This document shows, piece after piece, positions 1 to 64,000 of a DNA stretch of 64,000 nt (its first letter is position 1; each line of letters opens with the position of its first letter). Origin of the DNA: Streptomyces caeruleatus. GTDB taxonomy: Bacteria; Actinomycetota; Actinomycetes; Streptomycetales; Streptomycetaceae. The position numbers and the translations under genes were made by a program. Below the pieces are notes generated by a model. It made no database searches. It was not told the DNA's origin and worked only from the letters and a program-made list of their open reading frames with translations. The stretch is from the NCBI RefSeq assembly GCF_001514235.1, contig NZ_KQ948924.1, forward strand, positions 751,832 through 815,831, in the 5' to 3' direction.

Positions 1-1167
1 CCCGCCAAGTTCGTGGCCGCGGCCCTGGAGGAGGTGGGACGCAAGAAGATCCCGAACGCCGTCCTGATCCCTTCCGGGTTCGCGGAGACCGGTGAGCACG
101 AGCTCCAGGCGGAGATCGTGGAGATCGCCGAGCGGCACGGCGTCCGGCTGCTCGGACCGAACATCTACGGCTACTACTCGACGTGGCAGGACCTGTGCGC
201 CACGTTCTGCACGCCGTACGACGTCAAGGGCGGGGTGGCGCTGACCTCGCAGTCCGGCGGCATCGGTATGGCCATCCTGGGCTTCGCGCGGACCACCAAG
301 ACGGGCGTGTCGGCGATCGTCGGCCTCGGCAACAAGTCGGACCTGGACGAGGACGACCTGCTGACCTGGTTCGGTGAGGACCCGCACACCGAGTGCATCG
401 CGATGCACCTGGAGGACCTCAAGGACGGCCGCGCCTTCGTCGAGGCCGCGCGGGCGACCGTACCGAAGAAGCCGGTCGTCGTCCTCAAGGCGGGCCGTAC
501 GGCGGCGGGCGCGAAGGCCGCGGGTTCGCACACCGGTGCGCTCGCCGGCGACAACGCCGTGTACGACGACATTCTCAAGCAGGCCGGTGTCATCCGGGCG
601 CCCGGCCTGAACGAGATGCTCGAGTACGCGCGCGCGTTGCCGGTGCTTCCCGCTCCCGAGGGCGACAACATCGTGATCATCACCGGAGCCGGCGGCAGCG
701 GCGTGCTGCTGTCGGACGCCGTGACCGACAACGGGCTGTCCCTGATGGAGATCCCGCCGGACCTGGACGAGGCCTTCCGGAAGTTCATCCCGCCCTTCGG
801 GGCCGCGGGCAACCCGGTGGACATCACGGGGGGCGAGCCGCCGTCGACGTACGAGGCGACGATCCGGCTCGGTCTGGAGGACCCGCGTATCCACGCACTG
901 GTCCTGGGCTACTGGCACACGATCGTCACTCCCCCGATGGTCTTCGCGGAACTCACCGCGCGCGTGGTGGCCGAGTTCCGGCAGCGCGGTATCGAGAAGC
1001 CCGTCGTCGCGTCGCTCGCGGGCGACGTCGAGGTCGAGGAGGCCTGCCAGTACCTGTACGAGCGGGGGGTCGTGGCGTACCCGTACACGACCGAGAAGCC
1101 GGTGGCCGTGCTGGGCGCCAAATACCGGTGGGCGCGGGCGGCGGGGTTGTTGGGGGGCGGTTCATGA
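1..1167 (+). CDS. NDP-forming acyl-CoA synthetase (acetate--CoA ligase family), alpha-type part; 5' end outside window
   Basis: The frame is open from base 1, so the N-terminus lies outside the window; the visible part is about 388 codons. Family role: reversible conversion of an acyl-CoA plus NDP and phosphate to acid plus NTP through a phospho-histidine. The end of the CoA-binding Rossmann domain is followed by two succinyl-CoA-ligase-like domains, with SQSGGIG near nt 250 and the catalytic-His motif GSHTGALAG at about nt 523-549 (His codon 529-531). No ATP-grasp domain is present, so a separate beta-type protein is expected upstream. Two OFA carriers follow on the same strand after a hairpin. 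In Streptomyces this set often sits with oxalyl-CoA decarboxylase and formyl-CoA transferase genes, so oxalate activation is likely. That is inference; other acids are possible. Confidence 0.85.
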   Translation, partial: PAKFVAAALEEVGRKKIPNAVLIPSGFAETGEHELQAEIVEIAERHGVRLLGPNIYGYYSTWQDLCATFCTPYDVKGGVALTSQSGGIGMAILGFARTTKTGVSAIVGLGNKSDLDEDDLLTWFGEDPHTECIAMHLEDLKDGRAFVEAARATVPKKPVVVLKAGRTAAGAKAAGSHTGALAGDNAVYDDILKQAGVIRAPGLNEMLEYARALPVLPAPEGDNIVIITGAGGSGVLLSDAVTDNGLSLMEIPPDLDEAFRKFIPPFGAAGNPVDITGGEPPSTYEATIRLGLEDPRIHALVLGYWHTIVTPPMVFAELTARVVAEFRQRGIEKPVVASLAGDVEVEEACQYLYERGVVAYPYTTEKPVAVLGAKYRWARAAGLLGGGS

Positions 1168-1180
1168 GGTGAGGGAGCAC

Positions 1181-1211
1181 GGGCCGGCCGACGGTGCGCG
1201 TCGGCCGGCCC
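1181..1211. terminator. GC-rich hairpin between ligase and OFA gene
   Basis: A perfect 13-bp inverted repeat (1181-1193 with 1199-1211) has a 5-nt loop and lies 13 bp after the ligase stop. There is no T-run, as is usual for actinomycete terminators. It may attenuate rather than stop transcription into the OFA genes. Confidence 0.55.
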
Positions 1212-1287
1212 CGGGACCCGTGCGCACACGAAAGGCATTGGACAGGGGGCGCTGGCCAGAACTTTCGACGCAAGGGGTGCAACCGAC

Positions 1288-2673
1288 ATGACCACAACCG
1301 ACGTTCCAAGGGTCGCCGCCTATCGGGAGGTGACCGACAAGAACGGACGCGTCTACCGCGTCGGTGAGTCCGACATCGACATCATGGGGCGCAAACGCAA
1401 GTGGATGGTCATCCTGCCCTGGATCGGCATGATGGGCATCTCGTCCGCCGAGTACGCGTTCGCGTCCGCCGAGGACACGCTCCACACCGCGCACCACTGG
1501 GCCAGTGCGCACATCTTCTGGATGATGACGGTCTGGGTCTTCTTCCAGGCCGCGGTGGCCTTCCCCGCCGGCAAGCTGCGTGAGTCCGGCAAGCTGCCGG
1601 CCCGTTTCGCCATGATGCTGGGTGCGGCGGGCACCCTGCTGGGCTATCTCTCGCTGGCCTACGCACCCCATGTCGTCGTCGCCTACATCGGCTTCAGCAT
1701 GTTCAGCGGCATGGGCGCCGGCATGGTCTACGCCACTTGCGTCAACATGGTCGGCAAGTGGTATCCGGAGCGCAAGGGCGGCAAGACCGGATTCGTCAAC
1801 GGCGGTTTCGCCTACGGCTCGGTGCCCTTCGTCTTCCTCTTCACCGGCTACATGGACCTGACCAACTTCCGCTGGGTGCTGGTCTCGGTCGGGCTCCTCC
1901 TCGCCCTGATGGTGGGCGTGGCCGGCTTCTTCTTCAAGGACCCGCCGAAGAACTGGTGGCCCGCCGACATCGACCCGCTCAACCCTCCCAAGGACTCGCG
2001 CGCCGCGCGCTCGCTGCGGATGAACCCGCCCGCGGTGCGCCAGTACACGCCTCTGGAAGCCTGGAAGACCGGCCGGGTCGCCCTGATGTGGTTCTGTCTG
2101 GCGTGCACGTCCGGCGTGAACATCTTCGGTATCGCCTTCCAGGTGGACATCGGTGAGGAGGCCGGCTTCGCCGGCGGGATCGTGGCGACGGCCATGTCAC
2201 TGAAGGCGGTCGTCAACGGCACCGGGCGCGGCGTGATCGGCTGGCTGTCCGACCTCTACGGCCGCAAGCGGTGCCTGCTCGCCGTCTGCGTCATCCTGGG
2301 CCTCGCCCAGTACGGCATCCTCTGGTCGGCGGAGAGCAAGCACCTGACGTTCTTCCTGATCTTCTCCGCGATCTCCGGCTTCGGCGGCGGCGCCATCTTC
2401 CCGATGTTCGCGGCGCTCACGGCCGACTACTTCGGCGAGAACAACAACGCGTCCAACTACGGCATGGTCTACAGCGCCAAGCTCGTCTCCGGTCTGGGCG
2501 CGGGCATGGGTGCCGTGGTCGTCAGCGCCTGGGGACACTCCGGTGCCTTCATCCTGGCCGGCTCCATCTCGCTCTTCGCCGGCTGCGTGGCGCTGTTCCT
2601 CAGCCCGCCAGGACGCGACAAGGAAACGCGCGTCGCCCCCAACCCACGACCGCTCGGCGAGGACATGGCCTGA
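1288..2673 (+). CDS. OFA-family MFS transporter (oxalate/formate antiporter-like), copy 1
   Basis: 461 residues, the usual length for 12-TM OFA (oxalate:formate antiporter family) carriers. A polar N-terminal segment of about 45 residues is followed by TM1 (MVILPWIGMMGI). The inter-helix MFS signature region (GKWYPERKGGKTGF, about residues 157-170) and a second-half repeat (GWLSDLYGRKR, about 317-327) are visible. ATG 1288 lies 120 bp after the ligase. Together with its paralogue 1 bp downstream it probably imports the acid activated by the upstream ligase, with oxalate/formate exchange the family precedent. Substrate is inferred from family and context only. The carrier lacks OFA-type N-terminal brevity: the first 45 residues are shared with copy 2 and probably cytoplasmic. 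Confidence 0.88.
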   Translation: MTTTDVPRVAAYREVTDKNGRVYRVGESDIDIMGRKRKWMVILPWIGMMGISSAEYAFASAEDTLHTAHHWASAHIFWMMTVWVFFQAAVAFPAGKLRESGKLPARFAMMLGAAGTLLGYLSLAYAPHVVVAYIGFSMFSGMGAGMVYATCVNMVGKWYPERKGGKTGFVNGGFAYGSVPFVFLFTGYMDLTNFRWVLVSVGLLLALMVGVAGFFFKDPPKNWWPADIDPLNPPKDSRAARSLRMNPPAVRQYTPLEAWKTGRVALMWFCLACTSGVNIFGIAFQVDIGEEAGFAGGIVATAMSLKAVVNGTGRGVIGWLSDLYGRKRCLLAVCVILGLAQYGILWSAESKHLTFFLIFSAISGFGGGAIFPMFAALTADYFGENNNASNYGMVYSAKLVSGLGAGMGAVVVSAWGHSGAFILAGSISLFAGCVALFLSPPGRDKETRVAPNPRPLGEDMA

Positions 2674-2674
2674 C

Positions 2675-4066
2675 ATGACGGCAGATCCGTACGCAGCAAG
2701 CAGTTCGTCCGCATCATCCGACGCCGCACACCGTCCCTACCGTGAGGTGACCGACGCGCGCGGGCGCGTCTATCGCATCGGCGAGACCGACCGCGACATC
2801 CTCGGCCACTCCCGCAAGATCATGGTGTATCTCCCGTGGATCGCCATGATGGCCATCAGCGTCTTCGAATACGCGTACGGCTCTGCCGAGGACACCCTGT
2901 CCCATGCGCACGGCTGGACGCAGAGCAACACCTTCTGGATCCTCAGCGTCTGGGTGTTCTTCCAGGCCGGCATCGCCTTCCCTGCGGGCTGGCTGCGCGA
3001 GAAGGGCATCCTGACGGCCCGCAGGGCCATGTACCTGGGCTCGGGCATGTGCCTGCTGGGGTTCCTCGCCCTCTCGCACCTGGACAACGTCCTGCTGGCG
3101 ATCCTCGGCTTCGGGGTCGTCGGCGGCCTCGGGGCCGGCCTGGTCTACGCGACCTGCATCAACATGGTCGGCAAGTGGTTTCCCGAACGGCGCGGCGCCC
3201 GGACCGGGTTCGTCAACGGCGGATTCGCGTACGGATCACTGCCGTTCATCTTCATCTTCAACTACGGGTTCGACACCGCGAACTACCACCGGGTGCTGGA
3301 CCTGATCGGCTGCTACATCATGATCGTCGTCCTCGGATGCGCGTACTTCTTCAAGGACCCGCCGAAGAACTGGTGGCCCGCGGACGTCGATCCGCAGACG
3401 CACACGGGCGACCGGAAGAACGCGGTGAGCCTCGCCAAGAACCCTCCGGCGGTGAAGCAGTACACGCCCCGGGAGGCCATCAGGACCGGCATGCTGCCCC
3501 TGATGTGGCTGTCCGTCGTACTGACCGCCGGGGTGTCGATCTTCGGCATCTCCTTCCAGGTCGACTACGCCAAGGACGTGGGCTTCGGCCCGCTGGTCGC
3601 TGCGTCGTCGATGGGCGTGATGGCGGTGATCAACGGCATCGGCCGCGGTGTCGTGGGCTGGCTGTCGGACCGGTGGGGCCGCAAGTCGACGCTGGTGTTC
3701 GTGATCGTCGTGCTGGGCCTCGCCCAGTTCGGCGTGATCTGGGCGGGCGATCTCAGGAGCGAATGGCTGTTCCTGTTCTTCGCCTTCCTCTCCGGTTTCG
3801 GCGGCGGCGCCTTCTACCCGCTGTTCGCGGCGCTCACCCCCGACTACTTCGGGGAGAACTACAACGCCACCAACTACGGGCTCGTCTACAGCGGCAAGCT
3901 GATCAGCGGCCTGTTCGGCGGCGGACTGGGTTCCATGGTCGTCGCGGCCTGGGGCTACGACGGCGCGTACGCGCTGGCCGGCGGCGTGTCGTTGGTGGCC
4001 GCGGCCATCGCTTTGCTGCTGCGGCAGCCAGGGCGGAGCGCGACGGTCCCGCACCCCGTGCACTGA
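2675..4066 (+). CDS. OFA-family MFS transporter, copy 2 (tandem paralogue)
   Basis: 463 residues. The start ATG lies 1 bp after the stop of copy 1 (TGACATG), so the pair is translationally coupled. The open frame extends further upstream, but that part overlaps copy 1 and is not used. It shares long stretches with copy 1: a YREVTDARGRVYRIGETD N-terminal motif, FFKDPPKNWWPADVD before the central loop, and GWLSDRWGRKS in the second half. This points to tandem duplication followed by divergence. Two carriers could form a heteromer or have different substrates; the sequence does not decide. A strong hairpin follows 14 bp downstream. Confidence 0.88.
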   Translation: MTADPYAASSSSASSDAAHRPYREVTDARGRVYRIGETDRDILGHSRKIMVYLPWIAMMAISVFEYAYGSAEDTLSHAHGWTQSNTFWILSVWVFFQAGIAFPAGWLREKGILTARRAMYLGSGMCLLGFLALSHLDNVLLAILGFGVVGGLGAGLVYATCINMVGKWFPERRGARTGFVNGGFAYGSLPFIFIFNYGFDTANYHRVLDLIGCYIMIVVLGCAYFFKDPPKNWWPADVDPQTHTGDRKNAVSLAKNPPAVKQYTPREAIRTGMLPLMWLSVVLTAGVSIFGISFQVDYAKDVGFGPLVAASSMGVMAVINGIGRGVVGWLSDRWGRKSTLVFVIVVLGLAQFGVIWAGDLRSEWLFLFFAFLSGFGGGAFYPLFAALTPDYFGENYNATNYGLVYSGKLISGLFGGGLGSMVVAAWGYDGAYALAGGVSLVAAAIALLLRQPGRSATVPHPVH

Positions 4067-4080
4067 CCGGTCGCGCATGT

Positions 4081-4114
4081 GAGGAGGCCCTCCCCGCTCG
4101 GGGAGGGCCTCCTC
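4081..4114. terminator. Bidirectional terminator hairpin
   Basis: A perfect 15-bp inverted repeat (4081-4095 with 4100-4114) has a 4-nt loop. It lies between the convergent OFA gene (stop 4066) and the sugar isomerase gene (stop 4133), so it probably serves both. Confidence 0.85.
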
Positions 4115-4132
4115 ATGTCGGTTCGAGGACCG

Positions 4133-5191
4133 TCAGCACTTCTCCCGCAGCGAGTGCAGATGCGCGCTCGAACGGCGTGCGAAGGTCAACGACTCGGTCG
4201 GGTTGTCGTGCTCCGCCTGCCAGTGGTGGGCGAACCGCTGTCCGCGCAGCCTGGTCACAGCGGAGATGAACCGCTTGTAGTCGATGTCGCCGTCACCGAC
4301 GTCGACCATGTCGTAGCCGTACTGGTTGGTCGGATCGCTCACGCCGTCCTTGACGTGGAAGAGCGGGTAGCGGTGCGGCTGCTTCAGTACGTAGTCCAGG
4401 GGCTCGAAGGGGGCGGCCGATCCGTCGGGCCGCTTCGAGAAGCGGAACTGGCCGGAGTACGCCCAGAAGATGTCCATCTCCAGGTACACGAGGTCGGGGT
4501 CGGTCTCCGCGAGCAGCACGTCGTAGAGGCGCACCTTGGGGTTGTCGGTGGCGAAGGAGAACTCCTCGGAGTGGTTGTGCTGGTAGAACTTCAAGCCGCG
4601 CGCCTTCGCCGCGGCACCGTAGGTGTTGAACTCCTCGGCGGCACGCTTCCAGGCGTCGACGGTGGAGCCGTAGCGGAACGGGCCGGACGCGGTGCCTATG
4701 TGCTTCAGGCCGAGGGCCTGGGCGTCGTCGAGGACCTTGGTGAGGTTCTGGGCGAAGGTGTAGGCGTTCGGGTCGTCGGAGTAGTAGCCGACGTGGCTGC
4801 CGATCGGGTTCAGGCCGTGGTTCCTCGCCAGCCTCTTGAGCTGGGCGAGGGTGATCGGTCCGGCCGAGCCCTGGGTGTATCCGGCGAACTCGACCTCGTC
4901 GTAGCCGTACTTCTCCAACTCGGCGAAGACAGGGGCGAAACCGAGCGTGGAAACCTTGTCGCGCAGGCTGTAGAGCTGGATGCCGAGGCGACCGGGCGGC
5001 AGGACGGGACGGCCGCGGCCGGCGCCGCGGGAGGTCGCGTCGGTGGTGGACGCGGCGCCCGGAGCGGCGGTCACGGGGGCAGCGGCGGCGCCCAGCAGGG
5101 CCGCGGCCGTGGTGCCCGCGGCCACGCCGAGCATGCCTCGTCTGCTGAGGCGGTGGGTGAGTTCGGGATCCGTCTGGGAAAAGCGGCTCAT
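4133..5191 (-). CDS. Tat-exported sugar phosphate isomerase/epimerase-like TIM-barrel protein
   Basis: 352 residues. ATG 5191 was chosen because it opens a Tat signal: SRRGMLGVAAG near residues 15-25, then an Ala-rich hydrophobic stretch and an AAP-type cleavage region near residue 40. The longer open frame upstream overlaps the phosphodiesterase gene antisense-free but lacks coding character. The mature part is a xylose-isomerase-like TIM barrel (GIQLYSLRD at about 75; HNHSEEF, FHVKDG and EHDN as likely metal or substrate positions). Members of this class exported to the cell surface include 3-keto-glycoside-processing enzymes and inositol-type isomerases; the substrate here is unknown. It lies 83 bp after the ebo-like operon and may be its last gene or separately transcribed. 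Confidence 0.85.
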   Translation of the reverse strand: MSRFSQTDPELTHRLSRRGMLGVAAGTTAAALLGAAAAPVTAAPGAASTTDATSRGAGRGRPVLPPGRLGIQLYSLRDKVSTLGFAPVFAELEKYGYDEVEFAGYTQGSAGPITLAQLKRLARNHGLNPIGSHVGYYSDDPNAYTFAQNLTKVLDDAQALGLKHIGTASGPFRYGSTVDAWKRAAEEFNTYGAAAKARGLKFYQHNHSEEFSFATDNPKVRLYDVLLAETDPDLVYLEMDIFWAYSGQFRFSKRPDGSAAPFEPLDYVLKQPHRYPLFHVKDGVSDPTNQYGYDMVDVGDGDIDYKRFISAVTRLRGQRFAHHWQAEHDNPTESLTFARRSSAHLHSLREKC

Positions 5192-5274
5192 GCCTGGAAC
5201 TCCCTGTGATCGAAGGCCGTTGTCAGTGGTGAGTGCTTCACTTGTGATCAGTCGGAGCTGAGCGGGCTGACCGC

Positions 5275-6780
5275 TCAGCCGAGACCGGCGAGTTGGAGCA
5301 GAAGTGACTTCACATCGGTGGCCGCGACGCGGTCGCCGACAGCGCGGGGGGGGGTGGAGCAGATGAGGAGCGGACCGTCGGCGTCGCTCGCTGGGATGCG
5401 GCCATGGCTGCCGCGAATAGGTGAGGGATCCAGAGGCACGACCGCCATGCGGTAGCGCATGCCGAGTTTCTTGCGGGCGAGCGCGGTCGCCGCCTTGACC
5501 TTGACGTAGGGGTCGAGGGGATCCATGAAGAGTTCGACCGGGTCGTAGCCGGGTTTGCGATGGATCTCGACGAGTCGCGCGAAGTCGGGCGCGCGGGCGT
5601 CGTCCAGCCAGTAGTAGTACGTGAACCAGGCGTCCGGCTCCGCGACGGCGACGAGCTCGCCGGAGCGCGGGTGGTCGAGGTGGTGGGCCTTCTTGCCCTC
5701 GTCGTCGAGGAGTTGCTCGATGCCGGGCAGTCCGTCCAGGGCGGCCCGGGTCGCGTCGAGGTCTTCCGGCCTGCGTACGTAGACATGGGCGATCTGGTGG
5801 TCGGCGACCGCGAAGGCGCGTGACGCCATCGGGTCCAGGTACTCCATGCCGTCCTGGGTGTGTACTTCGAGCAGCCCTGCCTGCCGCAGGGCGCGGTTGA
5901 TGTCGACGGGGCGGCTCACGCGAGTGATGCCGTACTCGGACAGCGCGACGACGGTACGGCCCTCGGATCGGGCGTCGTCCAGCAGCGGGGCCATAGCTGC
6001 GTCCAGGTCGGCGGCCGCCTTCAGGGAGCGTGGGTCGTCGGGGCCGAAGCGCTGCAAGTCGTAGTCGAGATGAGGGAGGTAGCACAGGGCCAGGTCGGGG
6101 TGGCGGGTGCGGATGATGTGGCGGGTCGCGTCGATGATCCAGCGGCTGGACACGAGATCGGCGCCGGGGCCCCAGAAGTGGAACAGCGGGAACGTGCCGA
6201 GTCTCCCGGTGAGTTCGTCGTGCAGGGCGGGCGGGCGGGTGTAGCAGTCGGGTTCCTTGCGGCCGTCGGAGTAGTAGATCGGACGGGGGGTGACGGTGAA
6301 GTCGGTGTCGGCGCCCATGGCGTACCACCAGCAGATGTTGGCGACGGTGTAGCCGGGGTGTGCGCGGCGGGCGGCGTCCCAGAGTTTGTCGCCGGCGACC
6401 AGGCCGTTGTGCTGGCGCCACAGGAGTACGTCGCCGAGGTCACGGAAGTACCAGCCGTTGCCGACGATGCCGTGCTCCGACGGGTGGGTGCCGGTGAGGA
6501 AGGTGGACTGGGCGGCGCAGGTGACGGCGGGCAGGACGGTGCCGAGCGGGGCGTGGCAGCCGGACTGGGCGAGTCTCTTGAGGTGCGGCATGTGGTCGAG
6601 GAGACGGGGGGTGAGGCCGACGACGTCGAGGACGAGGAGAGGGGTGGGGCGGCGCTGAGCGGTGGCGTCCGGTCGGGGTGCTGGGCGGCCTCGGGGTGCG
6701 GTGGGCGGCGCTGTCGGGCTGGCCGGGTCCGCCGGATCCATCAGGTCCGCGGCGTCCGTCGGGTCGAGCGGCTCGGTCAT
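5275..6780 (-). CDS. Type I phosphodiesterase/nucleotide pyrophosphatase family protein (EboF-like)
   Basis: 501 residues, alkaline-phosphatase superfamily. Metal and nucleophile positions are recognisable: LLVLDVVGLTP (first Asp, about residue 50), AVTCAAQSTFLTGTHP (nucleophile Thr), YLPHLDYDLQRFGPDD (Asp/His), ALSEYGI where the usual SDHG appears as SEYG, and ADHQIAHVYV. There is no signal peptide; the first 40 residues are Pro/Ala/Asp-rich. The start ATG overlaps the stop of the EboE gene by 4 bp (6777-6780). Family members hydrolyse phosphodiesters or phosphomonoesters; the substrate is unknown. The SDHG-to-SEYG change suggests altered metal binding. Its position after EboE matches EboF of ebo clusters. 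Confidence 0.85.
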   Translation of the reverse strand: MTEPLDPTDAADLMDPADPASPTAPPTAPRGRPAPRPDATAQRRPTPLLVLDVVGLTPRLLDHMPHLKRLAQSGCHAPLGTVLPAVTCAAQSTFLTGTHPSEHGIVGNGWYFRDLGDVLLWRQHNGLVAGDKLWDAARRAHPGYTVANICWWYAMGADTDFTVTPRPIYYSDGRKEPDCYTRPPALHDELTGRLGTFPLFHFWGPGADLVSSRWIIDATRHIIRTRHPDLALCYLPHLDYDLQRFGPDDPRSLKAAADLDAAMAPLLDDARSEGRTVVALSEYGITRVSRPVDINRALRQAGLLEVHTQDGMEYLDPMASRAFAVADHQIAHVYVRRPEDLDATRAALDGLPGIEQLLDDEGKKAHHLDHPRSGELVAVAEPDAWFTYYYWLDDARAPDFARLVEIHRKPGYDPVELFMDPLDPYVKVKAATALARKKLGMRYRMAVVPLDPSPIRGSHGRIPASDADGPLLICSTPPRAVGDRVAATDVKSLLLQLAGLG

Positions 6781-7946
6781 GGCAGCTCCTTCAGGCCGAG
6801 GTCGGTCAGCAGATCGCGGGCGAGGGTGAGTTCGGCCGCGATGCCGTCGGCGAGCTGGCTGCGGGCTCGGGGCCGCAGTTCGGGTGGGAGGGCCTGCCAG
6901 GTGTAGGTCTCGACCTCCAGGTGGCGGGTGAGCGGGTGCGGGCCGCCGACGAGGCGGGTCAGGGCGGTCTTGAGCACGGGGAGTGTGGAGGTGAGGGGTG
7001 CGGCGGGGGCCGCGTGGAGCGGGACGTGGAAGTGGGCCCGCCAGGGCGAGGCGTCGGGCAGGGCGTCGCCCTTGAGGGCCTCGCCCAGGTCGTCGGTGCC
7101 GCGCAGGCCGGCGGCGGTGGCGGTGCGGGTCTGGTGCAGGAAGCGGGGTTCGTCGAAGGCGGCGAGGGCCTCGCGGACTTCGGGGAGGTGGGGGTGTTCG
7201 GCGTGCAGAGCGGCTGAGAGCTGGGACTTGACGACGGGGACGCGTGCTTCGGCGAGTGCGTCCAGGGCGGTGTGCGGATCTTCGAAGGAGGTGGCGAGGT
7301 GACAGGTGTCGACGCAGATGCCGATGCGGTCGTCGCCGATCGCGGTGAGTGGGGTGATGGCGTCGGCGGTGGTCTCGACGGTGCAGCCGGGTTCGGGTTC
7401 GAGGCCGACGCGGATGTCGCGGCCGGTCAGCTCCTGGAGGGCGTCGAGGCGTTCGGCGAGGGTGAGCAGGGCGGTGCGGGCGGTCTCGGCGCGCTGCTCG
7501 TCGTAGGCGGTGCGCCAGGCGAGGGGCAGGGTGGAGATGCTGCCCTGGGTGACGTCGTCGGGGAGAAGTCCGGCGAGGACACGGGCCAGGGCGGTGGTGT
7601 GGTCGAGGCGCTCTGGGTCGGCCCAGTCCGGTTTGTACACACGGTACTTGACCTCTTCGGCTCCGAATCCTTCATACGGGAAGCCGTTCAGGGTGACGAC
7701 CTCGAGGCCTCGCCGGTCGAGTTCGGTGCGCAGTCCGCGCAAGGCGGACGGGTCGCTGACGAGGGCGTGAGCGGCGTCCTTGGCGAGCCACAGGCCGATG
7801 CCGAGGCGGTCTCGGCCGAGCCGGCGGCGGACGGGTTCGCAGTGGTCGCGGAGCTGGGCGAGGATGCCGTCGAGGGTCTCGGCCGGGTGGACGTTGGTGC
7901 AGTAGGCGAGGTGGACGGTGGAGCCGTCGGGGTGGCGGAAGCGCAT
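6777..7946 (-). CDS. EboE-like metabolite traffic protein (TIM barrel)
   Basis: 389 residues. The N-terminus carries the EboE hallmark HLAYCTNVHPAETL (about residues 12-25), followed by a TIM barrel with ETTADAI, GICVDTCHLA and KSQLSAALH segments typical of sugar isomerase-like barrels. ATG 7946 lies 3 bp after the TatD stop, and its own stop overlaps the phosphodiesterase start, so translation is coupled on both sides. In cyanobacteria and proteobacteria ebo genes have been linked to export of a precursor of scytonemin or similar compounds to the periplasm; the biochemical role of EboE is not established. Assignment to the family is firm, function is not. Confidence 0.88.
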   Translation of the reverse strand: MRFRHPDGSTVHLAYCTNVHPAETLDGILAQLRDHCEPVRRRLGRDRLGIGLWLAKDAAHALVSDPSALRGLRTELDRRGLEVVTLNGFPYEGFGAEEVKYRVYKPDWADPERLDHTTALARVLAGLLPDDVTQGSISTLPLAWRTAYDEQRAETARTALLTLAERLDALQELTGRDIRVGLEPEPGCTVETTADAITPLTAIGDDRIGICVDTCHLATSFEDPHTALDALAEARVPVVKSQLSAALHAEHPHLPEVREALAAFDEPRFLHQTRTATAAGLRGTDDLGEALKGDALPDASPWRAHFHVPLHAAPAAPLTSTLPVLKTALTRLVGGPHPLTRHLEVETYTWQALPPELRPRARSQLADGIAAELTLARDLLTDLGLKELP

Positions 7947-7949
7947 GGC

Positions 7950-8870
7950 TCACGCTCCCGTGGCCGGTGCGCCGGCAGGGTCGTGCCGCTGTCTCGGTGC
8001 GCCCGCCGGTCCGTCAGAGTCCTTCGGGGCGCCACGGAGGATGGAGTTGCCCTCGTGGGTGGCTTCCGGGGTCGTGATGTCGAGGTCGAGGCGGCCGCTG
8101 AGCCCGTAGAAGGCGACCGGGTTGCGCCACAGCACGAGATCGACGTCGTCCGCGTCGAAGCCCTCGGCCAGCATCAGGTCCGCGACCCGGCGGGTCTTCA
8201 GGGGGTCGCTCCTGCCCCAGTCGGCGGCGGAGTTCACCAGTACCTGCTCGGGGCCGTACTCCCGGAGGATCGCGACCATCCGTTCCTCGTCCATCTTGGT
8301 GTCGGGATAGACGGAGAACCCGAGCCAGCAGCCGCTGTCCTTGGCCTCCTTGACGGTGGTCTCGTTGAGGTGGTCGACCAGGACGTGGTCCGGGGGCAGT
8401 GCGGATTCCCGGACGACGTCGAGGGTGCGGCGCAGGCCCGCGAGCTTGTCGCGGTGCGGGGTGTGGACGAGCGCGGGGAGTTCGTGGGCGGCGGCCAGCT
8501 GGAGCTGGGCGGCGAGGGCGGTGTCCTCGGCGGGGGTCATCGAGTCGTAGCCGATCTCGCCGACGGCGACGACCTGATCCTTGACGAGATACCGGGGCAG
8601 TTCGTCGAGGACGGCGACACAGCGCGGGTCGTTCGCCTCCTTGGGGTTGAGGGCGAGCGTGCAGTGGTGGGCGATGCCGTGCTGGGCGGCGCGGAAGGGC
8701 TCCCAGCCCAGAAGGGAGTCGAAGTAGTCGAGGAAGGAGGCGACCGAGGTGCGGGGTTGGCCCAGCCAGAAGGAGGGCTCGACGACGGCGCGGATGCCGG
8801 CGGTGTGCATGGCCTCGTAGTCGTCGGTGGTCCGAGAGGTCATGTGGATGTGGGGGTCGAAGAGGCGCAT
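7950..8870 (-). CDS. TatD-family metal-dependent hydrolase (EboB-like)
   Basis: 306 residues. The N-terminal metal motif FDPHIHMTSRTTDDYEAM (about residues 4-21) and downstream GEIGYD, LVHTPHRDK and DHLNE segments fit the amidohydrolase-type TIM barrel of the TatD/EboB group. Known members are phosphodiesterases or amidohydrolases; the substrate is unknown. ATG 8870 overlaps the EboA stop by 1 bp (TGATG). The last 30 residues (after about 275) are Pro/Ala/Gly-rich, low-complexity and probably not part of the fold. Position between EboA and EboE matches the conserved ebo order. Confidence 0.88.
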   Translation of the reverse strand: MRLFDPHIHMTSRTTDDYEAMHTAGIRAVVEPSFWLGQPRTSVASFLDYFDSLLGWEPFRAAQHGIAHHCTLALNPKEANDPRCVAVLDELPRYLVKDQVVAVGEIGYDSMTPAEDTALAAQLQLAAAHELPALVHTPHRDKLAGLRRTLDVVRESALPPDHVLVDHLNETTVKEAKDSGCWLGFSVYPDTKMDEERMVAILREYGPEQVLVNSAADWGRSDPLKTRRVADLMLAEGFDADDVDLVLWRNPVAFYGLSGRLDLDITTPEATHEGNSILRGAPKDSDGPAGAPRQRHDPAGAPATGA

Positions 8871-9994
8871 CAGGACTCCTTGCCGTCGGTGCCGCGGGTG
8901 CCGTGGGGGGCCGGCGGAGTGGCTGTGGGGTCGGTCAGGGTCAGGACGCGGTGCAGGTCTTCGGGGACGGGGCGGCCCGCGGCGGTGCGTTCGGCGGCGT
9001 AGTCACCGAGCATGCGGGCGAGTTCGGCGTCTCGGTGGGCGCGGCGGTCCAGTTCGGCCACGGCGTCGACGGGCACGCCGGTGAACAGGCACTTCAGTAC
9101 GGCGTGGCGCCATTGGTGGGCGTCGAGGTGCCGGGCGGCGTAAGGGCCGACGGCGGCGGAGAGGAGGCGGGTGTCGTTGGTGCGCAGGGCGTCCTCGACG
9201 AGCGGGAGGGCGTCGGGGCCGGGCACGAGATGGGGCAGCGCGTGCAGGACGGCACGGCGTTCGGCGGCGGTGCCCTGGGAGTAGACGCGGGTGACGGCGT
9301 CCGTGTCCGCGCGGGCCGCGTGCAGGATGAGGACGCGGGCGGCGTCGGCGTAGTCGGACCCGCAGCGGCGGCCGGCCTCGGCGATGCGCAGCTCCCAGAC
9401 GGAGATGGGGCCGTGGGTGCCGGGGTGCGCGGCGGCTTCGTCGAGGGCTCGGTGGAGCCAGGAGCGGGCGACGCTGCCGAGGCGGGCCGTGACGTGGCGG
9501 CGCAGGTCGGCCGGTGGGGTGAGGGCGGGGCTCGTGCCCTGCGGGTCGGGCCCTGGGGGCCGGGCGGACTCCCGATGCCCGGGGGTGCCTGCCTCTGCCC
9601 CTGCCCGGCCGTCGGCACCCGTCCGACCGTCGGCACCCGTCCGGCCATCGGCACCCGTCCGGCCCTCGGTATCCGTCCGGCATTCGGTATCAGTCCGGCA
9701 TTCGGTATCCGTCCGGCATTCGGTATCCGGTCTGGACTCCATACTCCGGTCCTGGCTGTCGGCGGCCGGTTTGGACTCCGTCCGTCTGTCCTGGCCGTCG
9801 GCCTCCCGTGGGGACGCCGTGCCCCGGTCCTGGCTGTCGGCCTCCCGTGTGGACTCCGTACCCCGGTCCTGGCCGTCGGCGTCCGGCCCGCGCTCGGTGG
9901 CCTGGTGGGGCTCCGCGCCTGCACGGATGTCGGTGCGCGCGCGGGCCTCGGTGTCCGCGCCCGGGGTGGCCGGGGTGATGCGGGGGTGCGTCAT
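8870..9994 (-). CDS. EboA-domain protein with repeat-rich N-terminal extension
   Basis: 374 residues, much longer than typical EboA proteins (about 200-250). The C-terminal 210 residues (from about LTPPADLRRHV at 158) are the EboA core: mostly helical, with ARSWLHRALDEAAAH, VLHALPHLVPGPDALP and DALRTNDTRLLSAA, resembling a HEAT-like fold. Residues 39-90 are four 13-residue repeats (ADSQDRGTESTRE-like) and 91-135 are seven to eight 6-residue repeats (RTDTEC drifting to RTGADG). Both units are multiples of 3 bp and stay in frame. ATG 9994 overlaps the upstream stop by 4 bp, which supports this start and hence translation of the repeats. The extension is probably disordered; its role is unknown. 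EboA function itself is undetermined. Confidence 0.82.
   Translation of the reverse strand: MTHPRITPATPGADTEARARTDIRAGAEPHQATERGPDADGQDRGTESTREADSQDRGTASPREADGQDRRTESKPAADSQDRSMESRPDTECRTDTECRTDTECRTDTEGRTGADGRTGADGRTGADGRAGAEAGTPGHRESARPPGPDPQGTSPALTPPADLRRHVTARLGSVARSWLHRALDEAAAHPGTHGPISVWELRIAEAGRRCGSDYADAARVLILHAARADTDAVTRVYSQGTAAERRAVLHALPHLVPGPDALPLVEDALRTNDTRLLSAAVGPYAARHLDAHQWRHAVLKCLFTGVPVDAVAELDRRAHRDAELARMLGDYAAERTAAGRPVPEDLHRVLTLTDPTATPPAPHGTRGTDGKES
9590..9880 (-). repeat. In-frame 39-bp and 18-bp tandem repeats within the EboA gene
   Basis: 9725-9880 holds four degenerate 39-bp units; 9590-9724 holds seven to eight 18-bp units (TCCGTCCGGCATTCGGTA-type). Period lengths preserve the frame, and variation is mostly conservative within the unit. 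They are coding minisatellites, likely to vary in copy number between strains. Confidence 0.85.
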
Positions 9995-10956
9995 GAGGTG
10001 CTCCCTTCACGGGTGGCGGAGGGATCGCCGGGGTGTGGGACGAGTACGGGTGATCGGGTGGCCGTGGCCTCGGCGCGGCGGAGGAACGGGAGGGAGAGTT
10101 CGGCGAATTGAGGGCCGGCGTGGGAGTGGCGGGGCAGTTCGACGACGGTCAGGCCCTGGTAACCGGTGGCGGAGAGGGCGGCGAGGACGGGTGGGAAGTC
10201 GATCTCGCCGTCGCCGAAAGGGAGGTGTTCATGGATACCGCGGCGCATGTCCTCGATCTGGACGTGACGCAGCCAGGGGGCGGCGGCACGTACGCAGTCG
10301 GCGGGAGGGAGGGGTTCGAGGCACTGGCAGTGGCCGATGTCGAGGGTCAGGCCGAGGAGGTCCGGGTCGCCGAGGGTGCGGCGGAGCCGGTGGAAGTCGG
10401 CGAGGGTGGCGAGGAGGTGGCCTGGTTCGGGTTCGACGGCGAGAGGGACGCCGGCGGTGGTGGCGGCGTCCAGGACCGGGGTGAGGGCGTCGGCCAGGCG
10501 GTGCCAGGCCGTGTCCGGGTCGGTTCCCTGCGGCGTGGTTCCGCTGAAGCAGTGGACGGCGTGGGCGCCGAGGTCGGCCGCGACGCGGACGGCGCGGAGC
10601 AGCAGGTCGACGCGGCGGGCGCGGTCGTCCGGGTCGGGGTCGAGAAGGGAGGGGCCGTGCTTGCGACGCGGGTCGAGAACGTAGCGGGCGCCGGTCTCCA
10701 CGGTGACGTCCAGACCGAGTGCGTCGAGCCGTCGGGCCAGGCGGTCGGTGCGGGCGGCGAGGTCGGGGGCGTACGGGTCGAGGTGCATGTGGTCGAGCGT
10801 CAGGCCGACTCCGGCGTAGCCGAGGTCGGCGAGCAGGGCCAGGGCGTCGTCGAGGCGGAGGTCGGCGAGGCCGTTGGTGCCGTAGCCGAAGCGGAGGGGG
10901 GTGGGGGAGGCGGCCGGTTCTCCGGGGGCCTGCGCCGGGTGGGGCCGCGGGTTCAT
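9991..10956 (-). CDS. Sugar phosphate isomerase/epimerase-like TIM-barrel protein of the ebo-like operon
   Basis: 321 residues. After a Pro-rich start (about 22 residues) comes a xylose-isomerase-like barrel: FGYGTNGLADLRLDDALALL, HCFSGTTPQG, VPLAVEPEPGHLL (Glu ligand), GLTLDIGHCQCL (Asp/His), RHVQIEDMRRGIHEHLPFGDGEID (His/Glu). ATG 10956 overlaps the stop of the ubiA remnant by 4 bp, and its own stop overlaps the EboA start by 4 bp. The GEIDF motif near the C-terminus is typical of isomerases acting on open-chain or keto sugars. The substrate is unknown; it may act on the product of the inositol-phosphate-synthase-like cyclase at the head of the operon. Confidence 0.85.
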   Translation of the reverse strand: MNPRPHPAQAPGEPAASPTPLRFGYGTNGLADLRLDDALALLADLGYAGVGLTLDHMHLDPYAPDLAARTDRLARRLDALGLDVTVETGARYVLDPRRKHGPSLLDPDPDDRARRVDLLLRAVRVAADLGAHAVHCFSGTTPQGTDPDTAWHRLADALTPVLDAATTAGVPLAVEPEPGHLLATLADFHRLRRTLGDPDLLGLTLDIGHCQCLEPLPPADCVRAAAPWLRHVQIEDMRRGIHEHLPFGDGEIDFPPVLAALSATGYQGLTVVELPRHSHAGPQFAELSLPFLRRAEATATRSPVLVPHPGDPSATREGSTS

Positions 10957-11288
10957 GTGACGCTCACCTTCTTCGTGTGCGCCCGTCCGAGCGGGGCGAG
11001 CGCGGGGACGGCCGTGGCGGTGAGCACTGATCCGTCTCGGGCCGCGAGCGGCGCCTGGGGCGGCACGGTGGCTCGGGTGCCGCCGCCGACGGGTCGCCGG
11101 GGCAGGAACGGTGAGGCATTGAGCGGGGCGTGGACGCGGGGGCGGACGGCGTGGGCGACCGGGCCGCTCAGTGCGTCGCCGGGAATGGCGAACCGGGCGG
11201 TGAGCCACAGCAGTTCGGCCTGGGCACGGCTATGGCGAGGGCTGCGGCTATGGCGAGGGCTACGGCTACGGCTACGGCTACGGCTCAC
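10953..11288 (-). pseudogene. Decayed C-terminal fragment of a UbiA-type prenyltransferase (EboC-like)
   Basis: A 111-codon frame from GTG 11288 to the stop at 10953, placed where ebo clusters have the UbiA prenyltransferase EboC. The last 70 residues read like the C-terminal end of actinomycete UbiA-like proteins (HAPLNASPFLPRRPVGGG, TVPPQAPLAARDGS, then PLGRAHTKKVSVT). Several prolines break what should be membrane helices, and both Asp-rich UbiA motifs and at least 150 N-terminal residues are missing. The first 20 codons come from a hexamer repeat (RSRSRSRSP). Coupling by ATGA to the next gene is preserved, so it may still carry ribosomes to the downstream gene. A short functional membrane protein is the less likely alternative. 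Confidence 0.6.
11230..11283 (+). repeat. Hexanucleotide tandem repeat at the ino1/ubiA-remnant junction
   Basis: Nine hexamers related to CTACGG: two 18-bp units (11230-11247 and 11248-11265, differing at one base) and three perfect CTACGG copies (11266-11283). The tract contains the stop codon of the cyclase gene (11278-11280) and supplies the RSRSRS start of the ubiA remnant. It lies at the breakpoint where the 5' part of ubiA is missing. Confidence 0.85.
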
Positions 11289-12585
11289 GACGCTCCCCTA
11301 CGGCACGCTCGCGCGAGTCGGCGCCCTGTGCGGGCGCGTCGTTGGCCGAGTCGCCGGGACCCGCGCCCCCACCAGCAGCTCGCTGCACGCACTGGCCGAG
11401 GCTCGTGCCCCGCGCGTCGGCTTCCAGCCGTTCGGCGGACTCCCGCGTGGTCTCGCCGGTGCCCGCAGGGCGGAGCCGCTCGGCCAGGCCCGCCAGCGCG
11501 GCGTACTGCTCCCCCAGGCTCGCCGGCCCGTCCCCCACCGGGTCCTTGAAGTAGAAGCCGAGTTCGGTGAGCGGGCCGGTCAGGCCGGTCTCGTGGGCCC
11601 GCGCCGTGAGGCGGGCCAGGTCCAGGACCAGGGGCGCGGCCAGGGCCGAGTCGCAGCCCTGCCAGATGGTCTGGAGGATCATGCGGGTGCCGAGGAATCC
11701 GTCGAAGGCGATGTGGTCCCAGGCGGTCTTCCAGTCGCCGAGAGCGGGGACGTCGTCGATGTGGACCTCGCCCTCGGGGACGGTGCCGAGGGTGTCGGCG
11801 AGGACGCGTTCCTTGCCGGCGTTCTTCGCGGCCGCGGCGGCCGGGTCCGCGAGGGCGGCGCCGTCTCCGCCGCCGAGCAGGTTGGTCCCGGACCAGGCCC
11901 GGACCGTCAGTGCCCGCTGCGCGAATATCGGGCCCAGCACGGCTCGCAGGAGGGTCTGTCCGGTCTTGCCGTCCCGGCCGGCGTAGGGCAGGCCGCTGCG
12001 CTCGGCCTCGCGGGCGGCGACGGGGTGGTGCAGACCCTCGGACGGGGTGAAGTTGACGTAGGGGCAGCCCGCGCGCAGGGCCGCCAGCGCGTACAGGGTG
12101 CTGGCCGGCAGCGGGGCGTCGGGCGCCTGGGACGCCGGTTCGGTGGAGGCGACGTTCACGACCACGGTCCGCTCGAGTTCGTGGCGGTGCGTGAAGTCGC
12201 GTATGTCGTCGGCGAAGGCCGTGATCAGTTCGGCGTCGCTCCTGGTGTCCCCCGGGGTGGGGCCGCCGGTCCTGATCTCCCGGTCGGCGGCGGCGAGTTC
12301 GGCCAAGACGGCGGTCGCGGTACCGGGTGGGAGGACGCCGCCGGCGGTCAGGGTCTCGGCACGTTTGGGCAGGGGGCAGTCGAGGGTGTCGTGGCCGCCG
12401 AAGACGAGGTCGGACAGGGCAGGCAGGCCGCTGTCGGTGAAGGCCGAGGTCTCGGTGACCATGCCGGTGGGCGGATGCAGCCCCGCGGTGATGGCGGCGC
12501 ACCCCGTGACGACGGTGGTGGCGACGGAGCCTCGGGCTCCGATCAGCCACACTCCCACACGCGGTCGGGAGAGGGACGCGGACAT
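11278..12585 (-). CDS. Inositol-3-phosphate synthase family protein (sugar phosphate cyclase) of the ebo-like operon
   Basis: 435 residues. NAD-binding N-terminus GVWLIGARGSVATTVVTG (about residues 11-28), VVVNVASTEPAS (about 145), YVNFTPSEGLHHP, AGRDGKTGQTLLRAVLGPIF and SGTNLLGGGDG (about 230-245) match myo-inositol-1-phosphate synthase proteins. It is the atypical long branch found in actinomycete ebo-like clusters, not the short housekeeping enzyme. Expected reaction: NAD-dependent cyclisation of a sugar phosphate. ATG 12585 has a strong AAGGAGG 7-8 bp upstream and is the first gene of the operon. In ebo clusters this slot belongs to EboD, a dehydroquinate-synthase-like cyclase, so an unrelated cyclase may have replaced it. 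The C-terminus ends in a hexamer repeat. Confidence 0.87.
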   Translation of the reverse strand: MSASLSRPRVGVWLIGARGSVATTVVTGCAAITAGLHPPTGMVTETSAFTDSGLPALSDLVFGGHDTLDCPLPKRAETLTAGGVLPPGTATAVLAELAAADREIRTGGPTPGDTRSDAELITAFADDIRDFTHRHELERTVVVNVASTEPASQAPDAPLPASTLYALAALRAGCPYVNFTPSEGLHHPVAAREAERSGLPYAGRDGKTGQTLLRAVLGPIFAQRALTVRAWSGTNLLGGGDGAALADPAAAAAKNAGKERVLADTLGTVPEGEVHIDDVPALGDWKTAWDHIAFDGFLGTRMILQTIWQGCDSALAAPLVLDLARLTARAHETGLTGPLTELGFYFKDPVGDGPASLGEQYAALAGLAERLRPAGTGETTRESAERLEADARGTSLGQCVQRAAGGGAGPGDSANDAPAQGADSRERAVGERREP

Positions 12586-12669
12586 GGGCAGCCTCCTTGT
12601 CGTGCGCGAACCCCGGGGGGTGGGACGAAGACGGCGGGCGGGGGTCCGGCGTCCCCCGCCCGCCGCCGC

Positions 12670-15600
12670 TCAGCCGCCCGTGGTGGGCAGTTCCTTCAAC
12701 TGGATGTTGCGGAAGGAGACCTGGTCGTCGGCACCGTGGTTCTGCAGGCCGATGTGACCGTCGGTCAGGCTCCGCTGGGGGTCCTTGTTGGTGAAGTCGT
12801 TGATCTTGACTCCGTTGAGGAACACCTGGAGGCGTTCGCCCTGGACCTTGATCTCGTAGGAGTTCCACTGGCCGGGCGGACGCAGGACCTGGTCACGGGC
12901 CTTGATGTTCGCCGACTTGAACGAGTAGACGGACCCCGTCGTGCGCTCGGGCGCGTCGGTGGCGTCGATCTGGATCTCGTAGCCCTTGTTCACGGCGGAC
13001 CAGGGGTCGTCGGAGGCCGGGAAGCCCACGAAGATCCCGGAGTTGTCGTCGCCCTGCATCTTCCAGTCGAGCTTGAGGGAGTACGACTTCAGCTCCTTGG
13101 CCTGGTACCAGAGCAGGCCCATGCCGCCCTCGGTCCCCAGGGTGCCGTCCTTGACGTTGAACTTGCCGGGGCCGGCCTGCTTCCAGCCGTCCAGGGTCTG
13201 GCCGTTGAAGATCTCCCGGTAGCCCTTGCTCGGCTTGCAGTCCGCCTTCACCTGGCCGGTGGCGTACTGCAGGCCGCCGAGCAGATGGGCCCGGAAGGCC
13301 TCGTCGGCGTAGGACTCCTTGGTGTGGCCGCCGCCGGTGTAGAAGGAGCGGCCGCCGCCGTAGCTCTGGCACCAGGCGATCGGGTGGTCGCCCTTCATGT
13401 TCCCGCCCTGGTAGGTGGTCTCGTCCAGGGTGGCGAGGACCTTGGCCTGCTCACGCGGGTTGGTGCGGTAGTTGTACCACTCGTCGGTGCGCTCCCAGGC
13501 GTCGCCGAGGTGCCCGGTGGACGGGTGGTCGTGGTCCTCGACGCGGACGGTGGCCTTCTGGATGGCCGGGTGCGAGTCGAAGTAGGCGCCGACGAGACCG
13601 CCGTAGAACGCCCAGTCGTACTCGGTGTCGGCGGCCGCGTGGATGCCCATGTAGCCGCCGCCACCCGCCACGTAGTTCTCGAACGCCTGCTGCTGCTCGG
13701 CGTTGAGGACGTCACCCGTGGTGGACAGGAAGGCCACCGCGTCGTACTTGGCGAGGTTGGTCGTGGTGAACTGCCTTGCCTCCTCGGTCGCGTCGACCGT
13801 GATGCCGGCCGGGCCGCCGAGCTCCTTCAGGGCGGCGATGCCGGCCGGGATGGAGTCGTGCCGGAAGCCGGCGGTCTTGGAGAAGACCAGGACCTTCTTG
13901 CCGCCCTTGAACGGCTGGGTGGAGAACTCGAAGTCGTCCACGTCGTACAGGGCGCCGTCGCCGCCCTTGAAGACCAGGTAGATGTCCGTGGTCTTCCTGG
14001 GCAGCGCCCGCAGGGGCACGTCGACGTTCTGGAACGTCTCCCAGCCGCCGGTGGGCGGGATGTACGCCGAGCCGTGCAGCGGTCCGTCGGGCGAGCCGGT
14101 GCGCAGTTCGATGAAGCCGCCCGCGCCGCCGGAGGAGGCCCTGACGGTCATCTTCTTCTGCCCGGCGAACCGGTAGGGGGTGAAGGAGATCCAGTCGCCG
14201 TCGTTGACGTTGCCGACGGTCTTGCCGCCGTTGGCACCGGTCTTGTCGATGACCGAGACGCCCGACTGGGTGGTGAAGTGCTCGGCCTGGCGGTGCAGCG
14301 GCTGGAGGACGGTGCGGGCGGTGCCGGTCAGTGCCTCCTGGCCGTTCGCCCCGCCGTCGGTGTAGCCGGCGCCGACGACGCCGTAGATGTTGGCGTTGGG
14401 GTCGTGTCCGCCGTCACCCGCGGGTGGCGTCAGGGTGCCCTCGCAGCCCATCTCGCTGGTCAGCTCGTGGGCGTGGGAGTCGTGGCCGAGGCTGTAGGTG
14501 ACCTTGACCTTGGAGCAGTCGACCGTCTCCTCGGGATCGGTGACGGTCACCTTGAAGGGGACCGGCTTGCCGAATTCGGCCAGGGCGCCGTTGCCCGGGA
14601 TGTCGATCCGCACCTTGGGCTCGGTGTTGCCGACGACGATCCGGACGCTGGCGTTGCCGGTGTTGCCCTCGGGGTCCTTGGCGGTGAAGGTGGCGCTGTA
14701 GGTGCCGACCTTCTTGTACTTGTGGGTGGGGTTGAGGCCCTCACCCTTGGTGCCGTCGCCGAAGTCCCAGCTGTAGGTGAGGTCGGTCGAGTCGGCGTCC
14801 TTGGCGGAGGCGGTGAACTTGACGTTCAGGCCGGCCGCGCCGGACGTCTTGTCGGCGCTCACCTCGGCTATCGGGGAGAAGCCGTCCTCGGCGTTCTCGA
14901 TGCGGTACAGCGCGGAGTGCTCGTCGCCCTGGAACCAGGAGATGCCGTAGTCGAGGACGTAGAGCGCGCCGTCGGGGCCGAACTCCATGTCCATGATCTG
15001 GGTGCCGGTCCACGGGAAGTCGTTGATCTTCGCGACGGAGCCGTCGTCGTTCTGCTCGATCCGCTTGATCCAGCGGCGGCCGAACTCGCCGGCGAAGAAG
15101 TCGCCGTCGTAGGCCTCGGGGAACTTCACCTTGGAGTCGAGGTCGGGGTCGTAGCGGTAGACCGGGCCGGCCATCGGCGACTCGGAGCCGGTGCCGAACT
15201 CGGGCACGGAGCCGCCGTCGTACGGGATCCACGCGGCCTGCGCGGGCGGCAGGTCGGTGAGGCCGGTGTTGTACGGCGAGGTGTTCTTCGGGGCGGCGCA
15301 GTCGAACTTCTCACCGGAGGCGCCGGTGGCGAAGTCGTAGTCGACGTAGGCGTCGTTGTTGCCCGTGCAGAACGGCCAGCCGAAGTTGGCGGCCTTGGTG
15401 ACCTTGGCGAACTCGACCTGTCCCGCCGGTCCCCGGCTGGGGCTGGCGGCGCCGGCGTCGGGGCCGTAGTCACCGACGTAGACGATGCCGGTCTTGTCGT
15501 CGACGCTCATCCGGAACGGGTTGCGGAAGCCCATCGCGTAGATCTCGGGACGGGTCTCTTCGGTGCCCGGGGCGAAGAGGTTGCCCTCGGGGACGGTGTA

Positions 15601-16395
15601 CGAGCCGTCCTCGGCGACCTTGATACGGAGGATCTTGCCGCGCAGGTCGTTGGTGTTGGCGGAGCTGCGGCGGGCGTCGAAGGCCGGATTGCGGTTCGGC
15701 CGGTCGTCGATCGGGGTGTAGCCGTCGGAGGCGAAGGGGTTGGTGTCGTCGCCGGTCGACAGGTAGAGGTTGCCGTCCGCGTCGAAGTCGATGTCGCCGC
15801 CGACATGGCAGCAGGTGCCACGGGAGGCCGCGACGTCGATGACCTTCTTCTCGCTGGCCGTGTTGAGCGTGCCGTTGGCGTTCAGGGTGAAGCGCGAGAG
15901 GCGGTTGACGCCGTCGAACTTCTTGAATTCCGCGGCGGTGCCGGTCTCGGGGGCGTCGCCCGTGGGAGTGTCCAGGGGCGGGGCGTAGTAAAGGTAGATC
16001 GCCCGGTTGTTCTTGAAGTCCGGGTCGATGCCGACGCCTTGGAGGCCCTCCTCGTCGTGGCTGTAGACGTCGAGCTTGCCGGCGACCTTGGTGACGCCGC
16101 CCTGGTCGGTCAGGCGGAGTGTGCCGTCGCGCGAGGTGTGCAGGACGCTGCGGTCCGGGAGCACGGCGAGCGACATCGGCTCGCCCATCTCGGGTTCGCC
16201 CTTGGCGAGCGGTACCTGCTGGAACTGGCCCTCGGCGGCTGCCGGTTCGTCGTGTTCCGGGTGTCCGGGGTGGGCGCCGGCGACGGTGGCCGGGGTGCCC
16301 ACGGCCAGGAGCAGGCCGGAGAACAGGGCGACGGCGGTGCGAAGCCTGGGGCGCCTGGGGGTGCGGGTGCTGCTGATGGGTCTGGTTCTGTGCAC
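12670..16395 (-). CDS. Secreted multidomain GSDH-PKD-CBM6-like-ThuA-DUF1080 protein
   Basis: 1241 residues from GTG 16395. A signal peptide (Arg-rich, then a hydrophobic stretch ending near PATVAGA, about residue 40) leads into five domains. First is a PQQ/GSDH sugar dehydrogenase beta-propeller (about 55-510; TCCHVGGDIDFDADGNLYLS). Next come a PKD domain (about 512-600; WDFGDG), a CBM6/CBM35-like domain (about 690-815; ending VDDFEF) and a ThuA domain (about 825-1040; GYMGIHAAADTEYDW). Last is DUF1080, a 3-keto-disaccharide hydrolase-type domain (about 1055-1238; DGWKQAG, DNSGIFVGF). The domain set fits extracellular oxidation at sugar C3 followed by cleavage of the keto-glycoside; the substrate is unknown. 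A 23-bp element shared with the ROK gene lies 166 bp upstream. Confidence 0.9.
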   Translation of the reverse strand: MHRTRPISSTRTPRRPRLRTAVALFSGLLLAVGTPATVAGAHPGHPEHDEPAAAEGQFQQVPLAKGEPEMGEPMSLAVLPDRSVLHTSRDGTLRLTDQGGVTKVAGKLDVYSHDEEGLQGVGIDPDFKNNRAIYLYYAPPLDTPTGDAPETGTAAEFKKFDGVNRLSRFTLNANGTLNTASEKKVIDVAASRGTCCHVGGDIDFDADGNLYLSTGDDTNPFASDGYTPIDDRPNRNPAFDARRSSANTNDLRGKILRIKVAEDGSYTVPEGNLFAPGTEETRPEIYAMGFRNPFRMSVDDKTGIVYVGDYGPDAGAASPSRGPAGQVEFAKVTKAANFGWPFCTGNNDAYVDYDFATGASGEKFDCAAPKNTSPYNTGLTDLPPAQAAWIPYDGGSVPEFGTGSESPMAGPVYRYDPDLDSKVKFPEAYDGDFFAGEFGRRWIKRIEQNDDGSVAKINDFPWTGTQIMDMEFGPDGALYVLDYGISWFQGDEHSALYRIENAEDGFSPIAEVSADKTSGAAGLNVKFTASAKDADSTDLTYSWDFGDGTKGEGLNPTHKYKKVGTYSATFTAKDPEGNTGNASVRIVVGNTEPKVRIDIPGNGALAEFGKPVPFKVTVTDPEETVDCSKVKVTYSLGHDSHAHELTSEMGCEGTLTPPAGDGGHDPNANIYGVVGAGYTDGGANGQEALTGTARTVLQPLHRQAEHFTTQSGVSVIDKTGANGGKTVGNVNDGDWISFTPYRFAGQKKMTVRASSGGAGGFIELRTGSPDGPLHGSAYIPPTGGWETFQNVDVPLRALPRKTTDIYLVFKGGDGALYDVDDFEFSTQPFKGGKKVLVFSKTAGFRHDSIPAGIAALKELGGPAGITVDATEEARQFTTTNLAKYDAVAFLSTTGDVLNAEQQQAFENYVAGGGGYMGIHAAADTEYDWAFYGGLVGAYFDSHPAIQKATVRVEDHDHPSTGHLGDAWERTDEWYNYRTNPREQAKVLATLDETTYQGGNMKGDHPIAWCQSYGGGRSFYTGGGHTKESYADEAFRAHLLGGLQYATGQVKADCKPSKGYREIFNGQTLDGWKQAGPGKFNVKDGTLGTEGGMGLLWYQAKELKSYSLKLDWKMQGDDNSGIFVGFPASDDPWSAVNKGYEIQIDATDAPERTTGSVYSFKSANIKARDQVLRPPGQWNSYEIKVQGERLQVFLNGVKINDFTNKDPQRSLTDGHIGLQNHGADDQVSFRNIQLKELPTTGG

Positions 16396-16560
16396 GAAGT
16401 CCCTCCGGGAACGGGGTGTGCCGTACGGGGTGGGTGCGTGGACGTGCGGTGCGGGCGCCGGGGTGCGCCGTCACCCCGGAGGTGTTTGTGTCCTGAACAC
16501 TTCAGGGACGGTAACCGCGTCCGTGCGGGGCGAACACCCCTTGCGTCAGGATCGTTCAGG

Positions 16561-16583
16561 CTTTCTCCCAGCACAGGACAAAG
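16561..16583. promoter_or_regulatory. Putative ROK-regulator operator, copy A
   Basis: The 23-bp element is CTTTCTCC-N3-CACAGGACAAAG, differing from the copy at 24560-24582 only in the central triplet. It is an imperfect inverted repeat (CTTTCTCC against GGACAAAG, 7 of 8 pairing). It sits upstream of the GSDH-ThuA-DUF1080 gene, between it and the isomerase gene. Confidence 0.65.
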
Positions 16584-16659
16584 CAGGATCCGCGCAGGTC
16601 GGAAGGGGGGACCGGCGGTGCTGCCGGTCCCCGTCCCCGACCTGCGCCGGGTGCGTGGT

Positions 16660-17658
16660 TCAGCTGTTGAACGCGGCGTCGAAGGACGCGCTGGGCGGCT
16701 CGAAGTCGTACGCCTTGAGGCGGGTCAGCGCCTCCGGGGCGCCCTGGAGCCGGTCCATGCCGGCGTCCTCCCACTCCACGGAGATCGGGCCCTTGTAGTC
16801 GATGGAGCGCAGCATCCGGAAGACGTCCTCCCAGGGGACGTCGCCGTGCCCGGCCGACACGAAGTCCCAGCCCCGGCGCGGGTCACCCCACGGCAGATGG
16901 GAGCCGAGGCGGCCGTTACGGCCGTCGAGGCGCTTGCGGGCCTCCTTGCAGTCGACGTGGTAGATGCGGTCGCGGAAGTCCCAGAGGAAGCCGACGGGGT
17001 CGAGGTCCTGCCAGACGAAGTGGGAGGGGTCGAAGTTGAGGCCGAAGGCGGGGCGCCCCCCGACCGCCTCCAGGGCCCGCCAGGTCGTCCAGTAATCGTA
17101 GGCGATCTCACTGGGATGGACCTCGTGCGCGAACCGCACGCCCTCCTCGTCGAAAACGTCCAGGATGGGGTTCCAGCGGGTCGCGAAGTCCTCGTAGCCG
17201 CGCTCGATCATCGACTCGGGCGCGGGCGGGAACATCGCGACGAGGTGCCAGATCGCGGAGCCGGTGAAGCCGATCACCGTGTCGACGCCGAAGGCGGCCG
17301 CGGCCCGCGCGGTGTCCTTCATCCGCGCGGCGGCCCGCTGCCGGACGCCCTCCGGGTCGCCGTCGGCCCACACCTCGCCCGGCAGGATGGCCTGGTGGCG
17401 CTCGTCGATGATGGCGTCGCAGACCGCCTGGCCGACCAGATGGTTGGAGATCGCCCAGCACTTGAGGCCGTACTTGTCAAGCAGGGCCTTCCTGGAGTCG
17501 ATGTACGACGGGTCCGCGAGGGCCTTGTCGACCTCGAAGTGGTCGCCCCAGCAGGCGAGTTCGAGACCGTCGTAGCCGAAGTCGCGGGCGAGCCGGCAGA
17601 CCTCCTCCAGCGGCAGGTCGGCCCACTGGCCGGTGAACAGCGTGAACGTACGCGGCAT
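16660..17658 (-). CDS. Sugar phosphate isomerase/epimerase (AP endonuclease family 2 fold)
   Basis: 332 residues from ATG 17658. It is a TIM barrel with [15 protein letters not shown] (about 4), [18 protein letters not shown] (about 28), [12 protein letters not shown] (about 155), [17 protein letters not shown] (about 185; Asp/His metal ligands), HVDCKEARK (about 216; His) and [11 protein letters not shown] (about 295; Glu). Members of this branch isomerise or epimerise keto-sugars or inositols in the cytosol. It lies 15 bp after the Gfo/Idh dehydrogenase on the same strand, so the two probably act in sequence on the sugar brought in by the upstream ABC transporter. Exact substrate cannot be read from the sequence. 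Confidence 0.88.
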
Positions 17659-17673
17659 TGCGCGTCAGCCTCC

Positions 17674-18972
17674 TCAGACCGCGATCGGGGTGTAGACGGA
17701 GTTCTTCTCGGCGCTCTCCTCCACCGCCGCGAGCACGCGCTGCACGTGCAGCCCGTCGGCGAAGGAGGGTTCGGGCTGCCGGCCCTCGGCGATGGCGTGG
17801 ACCAGGTCGCGGGCCTGGTGGACGAAGGTGTGCTCGTAGCCGAGGCCGTGGCCCGGCGGCCACCAGGCGTCCAGGTAGGGGTGGTCGGGTTCGGTGACGA
17901 GGATGCGGCGGAAGCCGGCGTGGGCGCCGGGTTCGATGCCGTCGTGGTAGGAGAGTTCGTTGAGGCGTTCCAGGTCGAAGGCGATCGAGCCGCGCTCGCC
18001 GTTGAGTTCGATGCGCAGGGCGTTCTTGCGGCCGGTGGCGTAGCGGGTGGCCTCGAAGGAGGCGAGGGCGCCGGAGGGGAAGCGGCCCGTGAACACGGCG
18101 GCGTCGTCGACCGTGACCAGCCCCGTGGCGCTCTCGGCCGACACGGCGGACAGCCCCTTCACCGCCCCGCCGGGCAGCGGACGCTCCCGTACGAAGGTCT
18201 CCGTCAGCGCGGACACGCCGCTCAGCCTCTCCCCCGCCAGGTACTGCGCGAGATCGATGATGTGCGCGCCCAGGTCGCCCAGCGCGCCCGAGCCCGCCAG
18301 TTCCTTGCGCAGCCGCCAGGTCAGCGGGAACTGCGGGTCGACGAGCCAGTCCTGAAGGTACGTCACCCGTACGTGGCGCAGGCGTCCGAGGCGGCCGTCG
18401 GCGACCATGCTGCGGGCGAGGGCGGTGGCGGGCACCCGACGGTAGTTGAAGCCGACCATGGCCAACTGGCCGCGTTCATAGGCTTGTTCGGCAGCGCCCG
18501 CCATCGCCTCGGCCTCCTCGACGCTGTTCGCGAGGGGCTTCTCGCACAGGACGTGCTTGCCTGCGGCCAACGCGGCGAGCGCGATCTCGGCGTGGCTGTC
18601 GCCCGGGGTGCAGATGTCGACGAGGTCGATGTCGTCCCGCGCGATCAGGGCCCGCCAGTCGGTCTCGGTCGACGCCCAGCCGTGCCGCTCGGCCGCCGCC
18701 CGCACAGCGGTGGCGTCCCGCCCGCAGATCGCGGCCAGGACCGGGCTGCGGGGCAGATCGAAGACCCGGCCCGCCGTGCGCCAGCCCTGCGAGTGCGCGG
18801 CACCCATGAACGCGTAGCCGACCATGCCGACGCGCAGCGGCGGCCTTCCGGCCGCCGTGCCTGGCGGGGACACCTCGGGCCCGGTCCCGGCCGCGGGGCC
18901 GGACACGCCCGCCCCGTCAGCCGTGGCCCCTGCCTGCGCCTCGGCCTCGTCGGGCTGCTGCGGCTGTCCCAT
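17674..18972 (-). CDS. Gfo/Idh/MocA-family NAD(P)-dependent sugar dehydrogenase
   Basis: 432 residues from ATG 18972. The N-terminal 48 residues are Ala/Gly/Pro-rich and absent from typical members (about 380 residues). The Rossmann fold follows with RVGMVGYAFMGAAHSQGW (about 48), DLVDICTPGDSHAEIALAAL (about 110), and the family CEKPLANSVEEAEAM (about 140; catalytic Lys of EKP). Downstream are GDLGAHIIDLAQYLAG and the C-terminal alpha/beta domain. Likely reaction: reversible oxidation of a sugar or cyclitol hydroxyl with NAD(P). It is followed 15 bp later by the isomerase gene. An alternative internal start at GMVGYAF is too late, so a GTG near codon 48 would be the only competitor. Confidence 0.88.
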   Translation of the reverse strand: MGQPQQPDEAEAQAGATADGAGVSGPAAGTGPEVSPPGTAAGRPPLRVGMVGYAFMGAAHSQGWRTAGRVFDLPRSPVLAAICGRDATAVRAAAERHGWASTETDWRALIARDDIDLVDICTPGDSHAEIALAALAAGKHVLCEKPLANSVEEAEAMAGAAEQAYERGQLAMVGFNYRRVPATALARSMVADGRLGRLRHVRVTYLQDWLVDPQFPLTWRLRKELAGSGALGDLGAHIIDLAQYLAGERLSGVSALTETFVRERPLPGGAVKGLSAVSAESATGLVTVDDAAVFTGRFPSGALASFEATRYATGRKNALRIELNGERGSIAFDLERLNELSYHDGIEPGAHAGFRRILVTEPDHPYLDAWWPPGHGLGYEHTFVHQARDLVHAIAEGRQPEPSFADGLHVQRVLAAVEESAEKNSVYTPIAV

Positions 18973-19519
18973 GCGATAGTCCTCCTCGTCGTCGTGCAGC
19001 GGTGGGGGGTTGCGGGGGCGCTCAGCGGATCGTGCCGTCCTGTCGGCTCGGGCCTCGCCGGTCTGCGGACCTGCGTCGCCTACGGTCCTGCGTGGCCCAG
19101 GGACCTGCGGGTCAACGGGACCGCGGGTCTACCGGACCTGCCGACCTACGGGACTGCGGGTCCACGGAACTGCGGACCTGCGGACCTGCGGACCTGCGGG
19201 TCAACGGGATGCGGATCTGCGGGACTGCGGGTCCACGGAACTGCGGATCTGCGGATCTGCGGACCTGCGGACCTGCGGGTCAACGGGACTGCGGTCTACG
19301 GGACTGCGGGTCAACAGGGCAGTGGGCTGCCAACGTCGACTCCCCGGCCCGGTCGCCGCGCCCCCGTGCCACGGCGCCCCCACCCCCGTCCACCACTCGC
19401 CCGCAGCCAACCCCCGACCCCGGAGCCCGGAGCCCGGAGCCCGATCGAGGGTCGGCTCGATCCCTGAACGCCCACGGCCCTGCCCGACGGACGCCTCGCC
19501 CCGTCGGGCAGGGTGCGCC
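18973..19519. other. 547-bp gene-free stretch between dehydrogenase and binding-protein genes
   Basis: This is unusually long for an apparent operon. It holds the 8-bp-based tandem array (19100-19320) and a C-rich stretch (about 19335-19450). A few open frames cross it on the + strand, but they consist of repeat-derived residues and lack coding character. A separate promoter for the dehydrogenase could lie at 18973-19095; I see no clear -10/-35. Confidence 0.6.
19100..19320. repeat. Nested tandem repeat array (8-bp unit within a 60-68-bp duplication)
   Basis: The basic unit is CTGCGGAC with GGTCAACGGGA-type spacers. A 60-bp block at 19150-19209 recurs at 19221-19288 as 68 bp, longer by exactly one 8-bp unit. 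Units not divisible by 3 argue against coding. No IS-like termini are visible. Confidence 0.85.
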
Positions 19520-20557
19520 TCACTTGAAGCCGGTGGGCATGTACTGGTCGACGTTGTCCTTGTCGACGACCGCCGAGTAGAGCGTGATCGAGGCGGGGAT
19601 CTCGAACTCGGCCATGCCGCCGACGCCCTTGCTCTGCCCCAGGGCACGGGCCAGGTCGATGGCGGACGCCGCCATGGTCGGCGGGTACAGGACGGTGGCC
19701 TTGAGGACGCCGTCGTCCTTCTTGATCGCCTGGAAGGCGGACAACGCGCCGGCGCCGCCGACCATGAGGAAGTCGTCGCGACCGGCCTGCTCGATGGCCC
19801 GCAGCGCGCCCACGCCCTGGTCGTCGTCGTGGTTCCACAGGGCGTCGAACTTCGACTGCGCCTGAAGGAGTTGGGCCATCTTGGCCTGCCCGGACTCGAC
19901 CGTGAACTCCGCCGCCTGACGGGCCACCTTCTTGATGTTCGGGTAGTTCTTCAGGGCGTCGTCGAAGCCCTGCGTACGCTGCTGGGTCAGCTCCAGGTTG
20001 TCCAGGCCGGCCAGTTCGATGACCGTGGCGTCGGCCTTCCCCTTGAGCTTCTCGCCGATGTAGTGCCCGGCGTTGAGGCCCATGCCGTAGTTGTCGCCGC
20101 CGATCCAGCAGCGGTACGCCTGCGGGGTGTTGAAGATCCGGTCGAGGTTGATGACCGGGATGTTCGCGCGCATCGCCTTCAGGCCGACCTGGGTGAGCGC
20201 CTTGCCGTCGGCGGGCAGCACCACCAGGACGTCGACCTTCTTGTTGATCAGCGTCTCGATCTGGCCGATCTGCGCGGCGGTGTCGTTGGACCCCTCCGTG
20301 ATCTCCAGGGTGACGTCCGAGTACTTCTTGGCCCGGCTCTTGGCGTTGTCGTTGATGGCGTTGAGCCAGCCGTGGTCGGCCTGCGGACCGGCGAAGCCGA
20401 TCGTGACCTCCTTGCCGGGCTTGTCGTCGGCGGCCGGCTGGTCGTTGGCGGCCGGCTCGTCGTCCGACTCGTTGCTGGTGCAACCCACGAGGAGGGCACC
20501 GGCGCCCATCGCGGCGGTTCCGAACAGCAGCCCTCTGCGACTGGTGAGCTCTGGCAT
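19520..20557 (-). CDS. Sugar ABC transporter substrate-binding lipoprotein (CUT2 / periplasmic-binding type 1)
   Basis: 345 residues from ATG 20557. The N-terminus combines a twin-arginine motif (TSRRGLLFG) with a lipobox ending in VGC at about residue 25, so it is probably a Tat-exported lipoprotein anchored outside the membrane. An acidic Asp/Pro/Ala linker follows, then the type-1 sugar-binding fold: KEVTIGFAGPQADHGWLNAI (about 47), DVLVVLPADGKALTQV (about 115), PVINLDRIF, and ALWNHDDDQGVGALRAI (about 230). It resembles ribose/inositol/rhizopine-binding proteins; the ligand is unknown. The start lies 17 bp after the permease stop. Confidence 0.9.
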   Translation of the reverse strand: MPELTSRRGLLFGTAAMGAGALLVGCTSNESDDEPAANDQPAADDKPGKEVTIGFAGPQADHGWLNAINDNAKSRAKKYSDVTLEITEGSNDTAAQIGQIETLINKKVDVLVVLPADGKALTQVGLKAMRANIPVINLDRIFNTPQAYRCWIGGDNYGMGLNAGHYIGEKLKGKADATVIELAGLDNLELTQQRTQGFDDALKNYPNIKKVARQAAEFTVESGQAKMAQLLQAQSKFDALWNHDDDQGVGALRAIEQAGRDDFLMVGGAGALSAFQAIKKDDGVLKATVLYPPTMAASAIDLARALGQSKGVGGMAEFEIPASITLYSAVVDKDNVDQYMPTGFK

Positions 20558-20574
20558 GACGGTGAACCCTTTCC

Positions 20575-21594
20575 TCAGGTCGTGCTCGCGGTACGGCGCT
20601 GGACCAGCACGGCGGCGACGATGATCGCGCCCTTGGCGATCTGCTGGACGTCGCTCTGCAGGTTGTTCAGGGCGAAGATGTTGGTGATCGTGGTGAAGAT
20701 CAGGACGCCGAGCACTGAGCCGGTGATGGTGCCGCGACCCCCGCTGAGCAGCGTGCCGCCGATGATCGCGGCCGCGATGGCGTCGAGTTCGTAGAGGTTG
20801 CCGTTGGTGTTCTGGCCGGAGCCGGACAGGATGATCAGCATGAAGGCGGCGATGCCGCAGCACAGTCCGGACAGCAGATAGAGGTAGAGCCGCTGGCGTC
20901 GGACGTCGATGCCGGCGAGCCGGGCCGCCTCCGCGTTGCCGCCGACGGCGACCGTGCGGCGTCCGAAGGTCGTGCGGTTGAGGATCAGCCAGCCGATGAT
21001 CGTCACGACCGCGAACACCATGACCAGCGGCGGAATGCCGAGCACGTACGCGTCGCGCTCGCCGAGGTCCAGCACGGAGGGGATGGTGACGATCTGCGTC
21101 TTGCCGTCCGTGATCTGGAGGGCGAGTCCGCGCGCGGAGGCCAGCATGGCGAGCGTGGCGATGAACGGGACCATCGCGCCGTACGCGATCAGCACTCCGT
21201 TGACCAGCCCGCACGCCACGCCGACGATCACCGCCGTGAAGAGGATGCCGGCGAATCCGTACTCCTGGGTCGCGACGGTCGTCGCCCACACCGAGGCGAG
21301 CGCGACGATCGCGCCGACGGACAGGTCGATGCCGCCGGAGGTGATGACGAAGGTCATGCCGACGGTGACGACGCCGATCACGGAGCCCTGGGTGAGGACG
21401 AGTTGGAGGTTGCGGGTGTCCAGAAACTCGTCCGGCTTGGTGATGCCGCCGATGAGGATCAGCGCGGCGAGGACGCCGAGCAGGGAGAGGGTGCGCACGT
21501 CGGCGCGGGCCATCAGGCCCCGCCAGGCGGGCGCCGCTCCGGCGGACGGCACCTTGCCGGTGCTGTCCCGGGGCGGGGAGGCGTGCTGCGTCAT
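20575..21594 (-). CDS. Sugar ABC transporter permease (CUT2 / BPD_transp_2)
   Basis: 339 residues with about ten hydrophobic segments and the CUT2 permease motif GGIDLSVGAIVALASV (about residues 90-105). Further typical stretches are AVGGNAEAARLAGIDV (about 215; EAA-like contact with the ATPase) and IAAAIIGGTLLSGGRGTI (about 275). CUT2 systems use one permease gene as a homodimer and a double ATPase, as found here. ATG 21594 overlaps the ATPase stop by 4 bp. The first 30 residues are polar and cytoplasmic. Confidence 0.92.
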   Translation of the reverse strand: MTQHASPPRDSTGKVPSAGAAPAWRGLMARADVRTLSLLGVLAALILIGGITKPDEFLDTRNLQLVLTQGSVIGVVTVGMTFVITSGGIDLSVGAIVALASVWATTVATQEYGFAGILFTAVIVGVACGLVNGVLIAYGAMVPFIATLAMLASARGLALQITDGKTQIVTIPSVLDLGERDAYVLGIPPLVMVFAVVTIIGWLILNRTTFGRRTVAVGGNAEAARLAGIDVRRQRLYLYLLSGLCCGIAAFMLIILSGSGQNTNGNLYELDAIAAAIIGGTLLSGGRGTITGSVLGVLIFTTITNIFALNNLQSDVQQIAKGAIIVAAVLVQRRTASTT

Positions 21595-23111
21595 GACGCC
21601 GGGCTTCCTTCCATGACGAGGTCGAGTACGCGGTGTTCGTCGAGTTCGCGGGCCGGTGCGGTGTGGACGACGCGGCCTTCGCGCAGGACCAGGACGCGGT
21701 CGGCGAGGCCGAGGACTTCGGGCACTTCACTGGAGACCAGCAGCACGGCGAGGCCTTCGTCGGCCAGTCGGCGCACGACCGCGTACAGCTCGGCGCGGGC
21801 GCCGACGTCGACGCCGCGGGTGGGTTCGTCGAGCAGCAGGACGCGGCAGCCGCGCAGCAGCCAGCGGGCCAGGACGGCCTTTTGCTGGTTGCCGCCGGAG
21901 AGGGTGCGCACGGGCACCGAGGGGTTGTCGGGCCGCAGCGACAGCTCACGGGTCGCGGCCCGCGCGGCGCCCAGTTCCGCGGCGCGGTCGATCCAGCCGC
22001 CGCGGGAGAAGCGGGACATGGAGGAGACGGAGACGTTGCGGGTGACGGACTCCAGCATCAGCAGCGCCTGCGCCTTGCGTTCCTCGGGGGCGAGCCCGAG
22101 TCCGGCGCGCACGGCGGCCCGTACGCTGCCCGGCTTCAACGGCCGTCCGTCCACGAGGACTTGACCGGCGCTCGGCTTCCTGGCCCCGTAGATCGTCTCC
22201 AGGATCTCGGAGCGCCCCGAGCCGACCAGTCCCGCGAGCCCCACGATCTCCCCGGGCCGCACGGTCAGGTCGAGGGGCTCGAACTCCCCGTGCCGGGCGA
22301 GTCCCCGCACCTCCAGCAGCGGCTCGCCGCCCGTCGCGTCCTTCGGCGGCCGCTCGGGGAACACGTACTCGACGTTGCGCCCCGTCATCATCGCCACGAC
22401 GTCCCGTGTCGGCGTCGTCTTCGCCGGAAGCCCGCCCGCCACGGCCCGCCCGTCCTTCAGCACGGTCACCCGGTCGCCGATCCGGCGGATCTCCTCCAGC
22501 CGGTGCGAGATATAGACGACGGCGACTCCGGCGGAGGTGAGGTCGCCGACGATGCGGAAGAGGTTGTCGACCTCGTCCGGGTCGAGGGCGGCGGACGGCT
22601 CGTCCATCACGATCAGCCGTACGTCGTGGGAGAGCGCCCGGGCCATCGAAACGATCTGCTGCTGGGCCGCCGACAGGTCCCCGACCAGCCTGGCCGGGTC
22701 GATCTCCGGATGCCCAAGTCGCTTGAGCAACTGGGTTGTTGATGCTCGGGCCACCTTTCCACGTACGACGAAACCGGCGGCCGTGGGTTCATGGCCGAGG
22801 TGGACGTTCTCGGCCACCGACAGGTGCTCGACCAGGTCGAGTTCCTGGTAGATGGTGGCGATGCCGAGGCGCATCGCGGCGATCGGCGAGCGGAGGGTGA
22901 CCCCCTCGCCGCGCCAGCGGATGGTGCCGGTGTCGGGCTGGTGGGCGCCGGCCAGGACCTTGATGAGGGTGGACTTGCCGGCGCCGTTCTGGCCGAGCAG
23001 GCAGTGCACTTCACCGGCCTGGACGTCGAGGTCGACGCCGTCGAGGGCGCGGACTCCGGGGAACGACTTGGTGATGCCGTTCATGCTGAGCAGCGGTGGT
23101 ACTGGTGCCAT
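21591..23111 (-). CDS. Sugar ABC transporter ATP-binding protein (double ABC, CUT2)
   Basis: 506 residues with two fused ABC domains. Domain 1 has Walker A GQNGAGKST (about 39), a degenerate signature LSAAQQQIVSMARAL (about 145) and Walker B LIVMDEPSAALD (about 165). Domain 2 has a modified Walker A GLVGSGRSEI (about 300), signature LSGGNQQKAVLARWLL (about 405) and Walker B LLLDEPTRGVD (about 430). A non-canonical second P-loop is normal for CUT2 ATPases. ATG 23111 starts the transporter operon 131 bp after the ROK gene. That gap contains only short direct repeats (GAGCGATGCAGGGCG twice, about 23165-23195). Confidence 0.93.
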   Translation of the reverse strand: MAPVPPLLSMNGITKSFPGVRALDGVDLDVQAGEVHCLLGQNGAGKSTLIKVLAGAHQPDTGTIRWRGEGVTLRSPIAAMRLGIATIYQELDLVEHLSVAENVHLGHEPTAAGFVVRGKVARASTTQLLKRLGHPEIDPARLVGDLSAAQQQIVSMARALSHDVRLIVMDEPSAALDPDEVDNLFRIVGDLTSAGVAVVYISHRLEEIRRIGDRVTVLKDGRAVAGGLPAKTTPTRDVVAMMTGRNVEYVFPERPPKDATGGEPLLEVRGLARHGEFEPLDLTVRPGEIVGLAGLVGSGRSEILETIYGARKPSAGQVLVDGRPLKPGSVRAAVRAGLGLAPEERKAQALLMLESVTRNVSVSSMSRFSRGGWIDRAAELGAARAATRELSLRPDNPSVPVRTLSGGNQQKAVLARWLLRGCRVLLLDEPTRGVDVGARAELYAVVRRLADEGLAVLLVSSEVPEVLGLADRVLVLREGRVVHTAPARELDEHRVLDLVMEGSPAS

Positions 23112-23242
23112 GAGGTCCCCTTGGCGGGCGTGCGGGCCGGTTCAGGGCAGGGCGAGGCAGGACAGAGCGATGCAGGGCGGAGCGATGCAGGGCGGAGCGA
23201 GGTGCGAGGTGTGGTGCCGGTGAGCCGTACGGGGTGGGTGGC

Positions 23243-24433
23243 TTACGCGGGTGAGAACAGGTGGTCGCTGATGAGCCGGGCCGCGCCGATGACGCCGGCG
23301 GTGGGGCCCAGCTCGCCCAGGACGATGGGGAGGTTGCCGGTCGCCAGGGGCAGCGACTGGCGGTAGACCTGGGTGCGGATCGCGGCGAGGAGGTTGTGGC
23401 CGAGGCCGGTCACCCCGCCACCGATCACCACCAGGCCGGGGTTGAAGAAACTGACGAGTCCGGCGATGACCTGGCCGACGCGGTTGCCGCCCTCGCGGAT
23501 CAGGTCGAGCGCGGTGGCGTCACCGGCGGCGGCCGCGGCCGCGACGTCGACGGCGGTCAGGGTGCCGTTCGCCTCAAGCCGCGAGGCCAACTCGACAGTG
23601 AGCCCCTGCTGGGCCGCTTCCACGGCGTCCCGGGCGAGGGCCGCCCCGCTGAAGTGCGCCTCAAGGCAGCCCCGGTTGCCGCAGGCGCAGGGGCGGCCGT
23701 CCGGCACGGCCTGGATGTGCCCGATGTCGCCCGCGCTGCCCGTGACCCCACGGTGGACGTCACCGCCCGCGACGATGCCGCAGCCGATGCCGGTGCCGAT
23801 CTTGACGCAGAGGAAGTCGCCCACGGAGCGTGCGACGCCCGCGTGCTGCTCCCCCATCGCCATGAGGTTCACGTCGTTGTCGACCATGACCGGGCAGCCC
23901 AGCTCCTGGCTGAGCGCCTCCCGCACGGGGAAGCCGTCCCAGCCCGGCATGATCGGCGGGGCCACCGGCACGCCCTCGGGGAAGCGGACCGGTCCCGGGA
24001 CGCCGATGCCGGCGCCGTCGAAACCCTCCGCGAGCCCGGAGACCCTCAACTTCGCGGCCATGGACAGGACTTGCTCGAAAACCGCGACGGGCCCCTCGCG
24101 TACGTCCATGGGCTGGTTGAGATGGCCGAGGATCTCCAGTTCGGCGTTGGTGACGGCGACGTCGACCGAGGTCGCGCCGATGTCGACGCCGAGGAAGCGC
24201 AGCCCGGGGTTGAGCCGGACGTTGTGGGAGCGGCGGCCACCGCGGGAGGCGGCGAGTCCGTCGGCCACGACCAGGCCCGTCTCCAGCAGCCGGTCCACCT
24301 CCACGGCCAGCTTGGACCGTGAGAGGTCGATCTGATCGCCCAGCTGGGCCCGGGAGTTGGGTCCGCCGTCGCGCAGCAGCTTGAGCAGTCGTGCCTGATG
24401 GGCGTTCGCGGGTCGCGCGGTCATACGTCTCAC
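23243..24433 (-). CDS. ROK-family transcriptional regulator
   Basis: 396 residues. GTG 24433 was preferred because GGAGG lies 5 bp upstream; ATG 24424 would be 14 bp away from it. It has an N-terminal winged HTH (ANSRAQLGDQIDLSRSKLAVEV-like region, about 15-60; variants RAQLGDQIDLSRSKL visible), then the ROK sugar-kinase fold: LGVDIGATSVDVAV (about 95, phosphate loop), GIGVPGPV (about 160), and the ROK zinc motif CACGNRGCLEAHFSG (about 255). It probably represses the adjacent ABC transporter, dehydrogenase and secreted GSDH-ThuA-DUF1080 genes and is released by a sugar or sugar phosphate. Confidence 0.92.
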   Translation of the reverse strand: MRRMTARPANAHQARLLKLLRDGGPNSRAQLGDQIDLSRSKLAVEVDRLLETGLVVADGLAASRGGRRSHNVRLNPGLRFLGVDIGATSVDVAVTNAELEILGHLNQPMDVREGPVAVFEQVLSMAAKLRVSGLAEGFDGAGIGVPGPVRFPEGVPVAPPIMPGWDGFPVREALSQELGCPVMVDNDVNLMAMGEQHAGVARSVGDFLCVKIGTGIGCGIVAGGDVHRGVTGSAGDIGHIQAVPDGRPCACGNRGCLEAHFSGAALARDAVEAAQQGLTVELASRLEANGTLTAVDVAAAAAAGDATALDLIREGGNRVGQVIAGLVSFFNPGLVVIGGGVTGLGHNLLAAIRTQVYRQSLPLATGNLPIVLGELGPTAGVIGAARLISDHLFSPA

Positions 24434-24559
24434 GAGCCCCTCCCCGCCTCATTCGGCCTGTGCGCGCCGGGTTTCGGCCACCCGGGGTGGCCTGCTTTCG
24501 AGGGGAACGTAGCAGCGCCTGCCGGGACTGGGAAGAACTTGCGCACAGATTGCCGTCAA

Positions 24560-24582
24560 CTTTCTCCACTCACAGGACAAAG
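24560..24582. promoter_or_regulatory. Putative ROK-regulator operator, copy B
   Basis: This copy is CTTTCTCC-N3-CACAGGACAAAG, identical to copy A (16561-16583) at 20 of 23 positions, the three differences all in the central triplet. It lies 127 bp upstream of the ROK start, next to a TTGACG-like -35 on the minus strand, a position suited to autoregulation and control of the ABC operon. Confidence 0.68.
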
Positions 24583-24600
24583 GAGAGGGCGCGAGGGCTT

Positions 24601-24635
24601 CGCAAGGATGCGCAAGGATGCGCAAAGAGTGCGCG
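24601..24635. repeat. Short 10-bp direct repeats upstream of ROK
   Basis: CGCAAGGATG occurs twice perfectly (24601-24620), then as CGCAAAGAGTG with a trailing CGCG. This is a small tandem array in noncoding DNA, with no evident function. Confidence 0.7.
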
Positions 24636-24825
24636 AGGGGTGAGTCCGACGCCGCGGCTGATCGCCCATGTGCGCCAACGGGGCGCAATCGGGCCATGGT
24701 TGGCCATGCTTTCTCCGCCGACAGGAGTGCTGCCGACAGGAGTACTGGGGGGAACGCGGACGGCTCAGGGGATCCTCGTCAGACGGTTCGTGCTGCCGCC
24801 GCGGTCCTGAACACCGCGGCGCAGC

Positions 24826-25503
24826 TCAGGACTTGGCCCGCGCGTGATACGACCGTCGCGTGTGCTCCGTGTGTTCCCGCATCAGCTCGGTGGCGCGCTG
24901 CTCGTCCCGGGCGGTGATCGCGGCGATCATGCCCCGGTGTTCGATCCAGGACTGCTGGCCGCGCTGGCGGGCCACGGGCGTGTAGTACCAGCGGACGCGG
25001 CGGTCGACCTGGGCGGCCAGTTCGGCGAGGACGGTGTTGCCCGCGAGGTCCATGATCTTCGCGTGGAAGCGGGCGTTGAGGGCGACGGCGGTGTCCACGT
25101 CATCGGCGGCCACGGCCTTCTCGCCCTCCGCGCACAGCTCCTCCAGGGCCGCGATGCCGGCCTTGTCGGCGTGGGCGGCGGCGAGTCTGGCGGCCTCGGC
25201 CTCCAACAGCGTACGGACGGTGAGGAGCTGGTCGGCCTCCTCCTCCGTCGGCTCGTGCACGAACGCGCCCTGCGCGGGCCGCAGATCGACCCAGCCCTCG
25301 GTGTTCAGCCGCTGGAGCGCCTCGCGCACCGGCTGCCGGGACACGCCGAGGTGACCTGCCAGTTCGCTCTCGACCAGGTGCTGGCCCGGCTGGAGGGCAC
25401 GGGTCGTGATGAGTTCGAGCAGCGCCTCGTAGACACGGTCGCGCAGCGGGCCGGGCCGTTCGAGCTTGGGCACCGCACCCTGCGGCAGTCCTGTCGACAA
25501 CAT
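24826..25503 (-). CDS. FCD-domain GntR-family transcriptional regulator
   Basis: 225 residues from ATG 25503, chosen because AGGAGGG lies 6-7 bp upstream; the open frame continues to GTG 25557 without an SD. It has an N-terminal GntR winged helix (PLRDRVYEALLELI about 20, HLGVSRQPVREALQRL about 52) and a C-terminal all-helical FCD domain with its metal-site pattern (ARFHAKIMDLAGN about 145; EHRGMIAAI about 190; MREHTEHTRR near the end). FCD regulators respond to organic acids or fatty-acyl-CoA. It may control the OFA carrier and formate dehydrogenase genes, since the motif GTCTACAGT occurs before both this gene and that divergent promoter. Confidence 0.9.
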   Translation of the reverse strand: MLSTGLPQGAVPKLERPGPLRDRVYEALLELITTRALQPGQHLVESELAGHLGVSRQPVREALQRLNTEGWVDLRPAQGAFVHEPTEEEADQLLTVRTLLEAEAARLAAAHADKAGIAALEELCAEGEKAVAADDVDTAVALNARFHAKIMDLAGNTVLAELAAQVDRRVRWYYTPVARQRGQQSWIEHRGMIAAITARDEQRATELMREHTEHTRRSYHARAKS

Positions 25504-25578
25504 CGGTCCCCCTCCTGGGCGAAGGCCGGGCGACTGCATCCGGTAGCCGACCGTCACGGAAAGCCAGTATTGATTGTC

Positions 25579-25595
25579 TTTCGTCTACAGTCTAC
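25579..25595. promoter_or_regulatory. Putative GntR operator upstream of its own gene
   Basis: The 9-mer GTCTACAGT (25583-25591) lies about 80 bp upstream of the GntR start inside an AT-rich patch (TATTGATTGTCTTTCGTCTACAGTC). The reverse complement of the same 9-mer occurs at 28403-28411. Confidence 0.45.
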
Positions 25596-25675
25596 GGCGC
25601 ACAAAGGCCAGGGGACCGAGGAGTTGGCCACGTCACACCCGCGTCAGCGACCACCGGAGGCCCGCGGCAGCGGCG

Positions 25676-26614
25676 TCAGGGGCAGCGCACGACCTGCCCG
25701 GCGTACGACAGGTTCCCGCCGAACCCGAACAGCAGCACCGGGTCCCCGGACGAGATCCGCCCCTGCTCCACGAGCTTGGAGAAGGCCAGCGGGATGCTCG
25801 CGGCCGAGGTGTTCCCGGACTCGGAGACATCGCGCGCGACGACGGCGTTGACGGCGCCGAGCTTGAGCGCGAGGGGTTCGATGATGCGCAGGTTGGCCTG
25901 GTGCAGGACGACCCCGGCGAGGTCCTCGGGGGCGAGACCGGCCCGCTCGCAGGCCCGGCGGGCGATGGCGGGCAGCTGTGTCGTCGCCCAGCGGTAGACG
26001 CTCTGCCCCTCCTGGGCGAACCGTGCCGGCTGTCCCTCGATGCGCACCGCGTGCCCCATCTCGGGCACCGAGCCCCACAGCACCGGACCGATACCGCCCT
26101 CCTCGGAGGCTTCCACGACGGCCGCGCCGGCCCCGTCGCCGACCAGCACACAGGTCGTGCGGTCGCTCCAGTCGGTCACGTCGGACATCTTGTCGGCGCC
26201 GATCACCAGCGCCCGGGACGCGGCCCCCGCCCGGACAGCGTGGTCGGCGGTGGCCAGCGCGTGGGTGAAACCGGCGCAGACGACGTTGACGTCCATCGCG
26301 GCGGGCGAGGGGATGCCGATGCGGGCCGCGACCCGGGCCGCCATGTTCGGGGAGCGGTCGATCGCGGTGGAGGTGGCGACCAGGACCAGGTCGATGTCGC
26401 CGGGCGCGAGCCCCGCGGCGGCGAGTGCCTTCGCGGCGGCGTGCGCGGCGAGCTCGTCGACCGGCTCGTCGGGCCCGGCGATGTGGCGCGTACGGATGCC
26501 CACCCGGGATGTGATCCACTCGTCACTGGTGTTGACCATGCCCGCCAGGTCCTCGTTGGTGAGTACCTTGGCGGGCTGATAGTGGCCGACTGCGGCGATG
26601 CGCGAGCCGTTCAT
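25676..26614 (-). CDS. 3-oxoacyl-ACP synthase III family protein (KAS III)
   Basis: 312 residues, normal for the family, from ATG 26614 (MNGSRIAAVG). The thiolase fold keeps the full triad: Cys113 in VVCAGFTHAL, His238 in VVLHQANLRI and Asn268 in SESGNTSAA. The C-terminal LLFGFGGNLSYAG is also typical. The reaction is a decarboxylative condensation of an acyl-CoA starter with malonyl-ACP. No ACP, FabD or PKS gene is adjacent, so it is a stand-alone, probably alternative KAS III for branched or unusual starters; a role as housekeeping FabH is unlikely. GntR lies 173 bp downstream; the gene shares its strand with the OFA pair upstream. Confidence 0.92.
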   Translation of the reverse strand: MNGSRIAAVGHYQPAKVLTNEDLAGMVNTSDEWITSRVGIRTRHIAGPDEPVDELAAHAAAKALAAAGLAPGDIDLVLVATSTAIDRSPNMAARVAARIGIPSPAAMDVNVVCAGFTHALATADHAVRAGAASRALVIGADKMSDVTDWSDRTTCVLVGDGAGAAVVEASEEGGIGPVLWGSVPEMGHAVRIEGQPARFAQEGQSVYRWATTQLPAIARRACERAGLAPEDLAGVVLHQANLRIIEPLALKLGAVNAVVARDVSESGNTSAASIPLAFSKLVEQGRISSGDPVLLFGFGGNLSYAGQVVRCP

Positions 26615-26774
26615 CGTTGGTGATCCCCTCGGGCCTTGGGTAGCGGGATTCACCAGTCTGATCAGTGACTCACGGGTACGGGTGCAAGTGATGCCACAGG
26701 AAACGGGCGCCCACGTTGTCAGCTTCCCTCAGACCCTCGGACGCCCGAACACTTTCCGAACACCTACCCCGCAC

Positions 26775-26909
26775 CTACCCGGTGAACAGCTGCGTCGCCT
26801 TCTGTACGAGTTCGTAGAGCCCGTACGCGAGCGGCACCCCCACCCATACCCAGGCGAAGGCGATCAGACCCCGGCGGCTCGGCGGACCGCTACTGCTGCT
26901 GCTGGACAT
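26775..26909 (-). CDS. 44-residue single-TM protein, MFS transporter small subunit type
   Basis: Missed by length-based callers. ATG 26909 opens 20 bp before the OFA carrier stop (26890) in another frame, so translation is coupled; it stops at TAG 26777-26775. The protein starts with six Ser, then GPPSRRG and one hydrophobic helix (LIAFAWVWVGVPLAYGLYEL, about 15-34), ending QLFTG. Small proteins of this type follow OFA carriers in many actinomycetes and are annotated as MFS transporter small subunits. Its role is probably to stabilise or modulate the carrier, but this is not shown. No small partner follows the tandem OFA genes at the start of the window. Confidence 0.82.
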   Translation of the reverse strand: MSSSSSSGPPSRRGLIAFAWVWVGVPLAYGLYELVQKATQLFTG

Positions 26910-28248
26910 CGGCGGCCTCCTTCTCCTTCGACTGATCCGTCGGCTCCTCCTGCGACGCCGGAACGGGGACGTGATGGCGCGGGTCGACGGGCCGGACGAG
27001 TTCGTTGGCGACGAAGCCGACGGCGAGCAGCCCGATCATGATGAACAGGGACATGGTGTAGAGGGACGCGCCGTCCTTGCCCGCCTCCTCCTGCCGGTCG
27101 GCGATCCAGTTCACGATCAGCGGCCCGAGGACACCGGCCGTGGACCAGGCGGTGAGCAGCCGTCCGTGGATGGCGCCGACCTGGTAGGTGCCGAAGAGGT
27201 CCTTCAGATAGGCGGGGATCGTCGCGAAGCCGCCGCCGTAGAAGGAGAGGATCACCAGCGCGCACAGGATGAACAGCGGCTTCGAGGAGTCGCCGGCCAG
27301 CGCGATCAGGCCGTACATCAGGGCGCCCGCGCCCAGGTAGAGGCGGTAGATGTTCTTGCGCCCGATCAGGTCGGAGGTCGATGACCAGCCGATGCGGCCG
27401 GCCATGTTGGCGGCGGACAGCAGCGCGACGAAGCCGGCGGCGGCCGAGACCGACACCGGTGTGGAGGTGTTCGCGAAGAAGTCCGTGATCATCGGCGCGG
27501 CCTTCTCCAGGATGCCGATGCCCGCGGTCACGTTCATGCAGAGGACGACCCACAGGCACCAGAACTGCGGCGTGCGCACGGCGTTGCGCGCGGACACCTG
27601 CGGTCCGTCCAAGGCGCTGGGCCCGTCACCGCCGACCGGCTTCTCGGTGCGCGGCACGCGGACCAGCAGCACACCGAGCAGCATGAAGACGGCGTACGAC
27701 AGCCCGTGCACGAGGAACGCCAGCGCGATCCCGGAGCTGTCGCTGCCGAACGACTCCAGCATCTGGGCCGACCAGGGCGAGGCGATGAGCGCGCCGCCGC
27801 CGAAGCCCATGATGGCGATGCCGGTGGCCATGCCCGGCCGGTCGGGGAACCACTTGATGAGCGTGGAGACCGGCGAGATGTAGCCGATGCCGAGGCCGAT
27901 GCCGCCGACGAAGCCGTAGCCGAGGACGATCAGCCAGTACTGCTCGGTGGCGGCACCCAGCGCGGAGAGCAGGAAGCCGGACGAGAAGCAGATGAGGGCG
28001 ACCGTCATGGCCCACCGCGGCCCGTTGCGCTCCACCAGCGTGCCGCCGAACGCGGCCGACAGACCGAGCATGACGATGCCGAGCTGGAACGGCAGCGCGC
28101 TCTGCGTGCCGCTCAGGCCGAGGGCGGATTCGAGCGGCGGCTTGAACACGCTCCAGGCGTAGGCCTGGCCGATGGAGAGATGGACGGAGAGCGCGGCGGG
28201 GGGAACCAGCCAGCGGCTCCAGCCCGGGGGTGCGACCGGTGGACTCAT
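26890..28248 (-). CDS. OFA-family MFS transporter (YhjX-like), third copy
   Basis: 452 residues from ATG 28248 (MSPPVAPPGWSRW). The open frame runs to 28413, but the extra part reads through the divergent promoter region. Twelve TM segments are expected: SVHLSIGQAYAWSVFKPPL (TM1-2), GYGFVGGIGLGIGYISPV (TM4), and the second-half repeat GRIGWSSTSDLIGRKN (about 310). It differs clearly from the two tandem OFA genes at 1288-4066. Close coupling to a 44-residue partner and position divergent to formate dehydrogenase suggest formate, oxalate or another small acid as substrate. No good SD is visible before the start; translation may be weak or leaderless. Confidence 0.9.
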   Translation of the reverse strand: MSPPVAPPGWSRWLVPPAALSVHLSIGQAYAWSVFKPPLESALGLSGTQSALPFQLGIVMLGLSAAFGGTLVERNGPRWAMTVALICFSSGFLLSALGAATEQYWLIVLGYGFVGGIGLGIGYISPVSTLIKWFPDRPGMATGIAIMGFGGGALIASPWSAQMLESFGSDSSGIALAFLVHGLSYAVFMLLGVLLVRVPRTEKPVGGDGPSALDGPQVSARNAVRTPQFWCLWVVLCMNVTAGIGILEKAAPMITDFFANTSTPVSVSAAAGFVALLSAANMAGRIGWSSTSDLIGRKNIYRLYLGAGALMYGLIALAGDSSKPLFILCALVILSFYGGGFATIPAYLKDLFGTYQVGAIHGRLLTAWSTAGVLGPLIVNWIADRQEEAGKDGASLYTMSLFIMIGLLAVGFVANELVRPVDPRHHVPVPASQEEPTDQSKEKEAADVQQQQ

Positions 28249-28400
28249 GATCCCGAACGGTAGGGAGCGAGCGGGAACTTGAGAAGTCGGCGCGTCGACC
28301 GTATGCGGTGAGCGGTATGCCGGGCGCGACGAACGGTCGAACACTGTCCGGAAAAGCCTTCCCCGAACGCCGTGCGCGACCCCTTGCTGACCCCCTATCC

Positions 28401-28421
28401 ATACTGTAGACAATATTCAGT
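28401..28421. promoter_or_regulatory. Divergent promoter region with putative GntR site
   Basis: An AT-rich patch in an otherwise GC-rich 251-bp gap between the OFA carrier and the formate dehydrogenase operon. It contains ACTGTAGAC (28403-28411), the reverse complement of the motif upstream of the GntR gene, and overlapping TATTC/TAGACAAT that could be -10 elements. Confidence 0.45.
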
Positions 28422-28499
28422 CGACGAGATTCGACCGGATCGGACACTACTTCCCAGCCACCTCCGCGGTACTCCCTCGACCGAACGGAGCGTTCCGAA

Positions 28500-29471
28500 G
28501 TGAAAGTTGCAGTCCTCGGCGCCGGTGCGATCGGCGCCTACGTCGGAGCGGCGCTGCATCGCGCCGGCGCCGACGTGCACCTCATCGCCCGTGGACCGCA
28601 TCTCGCGGCCATGAGGCAGCACGGGGTGCGGGTGCTCAGTCCGCGCGGCGACTTCACCGCCCGCGCGCACGCGACCGACGACCCGGCCGAAGTCGGGCCG
28701 GTCGACTATGTCTTCCTCGGTCTGAAGGCCAACTCGTACGCGGCGTGCGGGCCGCTCATCGAGCCCCTTCTGCACGACGGCACGGCCGTCGTGGCCGCCC
28801 AGAACGGCATCCCCTGGTGGTACTTCCACCGGCACGGCGGCCCCCACGACGGCCACCGCGTCGAGAGCGTGGACCCCGACGGCGCGGTCAGTGCGGTGCT
28901 CGCGCCCGAACGGGCCGTCGGCTGCGTGGTCTACGCCGCCACCGAACTCGAAGACCCCGGTGTCGTACGGCACTTGGAAGGGACCCGGTTCTCCGTCGGC
29001 GAGCCCGACCGCAGCGTCTCCCGGCGCTGTCTCGCGCTCAGCGAGGCCATGGTGGCCGGCGGCCTGAAGTGCCCGGTGGAGCCGGACCTGCGCAACGACA
29101 TCTGGCTCAAACTGCTCGGCAACATCTCCTTCAACCCGATCAGCGCGCTGGCCCGCGCCACCATGCGGCAGATGTGTCTGCACGGCGGCACCCGCAAGGT
29201 CATCGAGACCATGATGACCGAGACGCTCGCCGTCGCCGAGGCCCTCGGCTGCGAGGTCGGCGTCTCCATCGAGCGCCGCCTCGCGGGCGCCGAACGCGTC
29301 GGCGACCACCGCACCTCCACGCTCCAGGACCTGGAGCGCGGCAAGCCGCTCGAACTCGACGTACTCCTCGCGGCGGTCGTCGAGTTGGCGGAGATCACCG
29401 GCGTGGAGGTGCCCACCCTGCGCACCGTGCACGCCATCTCGGACCTGCTCGCGCTGAGGAGCGCCGCATGA
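28500..29471 (+). CDS. Ketopantoate reductase-family protein (2-dehydropantoate 2-reductase-like)
   Basis: 323 residues from GTG 28500. It has an N-terminal NADP-binding motif VAVLGAGAIGAYVGAAL (about 3-19) and the family C-terminal helical domain with NDIWLKLLGNISFNPISALA (about 200-219; catalytic Lys in this stretch) and SIERRLAGAERVGDHRTSTL (about 258). Known reaction: NADPH reduction of ketopantoate or a related 2-keto acid. It is the first gene of the formate dehydrogenase operon, overlapping the next start by 4 bp (ATGA), although formate oxidation does not need it. It might reduce glyoxylate-like or other short keto acids linked to oxalate metabolism; this is inference. Confidence 0.88.
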   Translation: MKVAVLGAGAIGAYVGAALHRAGADVHLIARGPHLAAMRQHGVRVLSPRGDFTARAHATDDPAEVGPVDYVFLGLKANSYAACGPLIEPLLHDGTAVVAAQNGIPWWYFHRHGGPHDGHRVESVDPDGAVSAVLAPERAVGCVVYAATELEDPGVVRHLEGTRFSVGEPDRSVSRRCLALSEAMVAGGLKCPVEPDLRNDIWLKLLGNISFNPISALARATMRQMCLHGGTRKVIETMMTETLAVAEALGCEVGVSIERRLAGAERVGDHRTSTLQDLERGKPLELDVLLAAVVELAEITGVEVPTLRTVHAISDLLALRSAA

Positions 29472-31414
29472 ACTCTGACGAACGCCGCACGAGGAAACGC
29501 GACCGGACCCCGAAGACCTACACCCGGCTCACCCACCCCCTCGTCCGGGACTCACGAGACGAGCCCTTCCGGCAGGCGAGCTGGGAGGAGGCCCTGAACC
29601 GCGCGGCCGAGGGGCTGGCCCGCAACCGGGACGCCTTCGGCATGTTCTCCTGCGCCCGCGCCACCAACGAGATGAACTACGTGGCGCAGAAGTTCGCCCG
29701 GGTCGTCATGGGCACCAACAACGTCGACTCGTGCAACCGGACGTGTCACGCCCCGAGCGTCGCGGGTCTCTCCGCGGCCTTCGGCTCGGGCGGCGGCACC
29801 TCCTCCTACGAGGAGATCGAGCACACCGACGTCATCGTGATGTGGGGCTCCAACGCCCGCTTCGCGCACCCGATCTTCTTCCAGCACGTGCTGAAAGGCA
29901 TCCACAACGGCGCCCGGATGTACGCCGTCGACCCGCGCCGCACCTCCACCGCCGAGTGGGCGGAGAGCTGGATGGGACTGAACGTCGGCACCGACATCCC
30001 GATGGCGCACGCGATCGGCCGCGAGATCATCCACGCGGGCCTCGCCAACGAGGCGTTCATCGAGCGGGCGACCAGCGGCTACGAGGACTACAAGGCGCTC
30101 GTCGAGCCCTGGACACTGTCCCTCGCCGAGAAGGTGACGGGAGTCCCGGCCGCCGCCATAAGGGAGTTGGCGCACGCCTACGCCCGCGCCGAGCGCGCCC
30201 AGTTGTGCTGGACCCTCGGCATCACCGAGCACCACAACGGCACCGACAACGTCCGCGCGCTGATCAACCTCTCCCTGCTGACGGGACATGTCGGGCGCTA
30301 CGGCAGCGGGCTGCAACCCCTGCGCGGGCAGAACAACGTGCAGGGCGGCGGCGACATGGGCGCCATCCCCAACCGCCTGCCCGGCTTCCAGGACATCCTC
30401 GACCCCGGCACCCGGCTGAAGTTCGAGTCGGCCTGGGACACCGTCATCCAGCCCCACTACGGCCTCAACCTCACGGAGATGTTCGAGGCGATGGAGGAGG
30501 GCGCGCTCAAGGCCGTCTACTGCATCGGCGAGAACCCGGCGCAGTCCGAGGCGGACAGCGAGCAGGCCGTACGGCGGATGCGGCAGCTGGACTTCCTCGT
30601 CGTCCAGGACATCTTCCTGACGAAGACGGCCCAGCTCGCGGACGTCGTCCTCCCCGCGACCGCCGGGTGGGCCGAGACCGACGGCACCACCACCAACAGC
30701 GAGCGGCGCGTGCAGCGGGTGCGGCGCGCGGTCACCCCGCCCGGTGAGGCGCGCGAGGACATCGACATCATCTGCGAGCTGGCGGCGCGGCTCGGCCACG
30801 ACTGGAAGTACGCCGACGCCGAGGCCGTGTGGAACGAGCTCAGGTCGGTCTCGCCGGACCACTACGGGATGACGTACGAACGCCTGGAGGAGCACCAGGG
30901 CATCCAGTGGCCGTGCCCGAGCACCGAACAGCTCGAACCGACGTATCTGCACGGCCGGTTGTGGGAGAAGGACCCGGCCGAGCGCGGTATGGCGGCGCCG
31001 TTCGGGCTGGTCCAGCACGATCCGCCGGTCGATCTCACCGACGAGGAGTACCCGATCCGGCTCACCACCGGCAGGCGGCTCGACTCCTACAACACCGGGG
31101 TGCAGAGCGGCAGTTTCGCCTCCCCGCTGCGGCGCGGCGAGTTCGTCGAGCTGTGCCCGGAGGACGCCGAGCGGTACGGGGTCGTCGTCGGCGAGGAGGT
31201 CCAGGTGACCTCGCGGCGCGGCTCGGTCGTCGCACCGGTGTGGGTGGACACCGCGCTGCGGCCCGGGCTGGCCTTCATGACCATGCACTTTCCCGACGAG
31301 GTGGACACCAACCAGCTGACGATCGAGGCGAACTGCCCGATCGCGGGCACGGCCGAGTTCAAGGCGTCGGCGATCCGGATCGAGAAGCTCCCCGTCGCGA
31401 CCATCGTGAGGTGA
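29468..31414 (+). CDS. NAD-linked formate dehydrogenase, catalytic part of split alpha subunit (molybdopterin domains)
   Basis: 648 residues from ATG 29468. It contains only the molybdopterin and MopB-type domains of FdhA: TRLTHPLVRDSRDEPF at the start (usually just after the Fe4S4 domain), NNVDSCNRTCHAPSVAGL (about 84-101) with the Mo-ligand at Cys93 (not selenocysteine) and His94, GLNVGTDIPMAHA, and EGALKAVYCIGENPAQSEAD. The C-terminal dinucleotide-binding domain carries VELCPEDAERYGV. The Fe4S4-Mop N-terminal domain is missing here and sits in the gene at 33241. It probably forms an FdsABG-type complex with the two following gene products: formate to CO2 with NAD reduction. Confidence 0.92.
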   Translation: MNSDERRTRKRDRTPKTYTRLTHPLVRDSRDEPFRQASWEEALNRAAEGLARNRDAFGMFSCARATNEMNYVAQKFARVVMGTNNVDSCNRTCHAPSVAGLSAAFGSGGGTSSYEEIEHTDVIVMWGSNARFAHPIFFQHVLKGIHNGARMYAVDPRRTSTAEWAESWMGLNVGTDIPMAHAIGREIIHAGLANEAFIERATSGYEDYKALVEPWTLSLAEKVTGVPAAAIRELAHAYARAERAQLCWTLGITEHHNGTDNVRALINLSLLTGHVGRYGSGLQPLRGQNNVQGGGDMGAIPNRLPGFQDILDPGTRLKFESAWDTVIQPHYGLNLTEMFEAMEEGALKAVYCIGENPAQSEADSEQAVRRMRQLDFLVVQDIFLTKTAQLADVVLPATAGWAETDGTTTNSERRVQRVRRAVTPPGEAREDIDIICELAARLGHDWKYADAEAVWNELRSVSPDHYGMTYERLEEHQGIQWPCPSTEQLEPTYLHGRLWEKDPAERGMAAPFGLVQHDPPVDLTDEEYPIRLTTGRRLDSYNTGVQSGSFASPLRRGEFVELCPEDAERYGVVVGEEVQVTSRRGSVVAPVWVDTALRPGLAFMTMHFPDEVDTNQLTIEANCPIAGTAEFKASAIRIEKLPVATIVR

Positions 31415-31420
31415 CGTCAA

Positions 31421-33244
31421 GTGGACCTGCACTTCGGTGACAGCAAACCGACGGACGACGAACGGGCCGCCGTCGACGCCCTGCTCGGCCCGCCCGAGTC
31501 GTCCTGGGAGGGCGCCGACCGTTCCGACGCGGACCTCAGGTGGGCCAGGGGCGGCCGCGAGGCCCGGGACCGCCGCGACCTGCTGTTGCCGGGGCTGCAC
31601 GCCATCAACGACCGGATCGGCTGGATCAGCGAGGGCGCCCTCGACTACCTGTGCCGGCGGCTGACGGTGCCGCCGGCGGAGGCGTACGGCGTCGCCACCT
31701 TCTACGCCATGTTCTCCGTCAAGCCACGCCCCTCGACCGTGCTCCACGTCTGCACGGACCTCGCGTGCGCGGCCGCCGGAGCGAGCGAACTGTGCGCCGG
31801 GATCGAGGCACGGCTCGGCCTGGGCAGCGGTGTTTCGGTAGAGCGCAGTCCCTGCCTGGGCCTGTGCGAACGCGCCCCGGCGGCGCTCGCGATCAAGGCC
31901 GGGGATCCGGTGCGTACGGCGGTCTCGGCGCCGACGACCGTGCACGACGCCGTACTCGCCGCGAGCGCACCCGACTCGGCGCCGGAGGAGCCGCCGGCCG
32001 CGATGGCGGTACCGCAGGCGGGAAGCGACGACCTGGTCCTGCTGCGGCGCGTCGGAGTCGTCGACCCGTCGTCGCTGGACGACTACCGCGCCCACGGCGG
32101 CTACACCGCACTGCGCCGGGCCTTCGAGCTCGGTCCCGCCGGAGTCATCCGCGAGGTCACCGACTCCGGCCTGGTCGGACGTGGCGGCGCCGCCTTCCCC
32201 ACCGGCCGCAAATGGCAGGCCACGGCGTCGCAGCCCGACCACCCGCACTACGTCGTCTGCAACGCCGACGAATCCGAGCCGGGCACCTTCAAGGACCGCG
32301 TGCTCATGGAGGGCGACCCGTACGCGCTGGTCGAGGCGATGACGATCGCGGCGTACGCGACCGGCGCGCACAAGGGATACCTGTACCTGCGCGGCGAGTA
32401 CCCGAGGGCGCTGACGCGTCTGGAGCACGCCCTCGCACAGGCACGCGCGCGTGGGCTGCTCGGGGAAGACGTCCTCGGGCAGGGCTACGCCTTCGACATC
32501 GAGATCCGGCGAGGCGCGGGGGCGTACATCTGCGGTGAGGAGACGGCTCTGTTCAACTCCATCGAGGGCTACCGGGGCGAGCCCCGCTCCAAGCCGCCGT
32601 TCCCGGTGGAGAAGGGGCTGTTCGGCAAGCCGACGGTGGCGAACAACGTCGAGACGCTGGTCAATGTGCTGCCCGTCCTGACGATGGGCGCCCCGGCCTA
32701 CGCGGCGATCGGTACGGCGAAGTCCACCGGGCCGAAGCTGTTCTGCGTGTCCGGGAGCGTGGCGCGGCCCGGTATCTACGAACTGCCCTTCGGCGCGACG
32801 CTCGGTGAGCTGCTGGAGCTGGCGGGCGTACGGGACGGGCTGCGGGCGGTGCTGCTGGGCGGCGCGGCCGGCGGCTTCGTACGGCCCGACGAGCTGGACA
32901 TCCCGCTCACCTTCGAGGGCACACGGGAGGCGGGCACGACCCTCGGCTCGGGTGTGGTCATGGCCTTCGACGACACCGTTCCGCTGCCCCGGCTGCTGCT
33001 GCGGATCGCCGAGTTCTTCCGGGACGAGTCGTGCGGGCAGTGCGTGCCGTGCCGGGTCGGGACCGTACGGCAGGAGGAGGCACTGCACCGGATCGTGGAG
33101 CGCACGGGTGCGGCGGCCTCCGACGACATCGCCCTGCTCAGGGAGGTCGGCCGCGCGATGCGGGACGCCTCGATCTGCGGTCTCGGGCAGACCGCGTGGA
33201 ACGCCGTGGAATCCGCCATCGACCGTCTGGGGGCGTACGAATGA
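31421..33244 (+). CDS. Formate dehydrogenase NuoE-NuoF fusion subunit (FdsG/FdsB-type)
   Basis: 607 residues from GTG 31421, 6 bp after the catalytic gene. Residues 1-175 are NuoE-like (thioredoxin fold; 2Fe-2S ligands in VCTDLACAAA about 107-116 and SPCLGLCERAP about 145-155). Residues 200-607 are NuoF-like: FMN/NAD site GRGGAAFPTGRKW (about 250), GAGAYICGEETALFNSIEG (about 367), and 4Fe-4S site SCGQCVPCRVGT (about 535). The fusion of E and F in one chain is known from formate dehydrogenases and NAD-reducing hydrogenases. It takes electrons from the split alpha subunit and reduces NAD. The stop overlaps the next start by 4 bp. Confidence 0.93.
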   Translation: MDLHFGDSKPTDDERAAVDALLGPPESSWEGADRSDADLRWARGGREARDRRDLLLPGLHAINDRIGWISEGALDYLCRRLTVPPAEAYGVATFYAMFSVKPRPSTVLHVCTDLACAAAGASELCAGIEARLGLGSGVSVERSPCLGLCERAPAALAIKAGDPVRTAVSAPTTVHDAVLAASAPDSAPEEPPAAMAVPQAGSDDLVLLRRVGVVDPSSLDDYRAHGGYTALRRAFELGPAGVIREVTDSGLVGRGGAAFPTGRKWQATASQPDHPHYVVCNADESEPGTFKDRVLMEGDPYALVEAMTIAAYATGAHKGYLYLRGEYPRALTRLEHALAQARARGLLGEDVLGQGYAFDIEIRRGAGAYICGEETALFNSIEGYRGEPRSKPPFPVEKGLFGKPTVANNVETLVNVLPVLTMGAPAYAAIGTAKSTGPKLFCVSGSVARPGIYELPFGATLGELLELAGVRDGLRAVLLGGAAGGFVRPDELDIPLTFEGTREAGTTLGSGVVMAFDDTVPLPRLLLRIAEFFRDESCGQCVPCRVGTVRQEEALHRIVERTGAAASDDIALLREVGRAMRDASICGLGQTAWNAVESAIDRLGAYE

Positions 33245-34101
33245 CCGTGGTACCGCTGGGGATCCCGCGCCGGCTGCTGGAGTTCACCCTGGACGGGGAG
33301 CCCGTGCGCACGACCGAGGGCTCGACGATCCTCGACGCCTGCCGGGCGGCCGGGAAGGACATCCCGACCCTGTGCGAGGGGGACACGCTGCGGCCCAAGA
33401 ACGCCTGCCGCGTGTGTGTCGTCGAGGTCGAGGGTTCGCGGACGCTCGTCCCGGCCTGCTCGCGCAAGGCCGAGGCCGGAATGGAGGTGAGGACCGGCAC
33501 CGAACGCGCCCGGCACAGTCGCAAGATCGTCCTTGAGCTGCTCGCCTCGTCGGTCGACCTGTCGACGACCCCGCGGGTCGCCGGGTGGATCAAGGAGTAC
33601 GAGGCGAAACCGGACCGGTTCGGTCCGGAGGCGGCGCGGCTCAACGAGGAGCCGAAGATCGACAACGAGCTGTACGTGCGCGACTACGACAAGTGCATCC
33701 TCTGCTACAAGTGCGTCGACGCCTGCGGCGACCAGTGGCAGAACAGCTTCGCGATCTCCGTCGCCGGGCGGGGCTTCGACGCCCGGATCGCCGTGGAGCA
33801 CGACGCCCCGCTGACCGACTCCGCGTGCGTGTACTGCGGGAACTGCATCGAGGTCTGCCCGACCGGGGCGCTGTCCTTCAAGTCCGAGTTCGACATGCGG
33901 GCGGCGGGTACCTGGGACGAGTCGGCGCAGACGGAGACGACCACGGTGTGCGCGTACTGCGGTGTGGGCTGCAATCTCACCCTGCACGTGCAGGACAATG
34001 AGATCGTGAAGGTCACCTCGCCGCACGACAACCCGGTGACCCACGGCAACCTGTGCATCAAGGGCCGCTTCGGCTACCAGCACGTACAGAACCGGGACTG
34101 A
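33241..34101 (+). CDS. Formate dehydrogenase iron-sulfur subunit carrying the N-terminal domain of the split alpha subunit
   Basis: 286 residues from ATG 33241. In order: a 2Fe-2S ferredoxin domain (about 10-80; [24 protein letters not shown]), a NuoG-type His-Cys segment ([13 protein letters not shown] about 90), two 4Fe-4S clusters ([12 protein letters not shown] about 154; [16 protein letters not shown] about 196), and an Fe4S4-Mop domain ([14 protein letters not shown] about 237, ending [11 protein letters not shown]). In usual FdsA or FdhA this last domain continues straight into the molybdopterin domains, which here are in the gene at 29468. The break falls between CIKGRFG and RLTHPLV. 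So alpha is split, with gene order reversed relative to the protein. Confidence 0.92.
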
Positions 34102-34124
34102 TCAGGACTGGTGGGGACGGGAAC

Positions 34125-34988
34125 ATGGGACGAGTCACGGAACGACGCAAGGTGATCCGGATCCGGGACGGGGTGGTCTCCACCCGCCCGGACACGCTCG
34201 TCGCCGAGGAACCCCTGGAGATCCGCCTCAACGGAAAACCGCTGGCGATCACCATGCGCACACCCGGCGACGACTTCGCGCTCGCCGCCGGGTTCCTGGT
34301 GAGCGAGGGCGTCCTCGCCGAGCAGGGCGACCTGCAGAACATCGTGTACTGCGCGGGCGCCACGGTGGACGGCTCGAACACGTACAACGTGGTCGACGTG
34401 CGGACCGCGCCGGGAGTGGTGATCCCCGACATCACCCTCGAACGCAACGTCTACACGACCTCGTCCTGCGGGCTGTGCGGCAAGGCGTCCCTGGACGCCG
34501 TACGGACGACCGCCCGCTGGCCCGTCGACGACACCCACGGCGGCATCGCTCCCCCGGTCCGGCTCGACCCCGACCTGCTCGCGAGCCTCCCCGACCGGCT
34601 GCGCGCGGCCCAGCGGGTCTTCGACCGGACCGGGGGTCTGCACGCGGCGGCCCTGTTCACCGAGGACGGCGAACTGCTGGACATACGGGAGGACGTCGGC
34701 CGGCACAACGCGGTCGACAAACTGGTCGGCCGTGCGTTGCAGAACGGCGATCTGCCGCTGTCCCGCACCGTTCTGCTGGTCTCGGGACGCGCCAGCTTCG
34801 AGCTCGCCCAGAAGGCCGTGATGGCGAGCATTCCGGTGCTCGCGGCCGTCTCCGCGCCCTCGTCCCTCGCGGTGGACCTGGCCGCGGAGACGGGGCTGAC
34901 GCTGGTGGGCTTCCTGCGGGGCAGCTCCATGAACGTGTACGCGGGTGAGGACCGCATCGCCCTGCGGGCCGCGGCCGCCCAGGGCTGA
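34125..34988 (+). CDS. fdhD: Formate dehydrogenase accessory sulfurtransferase FdhD
   Basis: 287 residues, standard length, from ATG 34125 with a GGGGACGG SD region. FdhD transfers sulfur from IscS to the molybdenum cofactor so that formate dehydrogenase becomes active. The CxxC motif is [14 protein letters not shown] (about 107-120). [21 protein letters not shown] (split here as [10 protein letters not shown] and [13 protein letters not shown], about 170-200) and [15 protein letters not shown]-like residues are conserved. It is 23 bp after the iron-sulfur gene and is the last gene of the operon; a hairpin with a T-run follows. Confidence 0.95.
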
Positions 34989-35033
34989 GGCCGGTTCCCC
35001 CGCGGCACGCCGGCGGGGCCCTGAACGGCGGGG

Positions 35034-35068
35034 AGCGCCCCCTGCGCCTGCAGGGGCCCCGCTGTTTT
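35034..35068 (+). terminator. Terminator downstream of fdhD
   Basis: AGCG/CGCT (34-37 with 60-63) and CCCCTG/CAGGGG (39-44 with 51-56) form a bulged stem with a 6-nt loop, followed by GTTTTCT. This is one of the few T-run terminators in the window. Confidence 0.7.
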
Positions 35069-35122
35069 CTGTTGTCGGCGCGTACGGGGCCGCGGCTGGG
35101 GAGAGCCAGGTCGCGGCCGTCG

Positions 35123-35560
35123 TCAGCTCCGCGTACCGGAAATCCGGATCAACAGGTCCATGAATCGGTCGCGTTCGGCCGTCGAGAGCGGAGCGAGGAG
35201 TGCGTCGTTGGCCTCGCGGGCGGCCTTCTCGCAGCGTGTCAGGAGGCGGGCGCCCTCGTCCGTGAGGGAGACCGCGTTCTTGCGGCGGTCGTTCGGGTCC
35301 GGCCGGCGCAGTACGAGTGCCCGGGTCTGGAGGTCGTTGAGGATCCCGACCAGGTCCTTCGGGTCGAGCTGGACGCTGCGGCCGAGGTCGGCCTGTGCGA
35401 CGGGGGCCAGGTCGCGGACCGCGGAGAGGACCACGTGGTGCCACATCTTCATGCCCTCCGCGGCGAGGGCCTCGGCCACCAGGGAACGGCCGCGGGCGGC
35501 CGCGCGGCCGAGCAGCCAGCTGGGGAGGGAGCGGATCGCGGGGAGCGGGGCTTCGGACAT
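35123..35560 (-). CDS. MarR-family transcriptional regulator
   Basis: 145 residues from ATG 35560. Winged-helix core: VVLSAVRDLAPVAQADLGRSV (helices 2-3), DPKDLVGILNDLQTRALVLRR (recognition helix, about 68-88) and the wing DPNDRRKNAVSLTDEGARLL (about 90-109), with flanking dimerisation helices. Divergent from a quinone oxidoreductase gene, with two ATTGG/CCAA boxes between them, it probably represses both itself and that gene in response to a quinone, phenolic or electrophile. Ligand not predictable. Confidence 0.92.
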   Translation of the reverse strand: MSEAPLPAIRSLPSWLLGRAAARGRSLVAEALAAEGMKMWHHVVLSAVRDLAPVAQADLGRSVQLDPKDLVGILNDLQTRALVLRRPDPNDRRKNAVSLTDEGARLLTRCEKAAREANDALLAPLSTAERDRFMDLLIRISGTRS

Positions 35561-35575
35561 GGGCCCACCCTATCG

Positions 35576-35650
35576 AGAAGTCATTGGACTCCCCAACGAA
35601 GTGGCGATAGCGTCAGCGTGTCCAAACCGTTGGTAGCCCCAATGACTTCT
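35576..35650. promoter_or_regulatory. Two putative MarR operators in the divergent promoter
   Basis: A perfect 12-bp inverted repeat (AGAAGTCATTGG at 35576-35587 and CCAATGACTTCT at 35639-35650) frames the region. Each end also forms a short box of the type CATTGG-N5-CCAAC (35582-35597 and, inverted, 35630-35645). The pair lies between the two starts, with the right box ending 9 bp before the oxidoreductase ATG and overlapping its SD. Confidence 0.7.
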
Positions 35651-35659
35651 GGAGGCGCG

Positions 35660-36577
35660 ATGCGCCGCGTCCGCTACGAGTCCACCGGCGGCCCCCTGTT
35701 CGTGGAGGAGGTCCCCGTCCCCGAACCCGGCCCCGGTGAGCTCCTCGTCCGCTGCGAGGCGATCGGTGTGACGCTCCCCGTCGTCCGCAAGGTCACCGAG
35801 GCCGCCGAGCCCGTGCCGCTGGGCGGCGAGATCGCGGGGCGGGTCGTGGCCGTGGGCGCCGGAGTCTCCCGCTTCGGCACTGGCGACCGCGTGACCGGGC
35901 TGTGCTTCGGACACGGGTACGCCGAATACGCCCTCCTGCACGAGGCGATGACCTCCCCGATCCCCGACCAGGCCACCGCCACCGATGCCGTGGCCCTCGT
36001 CCGCAGCGGCCTGGTCGCGCTCGGCGCGCTGGAGGCCGCCCGGCCCGAGCCCGGCGAGGCGGCCCTGGTCACCGCGGCGGCGAGCGGCGTGGGGCAGCTC
36101 GCCGTGCGGCTCGCGCGGGCGCGGGGTGCCGGGCGGGTCGTCGGCGCCGTGTCCGATCCGGCCAAGGCGGACTTCGTGCTCGGCCTCGGCGCCGACGAGG
36201 TGGTGGTCTACGCGGACGACGACTGGGGAGCTCCCGTCGACTACGTCCTCGATGCCGTCGGCGGCGACCTGCTCACCCCGGCCCTCGCCGCACTCGTCCC
36301 GGGCGGGCGGCTCGTGGCGTACAGCTCGGGCGGCGGGACCATCCGGGCGTACGACCTTCTGGTGGGCGCGAAGTCCGTCGTCGGGTTCCAGATGGCGCGG
36401 ATCGCCCGGGAGGAGCCCGAGTTGTACGAGCGGTGGCGGCAGGAGCTGTGGAAGCTCTTCACCGAGGGGGTTCTGACGCCCGCCGTGCACGGAGTGTTCG
36501 CGTTGGAGGAGGCCGCTGCGGCGCACGCGGCCATCGAGGCGCGGGCCAACCGGGGGAAAGTAGTACTCCATCCGTGA
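35660..36577 (+). CDS. Zinc-independent quinone oxidoreductase-type MDR protein
   Basis: 305 residues from ATG 35660, with GGAGG 5-9 bp upstream. GroES-like N-terminal domain (EPGPGELLVRCEAIGV about 19; GGEIAGRVVAVGAGVSRFGTGD split around 60-80) and NADPH-binding domain with AAASGVGQLAVRLARARGAG (about 138) and GADEVVVYADDDW. No zinc-ligand cysteines of alcohol dehydrogenases are present, matching the QOR branch. The likely reaction is NADPH-dependent reduction of quinones or enones. The divergent MarR gene and its boxes suggest induction by such compounds. Confidence 0.9.
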   Translation: MRRVRYESTGGPLFVEEVPVPEPGPGELLVRCEAIGVTLPVVRKVTEAAEPVPLGGEIAGRVVAVGAGVSRFGTGDRVTGLCFGHGYAEYALLHEAMTSPIPDQATATDAVALVRSGLVALGALEAARPEPGEAALVTAAASGVGQLAVRLARARGAGRVVGAVSDPAKADFVLGLGADEVVVYADDDWGAPVDYVLDAVGGDLLTPALAALVPGGRLVAYSSGGGTIRAYDLLVGAKSVVGFQMARIAREEPELYERWRQELWKLFTEGVLTPAVHGVFALEEAAAAHAAIEARANRGKVVLHP

Positions 36578-36709
36578 GGTGACACGTGCACGGTTCTTGT
36601 GATGTGTGCGATAGCCCAACTAACGTCTGTGATGCGCACCTTGGACGTGGGATGTCCGGATGTTCGGATGCCTGGACACATGACCAGACGATGAAGGGCG
36701 GGCCGCACC

Positions 36710-38590
36710 ATGCCGTCAAGAGTTCGCGCACGTCTCAGAGCTGCCCTCGTCGCGGCCGTCGCCCTCACGGCGACGGCCGCGACATCGGTTCCGGCCGATT
36801 CCCAACCGGCCACCACAACACCCCCGTTCGAGCAGCAGGTCCTCTTCCGGGCCGACCAGGATCCCGGGTACGCCTGCTTCCGTATCCCGGCGATCGTGAA
36901 GACCAAGGCCGGCACATTGCTGGCGTTCGCCGAGGGGCGGGTGCTCAACTGCGGGGACGCCGCCGACATCGACCTCGTGCTCAAGCGGTCGACGGACGGC
37001 GGCCGCACCTGGGGGCCGCTCCAGGTCGTCAACGAGGGCGACGGCGACACGCACGGCAACCCGGCGCCGATCGTGGACCGTGAGACCGGGCGGATCCTGC
37101 TGGCGGAGACGTACAACAAAGGCCGTACGGACAGCGGCAGTTGCTCGGTGCCGTGTGAGCGCACCCCCTATCTTCAGTACAGCGACGACGACGGTGCGAC
37201 CTGGTCCGAGCCCCGCGATCTGAGCGACCAGATACTGCCCGCGGCCTGGAACTCCTGGTACGCCACCGGCCCCGTCCACGGCATCCAGCTCACCAGGGGC
37301 AAGCACGCCGGGCGGCTGGTCTTCGGCGTCAACACCGAGACCTGGGACGGAAGTCGGGTCACCAACAACCACGCCGCGCTCATCGTCAGCGACGACGGCG
37401 GCGACAGCTGGCGGATCGGTGCCACCGACTCGTGGGCCATCTCCGCCGCCGACCGCACCTTCCGGCAGAAGCCGTCCGAGGTGACCCTCACCGAGCGGGC
37501 GGACGGCACGATCCTCATCAGCGGGCGGGAACAGGACGGCACCGACCTCGGGCATCGCTCCCAGACGTACAGCCGGGACGGCGGCGACAGCTTCACCGGG
37601 CCGTTCAAGGACCTCCCGGACCTCTACACGCCCCAAGTGCAGGGCGCCACGCTCCGCCTGGGCAACCGGCTTCTGCTGTCCGCGCCCGGCGATCCCGACC
37701 GCCGCCGGACCATGATGATCCGGTCCTCCTGGAACGGCGGCACCACCTGGGACAGCGTGGACCGCGGCAAGGTCGTCAGCACGGACTGGTCGGGCTACTC
37801 CGACATGGTCGGCGTCGACGCGTCCACGGTCGGCCTGATGTACGAGGGCGGCGCCGTGGACGCGCGGGACGAGATCCGCTTCGCCCGCTTCACCGAGGAC
37901 TGGCTCGGGCCGCGTCGTGGCCCCGACCCGACCACCGCCGACCTCGCCGCGGGCGCGCCCCGGGCGACCGTCCTCGGGGGCGCCCGGGTGACGGACGGTG
38001 TGCTGGGCCGGGCCGTGGAGTTCGACGGCGACGACGACGCCGTACGTCTGCCGTACCGGTCCCGACTGCCGCTGGGGACGCGGGAGTTCACGGTTTCGCT
38101 GTTCTTCCGGTACTCCGCCGCCTCCGGTGAGCAGCCGTTCCTGTGGATGGGCGGGATCGGCTCCACCCAGCCCCAGGTGTGGCTGCGCGGTGAGCCCGAC
38201 AACGACCGGGTGCGGGCCCTGATCACCACCCGGGAGGGGTTCGGGACGGTGCGCACCTCGTCCGTGTGGGCCGGGGGCGCCCACAACGACGGCGAGTGGC
38301 ACCACCTCGCACTGCGGCGCGGCGGCGGACAGCTGACGCTGTTCCTGAACGGCAGGGCCATCAGCACCACGGACGTGGCCGGTTCGGTCAGCCGGAACTC
38401 GCCGTTCGGCGTGCACGTCGGGCAGCGCATGGACAGCCGGGCCTTCCTGACCGGCGCGATCGACGACGTCCGGGTGTGGAACCGGGCGCTCGGCGACACG
38501 GAGCTCGGCGCGGCGACGCGGGTCGGAGCCCGTAAGGGTTCGGCCACGTCGGACACCGTCCTGTGGCTGCCCATGGACCAGGTGGGCTGA
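36710..38590 (+). CDS. Secreted exo-alpha-sialidase with C-terminal LamG domain
   Basis: 626 residues from ATG 36710. Signal peptide: Arg-rich start, hydrophobic Ala-rich stretch, cleavage near residue 30. The sialidase six-bladed propeller (about 40-395) has the FRIP motif (YACFRIPAIVKT about 55) and five Asp-box copies: STDGGRTW, SDDDGATW, SDDGGDSW, SRDGGDSF and SWNGGTTW. Catalytic-type residues include the EGRVLNCGD region and a Tyr in the GYSDMVGVD stretch. A LamG-like domain (about 420-620; WHHLALRRGGGQLTLFLNGR) probably binds glycan. It cleaves terminal sialic acids outside the cell; other 2-keto-nonulosonates are possible. No sialate catabolism genes are adjacent. Confidence 0.9.
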   Translation: MPSRVRARLRAALVAAVALTATAATSVPADSQPATTTPPFEQQVLFRADQDPGYACFRIPAIVKTKAGTLLAFAEGRVLNCGDAADIDLVLKRSTDGGRTWGPLQVVNEGDGDTHGNPAPIVDRETGRILLAETYNKGRTDSGSCSVPCERTPYLQYSDDDGATWSEPRDLSDQILPAAWNSWYATGPVHGIQLTRGKHAGRLVFGVNTETWDGSRVTNNHAALIVSDDGGDSWRIGATDSWAISAADRTFRQKPSEVTLTERADGTILISGREQDGTDLGHRSQTYSRDGGDSFTGPFKDLPDLYTPQVQGATLRLGNRLLLSAPGDPDRRRTMMIRSSWNGGTTWDSVDRGKVVSTDWSGYSDMVGVDASTVGLMYEGGAVDARDEIRFARFTEDWLGPRRGPDPTTADLAAGAPRATVLGGARVTDGVLGRAVEFDGDDDAVRLPYRSRLPLGTREFTVSLFFRYSAASGEQPFLWMGGIGSTQPQVWLRGEPDNDRVRALITTREGFGTVRTSSVWAGGAHNDGEWHHLALRRGGGQLTLFLNGRAISTTDVAGSVSRNSPFGVHVGQRMDSRAFLTGAIDDVRVWNRALGDTELGAATRVGARKGSATSDTVLWLPMDQVG

Positions 38591-38609
38591 GACCACTAAC
38601 GTCCCAGGC

Positions 38610-39845
38610 GTGCCCGACGACGCACGAGCACGACAGCGCACGGGAACCGGGCTCGGCCTCCTGCTGGCCCTGGTTCTCGCGGCGGTACTGCTCACCGCCC
38701 TCCCGGACGACGGCGAACGGGAGGGCGGTGCCGCGTGCCGGCCGCACTCGGTGGCGGCCTGGTCGGCGGACGGCGACCTGACCGGTGAGTTCGCCCGGTA
38801 CGGCGACGACCCGTCCCGCACCGACGACTGGACCGGCGGCGACGGCACGCACTCGGTGCGGCTGCCGGACGGCCGGCTGCTGTGGCTGTTCTCGGACACC
38901 TACCTCGGCCAGGTGCACGCCCCGCCCAACCCCTACGGCGAGTCCTCGACCTGGCGGGACACGGCCGCTCCCCTGGTCCGCAACGCGGCGGTCGTCATGC
39001 GTGACGGACGCCTGGAGCGCACGCTCGCCGCTCCCCTGTTCCCCGACCCGGTTCCGAACCAGTGGCGCTGGCCGGTCGCGGCCCGCGTCGAGCCCCGCTC
39101 CCCCGGTGCGGACGAGCAGGTCGTACGGGTGCTGTTGTGGGTGCGTACGGCAGGGCAGGCGCCGTGGATCTACGGGGTGCCCACCGCCACGGAGGTCGCC
39201 ACGCTCTCGCTGCCCGAGCTGCGGGTCGAGTCGGTCGTCAAGGTGCTCGACCAGCAGCTGGTGCCGGATCCGTCGCGGCGTGTGCTGTTCGGGACGACGC
39301 TGGTGGAGGAGGGCGGCTGGACGTACGTCTTCGGGGGCGACGACGGTCAGGCCGCGTCCCGGCCGGCCTCGCGGGCGTACGTCGCGCGCGTGCCCGAGGG
39401 CAGGCTCGCCGAGCCGGGGGCCTGGCGGTACTGGGACGGCTCGCGGTGGGCGGGGCCTGGGGCCCGGCCTGGTGCGGTGCTCGGGGACGGGCGGCGCAAG
39501 GGGGTGGGCAGCGCGTTCTCGGTGGCGCGGGTGCGGGGTACGTATGTGCTGTTCACGATGGCCGCCGGGACCGAGGGGCTGACGACCGTGACGTCGTACT
39601 GGGCCTGCTCCCCCGTCGGCCCGTGGCACGGGCCGACGAGGGACTTCAGCCCGGCGCTGCCGCCGGGCGGCCAGGTCGCCGCCTACAACCCGCAGACGCA
39701 TCCCGAACTGAGCGTCGACGGGCGGCTCGTGCTGAGCTACGACGTCAACTGGCTGGAGACGACAGGCGCCGCGGCGCAGCTCAGCAGGAACGTGTCCCTG
39801 TACCGACCGCGGTTCGTGACGCTTCGGGTGGCGCCGACGCGGTGA
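38610..39845 (+). CDS. Secreted or membrane-anchored DUF4185/DUF5005-like beta-propeller protein
   Basis: 411 residues from GTG 38610, 19 bp after the sialidase, so probably co-transcribed. An N-terminal hydrophobic segment (GLGLLLALVLAAVLLTAL, about 14-31) is either an uncleaved anchor or a signal peptide; CRPHS near residue 45 is not a clear lipobox. The rest has blade-like motifs (LLWLFSDTYLGQVH about 90; RNAAVVMRDG about 125; GWTYVFGGDDG about 235; YNPQTHPEL about 370; LVLSYDVNW) found in DUF4185/DUF5005 and GH43/GH62-like five-bladed propellers. The catalytic activity is unknown. Its 3' end overlaps the convergent symporter gene by 65 bp. Confidence 0.8.
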   Translation: MPDDARARQRTGTGLGLLLALVLAAVLLTALPDDGEREGGAACRPHSVAAWSADGDLTGEFARYGDDPSRTDDWTGGDGTHSVRLPDGRLLWLFSDTYLGQVHAPPNPYGESSTWRDTAAPLVRNAAVVMRDGRLERTLAAPLFPDPVPNQWRWPVAARVEPRSPGADEQVVRVLLWVRTAGQAPWIYGVPTATEVATLSLPELRVESVVKVLDQQLVPDPSRRVLFGTTLVEEGGWTYVFGGDDGQAASRPASRAYVARVPEGRLAEPGAWRYWDGSRWAGPGARPGAVLGDGRRKGVGSAFSVARVRGTYVLFTMAAGTEGLTTVTSYWACSPVGPWHGPTRDFSPALPPGGQVAAYNPQTHPELSVDGRLVLSYDVNWLETTGAAAQLSRNVSLYRPRFVTLRVAPTR

Positions 39846-40863
39846 CCGCCTCGGCGGCGTCGGCATCGGTGTCCGTATCGGTGTCCGTATCGATGTCGGC
39901 GTCCTGGGCCCGGCGCTTGGCGATGACCGCGCAGACCATCAGCTGCATCTGGTGGAAGAGCATCAGCGGCAGCACGGCCAGCGAGGCGTGCGCGCCGAAC
40001 AGGACGCTGGCCATGGGCAGCCCGGAGGCGAGGGACTTCTTCGAGCCGGCGAACTGGATCGCGATGCGGTCCTCGCGGTTGAAGCGCAGCGCCTTGGCGC
40101 CGTACCAGGTCAGGGCCAGCATCACGGCCAGCAGCACGACTTCGACGGCCATCAGTCCGGCCAGCCGGGCCGGGCTCACCTGGTGCCAGATGCCCTGGAC
40201 CATGCCCTCGCTGAACGCGGTGTAGACGACCAGCAGGATCGAGCCGCGGTCGACGAGCCCGAGGACCTTCTTGTGCCGGGCGACGAAGCCTCCGATCCAG
40301 CGCCGCAGCAGCTGCCCGGCGACGAACGGCACCAGCAGCTGCAGCACGATCTCGACCACCGAGTCGGCGGAGAAGCCGCCCGCGCTGCTGCCGAGCACGG
40401 CCGCCGCGAGGAGCGGGGTGAGGACGATGCCGACGAGCGAGGAGAAGGAGCCGGCGCAGATCGCGGCGGGCACGTTGCCGCGGGCCATCGAGGTGAAGGC
40501 GATCGACGACTGGATGGTCGACGGGACGAGGGTGAGGAAGAGCAGGCCCTGGTAGAGGGGGTGGGTCAGCAGCACCGGGACCAGGCCGCGGGCGGCGAGG
40601 CCAAGGAGCGGGAAGACGACGAACGTGCAGGCCAGGACGGTGACATGGAGCCGCCAGTGCTTCAGCCCGTCCAACGCCTCCCGGGTGGACAGCCGGGCGC
40701 CGTAGAGGAAGAAGAGGAAGGCGATGGCGGCCGTGGAGGCACCGGACGCCACGTCGGAGGCCGCCCCGCGCGCCGGGAGGAGAGCCGCGAGGCCCACGGT
40801 CCCGAGCAGCAGCAGGATGTACGGGTCGATCGGCATCCAACGCGGCCATTGCAGGCGTTTCAC
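39781..40863 (-). CDS. Bile acid:Na+ symporter family protein (SBF-like, YfeH type)
   Basis: 360 residues from GTG 40863. About ten TM segments; family-typical FLFFLYGARLSTREALDGL (about 50), VPSTIQSSIAFTSMARGNVPA (split, about 110-130) and the crossover region GSKKSLASGLPMASVLFG (about 270). It is a sodium-coupled importer of an organic anion; substrate unknown. The last 45 residues are hydrophilic and begin with an Asp/Thr repeat (DADIDTDTDTDTDAD) from a 12-bp tandem repeat, and this tail overlaps the convergent gene by 65 bp. The tail is probably an extension gained by loss of the original stop. Divergent from a LysR gene, which may control it. Confidence 0.88.
   Translation of the reverse strand: MKRLQWPRWMPIDPYILLLLGTVGLAALLPARGAASDVASGASTAAIAFLFFLYGARLSTREALDGLKHWRLHVTVLACTFVVFPLLGLAARGLVPVLLTHPLYQGLLFLTLVPSTIQSSIAFTSMARGNVPAAICAGSFSSLVGIVLTPLLAAAVLGSSAGGFSADSVVEIVLQLLVPFVAGQLLRRWIGGFVARHKKVLGLVDRGSILLVVYTAFSEGMVQGIWHQVSPARLAGLMAVEVVLLAVMLALTWYGAKALRFNREDRIAIQFAGSKKSLASGLPMASVLFGAHASLAVLPLMLFHQMQLMVCAVIAKRRAQDADIDTDTDTDTDADAAEAVTASAPPEASRTAVGTGTRSC
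39869..39892 (-). repeat. 12-bp tandem repeat coding Asp-Thr
   Basis: Two perfect copies of GTGTCCGTATCG (39869-39880 and 39881-39892), with degenerate flanking copies; they encode the DTDTDTD stretch of the symporter C-terminus on the minus strand. Confidence 0.8.
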
Positions 40864-41029
40864 TGTGCTCCACTACTTCGCTGTCGTACTCGGCTGTCGT
40901 TCGCTGAACTTCGGGTTCCCGGCACGGACGTGCCCTCTCCATCGTCCTCCGGCGGCCAGCGATCGGGAATCCGGCATACCACTCTGACTGTCATCACGTT
41001 CCGCGATAACCACAGGTAGCCTGGGACGC

Positions 41030-41893
41030 GTGTACGACCCCTCGCATCTGCGTACGTTCCTGGCGGTGGCGCAGACCCTGAGCTTCACGCAGGCCGCCCG
41101 CCGCCTCGGCCTGCGCCAGTCGACCGTCAGCCAGCACGTACGGCGGCTGGAGGACGCCACCGGGCGGCCGCTGTTCTCCCGGGACACCCACTCCGTGGAG
41201 CTGACCGAGGACGGTGAGGCGATGCTCGGTTTCGCCCGCCGCATCATGGAGGTGCACGAGCAGGCGTCGGCGTTCTTCACCGGCACCCGGCTGCGCGGCC
41301 GGCTCCGGTTCGGCGCGTCCGAGGACTTCGTGCTGACCCGGCTGCCGGAGATCCTGGAGGGCTTCCGCTACGACCACCCCGAGGTCGACCTGGAGCTGAC
41401 GGTCGAGCTCTCGGGCACGCTGCACGAGCAGCTGGCGGCCGGAAAGCTGGACCTGGTGCTGGCCAAGCGACGCCCGGAGGAACCGCGCGGCGAGCTGGTC
41501 TGGCACGACCGGCTGGTGTGGATCGGCGCGGAGCGGCTCCGCCTGGAGCCGGAGCGTGCGGTGCCGTTGATCGTCTATCCGCCACCGGGCATCACCAGGG
41601 CCCTGGCGTTGGAGGCGCTGGAGCGGCAGGGGCGCGAGTGGCGGATCGTGTGCACCAGCGGCAGCCTCAACGGGCTGATCGCCGCCGCGCGGGCGGGGCT
41701 CGGCGTGATGGCGCACTCGCGGGGCCTGATCCCGCCGGGTCTCGTGCGGGTGCCGGACCGGGCCGGGCTGCCGGAGCTGGGGCGGGTCGACTTCGTGCTG
41801 GTCCACGGAGCACGCCGTACGGCGGCACAGGGGGCCGCGGACGCGCTGGCGGCGGCGATCCTGGCGGGCGGCGACCGGCTGCACCGGCGCTAG
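41030..41893 (+). CDS. LysR-family transcriptional regulator
   Basis: 287 residues from GTG 41030. It has an N-terminal HTH (LRTFLAVAQTLSFTQAARRL about 6-25; RQSTVSQHVRRLEDATGRPL about 30-49), a linker helix, and a LysR substrate domain with RLRFGASEDFVLTRLPEIL (about 88), LDLVLAKRR and GLGVMAHSRGLIPPGL (about 224). Divergent from the YfeH-type symporter with a 166-bp gap, the usual LysR-target layout, so it probably activates the symporter in response to its substrate. An AT-richer GTTCCGCGATAACCACA just before the start may include its own site. Confidence 0.92.
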   Translation: MYDPSHLRTFLAVAQTLSFTQAARRLGLRQSTVSQHVRRLEDATGRPLFSRDTHSVELTEDGEAMLGFARRIMEVHEQASAFFTGTRLRGRLRFGASEDFVLTRLPEILEGFRYDHPEVDLELTVELSGTLHEQLAAGKLDLVLAKRRPEEPRGELVWHDRLVWIGAERLRLEPERAVPLIVYPPPGITRALALEALERQGREWRIVCTSGSLNGLIAAARAGLGVMAHSRGLIPPGLVRVPDRAGLPELGRVDFVLVHGARRTAAQGAADALAAAILAGGDRLHRR

Positions 41894-41923
41894 GCGCTCC
41901 GCTGGGTGCCGCGGTATGCCGAT

Positions 41924-41951
41924 CTGCCGTCTGCCGTCTGCCGTCTGCCGT
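41924..41951. repeat. Four perfect copies of CTGCCGT
   Basis: A 7-bp tandem repeat in the 3' flank of the LysR gene, immediately before the dispersed element. Confidence 0.85.
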
Positions 41952-41964
41952 CTGCGGCGCCATC

Positions 41965-42022
41965 GTGGCTGGTCGCGCCCACGCGGCGGAGCCGCACATC
42001 GATACAGCCCCGCGCCCCTGGG
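41965..42022 (+). repeat. Dispersed 3'-flank element, interrupted copy
   Basis: GTGGCTGGTCGCGC (41965-41978) and CAGCCCCGCGCCCCTGGG (42005-42022) match the two halves of the element at 54121-54150, separated by a 26-bp insertion containing GGCGGAGCCGC. It is located 71 bp after the LysR stop in sense orientation. Confidence 0.6.
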
Positions 42023-42385
42023 TTGGCTCAGCCGCCGGCGACCGATGACCCAGCGACTCCACATCAAGGCTCAGTGACACGTGCGGCGGCTCATACGCTG
42101 AGGGAGGAGACGGCTGCGCGCCGGTGACGGCATCATCCACTGGGCCCGTGCCCGGCGATCGGGTCGTGTACAGATTCGGTGGAGATTACGGGCCCGAAAC
42201 TTACTCAACCGTCAGTTTCATGTCCGACCCTTCCCCATGTGAGCGCATTTTCCCGCGCTGACCTGTGCGTACCTGAGCACCCGTCGATTTCCGGCCCCCT
42301 CCCGTCCGAAACGCGGTTGGGGTAGCTTTCACGGCGCTGAGCGGAGCGTCAGCGAGGCATTCGGACGGGGAGCGGGGAGCGGGGT

Positions 42386-44212
42386 TTGCGCGAGTTCACC
42401 AACCCTCCGTTGGCGTTGGCACCGCCGGTGGGCGGCCTGGCCGACGTCGTCTTCCAGCATGCCCAGGAGGACCCGCTGTATGTCACCCTCGGCCGCAAGG
42501 ACGAGGGCGGGCAGTGGCGGGACGTCACCGCCGCGGAGTTCCGGGACGAGGTGCTAGCCCTGGCCAAGGGCCTGCTCGCCCGCGGCATCCGGTTCGGCGA
42601 CCGGGTCGCGATCATGTCCCGTACGCGCTACGAGTGGACGCTCTTCGACTTCGCCCTGTGGACGATCGGCGCCCAGGTGGTGCCGGTCTACCCCACGTCG
42701 TCGGCCGAGCAGTGTTTCTGGATGCTGTACGACGCCGAATGTTCGGCGGCCATCGTGGAGCACGAGGACCACGCGATGACGATCGCCACCGTCATCGACC
42801 GGCTGCCGCGGCTGCACCAGCTGTGGCAGCTGGACTCGGGCGCCGTGCAGGAGCTGTACGACGCCGGCGCCCACCTCGACGACGAGGTGGTCCACCGCCA
42901 TCGGCAGGCGGTCACCCCCGACTCCGTCGCGACGATCATCTACACCTCGGGGACGACGGGCCGCCCCAAGGGCTGTGTCATCTCGCACGGCAACTTCATG
43001 TACGAGGCGGACACCGTCATCGAGCGCTGGGAGCCGGTGTTCCACTCCAAGAAGGGCGACGAGGCGGCGACCCTGCTCTTCCTGCCGCTCGCGCACGTCT
43101 TCGGCCGGATGGTGCAGGTCGCCGCGATCCGCGGCCGGGTCCGCTTCGGCCACCAGCCGCAGATGAACGCGGCCGCCCTGCTGCCGGACCTCGCCGCGTT
43201 CAAGCCGACCTTCTTCCTGGCCGTGCCGTACATCTTCGAGAAGGTCTTCAACGCCGCCCGCCGCAAGGCCGAGAAGGAGGGCAGGTCGGGCGCCTTCGAG
43301 AAGGCCGTCGAGGTCGCCGTGAAGTACGCGGACGCCATGGAGGCCAAGGCGTGGGGCATCGGTCCCGGCCCGTCGGCCGGGCTGCGGATGCAGCACCAGG
43401 TCTTCGACAAGCTCGTCTACGCCAAGATGCGGGCCGCGATGGGCGGCCGTATCAAGCAGGCGATGACCGGTGGTTCGGGGATGGACCGCCGGCTCGGTCT
43501 GTTCTTCGCGGGCGCCGGCGTCCATGTCTACGAGGGGTACGGCCTCACCGAGACCACGGCGGCCGCCACCGCCAACCCGCCCTACCGCACCCGCTACGGC
43601 ACCGTCGGCCAGCCCATCCCGGGCATGACCGTGCACATCGCCGACGACGGGGAGATCTGGCTGCACGGCGACAACGTCTTCCAGGGCTACCTCAACAACC
43701 AGAAGGCCACCGACGAGACCCTGCACGACGGCTGGCTCGCCACCGGTGACCTGGGCTCCCTCGACGAGGACGGCTACCTCACCATCACCGGCCGCAAGAA
43801 GGAGATCCTGGTCACCTCAGGCGGCAAGAGCGTCTCCCCGGGCCTGCTGGAGGAACGCGTCCGCGATCACCCCCTGGTCTCCCAGTGCATCGTCGTCGGC
43901 AACGACCGCCCCTACATCGCCGCCCTGGTCACCCTCGACCAGGAGGCCGTCGAGCACTGGCTGATGATGCGCGACAAGCCCCGGATGACCCCGGCACAGC
44001 TGGTCCGCGACGCCGACCTGGAGACGGAGGTACGACGCGCGGTCGTCGCCGCCAACACCCAGGTCTCCCAGGCCGAGTCGATCCGCACCTTCCGCATCCT
44101 CGCCCAGCCGTTCACCGAGGAGCACGGACTGCTCACCCCGTCGCTGAAACTGAAGCGCAAGGCGATCGAGAACGCGTACGCGGGCGAGGTCGAGGCGCTG
44201 TACCGGGCCTGA
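42386..44212 (+). CDS. AMP-dependent long-chain fatty-acid--CoA ligase
   Basis: 608 residues from TTG 42386 (MREFTNPPLAL), which has a GGGAGCGGGG purine run 5-12 bp upstream; no ATG fits the alignment with family N-termini. ANL-superfamily signatures: AMP-binding P-loop TIIYTSGTTGRPKGC (about 185), LPLAHVFGRM (about 233), EGYGLTETTAA (about 385), DGWLATGDLGSLDEDGYL (about 450) and the hinge region GRKKEILVTSGGK (about 470). Mg- and ATP-dependent activation of long-chain acids to acyl-CoA, cytosolic or at the membrane. A single-gene unit; the next gene is an aldo/keto reductase 103 bp away. Confidence 0.93.
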   Translation: MREFTNPPLALAPPVGGLADVVFQHAQEDPLYVTLGRKDEGGQWRDVTAAEFRDEVLALAKGLLARGIRFGDRVAIMSRTRYEWTLFDFALWTIGAQVVPVYPTSSAEQCFWMLYDAECSAAIVEHEDHAMTIATVIDRLPRLHQLWQLDSGAVQELYDAGAHLDDEVVHRHRQAVTPDSVATIIYTSGTTGRPKGCVISHGNFMYEADTVIERWEPVFHSKKGDEAATLLFLPLAHVFGRMVQVAAIRGRVRFGHQPQMNAAALLPDLAAFKPTFFLAVPYIFEKVFNAARRKAEKEGRSGAFEKAVEVAVKYADAMEAKAWGIGPGPSAGLRMQHQVFDKLVYAKMRAAMGGRIKQAMTGGSGMDRRLGLFFAGAGVHVYEGYGLTETTAAATANPPYRTRYGTVGQPIPGMTVHIADDGEIWLHGDNVFQGYLNNQKATDETLHDGWLATGDLGSLDEDGYLTITGRKKEILVTSGGKSVSPGLLEERVRDHPLVSQCIVVGNDRPYIAALVTLDQEAVEHWLMMRDKPRMTPAQLVRDADLETEVRRAVVAANTQVSQAESIRTFRILAQPFTEEHGLLTPSLKLKRKAIENAYAGEVEALYRA

Positions 44213-44315
44213 GACCGGCCGATTCCCACGGATTCTCCGGTCAGGAATGCATCGCGCCTCGTGATCGTTGACGATGTCAGTACCACCTGACGACAACCGT
44301 AAGGATCAAGAGCTC

Positions 44316-45152
44316 GTGAGCAGCAAGGTCCCCCCGATCATCCTCAACAACGGCGTCGAGATGCCCCAGCTGGGCTTCGGCGTCTGGCAGGTGCCGGACG
44401 ACGAGGCGGAGCGGGCGGTCGCCACCGCGTTGGAGGCCGGGTACCGCAGCATCGACACAGCGGCGATCTACGGCAACGAGGAGGGCACCGGCAAGGCCAT
44501 CGCCGCCGCCGGCCTCCCCCGCGAGGACGTCTTCGTCACCACCAAGCTCTGGAACAGCGACCAGGGATACGACTCCACGCTGCGCGCCTTCGACGTGTCG
44601 CTGGAGAAGCTGGGCCTGGACTACGTCGACCTGTACCTCATCCACTGGCCGCTGCCCGCCCGCGGCGCGTACGTCGACACGTACAAGGCCTTCGAGAAGC
44701 TGCACGCCGACGGCCGCGTCCGTGCGATCGGTGTCTCCAACTTCCTTCCGGAGCACCTGGAGCGGCTGATCGGCGAGACGTCGGTCGTCCCGGCGGTCAA
44801 CCAGATCGAGCTGCACCCGCACCTTCAGCAGCGCGCCTCCCGTGAGTTCCACGCCGAGCAGGGCATCGCCACCGAGGCCTGGTCGCCGCTCGGCCAGGGC
44901 AAGGGGCTGCTGGAGGTCCCGGCGATCGTCGCCATCGCGCAGAAGCACGGGCGCACCCCGGCCCAGGTCGTGCTGCGCTGGCACCTCCAGCTGGGCAATG
45001 TCGTGATCCCGAAGTCCGTGACGCCCTCGCGGATCAAGGAGAACATCGAGGTCTTCGACTTCAGCCTGGACGACGAGGACCTCGCGGCGATCAGCGCGCT
45101 GAACGAGGACCGGCGGATCGGCCCGGACCCGGCGGCGTTCGGCCAGGACTGA
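44316..45152 (+). CDS. Aldo/keto reductase (AKR5-type)
   Basis: 278 residues. GTG 44316 was chosen: AAGGAT lies 9-10 bp upstream and the protein then begins as family members do (SSKVPPIILNNGVEMPQLG). The open frame starts at TTG 44268, which would add 16 polar residues. Tetrad: Asp in SIDTAAIYGNEEGTG (about 45) with Tyr in AAIYGN, Lys in VTTKLWNSDQ (about 76) and His in LIHWPLP (about 108). NADPH site: VIPKSVTPSRIKENI (about 230). Related to 2,5-diketo-gluconate reductases; broad aldehyde or ketone substrates. A strong terminator follows. Confidence 0.92.
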   Translation: MSSKVPPIILNNGVEMPQLGFGVWQVPDDEAERAVATALEAGYRSIDTAAIYGNEEGTGKAIAAAGLPREDVFVTTKLWNSDQGYDSTLRAFDVSLEKLGLDYVDLYLIHWPLPARGAYVDTYKAFEKLHADGRVRAIGVSNFLPEHLERLIGETSVVPAVNQIELHPHLQQRASREFHAEQGIATEAWSPLGQGKGLLEVPAIVAIAQKHGRTPAQVVLRWHLQLGNVVIPKSVTPSRIKENIEVFDFSLDDEDLAAISALNEDRRIGPDPAAFGQD

Positions 45153-45167
45153 CGCCCGTGACACGAC

Positions 45168-45207
45168 CGTCCGCCCGCCGCTCGGCTCTGTGAGCGGCGG
45201 GCGGACG
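45168..45207. terminator. Bidirectional terminator
   Basis: Perfect 16-bp inverted repeat (45168-45183 with 45192-45207) and 8-nt loop, between the convergent aldo/keto reductase and ABM-domain genes. Confidence 0.88.
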
Positions 45208-45232
45208 TCGCCGTATGCGCGTTCGGGCCGCT

Positions 45233-45844
45233 TCAGTCGCCGCGCACGTCCGAGAGGACGACCTCGAACTCCTCCAGCCCGGTCACGGTCACATGGGCCT
45301 TGGCCGCGCCTTCGTGCCGGGCCGCCGCCTGGCCCGCGCGGGACGCCGCCAGGGACGCCTGGTCGACGAAGAGCACGCCGACCATCCCGCGCCCCCGCTC
45401 CCGGTCGACCAGCAGGGACGCCCTGGCCAGCCCCGTGAGGGTGTCCAGTTTGGGCACCACGGTCGCCCGGAACGTGTCGGCGAGCAGGTCCGTGTCCATC
45501 GGGTCGAACTCCAGCCTGGTGACCCGCAGTCCGCCTCCCGTCTCCGGCTGCCGGACCTGGTGGAAGACCAGCGCCTCGTAGTTGTCGACCGCGACGGTCC
45601 CCAGGAACGGCTCCAGCATGGCCGTCCGCCGCTCGCGCAGCACCTCGTCGCTGTTCCGCCGGGCCTGCTCCGACTCCCACCAGCTCGCCGCGAGCAGTTT
45701 CCCGAGTGTGCGGTCCACGAAGACACTGGCTCCGCGGTATCCCGGACGGTCCTCCAGCAGTTCCCGCCCCTGTGTGTTCAATGCCCTGATGGCCGTGTCG
45801 ATCTTCGTGGGATCGCCGGTCGTGTAGATGGCGCGTACGAACAT
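45233..45844 (-). CDS. Two-domain ABM (antibiotic biosynthesis monooxygenase) superfamily protein
   Basis: 203 residues from ATG 45844. Two similar ferredoxin-like halves: first GYRGASVFVDRTLGKLLAAS with WWESEQAR (about 35-62), second GLARASLLVDRERGRGMVGV with FVDQASLA (about 138-165), so an internal duplication or fusion. Single-domain ABM proteins usually dimerise through this fold; here one chain may form the barrel. Some members are cofactor-free monooxygenases or heme-degrading enzymes, but no His of the HmoB/IsdG type can be assigned, so function is unknown. A divergent GH75 gene lies 121 bp away. Confidence 0.75.
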   Translation of the reverse strand: MFVRAIYTTGDPTKIDTAIRALNTQGRELLEDRPGYRGASVFVDRTLGKLLAASWWESEQARRNSDEVLRERRTAMLEPFLGTVAVDNYEALVFHQVRQPETGGGLRVTRLEFDPMDTDLLADTFRATVVPKLDTLTGLARASLLVDRERGRGMVGVLFVDQASLAASRAGQAAARHEGAAKAHVTVTGLEEFEVVLSDVRGD

Positions 45845-45965
45845 GACACCTCCAGAAGCTCGGTCAGATATCCGAAAGCTTCGGTATGTCCAGTCTTCTA
45901 CTGGGGTGATGGCGCCGCAATCAGCGCCAGTAAGGAAACTTTCCTACTCAGGAGGGTCCACCCTC

Positions 45966-46661
45966 GTGCGCATCCGATCCCTCACCCTGACCGCGGCCTC
46001 CGGCGCCGCGCTGCTCGCCGCCGGACTGCTCCCCGCCGTCGCGTCCGGCGTTCCGGACCCGCCGTTCGCACGGGAGGGGCCGGTCGAGGCGGCCGACCTG
46101 CTGGCGAAAACCGCGTCCTGCGAGCCGGTCTCGAACGGCCTGTACCGCACCGACGCGACGAGCGCGGCCACCGTCCCCGTGTGCGGCGCGCACGGCGCCG
46201 TCTTCTGGAAGGCCGACATGGACATCGACTGCGACGGCCGGCGCACCGCCAGGTGCAACGAGGTCACCGACCCCTGGTTCCAGCCCGACACGGCGTTCCA
46301 CCAGTCCGACGGCGAGCCGCTGCGGTCCGACAGCCTGCCGTTCGTCGTCGTCCCGAGCGCGAGCGGCCTCTGGGACTACTCGGCCGCCGGCATCCAGGGC
46401 GGCAGTGTGGCCGCGGTCATCCACGACGACCGGCTCCTGTACGCCGTCGTCGGCGACACCGGCCCGGGGCGGATCATCGGCGAGGCGTCGTACGCCGCCG
46501 CCGAGGCCCTCGGCATCGACCCCGACCCAGCCACCGGCGGCACCGCCTCAGACGTGACGTACATCCTGTTCAAGGGCTCCCGGGTCGCGCCCGTCGAGAG
46601 CCACGAGGCCGCGGTCACGCTGGGCGAGCAGCTGGCGAAGGAGTTCGTCCAGAACAACTGA
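45966..46661 (+). CDS. Secreted GH75-type chitosanase
   Basis: 231 residues from GTG 45966, with AGGAGGG 9 bp upstream; the longer frame to 45828 is an antisense read-through of the ABM promoter. Signal peptide about 1-32 (LTAASGAALLAAGLLPAVASG). GH75 pattern: VFWKADMDIDCDGRRTA (about 80-96; proton-donor-type Asp), DPWFQPDTAFHQSDGEPL (about 105), VPSASGLWDYSAAGIQGGS split near 130-150, and AVVGDTGPGRIIGEASYAAAE (split, about 162-182). It would hydrolyse chitosan outside the cell. Followed 5 bp later by the 3' end of a decayed SDR gene on the other strand. Confidence 0.85.
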   Translation: MRIRSLTLTAASGAALLAAGLLPAVASGVPDPPFAREGPVEAADLLAKTASCEPVSNGLYRTDATSAATVPVCGAHGAVFWKADMDIDCDGRRTARCNEVTDPWFQPDTAFHQSDGEPLRSDSLPFVVVPSASGLWDYSAAGIQGGSVAAVIHDDRLLYAVVGDTGPGRIIGEASYAAAEALGIDPDPATGGTASDVTYILFKGSRVAPVESHEAAVTLGEQLAKEFVQNN

Positions 46662-46665
46662 GCCG

Positions 46666-47013
46666 TCAGTTGGGCTGTCCGATCGGGCGTACGACGACGG
46701 TGTTGACGTCCACGCCGTCGGGCTGCCGGACGGCCCACACCAGATCAGCAGGGCCGGGCCGAGGACGTTGGTCAGCACCATCTCGGTCCAGCCGGCCGAA
46801 CGCCTTGAGCGTGGCGTCCACGGCCGCCTGGACGTCGGCGTACTCGGCCGCGTTCCCGACGACCGTCAACAGCCCCTCCGGGTCCCCGAGTTCCGCGGCG
46901 AAATCCCGCAGCCGCGCCGCGCCCCGACCGGTGACGGTGACGGTGACCCAGTACCCGGCGTCCAGCAGCTGCCGTGCGACAGCGGCGCCGATGCCGCTGC
47001 CGCCCCCTGTGTT
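46666..47013 (-). pseudogene. SDR-family oxidoreductase pseudogene with internal deletions
   Basis: The minus strand reads NTGGGSGIGAAVARQLLDAG (cofactor loop, without its start), then WVTVTGRG and AELGDPEGLLTVVGNAAEYA, then ATLKAFGRLD, where NNAG should follow. Instead a frame shift exposes TEMVLTNVLGPALLI (mid-protein segment in a second frame), then back to ADLVWAVRQPDGVDVNTVVV with the family end RPIGQPN and a stop at 46666. So the start, the NNAG segment and the catalytic Ser-Tyr-Lys region are missing. About 115 codons remain out of about 250. The 5' side abuts a TTCGGACGGTGG direct repeat (47035-47058). Confidence 0.8.
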
Positions 47014-47144
47014 CCGTATTCCGTACGCTCGACGGTTCGGACGGTGGTTCGGACGGTGGTTTGAATGACCGGGAGTCCGTCACTTGGAGAGCTCTCGAAG
47101 TCAAGGCCGCACGCTGATCGCCGGCCGTGCGGCGCCGGCCGGCG

Positions 47145-48062
47145 TCACTTCGTGCGTACCGCCGTGTACACGGTCTGCGCCGCGAGCACGAAGACGTCCG
47201 GGCGGTGGTGCACGCTCGCCTTGTCGTCCGGGTCGAGGAGCCGGTCGAGGGTCGCGCGGTCGTCGGCGTCTAGGGCCTCGCCGACGCCGTCGCGCAGGCG
47301 GGTCAGGTGGGCGGCGACGTAGGCGCGGGCGCGGTCCGTGGTGGGGGCGGGCAGGTCGAGGAGGAAGGTTCGGGTGCCGGTGGGGCGCAGGCCGGCCGCG
47401 GTGAGCAGGGCCGGCCAGTCCTCGGTCTCGGTGACCGAGCCGGGCAGGTCCGCGCGCATCGTGGCGAACCACTGCGCCTCCAGTGCGTCGAGCCGCGCCT
47501 GCAGCCCGGGCCGTCCGAAGCCGAGGTCGCGCGGCAGGTACCGGGCCGGCAGGCCGCCTTCCTGGAGGGCCAGGGTGCCGCCGTGCGTGAGGCGGTCGGC
47601 GAACGCGGCGAGCGCGGCGCGCTGGTCGCCTAGGTGGTGCAGACTGCGGCCGGCCCACAGCAGATCGGCCGGGTAGTCCAACTCGTCCAGGACATCGGGA
47701 AGTTCACCGACGAGGGTGCCGAAGCGGTCGGCGACACCGAGCCGCTCGGCACGCGCCTGGGCCCGTGCCAGGAGCGGTGCGGATCCGTCGACGGCGACGA
47801 TCCGGGCGCCGGGGAAGGTGTCGGCGAACAGACAGGCGACGACGCCGGGCCCGCTGCCCACGTCGACGACCAGCCCCGGCTCGGTCTGCCGCTTGGCGAG
47901 CCATGCCATGGCGTGCTCGTACAGCGGCGTGAACAGCTCCGCCTGCGTCTCCAGGAGCGGGCCCATCTGCTCCCAGTCGACGTCGGTGTGGTCGTGGTGC
48001 GGGTGCGCGTGCCGCGGGTCATGCCCGTCGTGGCCTTGGTGGTCATGGTGGTCGTGCGCCAC
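47145..48062 (-). CDS. Class I SAM-dependent methyltransferase with His-rich N-terminus
   Basis: 305 residues from GTG 48062 (upstream GAGGCGG); the frame extends to 48131 without an SD. Residues 2-28 hold about 13 His with Asp and Gly (AHDHHDHQGHDGHD then HAHPHHDHTD), a likely metal-binding tail. SAM fold: LVVDVGSGPGVVACLFADTF (about 62-81), RIVAVDGSAPLLARAQ (about 85), and LLWAGRSLHHLGDQRAALAAF (split, about 135-155). Small-molecule methyltransferase of the type-11/12 group; substrate unknown. The His tail is the odd feature: it could bind Zn, Ni or Co, or be a metal-sensitive localisation element. Divergent from the PhyH gene. Confidence 0.85.
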   Translation of the reverse strand: MAHDHHDHQGHDGHDPRHAHPHHDHTDVDWEQMGPLLETQAELFTPLYEHAMAWLAKRQTEPGLVVDVGSGPGVVACLFADTFPGARIVAVDGSAPLLARAQARAERLGVADRFGTLVGELPDVLDELDYPADLLWAGRSLHHLGDQRAALAAFADRLTHGGTLALQEGGLPARYLPRDLGFGRPGLQARLDALEAQWFATMRADLPGSVTETEDWPALLTAAGLRPTGTRTFLLDLPAPTTDRARAYVAAHLTRLRDGVGEALDADDRATLDRLLDPDDKASVHHRPDVFVLAAQTVYTAVRTK

Positions 48063-48207
48063 AGTGGTCCGCCTCTCGTTCCTCGCGTCCGGATGCCGCA
48101 AGAGTGCTCCGAGGCATGGCCCGCGGGCCACTGTCCTTGCCGTAGCGGCAAAAACGGGGCAAAAAAATCAGGTGCGGCCACGAGGGCCCGTCGCCCACGA
48201 TGGCCGG

Positions 48208-48978
48208 ATGGACGACGAGATGGTGGAGCGCTTCCTCAAGGACGGGTTCGTGAAGATCGAGGGGGCCTTTCCGCCCCGCGTCGCCGAGCACTGCGCGCGG
48301 CTGCTGTGGCGGGAGACGGGGTACGACCGGGAGGACCCGGGCACCTGGAAGGATCCCGTGCACTGGGTGTACGACATGGCGACGGGCCCGTTCGCGGCGG
48401 CCGCCAACTCGCCTGTCCTGCACGAGGCCTTCGATCTGCTGGTGGGCGAGGACCGCTGGCAGTCGCGCTACTCGCTGGGGACCTTCCCGCTGCGGTTCCC
48501 GCACGAGGAGGAACCGGACGACGCGGGCTGGCACATCGAGGCCAGCTACACCCCGGAGGGCGCCGAGCACCCCCACACCAACCTGCGCTCGAAGGACCGC
48601 GCCCTGCTGATGCTGTTCCTGTTCAGCGAGGTCACCGAGGACGACGCCCCGACCCGCATCCGGGCCGGCTCACATCTCGACGTACCCCCGGTCCTGGCAC
48701 CGTACGGCGAGCGGGGCGCCTCCTATCTGGAACTCGGCCCCAAGGTCGCCGAGGCCTCCGCCCACCGCCCCCTCACCCACGCCACCGGCACCCCCGGCGA
48801 CGTCTACCTCTGCCACCCCTTCCTGGTCCACGCAGCCCAGCCCCACCACGGCACCCGCCCCCGCTTCATGGCCCAGCCTCCGCTGCACACATCGGTCCCC
48901 CTGGAACTGGAACGCCCCGACGGCAACTATTCAGCGGTGGAGTTCGCAATCCGCCGGGGCCTGGCCCAAGAGAACTGA
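48208..48978 (+). CDS. Phytanoyl-CoA dioxygenase (PhyH)-family protein
   Basis: 256 residues from ATG 48208. Family features: MVERFLKDGFVKIEGAFPP (about 5-23), metal ligands His-X-Glu in GWHIEASYTP (about 111-120; HIE in place of HXD), and distal His in VYLCHPFLVHAAQPHHGTRPR (split, about 198-218; His and Arg for 2-oxoglutarate). So a probable Fe(II)/2-oxoglutarate oxygenase hydroxylating a small molecule; the Glu in place of the usual Asp is unusual but seen in some members. Isolated gene; substrate unknown. A dispersed element starts 22 bp after its stop. Confidence 0.82.
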   Translation: MDDEMVERFLKDGFVKIEGAFPPRVAEHCARLLWRETGYDREDPGTWKDPVHWVYDMATGPFAAAANSPVLHEAFDLLVGEDRWQSRYSLGTFPLRFPHEEEPDDAGWHIEASYTPEGAEHPHTNLRSKDRALLMLFLFSEVTEDDAPTRIRAGSHLDVPPVLAPYGERGASYLELGPKVAEASAHRPLTHATGTPGDVYLCHPFLVHAAQPHHGTRPRFMAQPPLHTSVPLELERPDGNYSAVEFAIRRGLAQEN

Positions 48979-49000
48979 CCAAACCCCGGCGACTACAACG

Positions 49001-49036
49001 CCCCCAAGGGGCGCGGGGAACTGCGCGACCAGCCAC
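49001..49036 (-). repeat. Dispersed 3'-flank element (downstream of GH6 gene)
   Basis: Read on the minus strand: GTGGCTGGTCGCGCAGTTCC followed by CCGCGCCCCTTGGGGG. It matches 54121-54150. It lies 28 bp after the GH6 stop in sense orientation, and ends in a CGCCCC/GGGGCG hairpin. Confidence 0.8.
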
Positions 49037-49063
49037 AACGGACCAGCAGCCGCAGTCACACCA

Positions 49064-50785
49064 CTACGACAACGGCGGATACGCGTTCTGCATCAACTGC
49101 TGGAACTGCGCAGAGAACCAGTGCCCCGACAGCGGAGCGTCCGGCAGCGCACCAGACATGTTGTTACCGTTGCGCGGATTACCGGTATACGTCGGGTCGC
49201 ACATCCGGTCGAACCCCTTGCCCTCGTCGTTCGGAATCACCCGGCTGGCGCCGTCGGACTCACCCGGAGGCTTGATCCACACATACGCGTCGATCCCGGC
49301 CGCCGGACTGGCCTGCGGCCGCTCCCCCAGCCCGGCCCCGGACTGGTTGCACCAGTTGCCGACGTGGATACGCCGGTCGTACCGCCCGCCGTTGACATAC
49401 GTGTCCACGTCGGTCATCGCACCCGGGCCGGCGGGCCGGGCAGAGCCACCCCACCCGTTCCGCGAGGTGTCGATCAGCATGCCGATACCGGAGTTGAAGC
49501 CGGTCGTGACCAACTGCTGCCGGAAGGCCTGCGCGAAGGACAGCTCGTCGGTGTAGCGGTTCCAGTCCACCCACTTGGACTCACGGACGGACTTGCCGCC
49601 CACGGAGTCGTTGACGGTGAAGTTGTTCTCCTTCAGCGCGCTGTAGTTCGCCGTGTTGGCGATGAAGCCGTGCACGTCGTTCACGGTGGCGCCCTCGGAG
49701 GTCGCCGCCTCCTTCATCACGGTGGCGCTGGCGGCGAAGTTGTCGTCCCAGCCGATCCAGCCGTGGTGGCCGGCGTCGATGTAGTTGTAGACGTTGGCCG
49801 CGTCACCCAGCTTGTTCAGGGCGTAGCCGACGCCCTTCTGGTAGTTGCCGTTGGCCTTCATCACGTCGCACTGCGGGGTGGCCGTCGGACGGCTGCCGGT
49901 GTTGGTGACGAGGTTCGGCAGCGAGTCGATCTCGATCGTGGTGACGATCCGCAGCGCGGCGTACTTCGGGTCGGCGAGGATGGCCGCGATCGGGTCGATG
50001 TACTCGGTCTTGTAGCGGCCGAGCTCCGTCGGACCGAGCTCGCCGTTGGAGGCGAGGGCGGCACAGTCGCGTCCCGGCAGGTTGTAGATGACCAGCTGGA
50101 CGACGAGTTCGCCGGAGCCCTTCTGGGTGAGGGCCTCGTCGAGGTGGTCGCGCAGACCCATGTCACCGTTGACGCCGTTGATCGCGGCGATCCGGTCGAG
50201 CCAGACGCCGGTCGGCTGGCTGGCGATCCGGCTGCCGCCCGGCTCGGCGGCGGCCTTCTCGGACCACTCCGGGTTCACGTACACCTTGGCGCCGGAGTAT
50301 GGGTTGTCGACCTTGGGGCCGGTCGGGTCCGGGTCCGGCGGATCCGTCGGGCCGCCGCTGCCGTCGTCGACGTTGCAGGTCACGCCGTCGAGGGTGAAGG
50401 TGGCCGGGACGGCGTTGGTGCCGCTGTAGGAGCCCTGGAAGCCGAAGCTGACCGAACCTCCGGTCGCCAGCGTCCCGTTGTAGGTCTCGTTGGCGGCGGT
50501 GACGGCGGCACCGCTCTGGCTGATTTTCGCGTTCCAGCCGCTGGTGACCTTCTGGTTTCCGGCGTACGACCACTTCAGAGACCAGTTGGACTTGGCGGAG
50601 CCCTGGTTGGTGACCGTCACGGCGGCGGTGAAGCCGGTGTCCCACTGGTTCTGCACCTTGTAGTCGACGGTGCAGGGGACGGCTGCCGTGCCGATGTCCT
50701 CCGGGGCGGCCGCGGCGAGCGCGGTCCCCGAGGCCCCGGCGACCAGCGCCAGGGCGGCGAGCATCGCGGTTCTGGTACGACTCAT
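49064..50785 (-). CDS. Secreted GH6 1,4-beta-cellobiosidase/endoglucanase with N-terminal CBM2
   Basis: 573 residues from ATG 50785. Signal peptide about 1-30 (AMLAALALVAGASGTALAA). CBM2 (about 36-140; CTVDYKVQNQWDTGFTAAV, surface Trp in NWSLKW and SGWNAK). Asp/Pro linker (PTDPPDPDPTGP, about 145). GH6 domain (about 165-573): signature VIYNLPGRDCAAL, YIDAGHHGWIGW, WVDWNRYTDEL, GIGMLIDTSRNGWGG, and DAYVWIKPPGESDG at the active-site tunnel. It releases cellobiose from cellulose chain ends. Divergent from the GH48 gene, with two CebR-type boxes in between, so both are induced by cello-oligosaccharides. Confidence 0.94.
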   Translation of the reverse strand: MSRTRTAMLAALALVAGASGTALAAAAPEDIGTAAVPCTVDYKVQNQWDTGFTAAVTVTNQGSAKSNWSLKWSYAGNQKVTSGWNAKISQSGAAVTAANETYNGTLATGGSVSFGFQGSYSGTNAVPATFTLDGVTCNVDDGSGGPTDPPDPDPTGPKVDNPYSGAKVYVNPEWSEKAAAEPGGSRIASQPTGVWLDRIAAINGVNGDMGLRDHLDEALTQKGSGELVVQLVIYNLPGRDCAALASNGELGPTELGRYKTEYIDPIAAILADPKYAALRIVTTIEIDSLPNLVTNTGSRPTATPQCDVMKANGNYQKGVGYALNKLGDAANVYNYIDAGHHGWIGWDDNFAASATVMKEAATSEGATVNDVHGFIANTANYSALKENNFTVNDSVGGKSVRESKWVDWNRYTDELSFAQAFRQQLVTTGFNSGIGMLIDTSRNGWGGSARPAGPGAMTDVDTYVNGGRYDRRIHVGNWCNQSGAGLGERPQASPAAGIDAYVWIKPPGESDGASRVIPNDEGKGFDRMCDPTYTGNPRNGNNMSGALPDAPLSGHWFSAQFQQLMQNAYPPLS

Positions 50786-50949
50786 GAGTGCGGGTTCCTT
50801 CTTGATCGCGGGTGCTGACGGTTCGTCCGTGCAGGGCGCGCAAGAGGCAAGGAGGAGGTGCCGGCGACGGCTAAAAGTACTGAACGCGGGGGGTGTCGCA
50901 TGAGCGATCTCCTTGCAGATCAGCGCGCCGTGACGGACGCGTCGACTGA

Positions 50950-50963
50950 TGGAATCGCTCCCA
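50950..50963. promoter_or_regulatory. CebR-type operator, degenerate
   Basis: TGGAATCGCTCCCA matches the 14-bp consensus TGGGAGCGCTCCCA at 12 positions. It lies 165 bp upstream of the GH6 start. Confidence 0.7.
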
Positions 50964-51092
50964 CTGGTGTCAATGAAGCTAGCGCCAAGTGTCAGTAAAG
51001 GACAGAGGAGTTGCTGACTTTCCCTCAACTAAATCCGTCGAATCTTTTCGACTCTTCAAGCACCTTGACCCCTTGCACCCCCTTCCCCACTA

Positions 51093-51106
51093 TGGGAGCG
51101 CTCCCA
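51093..51106. promoter_or_regulatory. CebR operator, perfect palindrome
   Basis: TGGGAGCGCTCCCA, the exact CebR box known from Streptomyces cellulase genes, 47 bp before the GH48 GTG start. Cellobiose or cellotriose releases the LacI-type repressor CebR. The cebR gene is not in this window. Confidence 0.92.
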
Positions 51107-51152
51107 CTGGTTCAAGCCTTGACTTCTCCGAGCCGCAAGGAGGAACCAGCAC

Positions 51153-54068
51153 GTGCATCCCCCACGCAGACGCAGAACCGCACGACGGTTGTGGACCGCC
51201 GTCGTCGCGGCCCTGGCACTTCCCTTGGCCATGATGGGCACGAACTCGACGCCCGCCCAGGCAGCGGCACTTCAGTGCAGTGTCGACTACAAGACCAATG
51301 ACTGGGGCTCCGGCTTCACCGCGGATCTGACGATCACCAACCGCGGTACGGATGTCATCGACGGCTGGACGCTGACGTACGGCTACACGGGCAACCAGAA
51401 GCTCGGCAACGGCTGGAACGGGACCTGGTCCCAGTCCGGTCAGTCGATCACCGTGAAGAACGCCGGCCACAACGCGCGGATCACCGCCGGGGCCGCGGTG
51501 ACCACGGGCGCGCAGTTCAGCTACAGCGGCGGCAACGCCGCTCCGACGAACTTCGCGGTCAACGGCACCAGTTGCACCGGCGCCCACCAACCCCCGATCA
51601 CCGTGCTGACCAGCCCGGCAGCGGGCGCCGTCTACACGCAGGGCGACGCCGTCCCGCTCGCGGCCACGGCCGCGGCCGCCGACAACGCCACGATCAGCAA
51701 GGTGGAGTTCTACGACAACACCACGCTGCTGGGCACGGACACCACGGCGCCGTACTCGCTCTCGGTCTCAAGTTTGACCGTGGGCAGTCATTCGCTCCTC
51801 GCGAAGGCCTACGACAGCCTGGGCGCGTCCGCGGAGTCGACGCCGGTCGGCGTCACGGTCGCCTCGGGTCCCGCCGTGGTCACCTCGCAGACCCAACTCC
51901 CCGTCCAGCAGGGCAAGTCGGCCTCGTACGACGTCAAGCTGTCGACCCAGCCGTCGTCGAACGTCACCGTCACCACCGCCCGCACGACAGGCAACTCGGG
52001 CCTGTCGGTGACGGGCGGCGCCTCGCTCACCTTCACGCCCTCGAACTGGAACACCGCGCAGAAGGTGACCATCACGGCCAACTCCTCCGGCACCGGCGCG
52101 GCGACCTTCGAGTCGACGGCCACCGGGCATGCGAAGGCCACCGTCACGGCCACCCAGATCGCGGCGACGAAGGCGTACGACGCCCGCTTCCTGGAGCTGT
52201 ACGGCAAGATCACCAACCCGGCGAACGGCTACTTCTCGCCCGAGGGCATCCCCTACCACTCGGTCGAGACGCTGATCGTCGAGGCGCCGGACCACGGCCA
52301 CGAGACCACGTCCGAGGCCTACAGCTACCTTCTCTGGCTGCAGGCGATGTATGGCAAGGTCACGGGCGACTGGGCCAAGTTCAACGGGGCCTGGGAGATC
52401 ATGGAGAAGTACATGATCCCGACCCACGCCGACCAGCCGACCAACTCCTTCTACAACGCCTCGAAGCCGGCGACCTACGCGCCCGAGCTGGACACGCCGA
52501 ACGAGTACCCGGCGAAGCTGGACACCGGGGTGTCGGTCGGGTCCGACCCGATCGCCGGTGAGCTGAAGTCGGCGTACGGCACGGACGACGTCTACGGCAT
52601 GCACTGGCTCCAGGACGTCGACAACACCTACGGCTACGGCAACTCGCCGGGCAAGTGCGAGGCCGGGCCGTCGGACACCGGGCCGTCGTACATCAACACC
52701 TTCCAGCGCGGCGCGCAGGAGTCGGTGTGGGAGACGGTGCCGCAGCCGACCTGTGATCAGTTCAAGTACGGTGGCGCGAACGGGTACTTGGACCTCTTCA
52801 CCGGTGACGCCTCCTACGCCAAGCAGTGGAAGTTCACCAACGCCCCGGACGCCGACGCCCGTGCGGTGCAGGCCGCGTACTGGGCCGACAAGTGGGCCGA
52901 CGAGCAGGGCAAGGGCGGGGAGATCTCCGCGACCGTGGCCAAGGCCGCGAAGATGGGCGACTATCTGCGCTACGCGATGTACGACAAGTACTTCAAGAAG
53001 GTCGGCAACTGTGCGGGGGCTTCGAGTTGTCCCGCCGGCACCGGCAAGGACGCCTCGCACTACCTGCTCTCCTGGTACTACGCCTGGGGCGGCGCCACCG
53101 ACACCTCGGCGGGCTGGGCCTGGCGCATCGGATCCAGCCACGCGCACGGCGGCTACCAGAACCCGATGGCCGCGTACGCCCTGTCCAACTACGCCGACCT
53201 GAAGCCCAAGTCGGCGACGGGACAGGTGGACTGGGCCAAGTCGCTGGAGCGGCAGGTCGAGTTCTACCGGTGGCTCCAGTCCAGCGAGGGCGCGATAGCC
53301 GGTGGCGCGACCAACAGCTGGGCGGGTAGGTACGCGACGCCGCCCGCGGGCAAGTCGACCTTCTACGGCATGTACTACGACCAGCAGCCCGTCTACCACG
53401 ACCCGCCGTCCAACCAGTGGTTCGGCTTCCAGGCGTGGTCGATGGAGCGGGTGGCCGAGTACTACCAGCAGACGGGGAACGCGGCCGCGAAGGCCGTCCT
53501 CGACAAGTGGGTCGACTGGGCACTGTCGGAGACGACGGTCAACCCGGACGGTACGTTCCGCATCCCGTCGACGCTTCAGTGGTCGGGGCAGCCCGACACC
53601 TGGAACGCCTCGAGTCCGGGCGCCAACAACGGACTTCATGTCACCGTCGCCGACTACACCAATGACGTCGGCGTGGCGGCCGCGTACGCCAAGACCCTGA
53701 CGTACTACGCCGACCGCTCCGGTGACACGGCTGCCGCGACGACGGCGAAGGCGTTGCTGGACGGCATGTGGGACAACTACCAGGACGACCTCGGAATCGC
53801 CGTTCCGGAGACCCGCGCCGACTACAACCGCTTCGACGATCCGGTCTACGTGCCGAGCGGCTGGACCGGCACCATGCCGAACGGTGACGCGATCAACTCG
53901 TCGTCGACCTTCGAGTCGATCCGGTCGTTCTACGAGGACGATCCGGCGTGGTCGAAGATCGAGGCGTATCTCGCGGGTGGGGCGGCGCCGTCGTTCACGT
54001 ATCACCGGTTCTGGGCCCAGGCGGACATTGCGTTGGCCATGGGTTCGTATGCGGAGCTTCTCGAATAG
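51153..54068 (+). CDS. Secreted GH48 cellulose 1,4-beta-cellobiosidase (reducing end) with CBM2
   Basis: 971 residues from GTG 51153, with AAGGAGG 9 bp upstream. Signal peptide about 1-38 ([10 protein letters not shown], then [12 protein letters not shown], cleavage after AQA). CBM2 (about 40-138; [20 protein letters not shown]), an Ig-like domain (about 145-235; [20 protein letters not shown]), a second beta-sandwich domain (about 240-335; [20 protein letters not shown]), and the GH48 (alpha/alpha)6 barrel (about 345-971). Conserved barrel pieces: [20 protein letters not shown] (general acid Glu in HETTSEA, about 385) and [15 protein letters not shown]. Processive release of cellobiose from reducing ends, complementary to the divergent GH6 enzyme. 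Confidence 0.95.
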
Positions 54069-54120
54069 TCCCCCGCCGGGCGCTCCGCGGGTTGGGCCGT
54101 GTTTCGACTGCGGGTCCGAT

Positions 54121-54150
54121 GTGGCTGGTCGCGCAGTTCCCCGCGCCCCC
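54121..54150 (+). repeat. Dispersed 3'-flank element (downstream of GH48 gene)
   Basis: GTGGCTGGTCGCGCAGTTCC then CCGCGCCCCC, preceded by GTTTCGACTGCGGGTCCGAT. Same element as 49001-49036 and in sense orientation relative to the gene upstream, 52 bp after the GH48 stop. Confidence 0.8.
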
Positions 54151-54211
54151 AAAACAGGGCGTGGCAGATCACGGCGTTTCCTCGGAACCGCCTGAAAGGC
54201 TCCGCGTGCGT

Positions 54212-54236
54212 GGTCCCGTTACCTGACAGCGGGACC
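54212..54236 (+). terminator. Weak hairpin between GH48 and GH74 genes
   Basis: GGTCCCG (54212-54218) pairs with CGGGACC (54230-54236) with an 11-nt loop. A second GC-rich hairpin lies in the GH74 leader (about 54242-54278). Confidence 0.45.
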
Positions 54237-54295
54237 GACCGGCCGGGCGGCCCCCTCCCGCACTGGGGGTCGCCCGGCAACTCTCGCACCGCACG

Positions 54296-54307
54296 GAAAG
54301 CGCTTGC
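54296..54307. promoter_or_regulatory. Possible LacI-type operator before the GH74 gene
   Basis: GGAAAGCGCTTGCC contains the 8-bp palindrome AAGCGCTT (54298-54305) and the AGCGCT core of the CebR box. It lies 32 bp before the GH74 start. Regulator unknown. Confidence 0.4.
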
Positions 54308-54336
54308 CCCCACTCCTCTTTCCGGAAAGGACCCCC

Positions 54337-57006
54337 GTGCGAAGAACCCGCATCCTCACGGCCGTACTCGCACTCGCGGCCGGCCTGCTCGCCGGCACCC
54401 CGACCGCGCTGGCGGCGCCTGCCGCGCGGGACGTGTCGGTCAGGGCCGACAGCTACACCTGGAAGAACGCCCGTATCGACGGCGGCGGTTTCGTGCCCGG
54501 CATCGTCTTCAACCGCAAGGAGAAGAACCTCGCCTACGCCCGTACGGACATCGGCGGAGCCTACCGCTGGCAGCAGGCGTCGAAGACGTGGACGCCGTTG
54601 CTGGACTCGGTCGGGTGGGACGACTGGGGGCATACGGGGGTGGTGAGCCTGGCGTCGGACGCCGTGGACCCGGATCGGGTGTACGCGGCGGTCGGGACGT
54701 ACACCAACAGCTGGGACCCGACGAACGGCGCGGTGCTGCGGTCCTCGGACCGGGGCGCGAGCTGGCAGAAGGCGGATCTGCCGTTCAAGCTGGGCGGGAA
54801 CATGCCGGGGCGCGGCATGGGTGAGCGGCTGGCGGTCGACCCGAACCGGAACAGCGTGTTGTATCTGGGCGCGCCCAGCGGCAAGGGGTTGTGGCGGTCG
54901 ACGGACTCCGGGGCGAGCTGGTCGCAGGTGGCTAACTTCCCCAACGTCGGCAACTACGCGCAGGATCCGAGCGACACCAGTGGGTACGCCAGCGACAACC
55001 AGGGGATCGTCTGGGTCACCTTCGACGAGTCCACGGGGACGTCCGGGAGCGCGACCAGGACCATCTACGTGGGGGTCGCCGACAAGGACAACGCCGTGTA
55101 CCGGTCGACGGACGCGGGCGCGACCTGGTCGCGGGTCGCCGGGCAGCCGACGGGGTATCTGGCGCACAAGGGTGTCCTGGACGCGGCGAACGGCTATCTG
55201 TATCTCGCGTACAGCGACAAGGGCGGGCCGTACGACGGCGGCAAGGGCCAGTTGTGGCGGTACGCGACGGCGAGCGGCACCTGGACGAACATCAGCCCGG
55301 TCGCCGAGGCCGACACCTACTACGGCTTCGCCGGTCTGACCGTCGACCGGCAGAAGCCCGGCACGGTGATGGCTACGGCGTACAGCTCCTGGTGGCCGGA
55401 CACCCAGATCTTCCGTTCGACGGACAGCGGCGGGACCTGGACGAAGGCGTGGGACTACACGTCGTATCCCGACCGCGCCAACCGGTACACGATGGACGTC
55501 TCGTCGTCGCCGTGGCTGACCTGGGGCGCGAACCCGTCCCCGCCCGAGCAGACGCCGAAGCTGGGCTGGATGACGGAGGCGCTGGAGATCGACCCGTTCG
55601 ACTCGAACCGGATGATGTACGGGACGGGCGCGACGATCTACGGCACGGAGGACCTGACGAAGTGGGACAGCGGCAGCCAGTTCGCCATCAGGCCGATGGT
55701 GCAGGGCCTGGAGGAGACGGCCGTCAACGACCTCGCCTCGCCGCCCTCGGGCGCGCCGCTGCTCAGCGCGCTGGGTGACATCGGCGGCTTCCGGCACACG
55801 GACCTCACCAAGGTGCCGTCGATGATGTTCACCCAGCCGAACTTCACCACGACGACGAGCCTGGACTACGCCGAGTCCAGCCCGAACACCGTCGTAAGGG
55901 TCGGCAATCTCGACTCCGGCCCGCACATCGCCTTCTCGACGGACAACGGCGCCAACTGGTTCGCGGGGACCGACCCATCGGGCGTCAGCGGCGGCGGTAC
56001 GGTCGCCGCGGCGGCGGACGGCAGCCGGTTCGTGTGGAGCCCGGCCGGTACGGGCGTGCAGTACGCGACCGGGTTCGGCAACTCCTGGCAGGCGTCGAGC
56101 GGGATCCCGGCCGGGGCGGTGGTCGAGTCGGACCGGGTCGACCCGAAGACCTTCTACGGCTTCAAGTCCGGGAAGTTCTACGTCAGTTCGGACGGCGGCG
56201 CGACCTTCACGGCGTCGGCGGCCACCGGGCTGCCGAGTGGGGACAGCGTGCGCTTCAAGGCGCTGCCCGGCGTGCAGGGCGACGTGTGGCTGGCGGGCGG
56301 TGCGACGGACGGGGCGTACGGTCTGTGGCACTCGACGGACGGCGGCGCGAGCTTCACCAAGCTCGCGAACGTCGAGCAGGCCGACGCGATCGGCTTCGGG
56401 AAGGCGGCGCCGGGAGCGTCGTACCAGACCCTGTACACCAGCGCGAAGATCGCCGGTGTACGCGGCATCTTCCGCTCCACCGACAAGGGCGCGACCTGGA
56501 CCCGCGTCAACGACGACGCCCACCAGTGGGGTTGGACGGGCGCGGCGATCACGGGTGACCCCCGGGTGTACGGGCGGGTGTACGTGGCGACCAACGGGCG
56601 TGGTGTCATCTACGGCGAGACGGCCGACGGTGGCACCACGGATCCCGACCCGGACCCCGACCCGGATCCGGACCCCACGCCGACCGGGGCCTGCGCGGTG
56701 ACGTACAAGGTCACCAACCAGTGGTCGGGTGGTTTCCAGGCCGACGTACAGCTGTCCAACACCGGTTCGGGCGCCTGGAGCGGCTGGTCCCTCGGCTGGT
56801 CCTTCGCGGACGGGCAGCGGATCACCCAGGTCTGGAACGCCGAGCACACCCAGTCCGGTTCGGCGGTGACCGCGAAGAACGTGGGCTGGAACGGCAGCGT
56901 TGCGCCCGGCTCGTCCGTGAGCTTCGGCTTCACGGGAAGCTGGTCGGCGGCGAACGCCGAGCCGACGACCTTCAAGCTGGGCGAGCAGACCTGCACGGTG
57001 AGTTGA
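54337..57006 (+). CDS. Secreted GH74 xyloglucanase with C-terminal CBM2
   Basis: 889 residues from GTG 54337 (AAAGGA upstream); the longer TTG 54304 start would add a Pro-rich segment. Signal peptide about 1-33. GH74 tandem seven-bladed propellers (about 40-760): YTWKNARIDGGGFVPGIVF, YARTDIGGAYRW, GHTGVVSLASDAVDPDRVY, SPWLTWGANPSPPEQTPKLG and DIGGFRHTDL. Catalytic Asp residues probably lie in ARTDIGGAY (about 70) and in the second-domain GDIGGFRH (about 485). Asp/Pro linker about 767-785, then CBM2 (about 786-889; CAVTYKVTNQWSGGFQADV, WSGWSLGWSF). It cleaves xyloglucan backbones. Beside the GH6/GH48 pair it completes attack on primary-wall glucans. Confidence 0.93.
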   Translation: MRRTRILTAVLALAAGLLAGTPTALAAPAARDVSVRADSYTWKNARIDGGGFVPGIVFNRKEKNLAYARTDIGGAYRWQQASKTWTPLLDSVGWDDWGHTGVVSLASDAVDPDRVYAAVGTYTNSWDPTNGAVLRSSDRGASWQKADLPFKLGGNMPGRGMGERLAVDPNRNSVLYLGAPSGKGLWRSTDSGASWSQVANFPNVGNYAQDPSDTSGYASDNQGIVWVTFDESTGTSGSATRTIYVGVADKDNAVYRSTDAGATWSRVAGQPTGYLAHKGVLDAANGYLYLAYSDKGGPYDGGKGQLWRYATASGTWTNISPVAEADTYYGFAGLTVDRQKPGTVMATAYSSWWPDTQIFRSTDSGGTWTKAWDYTSYPDRANRYTMDVSSSPWLTWGANPSPPEQTPKLGWMTEALEIDPFDSNRMMYGTGATIYGTEDLTKWDSGSQFAIRPMVQGLEETAVNDLASPPSGAPLLSALGDIGGFRHTDLTKVPSMMFTQPNFTTTTSLDYAESSPNTVVRVGNLDSGPHIAFSTDNGANWFAGTDPSGVSGGGTVAAAADGSRFVWSPAGTGVQYATGFGNSWQASSGIPAGAVVESDRVDPKTFYGFKSGKFYVSSDGGATFTASAATGLPSGDSVRFKALPGVQGDVWLAGGATDGAYGLWHSTDGGASFTKLANVEQADAIGFGKAAPGASYQTLYTSAKIAGVRGIFRSTDKGATWTRVNDDAHQWGWTGAAITGDPRVYGRVYVATNGRGVIYGETADGGTTDPDPDPDPDPDPTPTGACAVTYKVTNQWSGGFQADVQLSNTGSGAWSGWSLGWSFADGQRITQVWNAEHTQSGSAVTAKNVGWNGSVAPGSSVSFGFTGSWSAANAEPTTFKLGEQTCTVS

Positions 57007-57022
57007 ACTGAAATGGGCGAGC

Positions 57023-57059
57023 CCGGGGGCGCGTGCGCTTGGTGCGCACGCGCCCCCGG
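57023..57059. terminator. Bidirectional terminator
   Basis: Perfect 16-bp inverted repeat (57023-57038 with 57044-57059), loop 5 nt, between the convergent GH74 and DUF4352 genes. Confidence 0.88.
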
Positions 57060-57065
57060 TGCTGT

Positions 57066-57671
57066 CTACGACAGCTTCCACTCCCCGATCTGCTCCGCGA
57101 AGCCGGAGTCCATCCCGAAGGTGACGGTGGCGGCCTTCGACGCCTTCGGCAGCTCGAACACGATCCAGCCGAGCGTCTTCGCGCCGGGCTTCAGCCGGAC
57201 GTCCGACGACATCGACGGGCCGGCCGTGATGTCGGCGAGCACGGTCCCGAACTGCTGGCCCTGGTCGTCGGTCATCTTCGCCCCGTTCACGGGAGCGTCG
57301 GAGTAGACCTTGGTGCCGGTGTTGACCAGCTGGAACTGCACGCCGATCCACCGGTTGCCGGACTCGGGCGCGAAGAACTCGTCGCCGGACCTGGCGTTGT
57401 CGGCGACCTTCACGACGGTGACATCGAGTCCGCTGCCGGCCTCCATGCCCTTGAGCGCCAGCGTGTCGCCGACCTTGGCGACCTCGGGCGCGGCGCTGCT
57501 CTTCTCGGCGGGGGCCTCCTTCTCGGCGGCGCCCTCGGCCGTGGCGGAGGCCTTCGCCTTCGGCTTGTCGACGACCTCGTCGCCGGAGCCGGAACCACAG
57601 GCCGTCAGACCGAGCGCGGCGACGGCGACAGCCGCGGTGGCGGCGAGACGTATGCGGGTGTGGTGGACCAT
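57066..57671 (-). CDS. DUF4352-domain lipoprotein
   Basis: 201 residues from ATG 57671 (GGGGAGA upstream). The lipobox is LGLTACGSG (Cys at about residue 25), so the protein is anchored on the outer face of the membrane. A Lys/Ala/Glu linker follows (about 32-62), then the DUF4352 Ig-like fold (about 70-200; GSGLDVTVVKVADNARSGDEF, NRWIGVQFQLVNTGTKVY, WIVFELPKASKAATVTFG). DUF4352 domains resemble the MPT63/TelA immunoglobulin fold and have no known enzymatic role. It is located between cell-wall-degrading genes but with its own strand and terminator; no functional link is evident. Confidence 0.87.
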   Translation of the reverse strand: MVHHTRIRLAATAAVAVAALGLTACGSGSGDEVVDKPKAKASATAEGAAEKEAPAEKSSAAPEVAKVGDTLALKGMEAGSGLDVTVVKVADNARSGDEFFAPESGNRWIGVQFQLVNTGTKVYSDAPVNGAKMTDDQGQQFGTVLADITAGPSMSSDVRLKPGAKTLGWIVFELPKASKAATVTFGMDSGFAEQIGEWKLS

Positions 57672-57766
57672 GTTCTCCCCAGGTTTCGGTGGTACGCATG
57701 TGAAGGACCCGTAAAGAACCTGCATGGTTGTACGGCTCACCGAAAAATTCCGGGGACAAGAGGCAA

Positions 57767-57800
57767 CCCGGCAGCCCGATGTGACGTCGGGGCTGCCGGG
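57767..57800 (-). terminator. Terminator downstream of the PL11 gene
   Basis: CCCGGCAGCCC (57767-57777) pairs perfectly with GGGCTGCCGGG (57790-57800), loop 12 nt, 21 bp after the PL11 stop. Confidence 0.8.
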
Positions 57801-57821
57801 CTGGGCGGTGGTCGTCCGCGC

Positions 57822-59696
57822 TCAGGGCGTGAAGACGCTCGGCCGAGGTGCCGTGGCCATGCCGTTGCCGATGAAGAAGCTCGGGTGCGGTGGCTGGTTG
57901 TAGGCGGTGTTCTGCCAGGCCAGGGCCGTGCGGTACATCGGGTCGTGCAGGAGCGTCGTGATCTTGGTGTTGGTCTCGACCGGGGTCGAGTAGATCCTCA
58001 GCGCCGTGTTGCCGCTGGTGCGCCAGATGACCTCCTCGCGCCAGTCGCCGAGGATGTCGCCGGAGAGGACGGGCGTCGCCTTGGTGCCGTTGTTGGAGGA
58101 GACGCCGGAGCCGGTGAGCAGGCGGGTGTCGCCGGACGTGCCGTACTTGTCGATGCGGGTGCCGTCGAGGAGTTCGCGGACGGGATCGCCGTCCCACCAG
58201 GACAGGAAGTTGATACTGGACGGCTCCCGGCCGAGCGAGGCGCCGGTCGCCGAGCGCAGGGTCGTGTCGGAGGCGGACCACGCCTCCGCCCCCGGGCTGC
58301 CGGCGTAGATGTCGCCCGCGACACCGCGGCCGTTGTCGGCGCCCGACCCCGTCTGCCACAGGATCTGCCCGGTGCGCGCGTCGGCCATCCAGGAGCCGGG
58401 CTTGCTGGTGTCCTCCGAGACCTTGAAGTACTCCAGGCCCGCCCGGGACGGGTTGAGGTCGCCCACGTGGCCGGCGTCGCCGTGCCCGAGCTTGGTGGTC
58501 CACAACCCCCAGCCGTTGTCGTCCACGGTCATGGCGCCGTACACGATCTCGTCCTTGCCGTCGCCGTCGACGTCGGCGACGGACAGGCTGTGGTTGCCCT
58601 GACCGTCGTAGCCCTGCCCCGCGTTGGTGGAGGAGTTGGTGTCGAAGGTCCAGCGGCGGGTGAACTGGCCGCCTCGCCAGTCCCAGGCGGCGATCACCGT
58701 GCGGGTGTAGTAGCCGCGGGCCATGACGAGCGAGGGGCGGGCGCCGTCCAGGTAGGCCGTGCCGGCCAGGAAGCGGTCGACCCGGTTGCCGTAGGAGTCG
58801 CCCCAGGACGACACGGTGCCGCGCGCCGGGACGTAGTCGACCGTCCCCATCGCCTTGCCGGTCTGCCCGTTGAACATCGTCAGGTACTCGGGCCCGGAGA
58901 GGATGTACCCGCTGGAATTGCGGTGGTCGGCCGACGAGCTGCCGATCACCGCGCCGGTGCCGTCCCGGGTGCCGTCCGCCGTCTTCGTGGCGACCTCGGC
59001 CTTGCCGTCGCCGTCGTAGTCGTACACCTGGAACTGCGTGTAGTGCGCGCCGGAGCGGATGTTGCGGCCGAGGTCGATCCGCCACAGCCGGGTGCCGTCG
59101 AGCTTGACGCCGTCGAGGAACGTGCTGCCGGTGTAGCCGGACTGGGAGTTGTCCTTGGCGTTGGTGGGCTGCCACTTCAGGACGATGTCGAGGGCGCCGT
59201 CGCCGTCGAGGTCGCCGACCGAGGCGTCGTTGGCCTCGTAGGTGTACGCCACTCCGTCCGGGGTCGTGCCGCCGGCGGGCGGGCTGATCGGGACGTCCTT
59301 GTACCCCGTGCGGAATTGGACGGCGTGCACGGAGTCGCCCTGCTCCACGCCGCCCACGATCGGGCGGACCGTGTAGTCGGCCTGCTCGGGGGCGCCGGAG
59401 TGGAAGTAGTTCGTGGAGCCGGTGATCGGGGTCGGGTTGACCTTCGTGCCGGCCCGGTAGACGTTGAAGGAGACGTCGTTCGGGTCGGTGCCGAGCCAGC
59501 GCCAGCTGACCAGGTTGCCGCTGGAGGTGTGGACGCTCACCACACCCCGGTCGAGGGCCTCGACCTGGCGTGCGGTGGCCGCCTCCGCCGTGCCGACGCC
59601 GCTCAGGGCGGTGAGCCCGGCGGCGACGAGGGCGGCGGTGGCGAGCGTCGCGGAGAGGGCGGCGCGGCGTCTGCGGTGCTTGCGCGGGTGCTGCAC
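57822..59696 (-). CDS. Secreted PL11 rhamnogalacturonan endolyase
   Basis: 624 residues from GTG 59696 with GAGGAGG 8 bp upstream; the longer frame lacks an SD. Signal peptide: KHRRRRAALSATL then an Ala/Val stretch, cleavage after AEA (about 38). PL11 eight-bladed propeller: RQVEALDRGVVSVHTSSGNL (about 42), GTDPNDVSFNVYRAG, and repeated calcium-binding DGDGK-type blades (GDLDGDGALDIVLKW, DYDGDGKAEVATKT, ADVDGDGKDEIVYG). Near the C-terminus comes LGDWREEVIWRTSGNTALRI. It cleaves the rhamnogalacturonan-I backbone by beta-elimination. No CBM. Its presence next to GH6, GH48 and GH74 genes indicates a locus for whole plant-wall degradation. Confidence 0.94.
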   Translation of the reverse strand: MQHPRKHRRRRAALSATLATAALVAAGLTALSGVGTAEAATARQVEALDRGVVSVHTSSGNLVSWRWLGTDPNDVSFNVYRAGTKVNPTPITGSTNYFHSGAPEQADYTVRPIVGGVEQGDSVHAVQFRTGYKDVPISPPAGGTTPDGVAYTYEANDASVGDLDGDGALDIVLKWQPTNAKDNSQSGYTGSTFLDGVKLDGTRLWRIDLGRNIRSGAHYTQFQVYDYDGDGKAEVATKTADGTRDGTGAVIGSSSADHRNSSGYILSGPEYLTMFNGQTGKAMGTVDYVPARGTVSSWGDSYGNRVDRFLAGTAYLDGARPSLVMARGYYTRTVIAAWDWRGGQFTRRWTFDTNSSTNAGQGYDGQGNHSLSVADVDGDGKDEIVYGAMTVDDNGWGLWTTKLGHGDAGHVGDLNPSRAGLEYFKVSEDTSKPGSWMADARTGQILWQTGSGADNGRGVAGDIYAGSPGAEAWSASDTTLRSATGASLGREPSSINFLSWWDGDPVRELLDGTRIDKYGTSGDTRLLTGSGVSSNNGTKATPVLSGDILGDWREEVIWRTSGNTALRIYSTPVETNTKITTLLHDPMYRTALAWQNTAYNQPPHPSFFIGNGMATAPRPSVFTP

Positions 59697-59736
59697 GTGA
59701 CGTACCTCCTCGGGAGGACGGACGGATTCCGTTCCC

Positions 59737-60693
59737 TCAGTCGTCGCCGTGCGCGCGGAAGTTGCCGTATCTCTCGGCCAGTTCGGCCACCGTCCGGGCG
59801 ATCCGCTCACGCAGCTCGGGCGGTTCGAGCACCTCGATGCCGGTGCCCAGGCGCAGGAACTCGGCGTGGGCGTGGTCGACGGACTCGACGGGGACGGTGA
59901 CCGTCGTCCAACCGTCCTTCTGCGTACGGTGGTCGGTCGCCCGGTCGAGGGTCACGCCGGGGGCCAGCCGCACGACCGCCGCACGGCGGTACAACCGGTC
60001 GTGGAAGTCGCGCTGGTACGCGCTCCAGTACGCGGCGAGATCGAAGTCGTGCGGGTGCGTGAACTCCTCATCCACGGCCGCGAGTTGGATGATCTGGTCG
60101 ACGCGGTAGGTGCGGGGGCCGGGGCCCGCGACGACGTACCAGCGGCCCGCCTTCAGGACCAGGCCGTACGGCTCCAGGCGGCGCTCCACGTCGGTGGGTT
60201 CGCGCCAGCGGCGGTACAGGACGTGCAGGACGCGGCTGTCCCAGACCGCGTCGGCGACCGCCGGGAGGTACGGCGTCTCGTCGGCGCCGGCGTACCAGCC
60301 GGGTGCGTCGAGGTGGAAGCGGCCGCTGATCCGGTCGGCGTGGCCGCGCAGTTCGGGTGGCAGGGCGGCGCGGACCTTGAGCTGGGCGGCGGCCAGGACC
60401 GAGCCGAGGCCGAGCTGGGCGGCGGGGCCGGGCGCTCCGGCGAGGAAGAGGGCCTCGGCCTCGTCGGCGTTGAGTCCGGTGAGGCGGGTGCGGTAGCCGT
60501 CGAGGAGGCGGTAGCCACCGGCGTGTCCCGCGTCGCCGTAGAGCGGGACACCGGCCGCGCCCAGCGCCTCCACGTCCCGGTACACCGTGCGGACCGACAC
60601 CTCCAGCTCCTCGGCGAGCTGGGCGGCGGTCATCCGGCCGCGGGTCTGGAGCAGCAGGAGGATCGAGACGAGTCGGCTGGACTTCACTGACAC
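59737..60693 (-). CDS. WYL-domain transcriptional regulator (YafY/DeoR-like)
   Basis: 318 residues from GTG 60693; GTG 60687 is equally possible. HTH_11 N-terminus (RLVSILLLLQTRGRMTAAQL about 6-25; ELEVSVRTVYRDVEALGAAG about 29-48), then the WYL domain with EPYGLVLKAGRWYVVAGP (about 170; the WYV at the WYL position) and the C-terminal WCX region (GWTTVTVPVESVDHAHAEFL, about 255). Such regulators sense nucleic-acid-like or other ligands and usually control neighbouring genes. Divergent from 60727-61679 with only a 33-bp gap, so it probably regulates those two genes. Confidence 0.9.
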   Translation of the reverse strand: MSVKSSRLVSILLLLQTRGRMTAAQLAEELEVSVRTVYRDVEALGAAGVPLYGDAGHAGGYRLLDGYRTRLTGLNADEAEALFLAGAPGPAAQLGLGSVLAAAQLKVRAALPPELRGHADRISGRFHLDAPGWYAGADETPYLPAVADAVWDSRVLHVLYRRWREPTDVERRLEPYGLVLKAGRWYVVAGPGPRTYRVDQIIQLAAVDEEFTHPHDFDLAAYWSAYQRDFHDRLYRRAAVVRLAPGVTLDRATDHRTQKDGWTTVTVPVESVDHAHAEFLRLGTGIEVLEPPELRERIARTVAELAERYGNFRAHGDD

Positions 60694-60726
60694 AGGATGT
60701 CAGTGAAGCGGCCGTAGCGTCGCGTC

Positions 60727-61224
60727 ATGTCCCTCACCGAGACACCGGCCTTCGCCGAGAAACTGCTGACCGTACCGCCGCCGATCGAGGTGGCCGGACG
60801 GTGGATCAAGCGCTACCACGTCACGGCCGACCCCGCGGGCATCGCGCCCGACGTGGAGAAGGCGGCGTACGCGATCCTGCCGGAACTGCTGCCGGAGCCG
60901 GACGGCACGCCTCCGGCGACGTTCGTCGTGCTGCACCGGGGCGGTGACGACGGCGCCTATCTGAACGCCTACAGCTGGGTGTGGGACAACGTCCTGCACT
61001 TCAAGGGCGCCGCGGCGGGCCAGCCGGTGCTGGGCTGCCCGGACCGCGATCCCGCGCACTTCGTCACCCCGGACCTGCCGTGGATCGGCTGCGTCTGGGA
61101 ACTCCCGCCGATCCTGCACGAACGGGACGCCTGGGTACGGCATCTGCTGGCACCCGAAGTCCCCGACCCGACGGCCTACTTGGCCGATTCCCTGCCCGAA
61201 GGAACCACCGGAGACCGCACATGA
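60727..61224 (+). CDS. Uncharacterised protein, gene 1 of a two-gene unit
   Basis: 165 residues from ATG 60727. Soluble, no signal or TM segment. Distinct segments: EVAGRWIKRYHVTADPAGI (about 20), PPATFVVLHRGGDDGAYL, NAYSWVWDNVLHFKGAAA (about 78-95), and TPDLPWIGCVWELPPILHER (about 115). Aromatic-rich beta pattern, but no motif that identifies a family for me. The stop overlaps the start of the next gene (ATGA 61221-61224), so the two products are made together. Divergent from and only 33 bp away from a WYL regulator, which probably controls it. Confidence 0.8.
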   Translation: MSLTETPAFAEKLLTVPPPIEVAGRWIKRYHVTADPAGIAPDVEKAAYAILPELLPEPDGTPPATFVVLHRGGDDGAYLNAYSWVWDNVLHFKGAAAGQPVLGCPDRDPAHFVTPDLPWIGCVWELPPILHERDAWVRHLLAPEVPDPTAYLADSLPEGTTGDRT

Positions 61225-61679
61225 GCAGCCCGCACGACTTCGACTTCTTCCACGGCGACTGGCAGGTCCGCAACCGCCGCCGCACCGACTTCCTCGACCC
61301 CGACAGCGGCTGGGAGGAGTTCCCCGCGACCAGCCGCTGCTGGCCGCTGTTCGACGGGGCCGCGAACCTCGACGAGATCGACATGCCGCACCTGTCGGCG
61401 AAGGGCGCGACGCTGCGGCTCTTCGACCGGGAGACCGAGCAGTGGTCGCTGAACTGGGCCTCCAGCGTCAGCGGCACGCTGTTCCCGCCGGTCCTCGGCC
61501 GGTTCGAGGGCGAGCGCGGGGAGTTCCACGGCGACGACACCTATGACGGCAAGGACGTACGGGTGCGGTTCGTCTGGTCGGGTGTCTCCGCGACCTCGGC
61601 CCGCTGGGAGCAGGCGTTCTCCGTCGACGACGGGCGGACCTGGCTGACGAACTGGACCATGGAGTTCACTCGGGCTTGA
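61221..61679 (+). CDS. DUF1579-like uncharacterised protein, gene 2 of the unit
   Basis: 152 residues from ATG 61221. It begins FDFFHGDWQVRNRRRTDF (about 7-24), the pattern of lipocalin/calycin-like DUF1579 proteins, and continues with DEIDMPHLSAKGATLRLFDR, EQWSLNWASSVSGTLFPPVL (about 74), GEFHGDDTYDGKDVRVRFVW and WEQAFSVDDGRTWLTNWTME (about 128). Probably a small beta-barrel that binds a hydrophobic ligand; no enzyme known. Translationally coupled to gene 1 and overlapping the convergent methyltransferase by 14 bp. Confidence 0.8.
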   Translation: MSSPHDFDFFHGDWQVRNRRRTDFLDPDSGWEEFPATSRCWPLFDGAANLDEIDMPHLSAKGATLRLFDRETEQWSLNWASSVSGTLFPPVLGRFEGERGEFHGDDTYDGKDVRVRFVWSGVSATSARWEQAFSVDDGRTWLTNWTMEFTRA

Positions 61680-62409
61680 GGAACGCCCGCAGGCTGAACA
61701 CCGGGTCGGGTCGGGGCCGGTCCTGGTCCGGGAGTCGCGCGAGGCGGGCGGCGAAGCCGTCGGCGAGCGCGCCGCCCGGTGGCAGGGCGACGAACCAGCC
61801 CCGGCGCAGGTCGGCGACCGTGCGCCGGGGGCTGCGGCCCTGACCGCGGCCCGCGAAACGGGCCTGCCCGGCCGGGACCAGGCCGTGGGCGAGGGCGTAC
61901 GACTCCACGAGCGCCGCCTCGTCGCGGGCGGGGCGGCGCGGACGGGAGGCCAGGACGGCGTCGATGTCGCTGCCCACGTTGTGGGCGGCGGCCTTGTCGA
62001 CCGTGGTGACGTACACCCCGCCGGGCCGCAGCACGCGGGCGCACTCACCGACACTGGTCCGCACGTCGTCGTCGGTCCGGGCCAGGTGCAGCAGCCACAC
62101 GCTGCTGACGGCGTCGAACCCGCCGTCCCCGAACGGCAGCCGGCGGCTGTCGGCGAGCACGACCGAGCCGGGCAGACGGGCCGCGGCGCGCCGGGCCATG
62201 GCGGCCGCGAGGTCGACGCCGGTCACGCTCAGGCCGTCGCGCGCGGCGGCGAGCCGCCGGGTGACGATGCCGGTGCCGCAGGCCACGTCGAGCAGGCGCC
62301 GTGTCCCGGCCGGCAGGAGTCCCAGCACCGCCTCCGCCGCGGCCGCCGCCCTGGGTTCGCCGCCGCGCGAGGCGTCGTAACGCTCCGCTTCCTCGTCGTA
62401 GTCCAGCAC
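61666..62409 (-). CDS. Class I SAM-dependent methyltransferase
   Basis: 247 residues from GTG 62409. SAM motif I LLDVACGTGIVTRRLA (about 40-55), motif II VTGVDLAAAMARRAA, RLPFGDGGFDAVSSVWLLHL (about 98-117), and the COOH-terminal helix-rich part with GWFVALPPGGALADGFAARL. It starts MLDYDEEAERYDASRGG, as do many Methyltransf_11 proteins that act on small molecules. The substrate is unknown. The gene directly follows the pterin dehydratase gene (5-bp gap) on the same strand. Confidence 0.88.
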   Translation of the reverse strand: MLDYDEEAERYDASRGGEPRAAAAAEAVLGLLPAGTRRLLDVACGTGIVTRRLAAARDGLSVTGVDLAAAMARRAAARLPGSVVLADSRRLPFGDGGFDAVSSVWLLHLARTDDDVRTSVGECARVLRPGGVYVTTVDKAAAHNVGSDIDAVLASRPRRPARDEAALVESYALAHGLVPAGQARFAGRGQGRSPRRTVADLRRGWFVALPPGGALADGFAARLARLPDQDRPRPDPVFSLRAFLKPE

Positions 62410-62414
62410 ACCCT

Positions 62415-62717
62415 TCAGTCTGCCCCGTGGCCCGGGGCGAGATCCTCGATCCTGCGGGCGAGTGCGAAGTCCCGCTCGGTCACGGCGCTCACGGTGTGGG
62501 TGTTCACGGTGAGGGAGATCGTGTTGTAGCCCAGGGTGAGGTCGGAGTGGTGGTCGAGCTCCTCCTGGACCTGGGCGATGTGCACGACCATCGCCGTGGC
62601 CGCGAAGTGCGAGGGGAGCCGGTAGGAGCGGGCGATGCGGTCGCCGTCCAGCGACCAGCCGGGCAGCTCCGCGAGCCGGTCCTCGATCTCCTTCTGCGAC
62701 AGCGGTTCGAGGGGCAT
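62415..62717 (-). CDS. 4a-hydroxytetrahydrobiopterin dehydratase (pterin-4-alpha-carbinolamine dehydratase)
   Basis: 100 residues from ATG 62717 with AGGAGCG upstream. Fold and active site: LPGWSLDGDRIARSYRL (about 18), FAATAMVVHIAQVQEELDHH (about 38-57; catalytic His pair in AQVQEELDHHSDLTLGYN), NTISLTVNTHTVSAVTERD (about 65). Dehydrates 4a-hydroxy-tetrahydropterin after aromatic amino acid hydroxylases; in many actinomycetes no hydroxylase is linked and the role is uncertain. The next gene downstream is the methyltransferase. Confidence 0.93.
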   Translation of the reverse strand: MPLEPLSQKEIEDRLAELPGWSLDGDRIARSYRLPSHFAATAMVVHIAQVQEELDHHSDLTLGYNTISLTVNTHTVSAVTERDFALARRIEDLAPGHGAD

Positions 62718-62805
62718 GGCCTCGCTCCTTCCTGAACGGGCGGCTTCGTCTTCAGACTGCCACAGGCGGGGCGCGGCGGCCCTGGTCAGACCGGTGGCCG
62801 GCGGG

Positions 62806-63894
62806 TCAGCGGCGGACACTTTCGGCCGCCAGGTCGTCGGCGAGCGCGGCGATCTGCGCCCGGCCCTCGACCTGCTCCACCCACTCGTGCGGGAGGCCGG
62901 GGTCGCCGTACCGGGCGCCGAGGAGGTTTCCGCAGATGGAACCGGTGGAGTCGCTGTCGCCGGAGTGGTTGACGGCCAGCAGCAGGGCGTCCCGCACGGA
63001 GGGCGTGACGAGGGCGCAGTACACGCCGATGGCGAGGGCCTGCTCGGCGACCCAGCCCTCCCCCAGCCTCTCGACCTTCTCCGCGCTGGGCGATCCCGCC
63101 CCGGCCAGGTCCAGCGCCGCGGTGAGCGCGGCCGAGGTCTCCTCGTGGCCGGGGTGGCGCTTCAGGAGCCGCAGGGTGCGCAGTACGGCGCCTTCCAGGG
63201 ACTCGCCGGCGACGACGTGCGCCACGATGGCGGCCAGCGCGCCGGACGCGTAGTAGCCGGTGGGGTGACCGTGGGTGATCTGGGCGGCGCGGGCGGCCAT
63301 GGCGAAGGCCGGGTCGGGGGCGTTCAGCAGGCCGAAGGGCGCCGAGCGCATCACCGCGCCGCAGCCCTTGGAGTCGGGGTTGACCTCGCCGGGTTTGCCG
63401 TCGAGGGCGAGCCCCGGATCGGGGGCGTACATCTGGGCCACCCCGGACACGCACGCGTTGCCGGGAGCACGGCGGGCGTACAGCCAGGCCTGGGTGATCA
63501 GCCCGCCCTCGGGGGCGCCGCTCTGTGGCGGTGCGGCGTGCTCGGGGCCCGGGTGGCGCTGGGTCTCCAGCCAGCGCTCGTACGCCCAGCGCACCAGCAG
63601 CGCCCAGCCGCCGCCGATGCCCTTCAGCCGCTCCCGCCGATGCGCCTGGATGAGCCCCTCCGCGGTGAACAGGGTCATCTGCGTGTCGTCACTGATCCGG
63701 GCCACGTCGCTGTCCCCGGCGAACACCGGCCCGGTCACCCCGCGCTCGCCGTGCGCCGCGCGGATCCGCTCCAGCGAGCTGAACTCGACGGGATAGCCGA
63801 GGGCGTCCCCGAGGGCCCCGCCGAGCAGACAGCCACGCACCCGGGCGCGGTACACGGCCTCTCCCACCAGGGACGACGTCCAAGGCTCAGTCAT
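62806..63894 (-). CDS. ADP-ribosylglycohydrolase family protein
   Basis: 362 residues from ATG 63894 (MTEPWTSSLVG). Family metal motifs: RGCLLGGALGDALGYPVEF (about 20-38), ISDDTQMTLFTAEGLIQAH (about 65-83; metal Asp-Asp-Thr), and the C-terminal LLAVNHSGDSDSTGSICGNL (about 305-324; Asp-Ser-Asp ligands). All typical Mg-dependent ADP-ribosylhydrolase residues are present, so it probably removes ADP-ribose from arginine or another acceptor, or acts on O-acetyl-ADP-ribose. Long relative to DraG; the helical insert at about 95-150 (GWALLVRWAYERWLETQRHP) is typical of the Streptomyces branch. Confidence 0.92.
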   Translation of the reverse strand: MTEPWTSSLVGEAVYRARVRGCLLGGALGDALGYPVEFSSLERIRAAHGERGVTGPVFAGDSDVARISDDTQMTLFTAEGLIQAHRRERLKGIGGGWALLVRWAYERWLETQRHPGPEHAAPPQSGAPEGGLITQAWLYARRAPGNACVSGVAQMYAPDPGLALDGKPGEVNPDSKGCGAVMRSAPFGLLNAPDPAFAMAARAAQITHGHPTGYYASGALAAIVAHVVAGESLEGAVLRTLRLLKRHPGHEETSAALTAALDLAGAGSPSAEKVERLGEGWVAEQALAIGVYCALVTPSVRDALLLAVNHSGDSDSTGSICGNLLGARYGDPGLPHEWVEQVEGRAQIAALADDLAAESVRR

Positions 63895-63924
63895 CGCACG
63901 CACTCCTCGACTACGGTCGTACAC

Positions 63925-64000
63925 ATGACCATTGTCCCGCCCGAAGGCGCCGCGCCCGCCGCCACCCCCACCGACCACGGCGTGGGCCCGCTGCTGCGGG
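63925..64000 (+). CDS. Start of an unidentified gene; 3' end outside window
   Basis: ATG 63925 opens a frame of 25 codons (MTIVPPEGAAPAATPTDHGV then GPLLR) that runs off the window. It is divergent from the ADP-ribosylglycohydrolase with a 30-bp gap. Proline/alanine-rich N-terminus; no family can be assigned. Confidence 0.55.
   Translation, partial: MTIVPPEGAAPAATPTDHGVGPLLR

Follow-up and report, generated by a model that had tools for sequence, protein, structure and literature searches.

An actinobacterial ebo operon variant with a MIPS-type cyclase apparently in the place of EboD

In a window of 64,000 nucleotides from Streptomyces caeruleatus (the whole stretch of DNA analyzed here), we observed a minus-strand ebo operon that contains, in the slot of the dehydroquinate (DHQ)-synthase-like cyclase EboD, a cyclase of the myo-inositol phosphate synthase (MIPS) family. 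The direct observations are the gene content and linkage, the exclusion of EboD in the loci examined, the conserved catalytic residues and, in one genome, a truncated eboC. With some reservation, we favor reading them as an ebo operon of a variant type, with EboD replaced by a non-homologous MIPS-type cyclase that is usually accompanied by one extra TIM-barrel enzyme. The ebo genes are widespread in bacteria and, in Nostoc, are needed for the scytonemin monomer to leave the cytoplasm; the product of the operon was reportedly described in 2016 as a cyclitol that is perhaps prenylated. In the accessible parts of the open-licence literature, we found no later paper naming the ebo product and nothing that ties MIPS to ebo. 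The operon and its neighbors are as follows.

4133 to 5191, minus strand: TIM-barrel protein, N-terminus signal-peptide-like by eye; 83 bp downstream of the operon
5275 to 6780, minus strand: EboF, type I phosphodiesterase (PF01663, 238.7 bits)
6777 to 7946, minus strand: EboE (NF035939, 429 bits, cut-off 250)
7950 to 8870, minus strand: EboB, TatD-type metal hydrolase (PF01026, 48.2 bits)
8870 to 9994, minus strand: EboA, with the EboA domain C-terminal and the N-terminal part of low complexity (NF035938, 166.7 bits)
9991 to 10956, minus strand: TIM-barrel protein, the extra gene of the MIPS-type ebo variant (PF01261, 155.7 bits)
10953 to 11288, minus strand: eboC remnant (UbiA, SCO3242 family; NF045897) with an internal in-frame deletion, 111 codons left
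11278 to 12585, minus strand: MIPS-type cyclase in the EboD slot (PF01658, 96.6 bits; PF07994, 123.8 bits)
12670 to 16395, minus strand: large protein with GSDH, PKD, CBM6, ThuA and 3-keto-disaccharide hydrolase domains; 84 bp upstream of the cyclase
16660 to 17658, minus strand: TIM-barrel protein, upstream neighbor
17674 to 18972, minus strand: Gfo/Idh/MocA oxidoreductase, upstream neighbor

Reading frames and profile matches agree with the gene order and coordinates (12585 to 5275) of the preliminary description. Its overlaps of 1-4 bp hold for four junctions (remnant/TIM barrel, 4 bp; TIM barrel/EboA, 4; EboA/EboB, 1; EboE/EboF, 4), but the cyclase and the remnant overlap by 11 bp, and a gap of 3 bp separates EboB from EboE. 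The cyclase, described as the first gene, does head the ebo order but, given the same-strand gene only 84 bp upstream, may not open the transcript.

EboE scores far above its family cut-off. EboA is recognized through its domain (cut-off 50) although it falls below the cut-off of the full-length family (NF035937, 63 bits versus 320), and EboB and EboF, for which none of the profile libraries searched yielded a family model match, are 40% and 55% identical, respectively, to their counterparts in the EboD-type locus L054. EboC is represented by the remnant, and in place of a DHQ-synthase-like EboD, of which there is none near the operon, the MIPS-type protein is found. The predicted structure of the EboA domain is all-helical and repeat-like (pLDDT 92), with zero Foldseek matches at E <= 0.001; the resemblance to repeat proteins (VIA-align Z <= 10.1) possibly reflects a common arrangement alone. 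For the extra TIM-barrel protein, the best NCBIfam models are hydroxypyruvate isomerase, IolO, 2-oxo-tetronate isomerase and IolE, all far under cut-off. In the window, as in the classic ebo cluster (known from eustigmatophyte plastids, Bacteroidota, cyanobacteria and other groups), the EboA domain, EboB, EboE, EboF and a UbiA protein are encoded together in a single operon; unlike that cluster, the window has a MIPS-type cyclase, an extra TIM-barrel gene and a different gene order, and the UbiA protein of the variant belongs to the SCO3242 family and scores under the EboC cut-off.

Fold and catalytic residues, assessed with profiles, alignment and a predicted structure, place the cyclase in the MIPS family. 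The nearest solved enzyme is the Archaeoglobus MIPS (1u1i), which matches the family profile with 330 bits, and the model superimposes on it with a Z of 45-46 and an rmsd of 1.8-1.9 over 356 aligned residues; K254, K258, K286, K347, N235 and D312 are kept, and the positions mutated in AfMIPS K278A, K367A and N255A are conserved. The two enzymes have the fold and the catalytic lysines in common, but AfMIPS contains LGDYDG where the ebo cyclase, which sits in an ebo operon, contains LGGGDG. Ari2 (6k96), the five-membered-cyclitol-phosphate synthase of aristeromycin, is also a member of the MIPS family that operates in specialized metabolism, but it is much farther from the window cyclase (74 bits versus 330; Z 27.8), as is the Mycobacterium tuberculosis Ino1 (66 bits). 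The LGGGDG motif is present in 17 of 17 ebo cyclases, as opposed to LGN[RG]DG in all 13 other actinobacterial MIPS examined.

These features bear on the possibility that the cyclase is an extra source of inositol for mycothiol or phospholipids. Membership in the MIPS family and the conserved catalytic residues are compatible with such a role, and 7 of the 99 cyclase genes lie apart from a full-length EboE, although three of these pair with ebo loci that lie at contig ends. However, the housekeeping Ino1, with which the cyclase might have been identical, is a separate gene located elsewhere (L001; 736 bits with the mycothiol Ino1 model TIGR03450, cut-off 638, versus 28.5 bits for the window cyclase); the ebo cyclases form a single group in the tree with their own NxLGGGDG motif; and not one of the 394 genomes of the window's class carries the cyclase while lacking full-length EboE. 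We consider this explanation very improbable.

Linkage and exclusion support the proposal that the cyclase stands in for EboD. Among these 394 genomes, 102 encode EboE in 107 loci; a full-length EboE is present in all 94 genomes with the cyclase, and the cyclase is located within 6 kb of EboE in 92 of the 107 loci. In the 80 EboE genomes that were scanned, the DHQ synthase nearest to EboE is 85.6 kb away, a distance that counts same-contig matches only, and 71 of these genomes encode a single DHQ synthase; no DHQ synthase was found near EboE in the remaining 22 (fetched stretches; for G000, the whole genome). In the host genome, DHQ-synthase-family genes are absent from the surroundings of both ebo loci: the three such genes above the Pfam cut-off, which might have concealed an EboD, are all on other contigs, and the contig of the operon has one sub-threshold match about 0.2 Mb off. 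The mutual exclusion proposed in the preliminary description is clean in the loci examined, none of the re-scanned ones, where every query was counted per frame rather than by the best match alone, containing both cyclases. EboD was detected in 27 re-scanned loci, namely, 20 of 80 outside loci (among the matches listed), six on named plasmids and one in an actinobacterium. The MIPS-type cyclase was detected in none of the 80 outside loci among the matches listed, which were ranked by likeness to the EboD-type EboB, so that this sample favors the EboD type. Neither cyclase was seen in 60 of these 80, again among the matches listed: 46 have only an EboB homolog, with no EboC, EboE or EboF match at the score limit used, and 14 have one to three of these genes, contig ends being unaccounted for. 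Of the 18 plasmid regions, hand-picked from the listed matches, the non-actinobacterial named-plasmid loci with EboE have a DHQ synthase in 6 of 6 cases and MIPS in none, whereas all five full Streptomyces plasmid operons have MIPS and none has a DHQ synthase. The fetched stretches of L035, L036, L165 and L169, all with EboC, A, B, E and F, and that of the broken locus L052 contain neither cyclase, and seven EboE loci have no further ebo gene nearby. The extra TIM-barrel gene, distinct from EboE, accompanies the cyclase in most cases; it is absent from L183 and from the fetched stretch of L169. An ebo cluster with EboD has been mentioned, in general terms, for the actinobacterium Saccharomonospora in the accessible part of one report (PMC9235831).

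The UbiA remnant noted previously is present in the window, but the relatives have an intact SCO3242-family UbiA and the remnant is unique in the genus sample. The remaining frame (11288-10953) matches only positions 221-287 of the 287 of NF045897 (E 3.6e-13, 49.7 bits, cut-off 260), and alignment to intact relatives shows that most of eboC was lost through an in-frame deletion of approximately 0.74 kb, the junction of which is matched by the window's own genome alone, of 94 matching among 246 genomes of the genus. Nine intact UbiA proteins from relatives and second loci score 90-145 bits with the EboC model NF035940 (cut-off 250) and 271-385 with NF045897. A SCO3242-family UbiA was found in all 80 EboE genomes scanned (79 above cut-off), in 77 of them at most 2.5 kb from the cyclase. 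The second ebo locus of the same genome, at a distance of 178 kb, contains an intact UbiA gene but no cyclase; a rule that the first locus loses eboC wherever the second exists is ruled out by G618 and G128, where eboC is intact. The truncation, confined to this genome, together with the second locus, could indicate that the operon in the window is a copy in decay that stopped working with the loss of eboC. Against this, the other frames are all open, and the dN/dS values of the six remaining genes versus G128 and G618 (0.09-0.36) are close to those between these two relatives with intact eboC (0.09-0.32 for five of the genes, the TIM-barrel value of 0.6 being excluded because of an over-long frame), although the deletion may be too recent to register in this test. 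We regard decay as unlikely.

By their appearance, the window neighbors suggest the oxidation and import of sugars rather than an antibiotic cluster, and a separate sugar or inositol breakdown pathway of common ancestry with ebo, in which the cyclase and the TIM-barrel proteins act together with the products of adjacent Gfo/Idh, ThuA/3-keto-disaccharide hydrolase and ABC importer genes, has to be considered. Among the eight same-genus loci of the phylum sample, six have both the large ThuA/GSDH gene and the TIM-barrel gene upstream of it as neighbors of the operon. Comparable neighbors also occur outside actinobacteria, to which the presence of MIPS within an ebo-like set is not confined: a Gemmatirosa plasmid carries a MIPS-type cyclase next to an EboD-like core, with TIM-barrel and Gfo/Idh genes nearby similar to those of the window, and Halobaculum, Halocatena and Natronococcus plasmids carry ebo-like sets with MIPS, 3 of the 4 haloarchaeal sets having ThuA, PQQ-sugar-dehydrogenase, Gfo/Idh or ABC importer genes in the vicinity. 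As in the window, MIPS, phosphodiesterase, EboB-like TatD, UbiA and TIM-barrel genes come together in the haloarchaeal set but, unlike in the window, there is no EboA match, the EboE model scores only 20-28 bits and the MIPS motif is LGN.DG. By contrast, the operon occurs without such sugar neighbors in L043, L045, L047 and L050 and, on Streptomyces plasmids, next to type II PKS and NRPS genes; aromatic-prenyltransferase/multicopper-oxidase genes also adjoin it on such plasmids. Furthermore, the operon retains EboA, EboC and EboF, which, to our knowledge, no known sugar-breakdown pathway needs. This pathway thus seems a rather improbable alternative. A gene of the ScyD/ScyE family directly precedes the cyclase in two Streptomyces plasmids, and cydABCD genes lie near two plasmid operons; the varied cluster neighbors on plasmids might fit a general metabolite-traffic module.

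If the cyclase indeed replaces EboD, it would convert glucose 6-phosphate, or a closely similar sugar phosphate, to a ring-shaped sugar-alcohol phosphate, which the TIM-barrel proteins and EboB may isomerize or dehydrate; EboC would add a prenyl chain, EboF would remove or exchange the phosphate, and EboA could keep the complex together. By analogy with the Nostoc ebo operon and the scytonemin monomer, the prenylated product might then support metabolite traffic across the membrane. In the genome studied here, EboC would have to be supplied in trans from the second locus 178 kb away. The preliminary description considered the two cyclases functionally parallel, which is only partly right, as MIPS-type enzymes retain the phosphate on the ring. 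In sugar phosphate cyclases of the group that includes EboD, the phosphate is lost, according to the accessible part of PMC5133447. The rings are accordingly expected to differ, so that a common downstream product is not self-evident. One speculative solution, to which we assign a low probability, is that the ebo product is a membrane lipid, with a cyclitol head group that is turned by dehydration into an aromatic or quinone-like ring, prenylated by EboC and fed by either cyclase: because aromatization removes the ring stereochemistry, EboD and MIPS could both lead to one and the same compound, and their exchange would be accounted for. Being redox-active, this prenyl lipid would take part in oxidations and traffic on the outer side of the membrane, with ScyE-type propeller proteins, multicopper oxidases, sugar dehydrogenases and cydABCD as candidate clients. 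However, as far as the accessible part of PMC9235831 goes, the sole assayed EboC relative farnesylated quinolines, not phenols or catechols.

In Streptomyces coelicolor, a 'Myo-inositol phosphate synthase' adjoins a 'Putative transferase', the namesake of the SCO3242 family, and SCO3242/SCO3243 are listed among the CDA genes SCO3210-SCO3249 (PMC3610822, seen in part). The likeness noted here is that of the gene pair, which, unlike the window operon, is filed under CDA, and no paper tying this pair to ebo was found in the accessible open-licence literature. The present observations suggest a reason for the presence of a myo-inositol phosphate synthase gene among the CDA genes and connect ebo with several antibiotic-type gene clusters. 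The apparent cyclase swap in actinobacteria is a clue to the possible nature of the ebo product: with two non-homologous cyclases exchanging for each other, the product is constrained, because the common enzymes must accept the output of both. Since the chemistry of MIPS is well understood, the Streptomyces version is a tractable entry to the ebo pathway.

The window operon represents a genuine and conserved ebo cluster variant in which EboD, a dehydroquinate (DHQ)-synthase-like cyclase, is replaced by a non-homologous cyclase of the inositol-phosphate synthase (MIPS) family. Gene calls and family-model matches across the window bore out the gene order given in the preliminary description, and the host carries a second, diverged ebo locus, L035.

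12585-5275, minus strand: the window operon, with MIPS-family cyclase, short UbiA-like frame, xylose-isomerase-like TIM barrel, EboA, EboB (TatD), EboE and EboF
Host contig C1, 928-947 kb, outside the window: L035, diverged ebo locus, with intact UbiA, TIM, EboA, EboB, EboE, EboF, FAD oxidoreductase and an inositol-monophosphatase-type gene

The tight coupling also described there stands insofar as the junctions touch or overlap, but not all are overlaps of 1-4 bp: from the cyclase to EboF there are overlaps of 11, 4, 4 and 1 bp, then a gap of 3 bp and an overlap of 4 bp. Because a large same-strand gene (GSDH, ThuA and 3-keto-disaccharide hydrolase domains) ends only 84 bp ahead of the cyclase start, the operon transcript may start further upstream than the cyclase. 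The EboA protein (8870-9994) has a long low-complexity N-terminal part with RTDTEC/RTGADG-type repeats.

That the cyclase might be the housekeeping MIPS of the strain (Ino1), a possibility raised at the outset, is ruled out: the model for mycothiol Ino1, with its cut-off of 638, gives it 28.5 bits, against 736 bits for a second host MIPS, the product of a separate gene on contig C8. A profile built from 14 ebo cyclases identified Archaeoglobus MIPS as the nearest solved match (330 bits), far ahead of Ari2, the five-membered-cyclitol-phosphate synthase of aristeromycin biosynthesis (74 bits), and M. tuberculosis Ino1 (66 bits). The predicted model of the window cyclase (mean pLDDT 83) matches the Archaeoglobus structure over 356 residues (Z 45-46, rmsd 1.8-1.9). 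The protein conserves K254, K286 and D312 along with K258, K347 and N235, the counterparts of the residues altered in the crystallised mutants K278A, K367A and N255A. All 17 ebo cyclases contain the motif NxLGGGDG, and the 13 other actinobacterial MIPS examined all have LGN[RG]DG at this site. With this fit and these catalytic residues, the window cyclase is expected to be active, and the peculiar motif points to a possible change in specificity. In a 31-sequence tree, a branch of support 96/97 sets the 17 ebo cyclases apart; the single Ino1 sequence, whose branch is very long, has an uncertain position.

In the phylum sample of 396 genomes, EboE scored above the cut-off in 18 genomes (any match in 19), 17 of which have the cyclase inside the ebo operon; G381 possesses EboD without a MIPS-type cyclase, and in the nineteenth genome, G279, the locus is broken and contains no cyclase of either type. 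The cyclase profile yielded 17 matches of at least 566 bits in this sample, every one at an ebo locus, the next match scoring 326. The class sample (394 genomes) contained 107 full-length EboE loci across 102 genomes and 99 cyclase genes across 94, all 94 of which encode full-length EboE; the cyclase lies within 6 kb of EboE at 92 of the 107 loci. The 15 exceptions comprise seven lone EboE genes, three second ebo loci (in genomes G000, G128 and G618), three contig-end loci whose genomes have the cyclase at the extremity of a different contig, a G515 locus where the cyclase is a fragment but an intact copy exists elsewhere, and a G413 locus that lacks a cyclase. For seven cyclase genes, no full-length EboE lies at a distance of 12 kb or less; three of them are the partners of the contig-end loci.

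Seven EboE genes above the family cut-off (loci L168, L172-L177) have no other ebo gene nearby; the one in L173 is surrounded by genes for an E1 dehydrogenase, an M24 peptidase and an FMN/FAD dehydrogenase, and the model for EboE may thus also pick up a paralogue of different function. In one genus (loci L182, L196 and L197; genomes G596 and G727), the set is split into cyclase-EboA-EboB-EboE and UbiA-TIM-EboF places, both of which were seen in G727 only.

The proposed mutual exclusion of EboD and the MIPS-type cyclase held, in that none of the re-scanned fetched loci contains both. Across 80 of the 102 genomes with EboE, no same-contig match to the DHQ-synthase family lies closer to EboE than 85.6 kb, and in 71 of the 80 this family is represented by a single copy, presumably AroB; for the remaining 22, the stretches covered around EboE, or the whole genome for G000, contain no DHQ synthase near it. 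Among the 80 outside loci listed for an EboD-type EboB query, none of them titled as an actinobacterium, EboD was found in 20, neither cyclase in 60, and the MIPS-type cyclase in none. On named plasmids, '3-dehydroquinate synthase' appears in the ebo loci of Deinococcus, Mycetohabitans, Ketogulonicigenium, Aureibacter, Azospirillum and Salipiger, and 'inositol-3-phosphate synthase' in five full ebo operons of Streptomyces. Neither cyclase is present in the re-scanned loci L035, L036, L165, L169 and L052, or in 14 of the 80 listed outside loci, each with at least one but no more than three of EboC, EboE and EboF.

Nine intact relatives of the window UbiA score 271-385 bits on NCBIfam NF045897, 'SCO3242 family prenyltransferase' (cut-off 260), and fall under the EboC cut-off; a UbiA of this family is encoded in all 80 genomes tested, at most 2.5 kb from the cyclase in 77. 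The window copy retains ~25 N-terminal and ~67 C-terminal residues, ~0.74 kb being missing relative to G128; the frame is unbroken, so that coupling to the next gene is retained. The UbiA stretch had matches in 94 of the genomes that make up the genus sample (246 in all), and only the window's own genome matched across the deletion junction. The dN/dS values of the six remaining window ebo genes against G128 and G618 (0.09-0.36) are close to those between these two genomes (0.09-0.32, TIM left out). A single open frame in L195 of G618 (10305-13271) matches both cyclase and UbiA and is a putative fusion or merely an open frame.

In L035, the locus scan detected no cyclase, and the best model for the inositol-monophosphatase-type gene is HisN (125 bits, cut-off 275). 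Each host ebo locus thus has what the other misses, intact UbiA or cyclase, an arrangement that would fit supply in trans. Loci with the gene arrangement of L035 also occur in G128 and G618, and all three genomes additionally have the cyclase locus.

Outside actinobacteria, a MIPS-type cyclase, UbiA and a TIM barrel adjoin the EboE-EboB-EboF core on a Gemmatirosa kalamazoonensis plasmid, with no EboD match in 19 kb of the locus; this core is like the EboD type, in that the EboD-type query gives its EboB 469 bits and the window query 198. Three haloarchaeal plasmids (Halobaculum, Halocatena and Natronococcus) encode MIPS, PDE, an EboB-like TatD (39-42% identical), UbiA and two TIM-barrel proteins, with no EboA match and no proper EboE in these sets; the ebo-like set of a Haladaptatus plasmid has no cyclase match in 17 kb. 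Three of the four haloarchaeal plasmid loci (L207-L209, L212) are near Gfo/Idh, ThuA or PQQ-sugar-dehydrogenase genes. The MIPS of these sets carry the motif LGN.DG, and the same motif is seen in L211, a MIPS outside any ebo set. The association of MIPS with ebo genes is therefore not confined to the LGGGDG clade, and exchange of EboD and MIPS may have occurred more than once.

MIPS-type enzymes leave the phosphate on the ring, so the actinobacterial ebo pathway should begin from a phosphorylated ring. By contrast, the cyclase group containing EboD releases phosphate according to Yurchenko et al. (PMC5133447), where a prenylated cyclitol is proposed as the ebo product and actinobacterial EboA is described as fused to a xylose-isomerase-like domain. 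Locus L045 encodes such a fusion, the partner being the extra TIM gene of the MIPS-type variant. The word 'inositol' is absent from the main text of that paper (PMC5133447), and searches of the open-licence literature gave no publication that connects MIPS with ebo.

On two Streptomyces plasmids, a gene of the ScyD/ScyE family (243 and 255 bits, cut-off 80) lies directly ahead of the ebo operon, and genes for an aromatic prenyltransferase and a multicopper oxidase are no more than ~10 kb away; on another, a type II PKS adjoins the operon, and on others NRPS genes are ~5 kb away. Locus L199 (NZ_CP108489.1) has a lone EboE within a type II polyketide gene cluster; the gene order of this cluster is close to that of the one adjoining the complete operon on NZ_CP024990.1, as though the remaining ebo genes had been lost. 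SCO3242 and SCO3243 of S. coelicolor appear among the genes given for the CDA cluster (PMC3610822), and a relative of EboC farnesylates quinolines, not phenols or catechols, in vitro (PMC9235831). Since the ebo module is common to chemically unrelated clusters, it is more likely that the operon handles the products of neighbouring clusters than that it builds their scaffolds. Sugar-oxidation-type neighbours occur in the window and at 6 of 8 same-genus loci, so the cargo of the ebo system may vary between genomic places.
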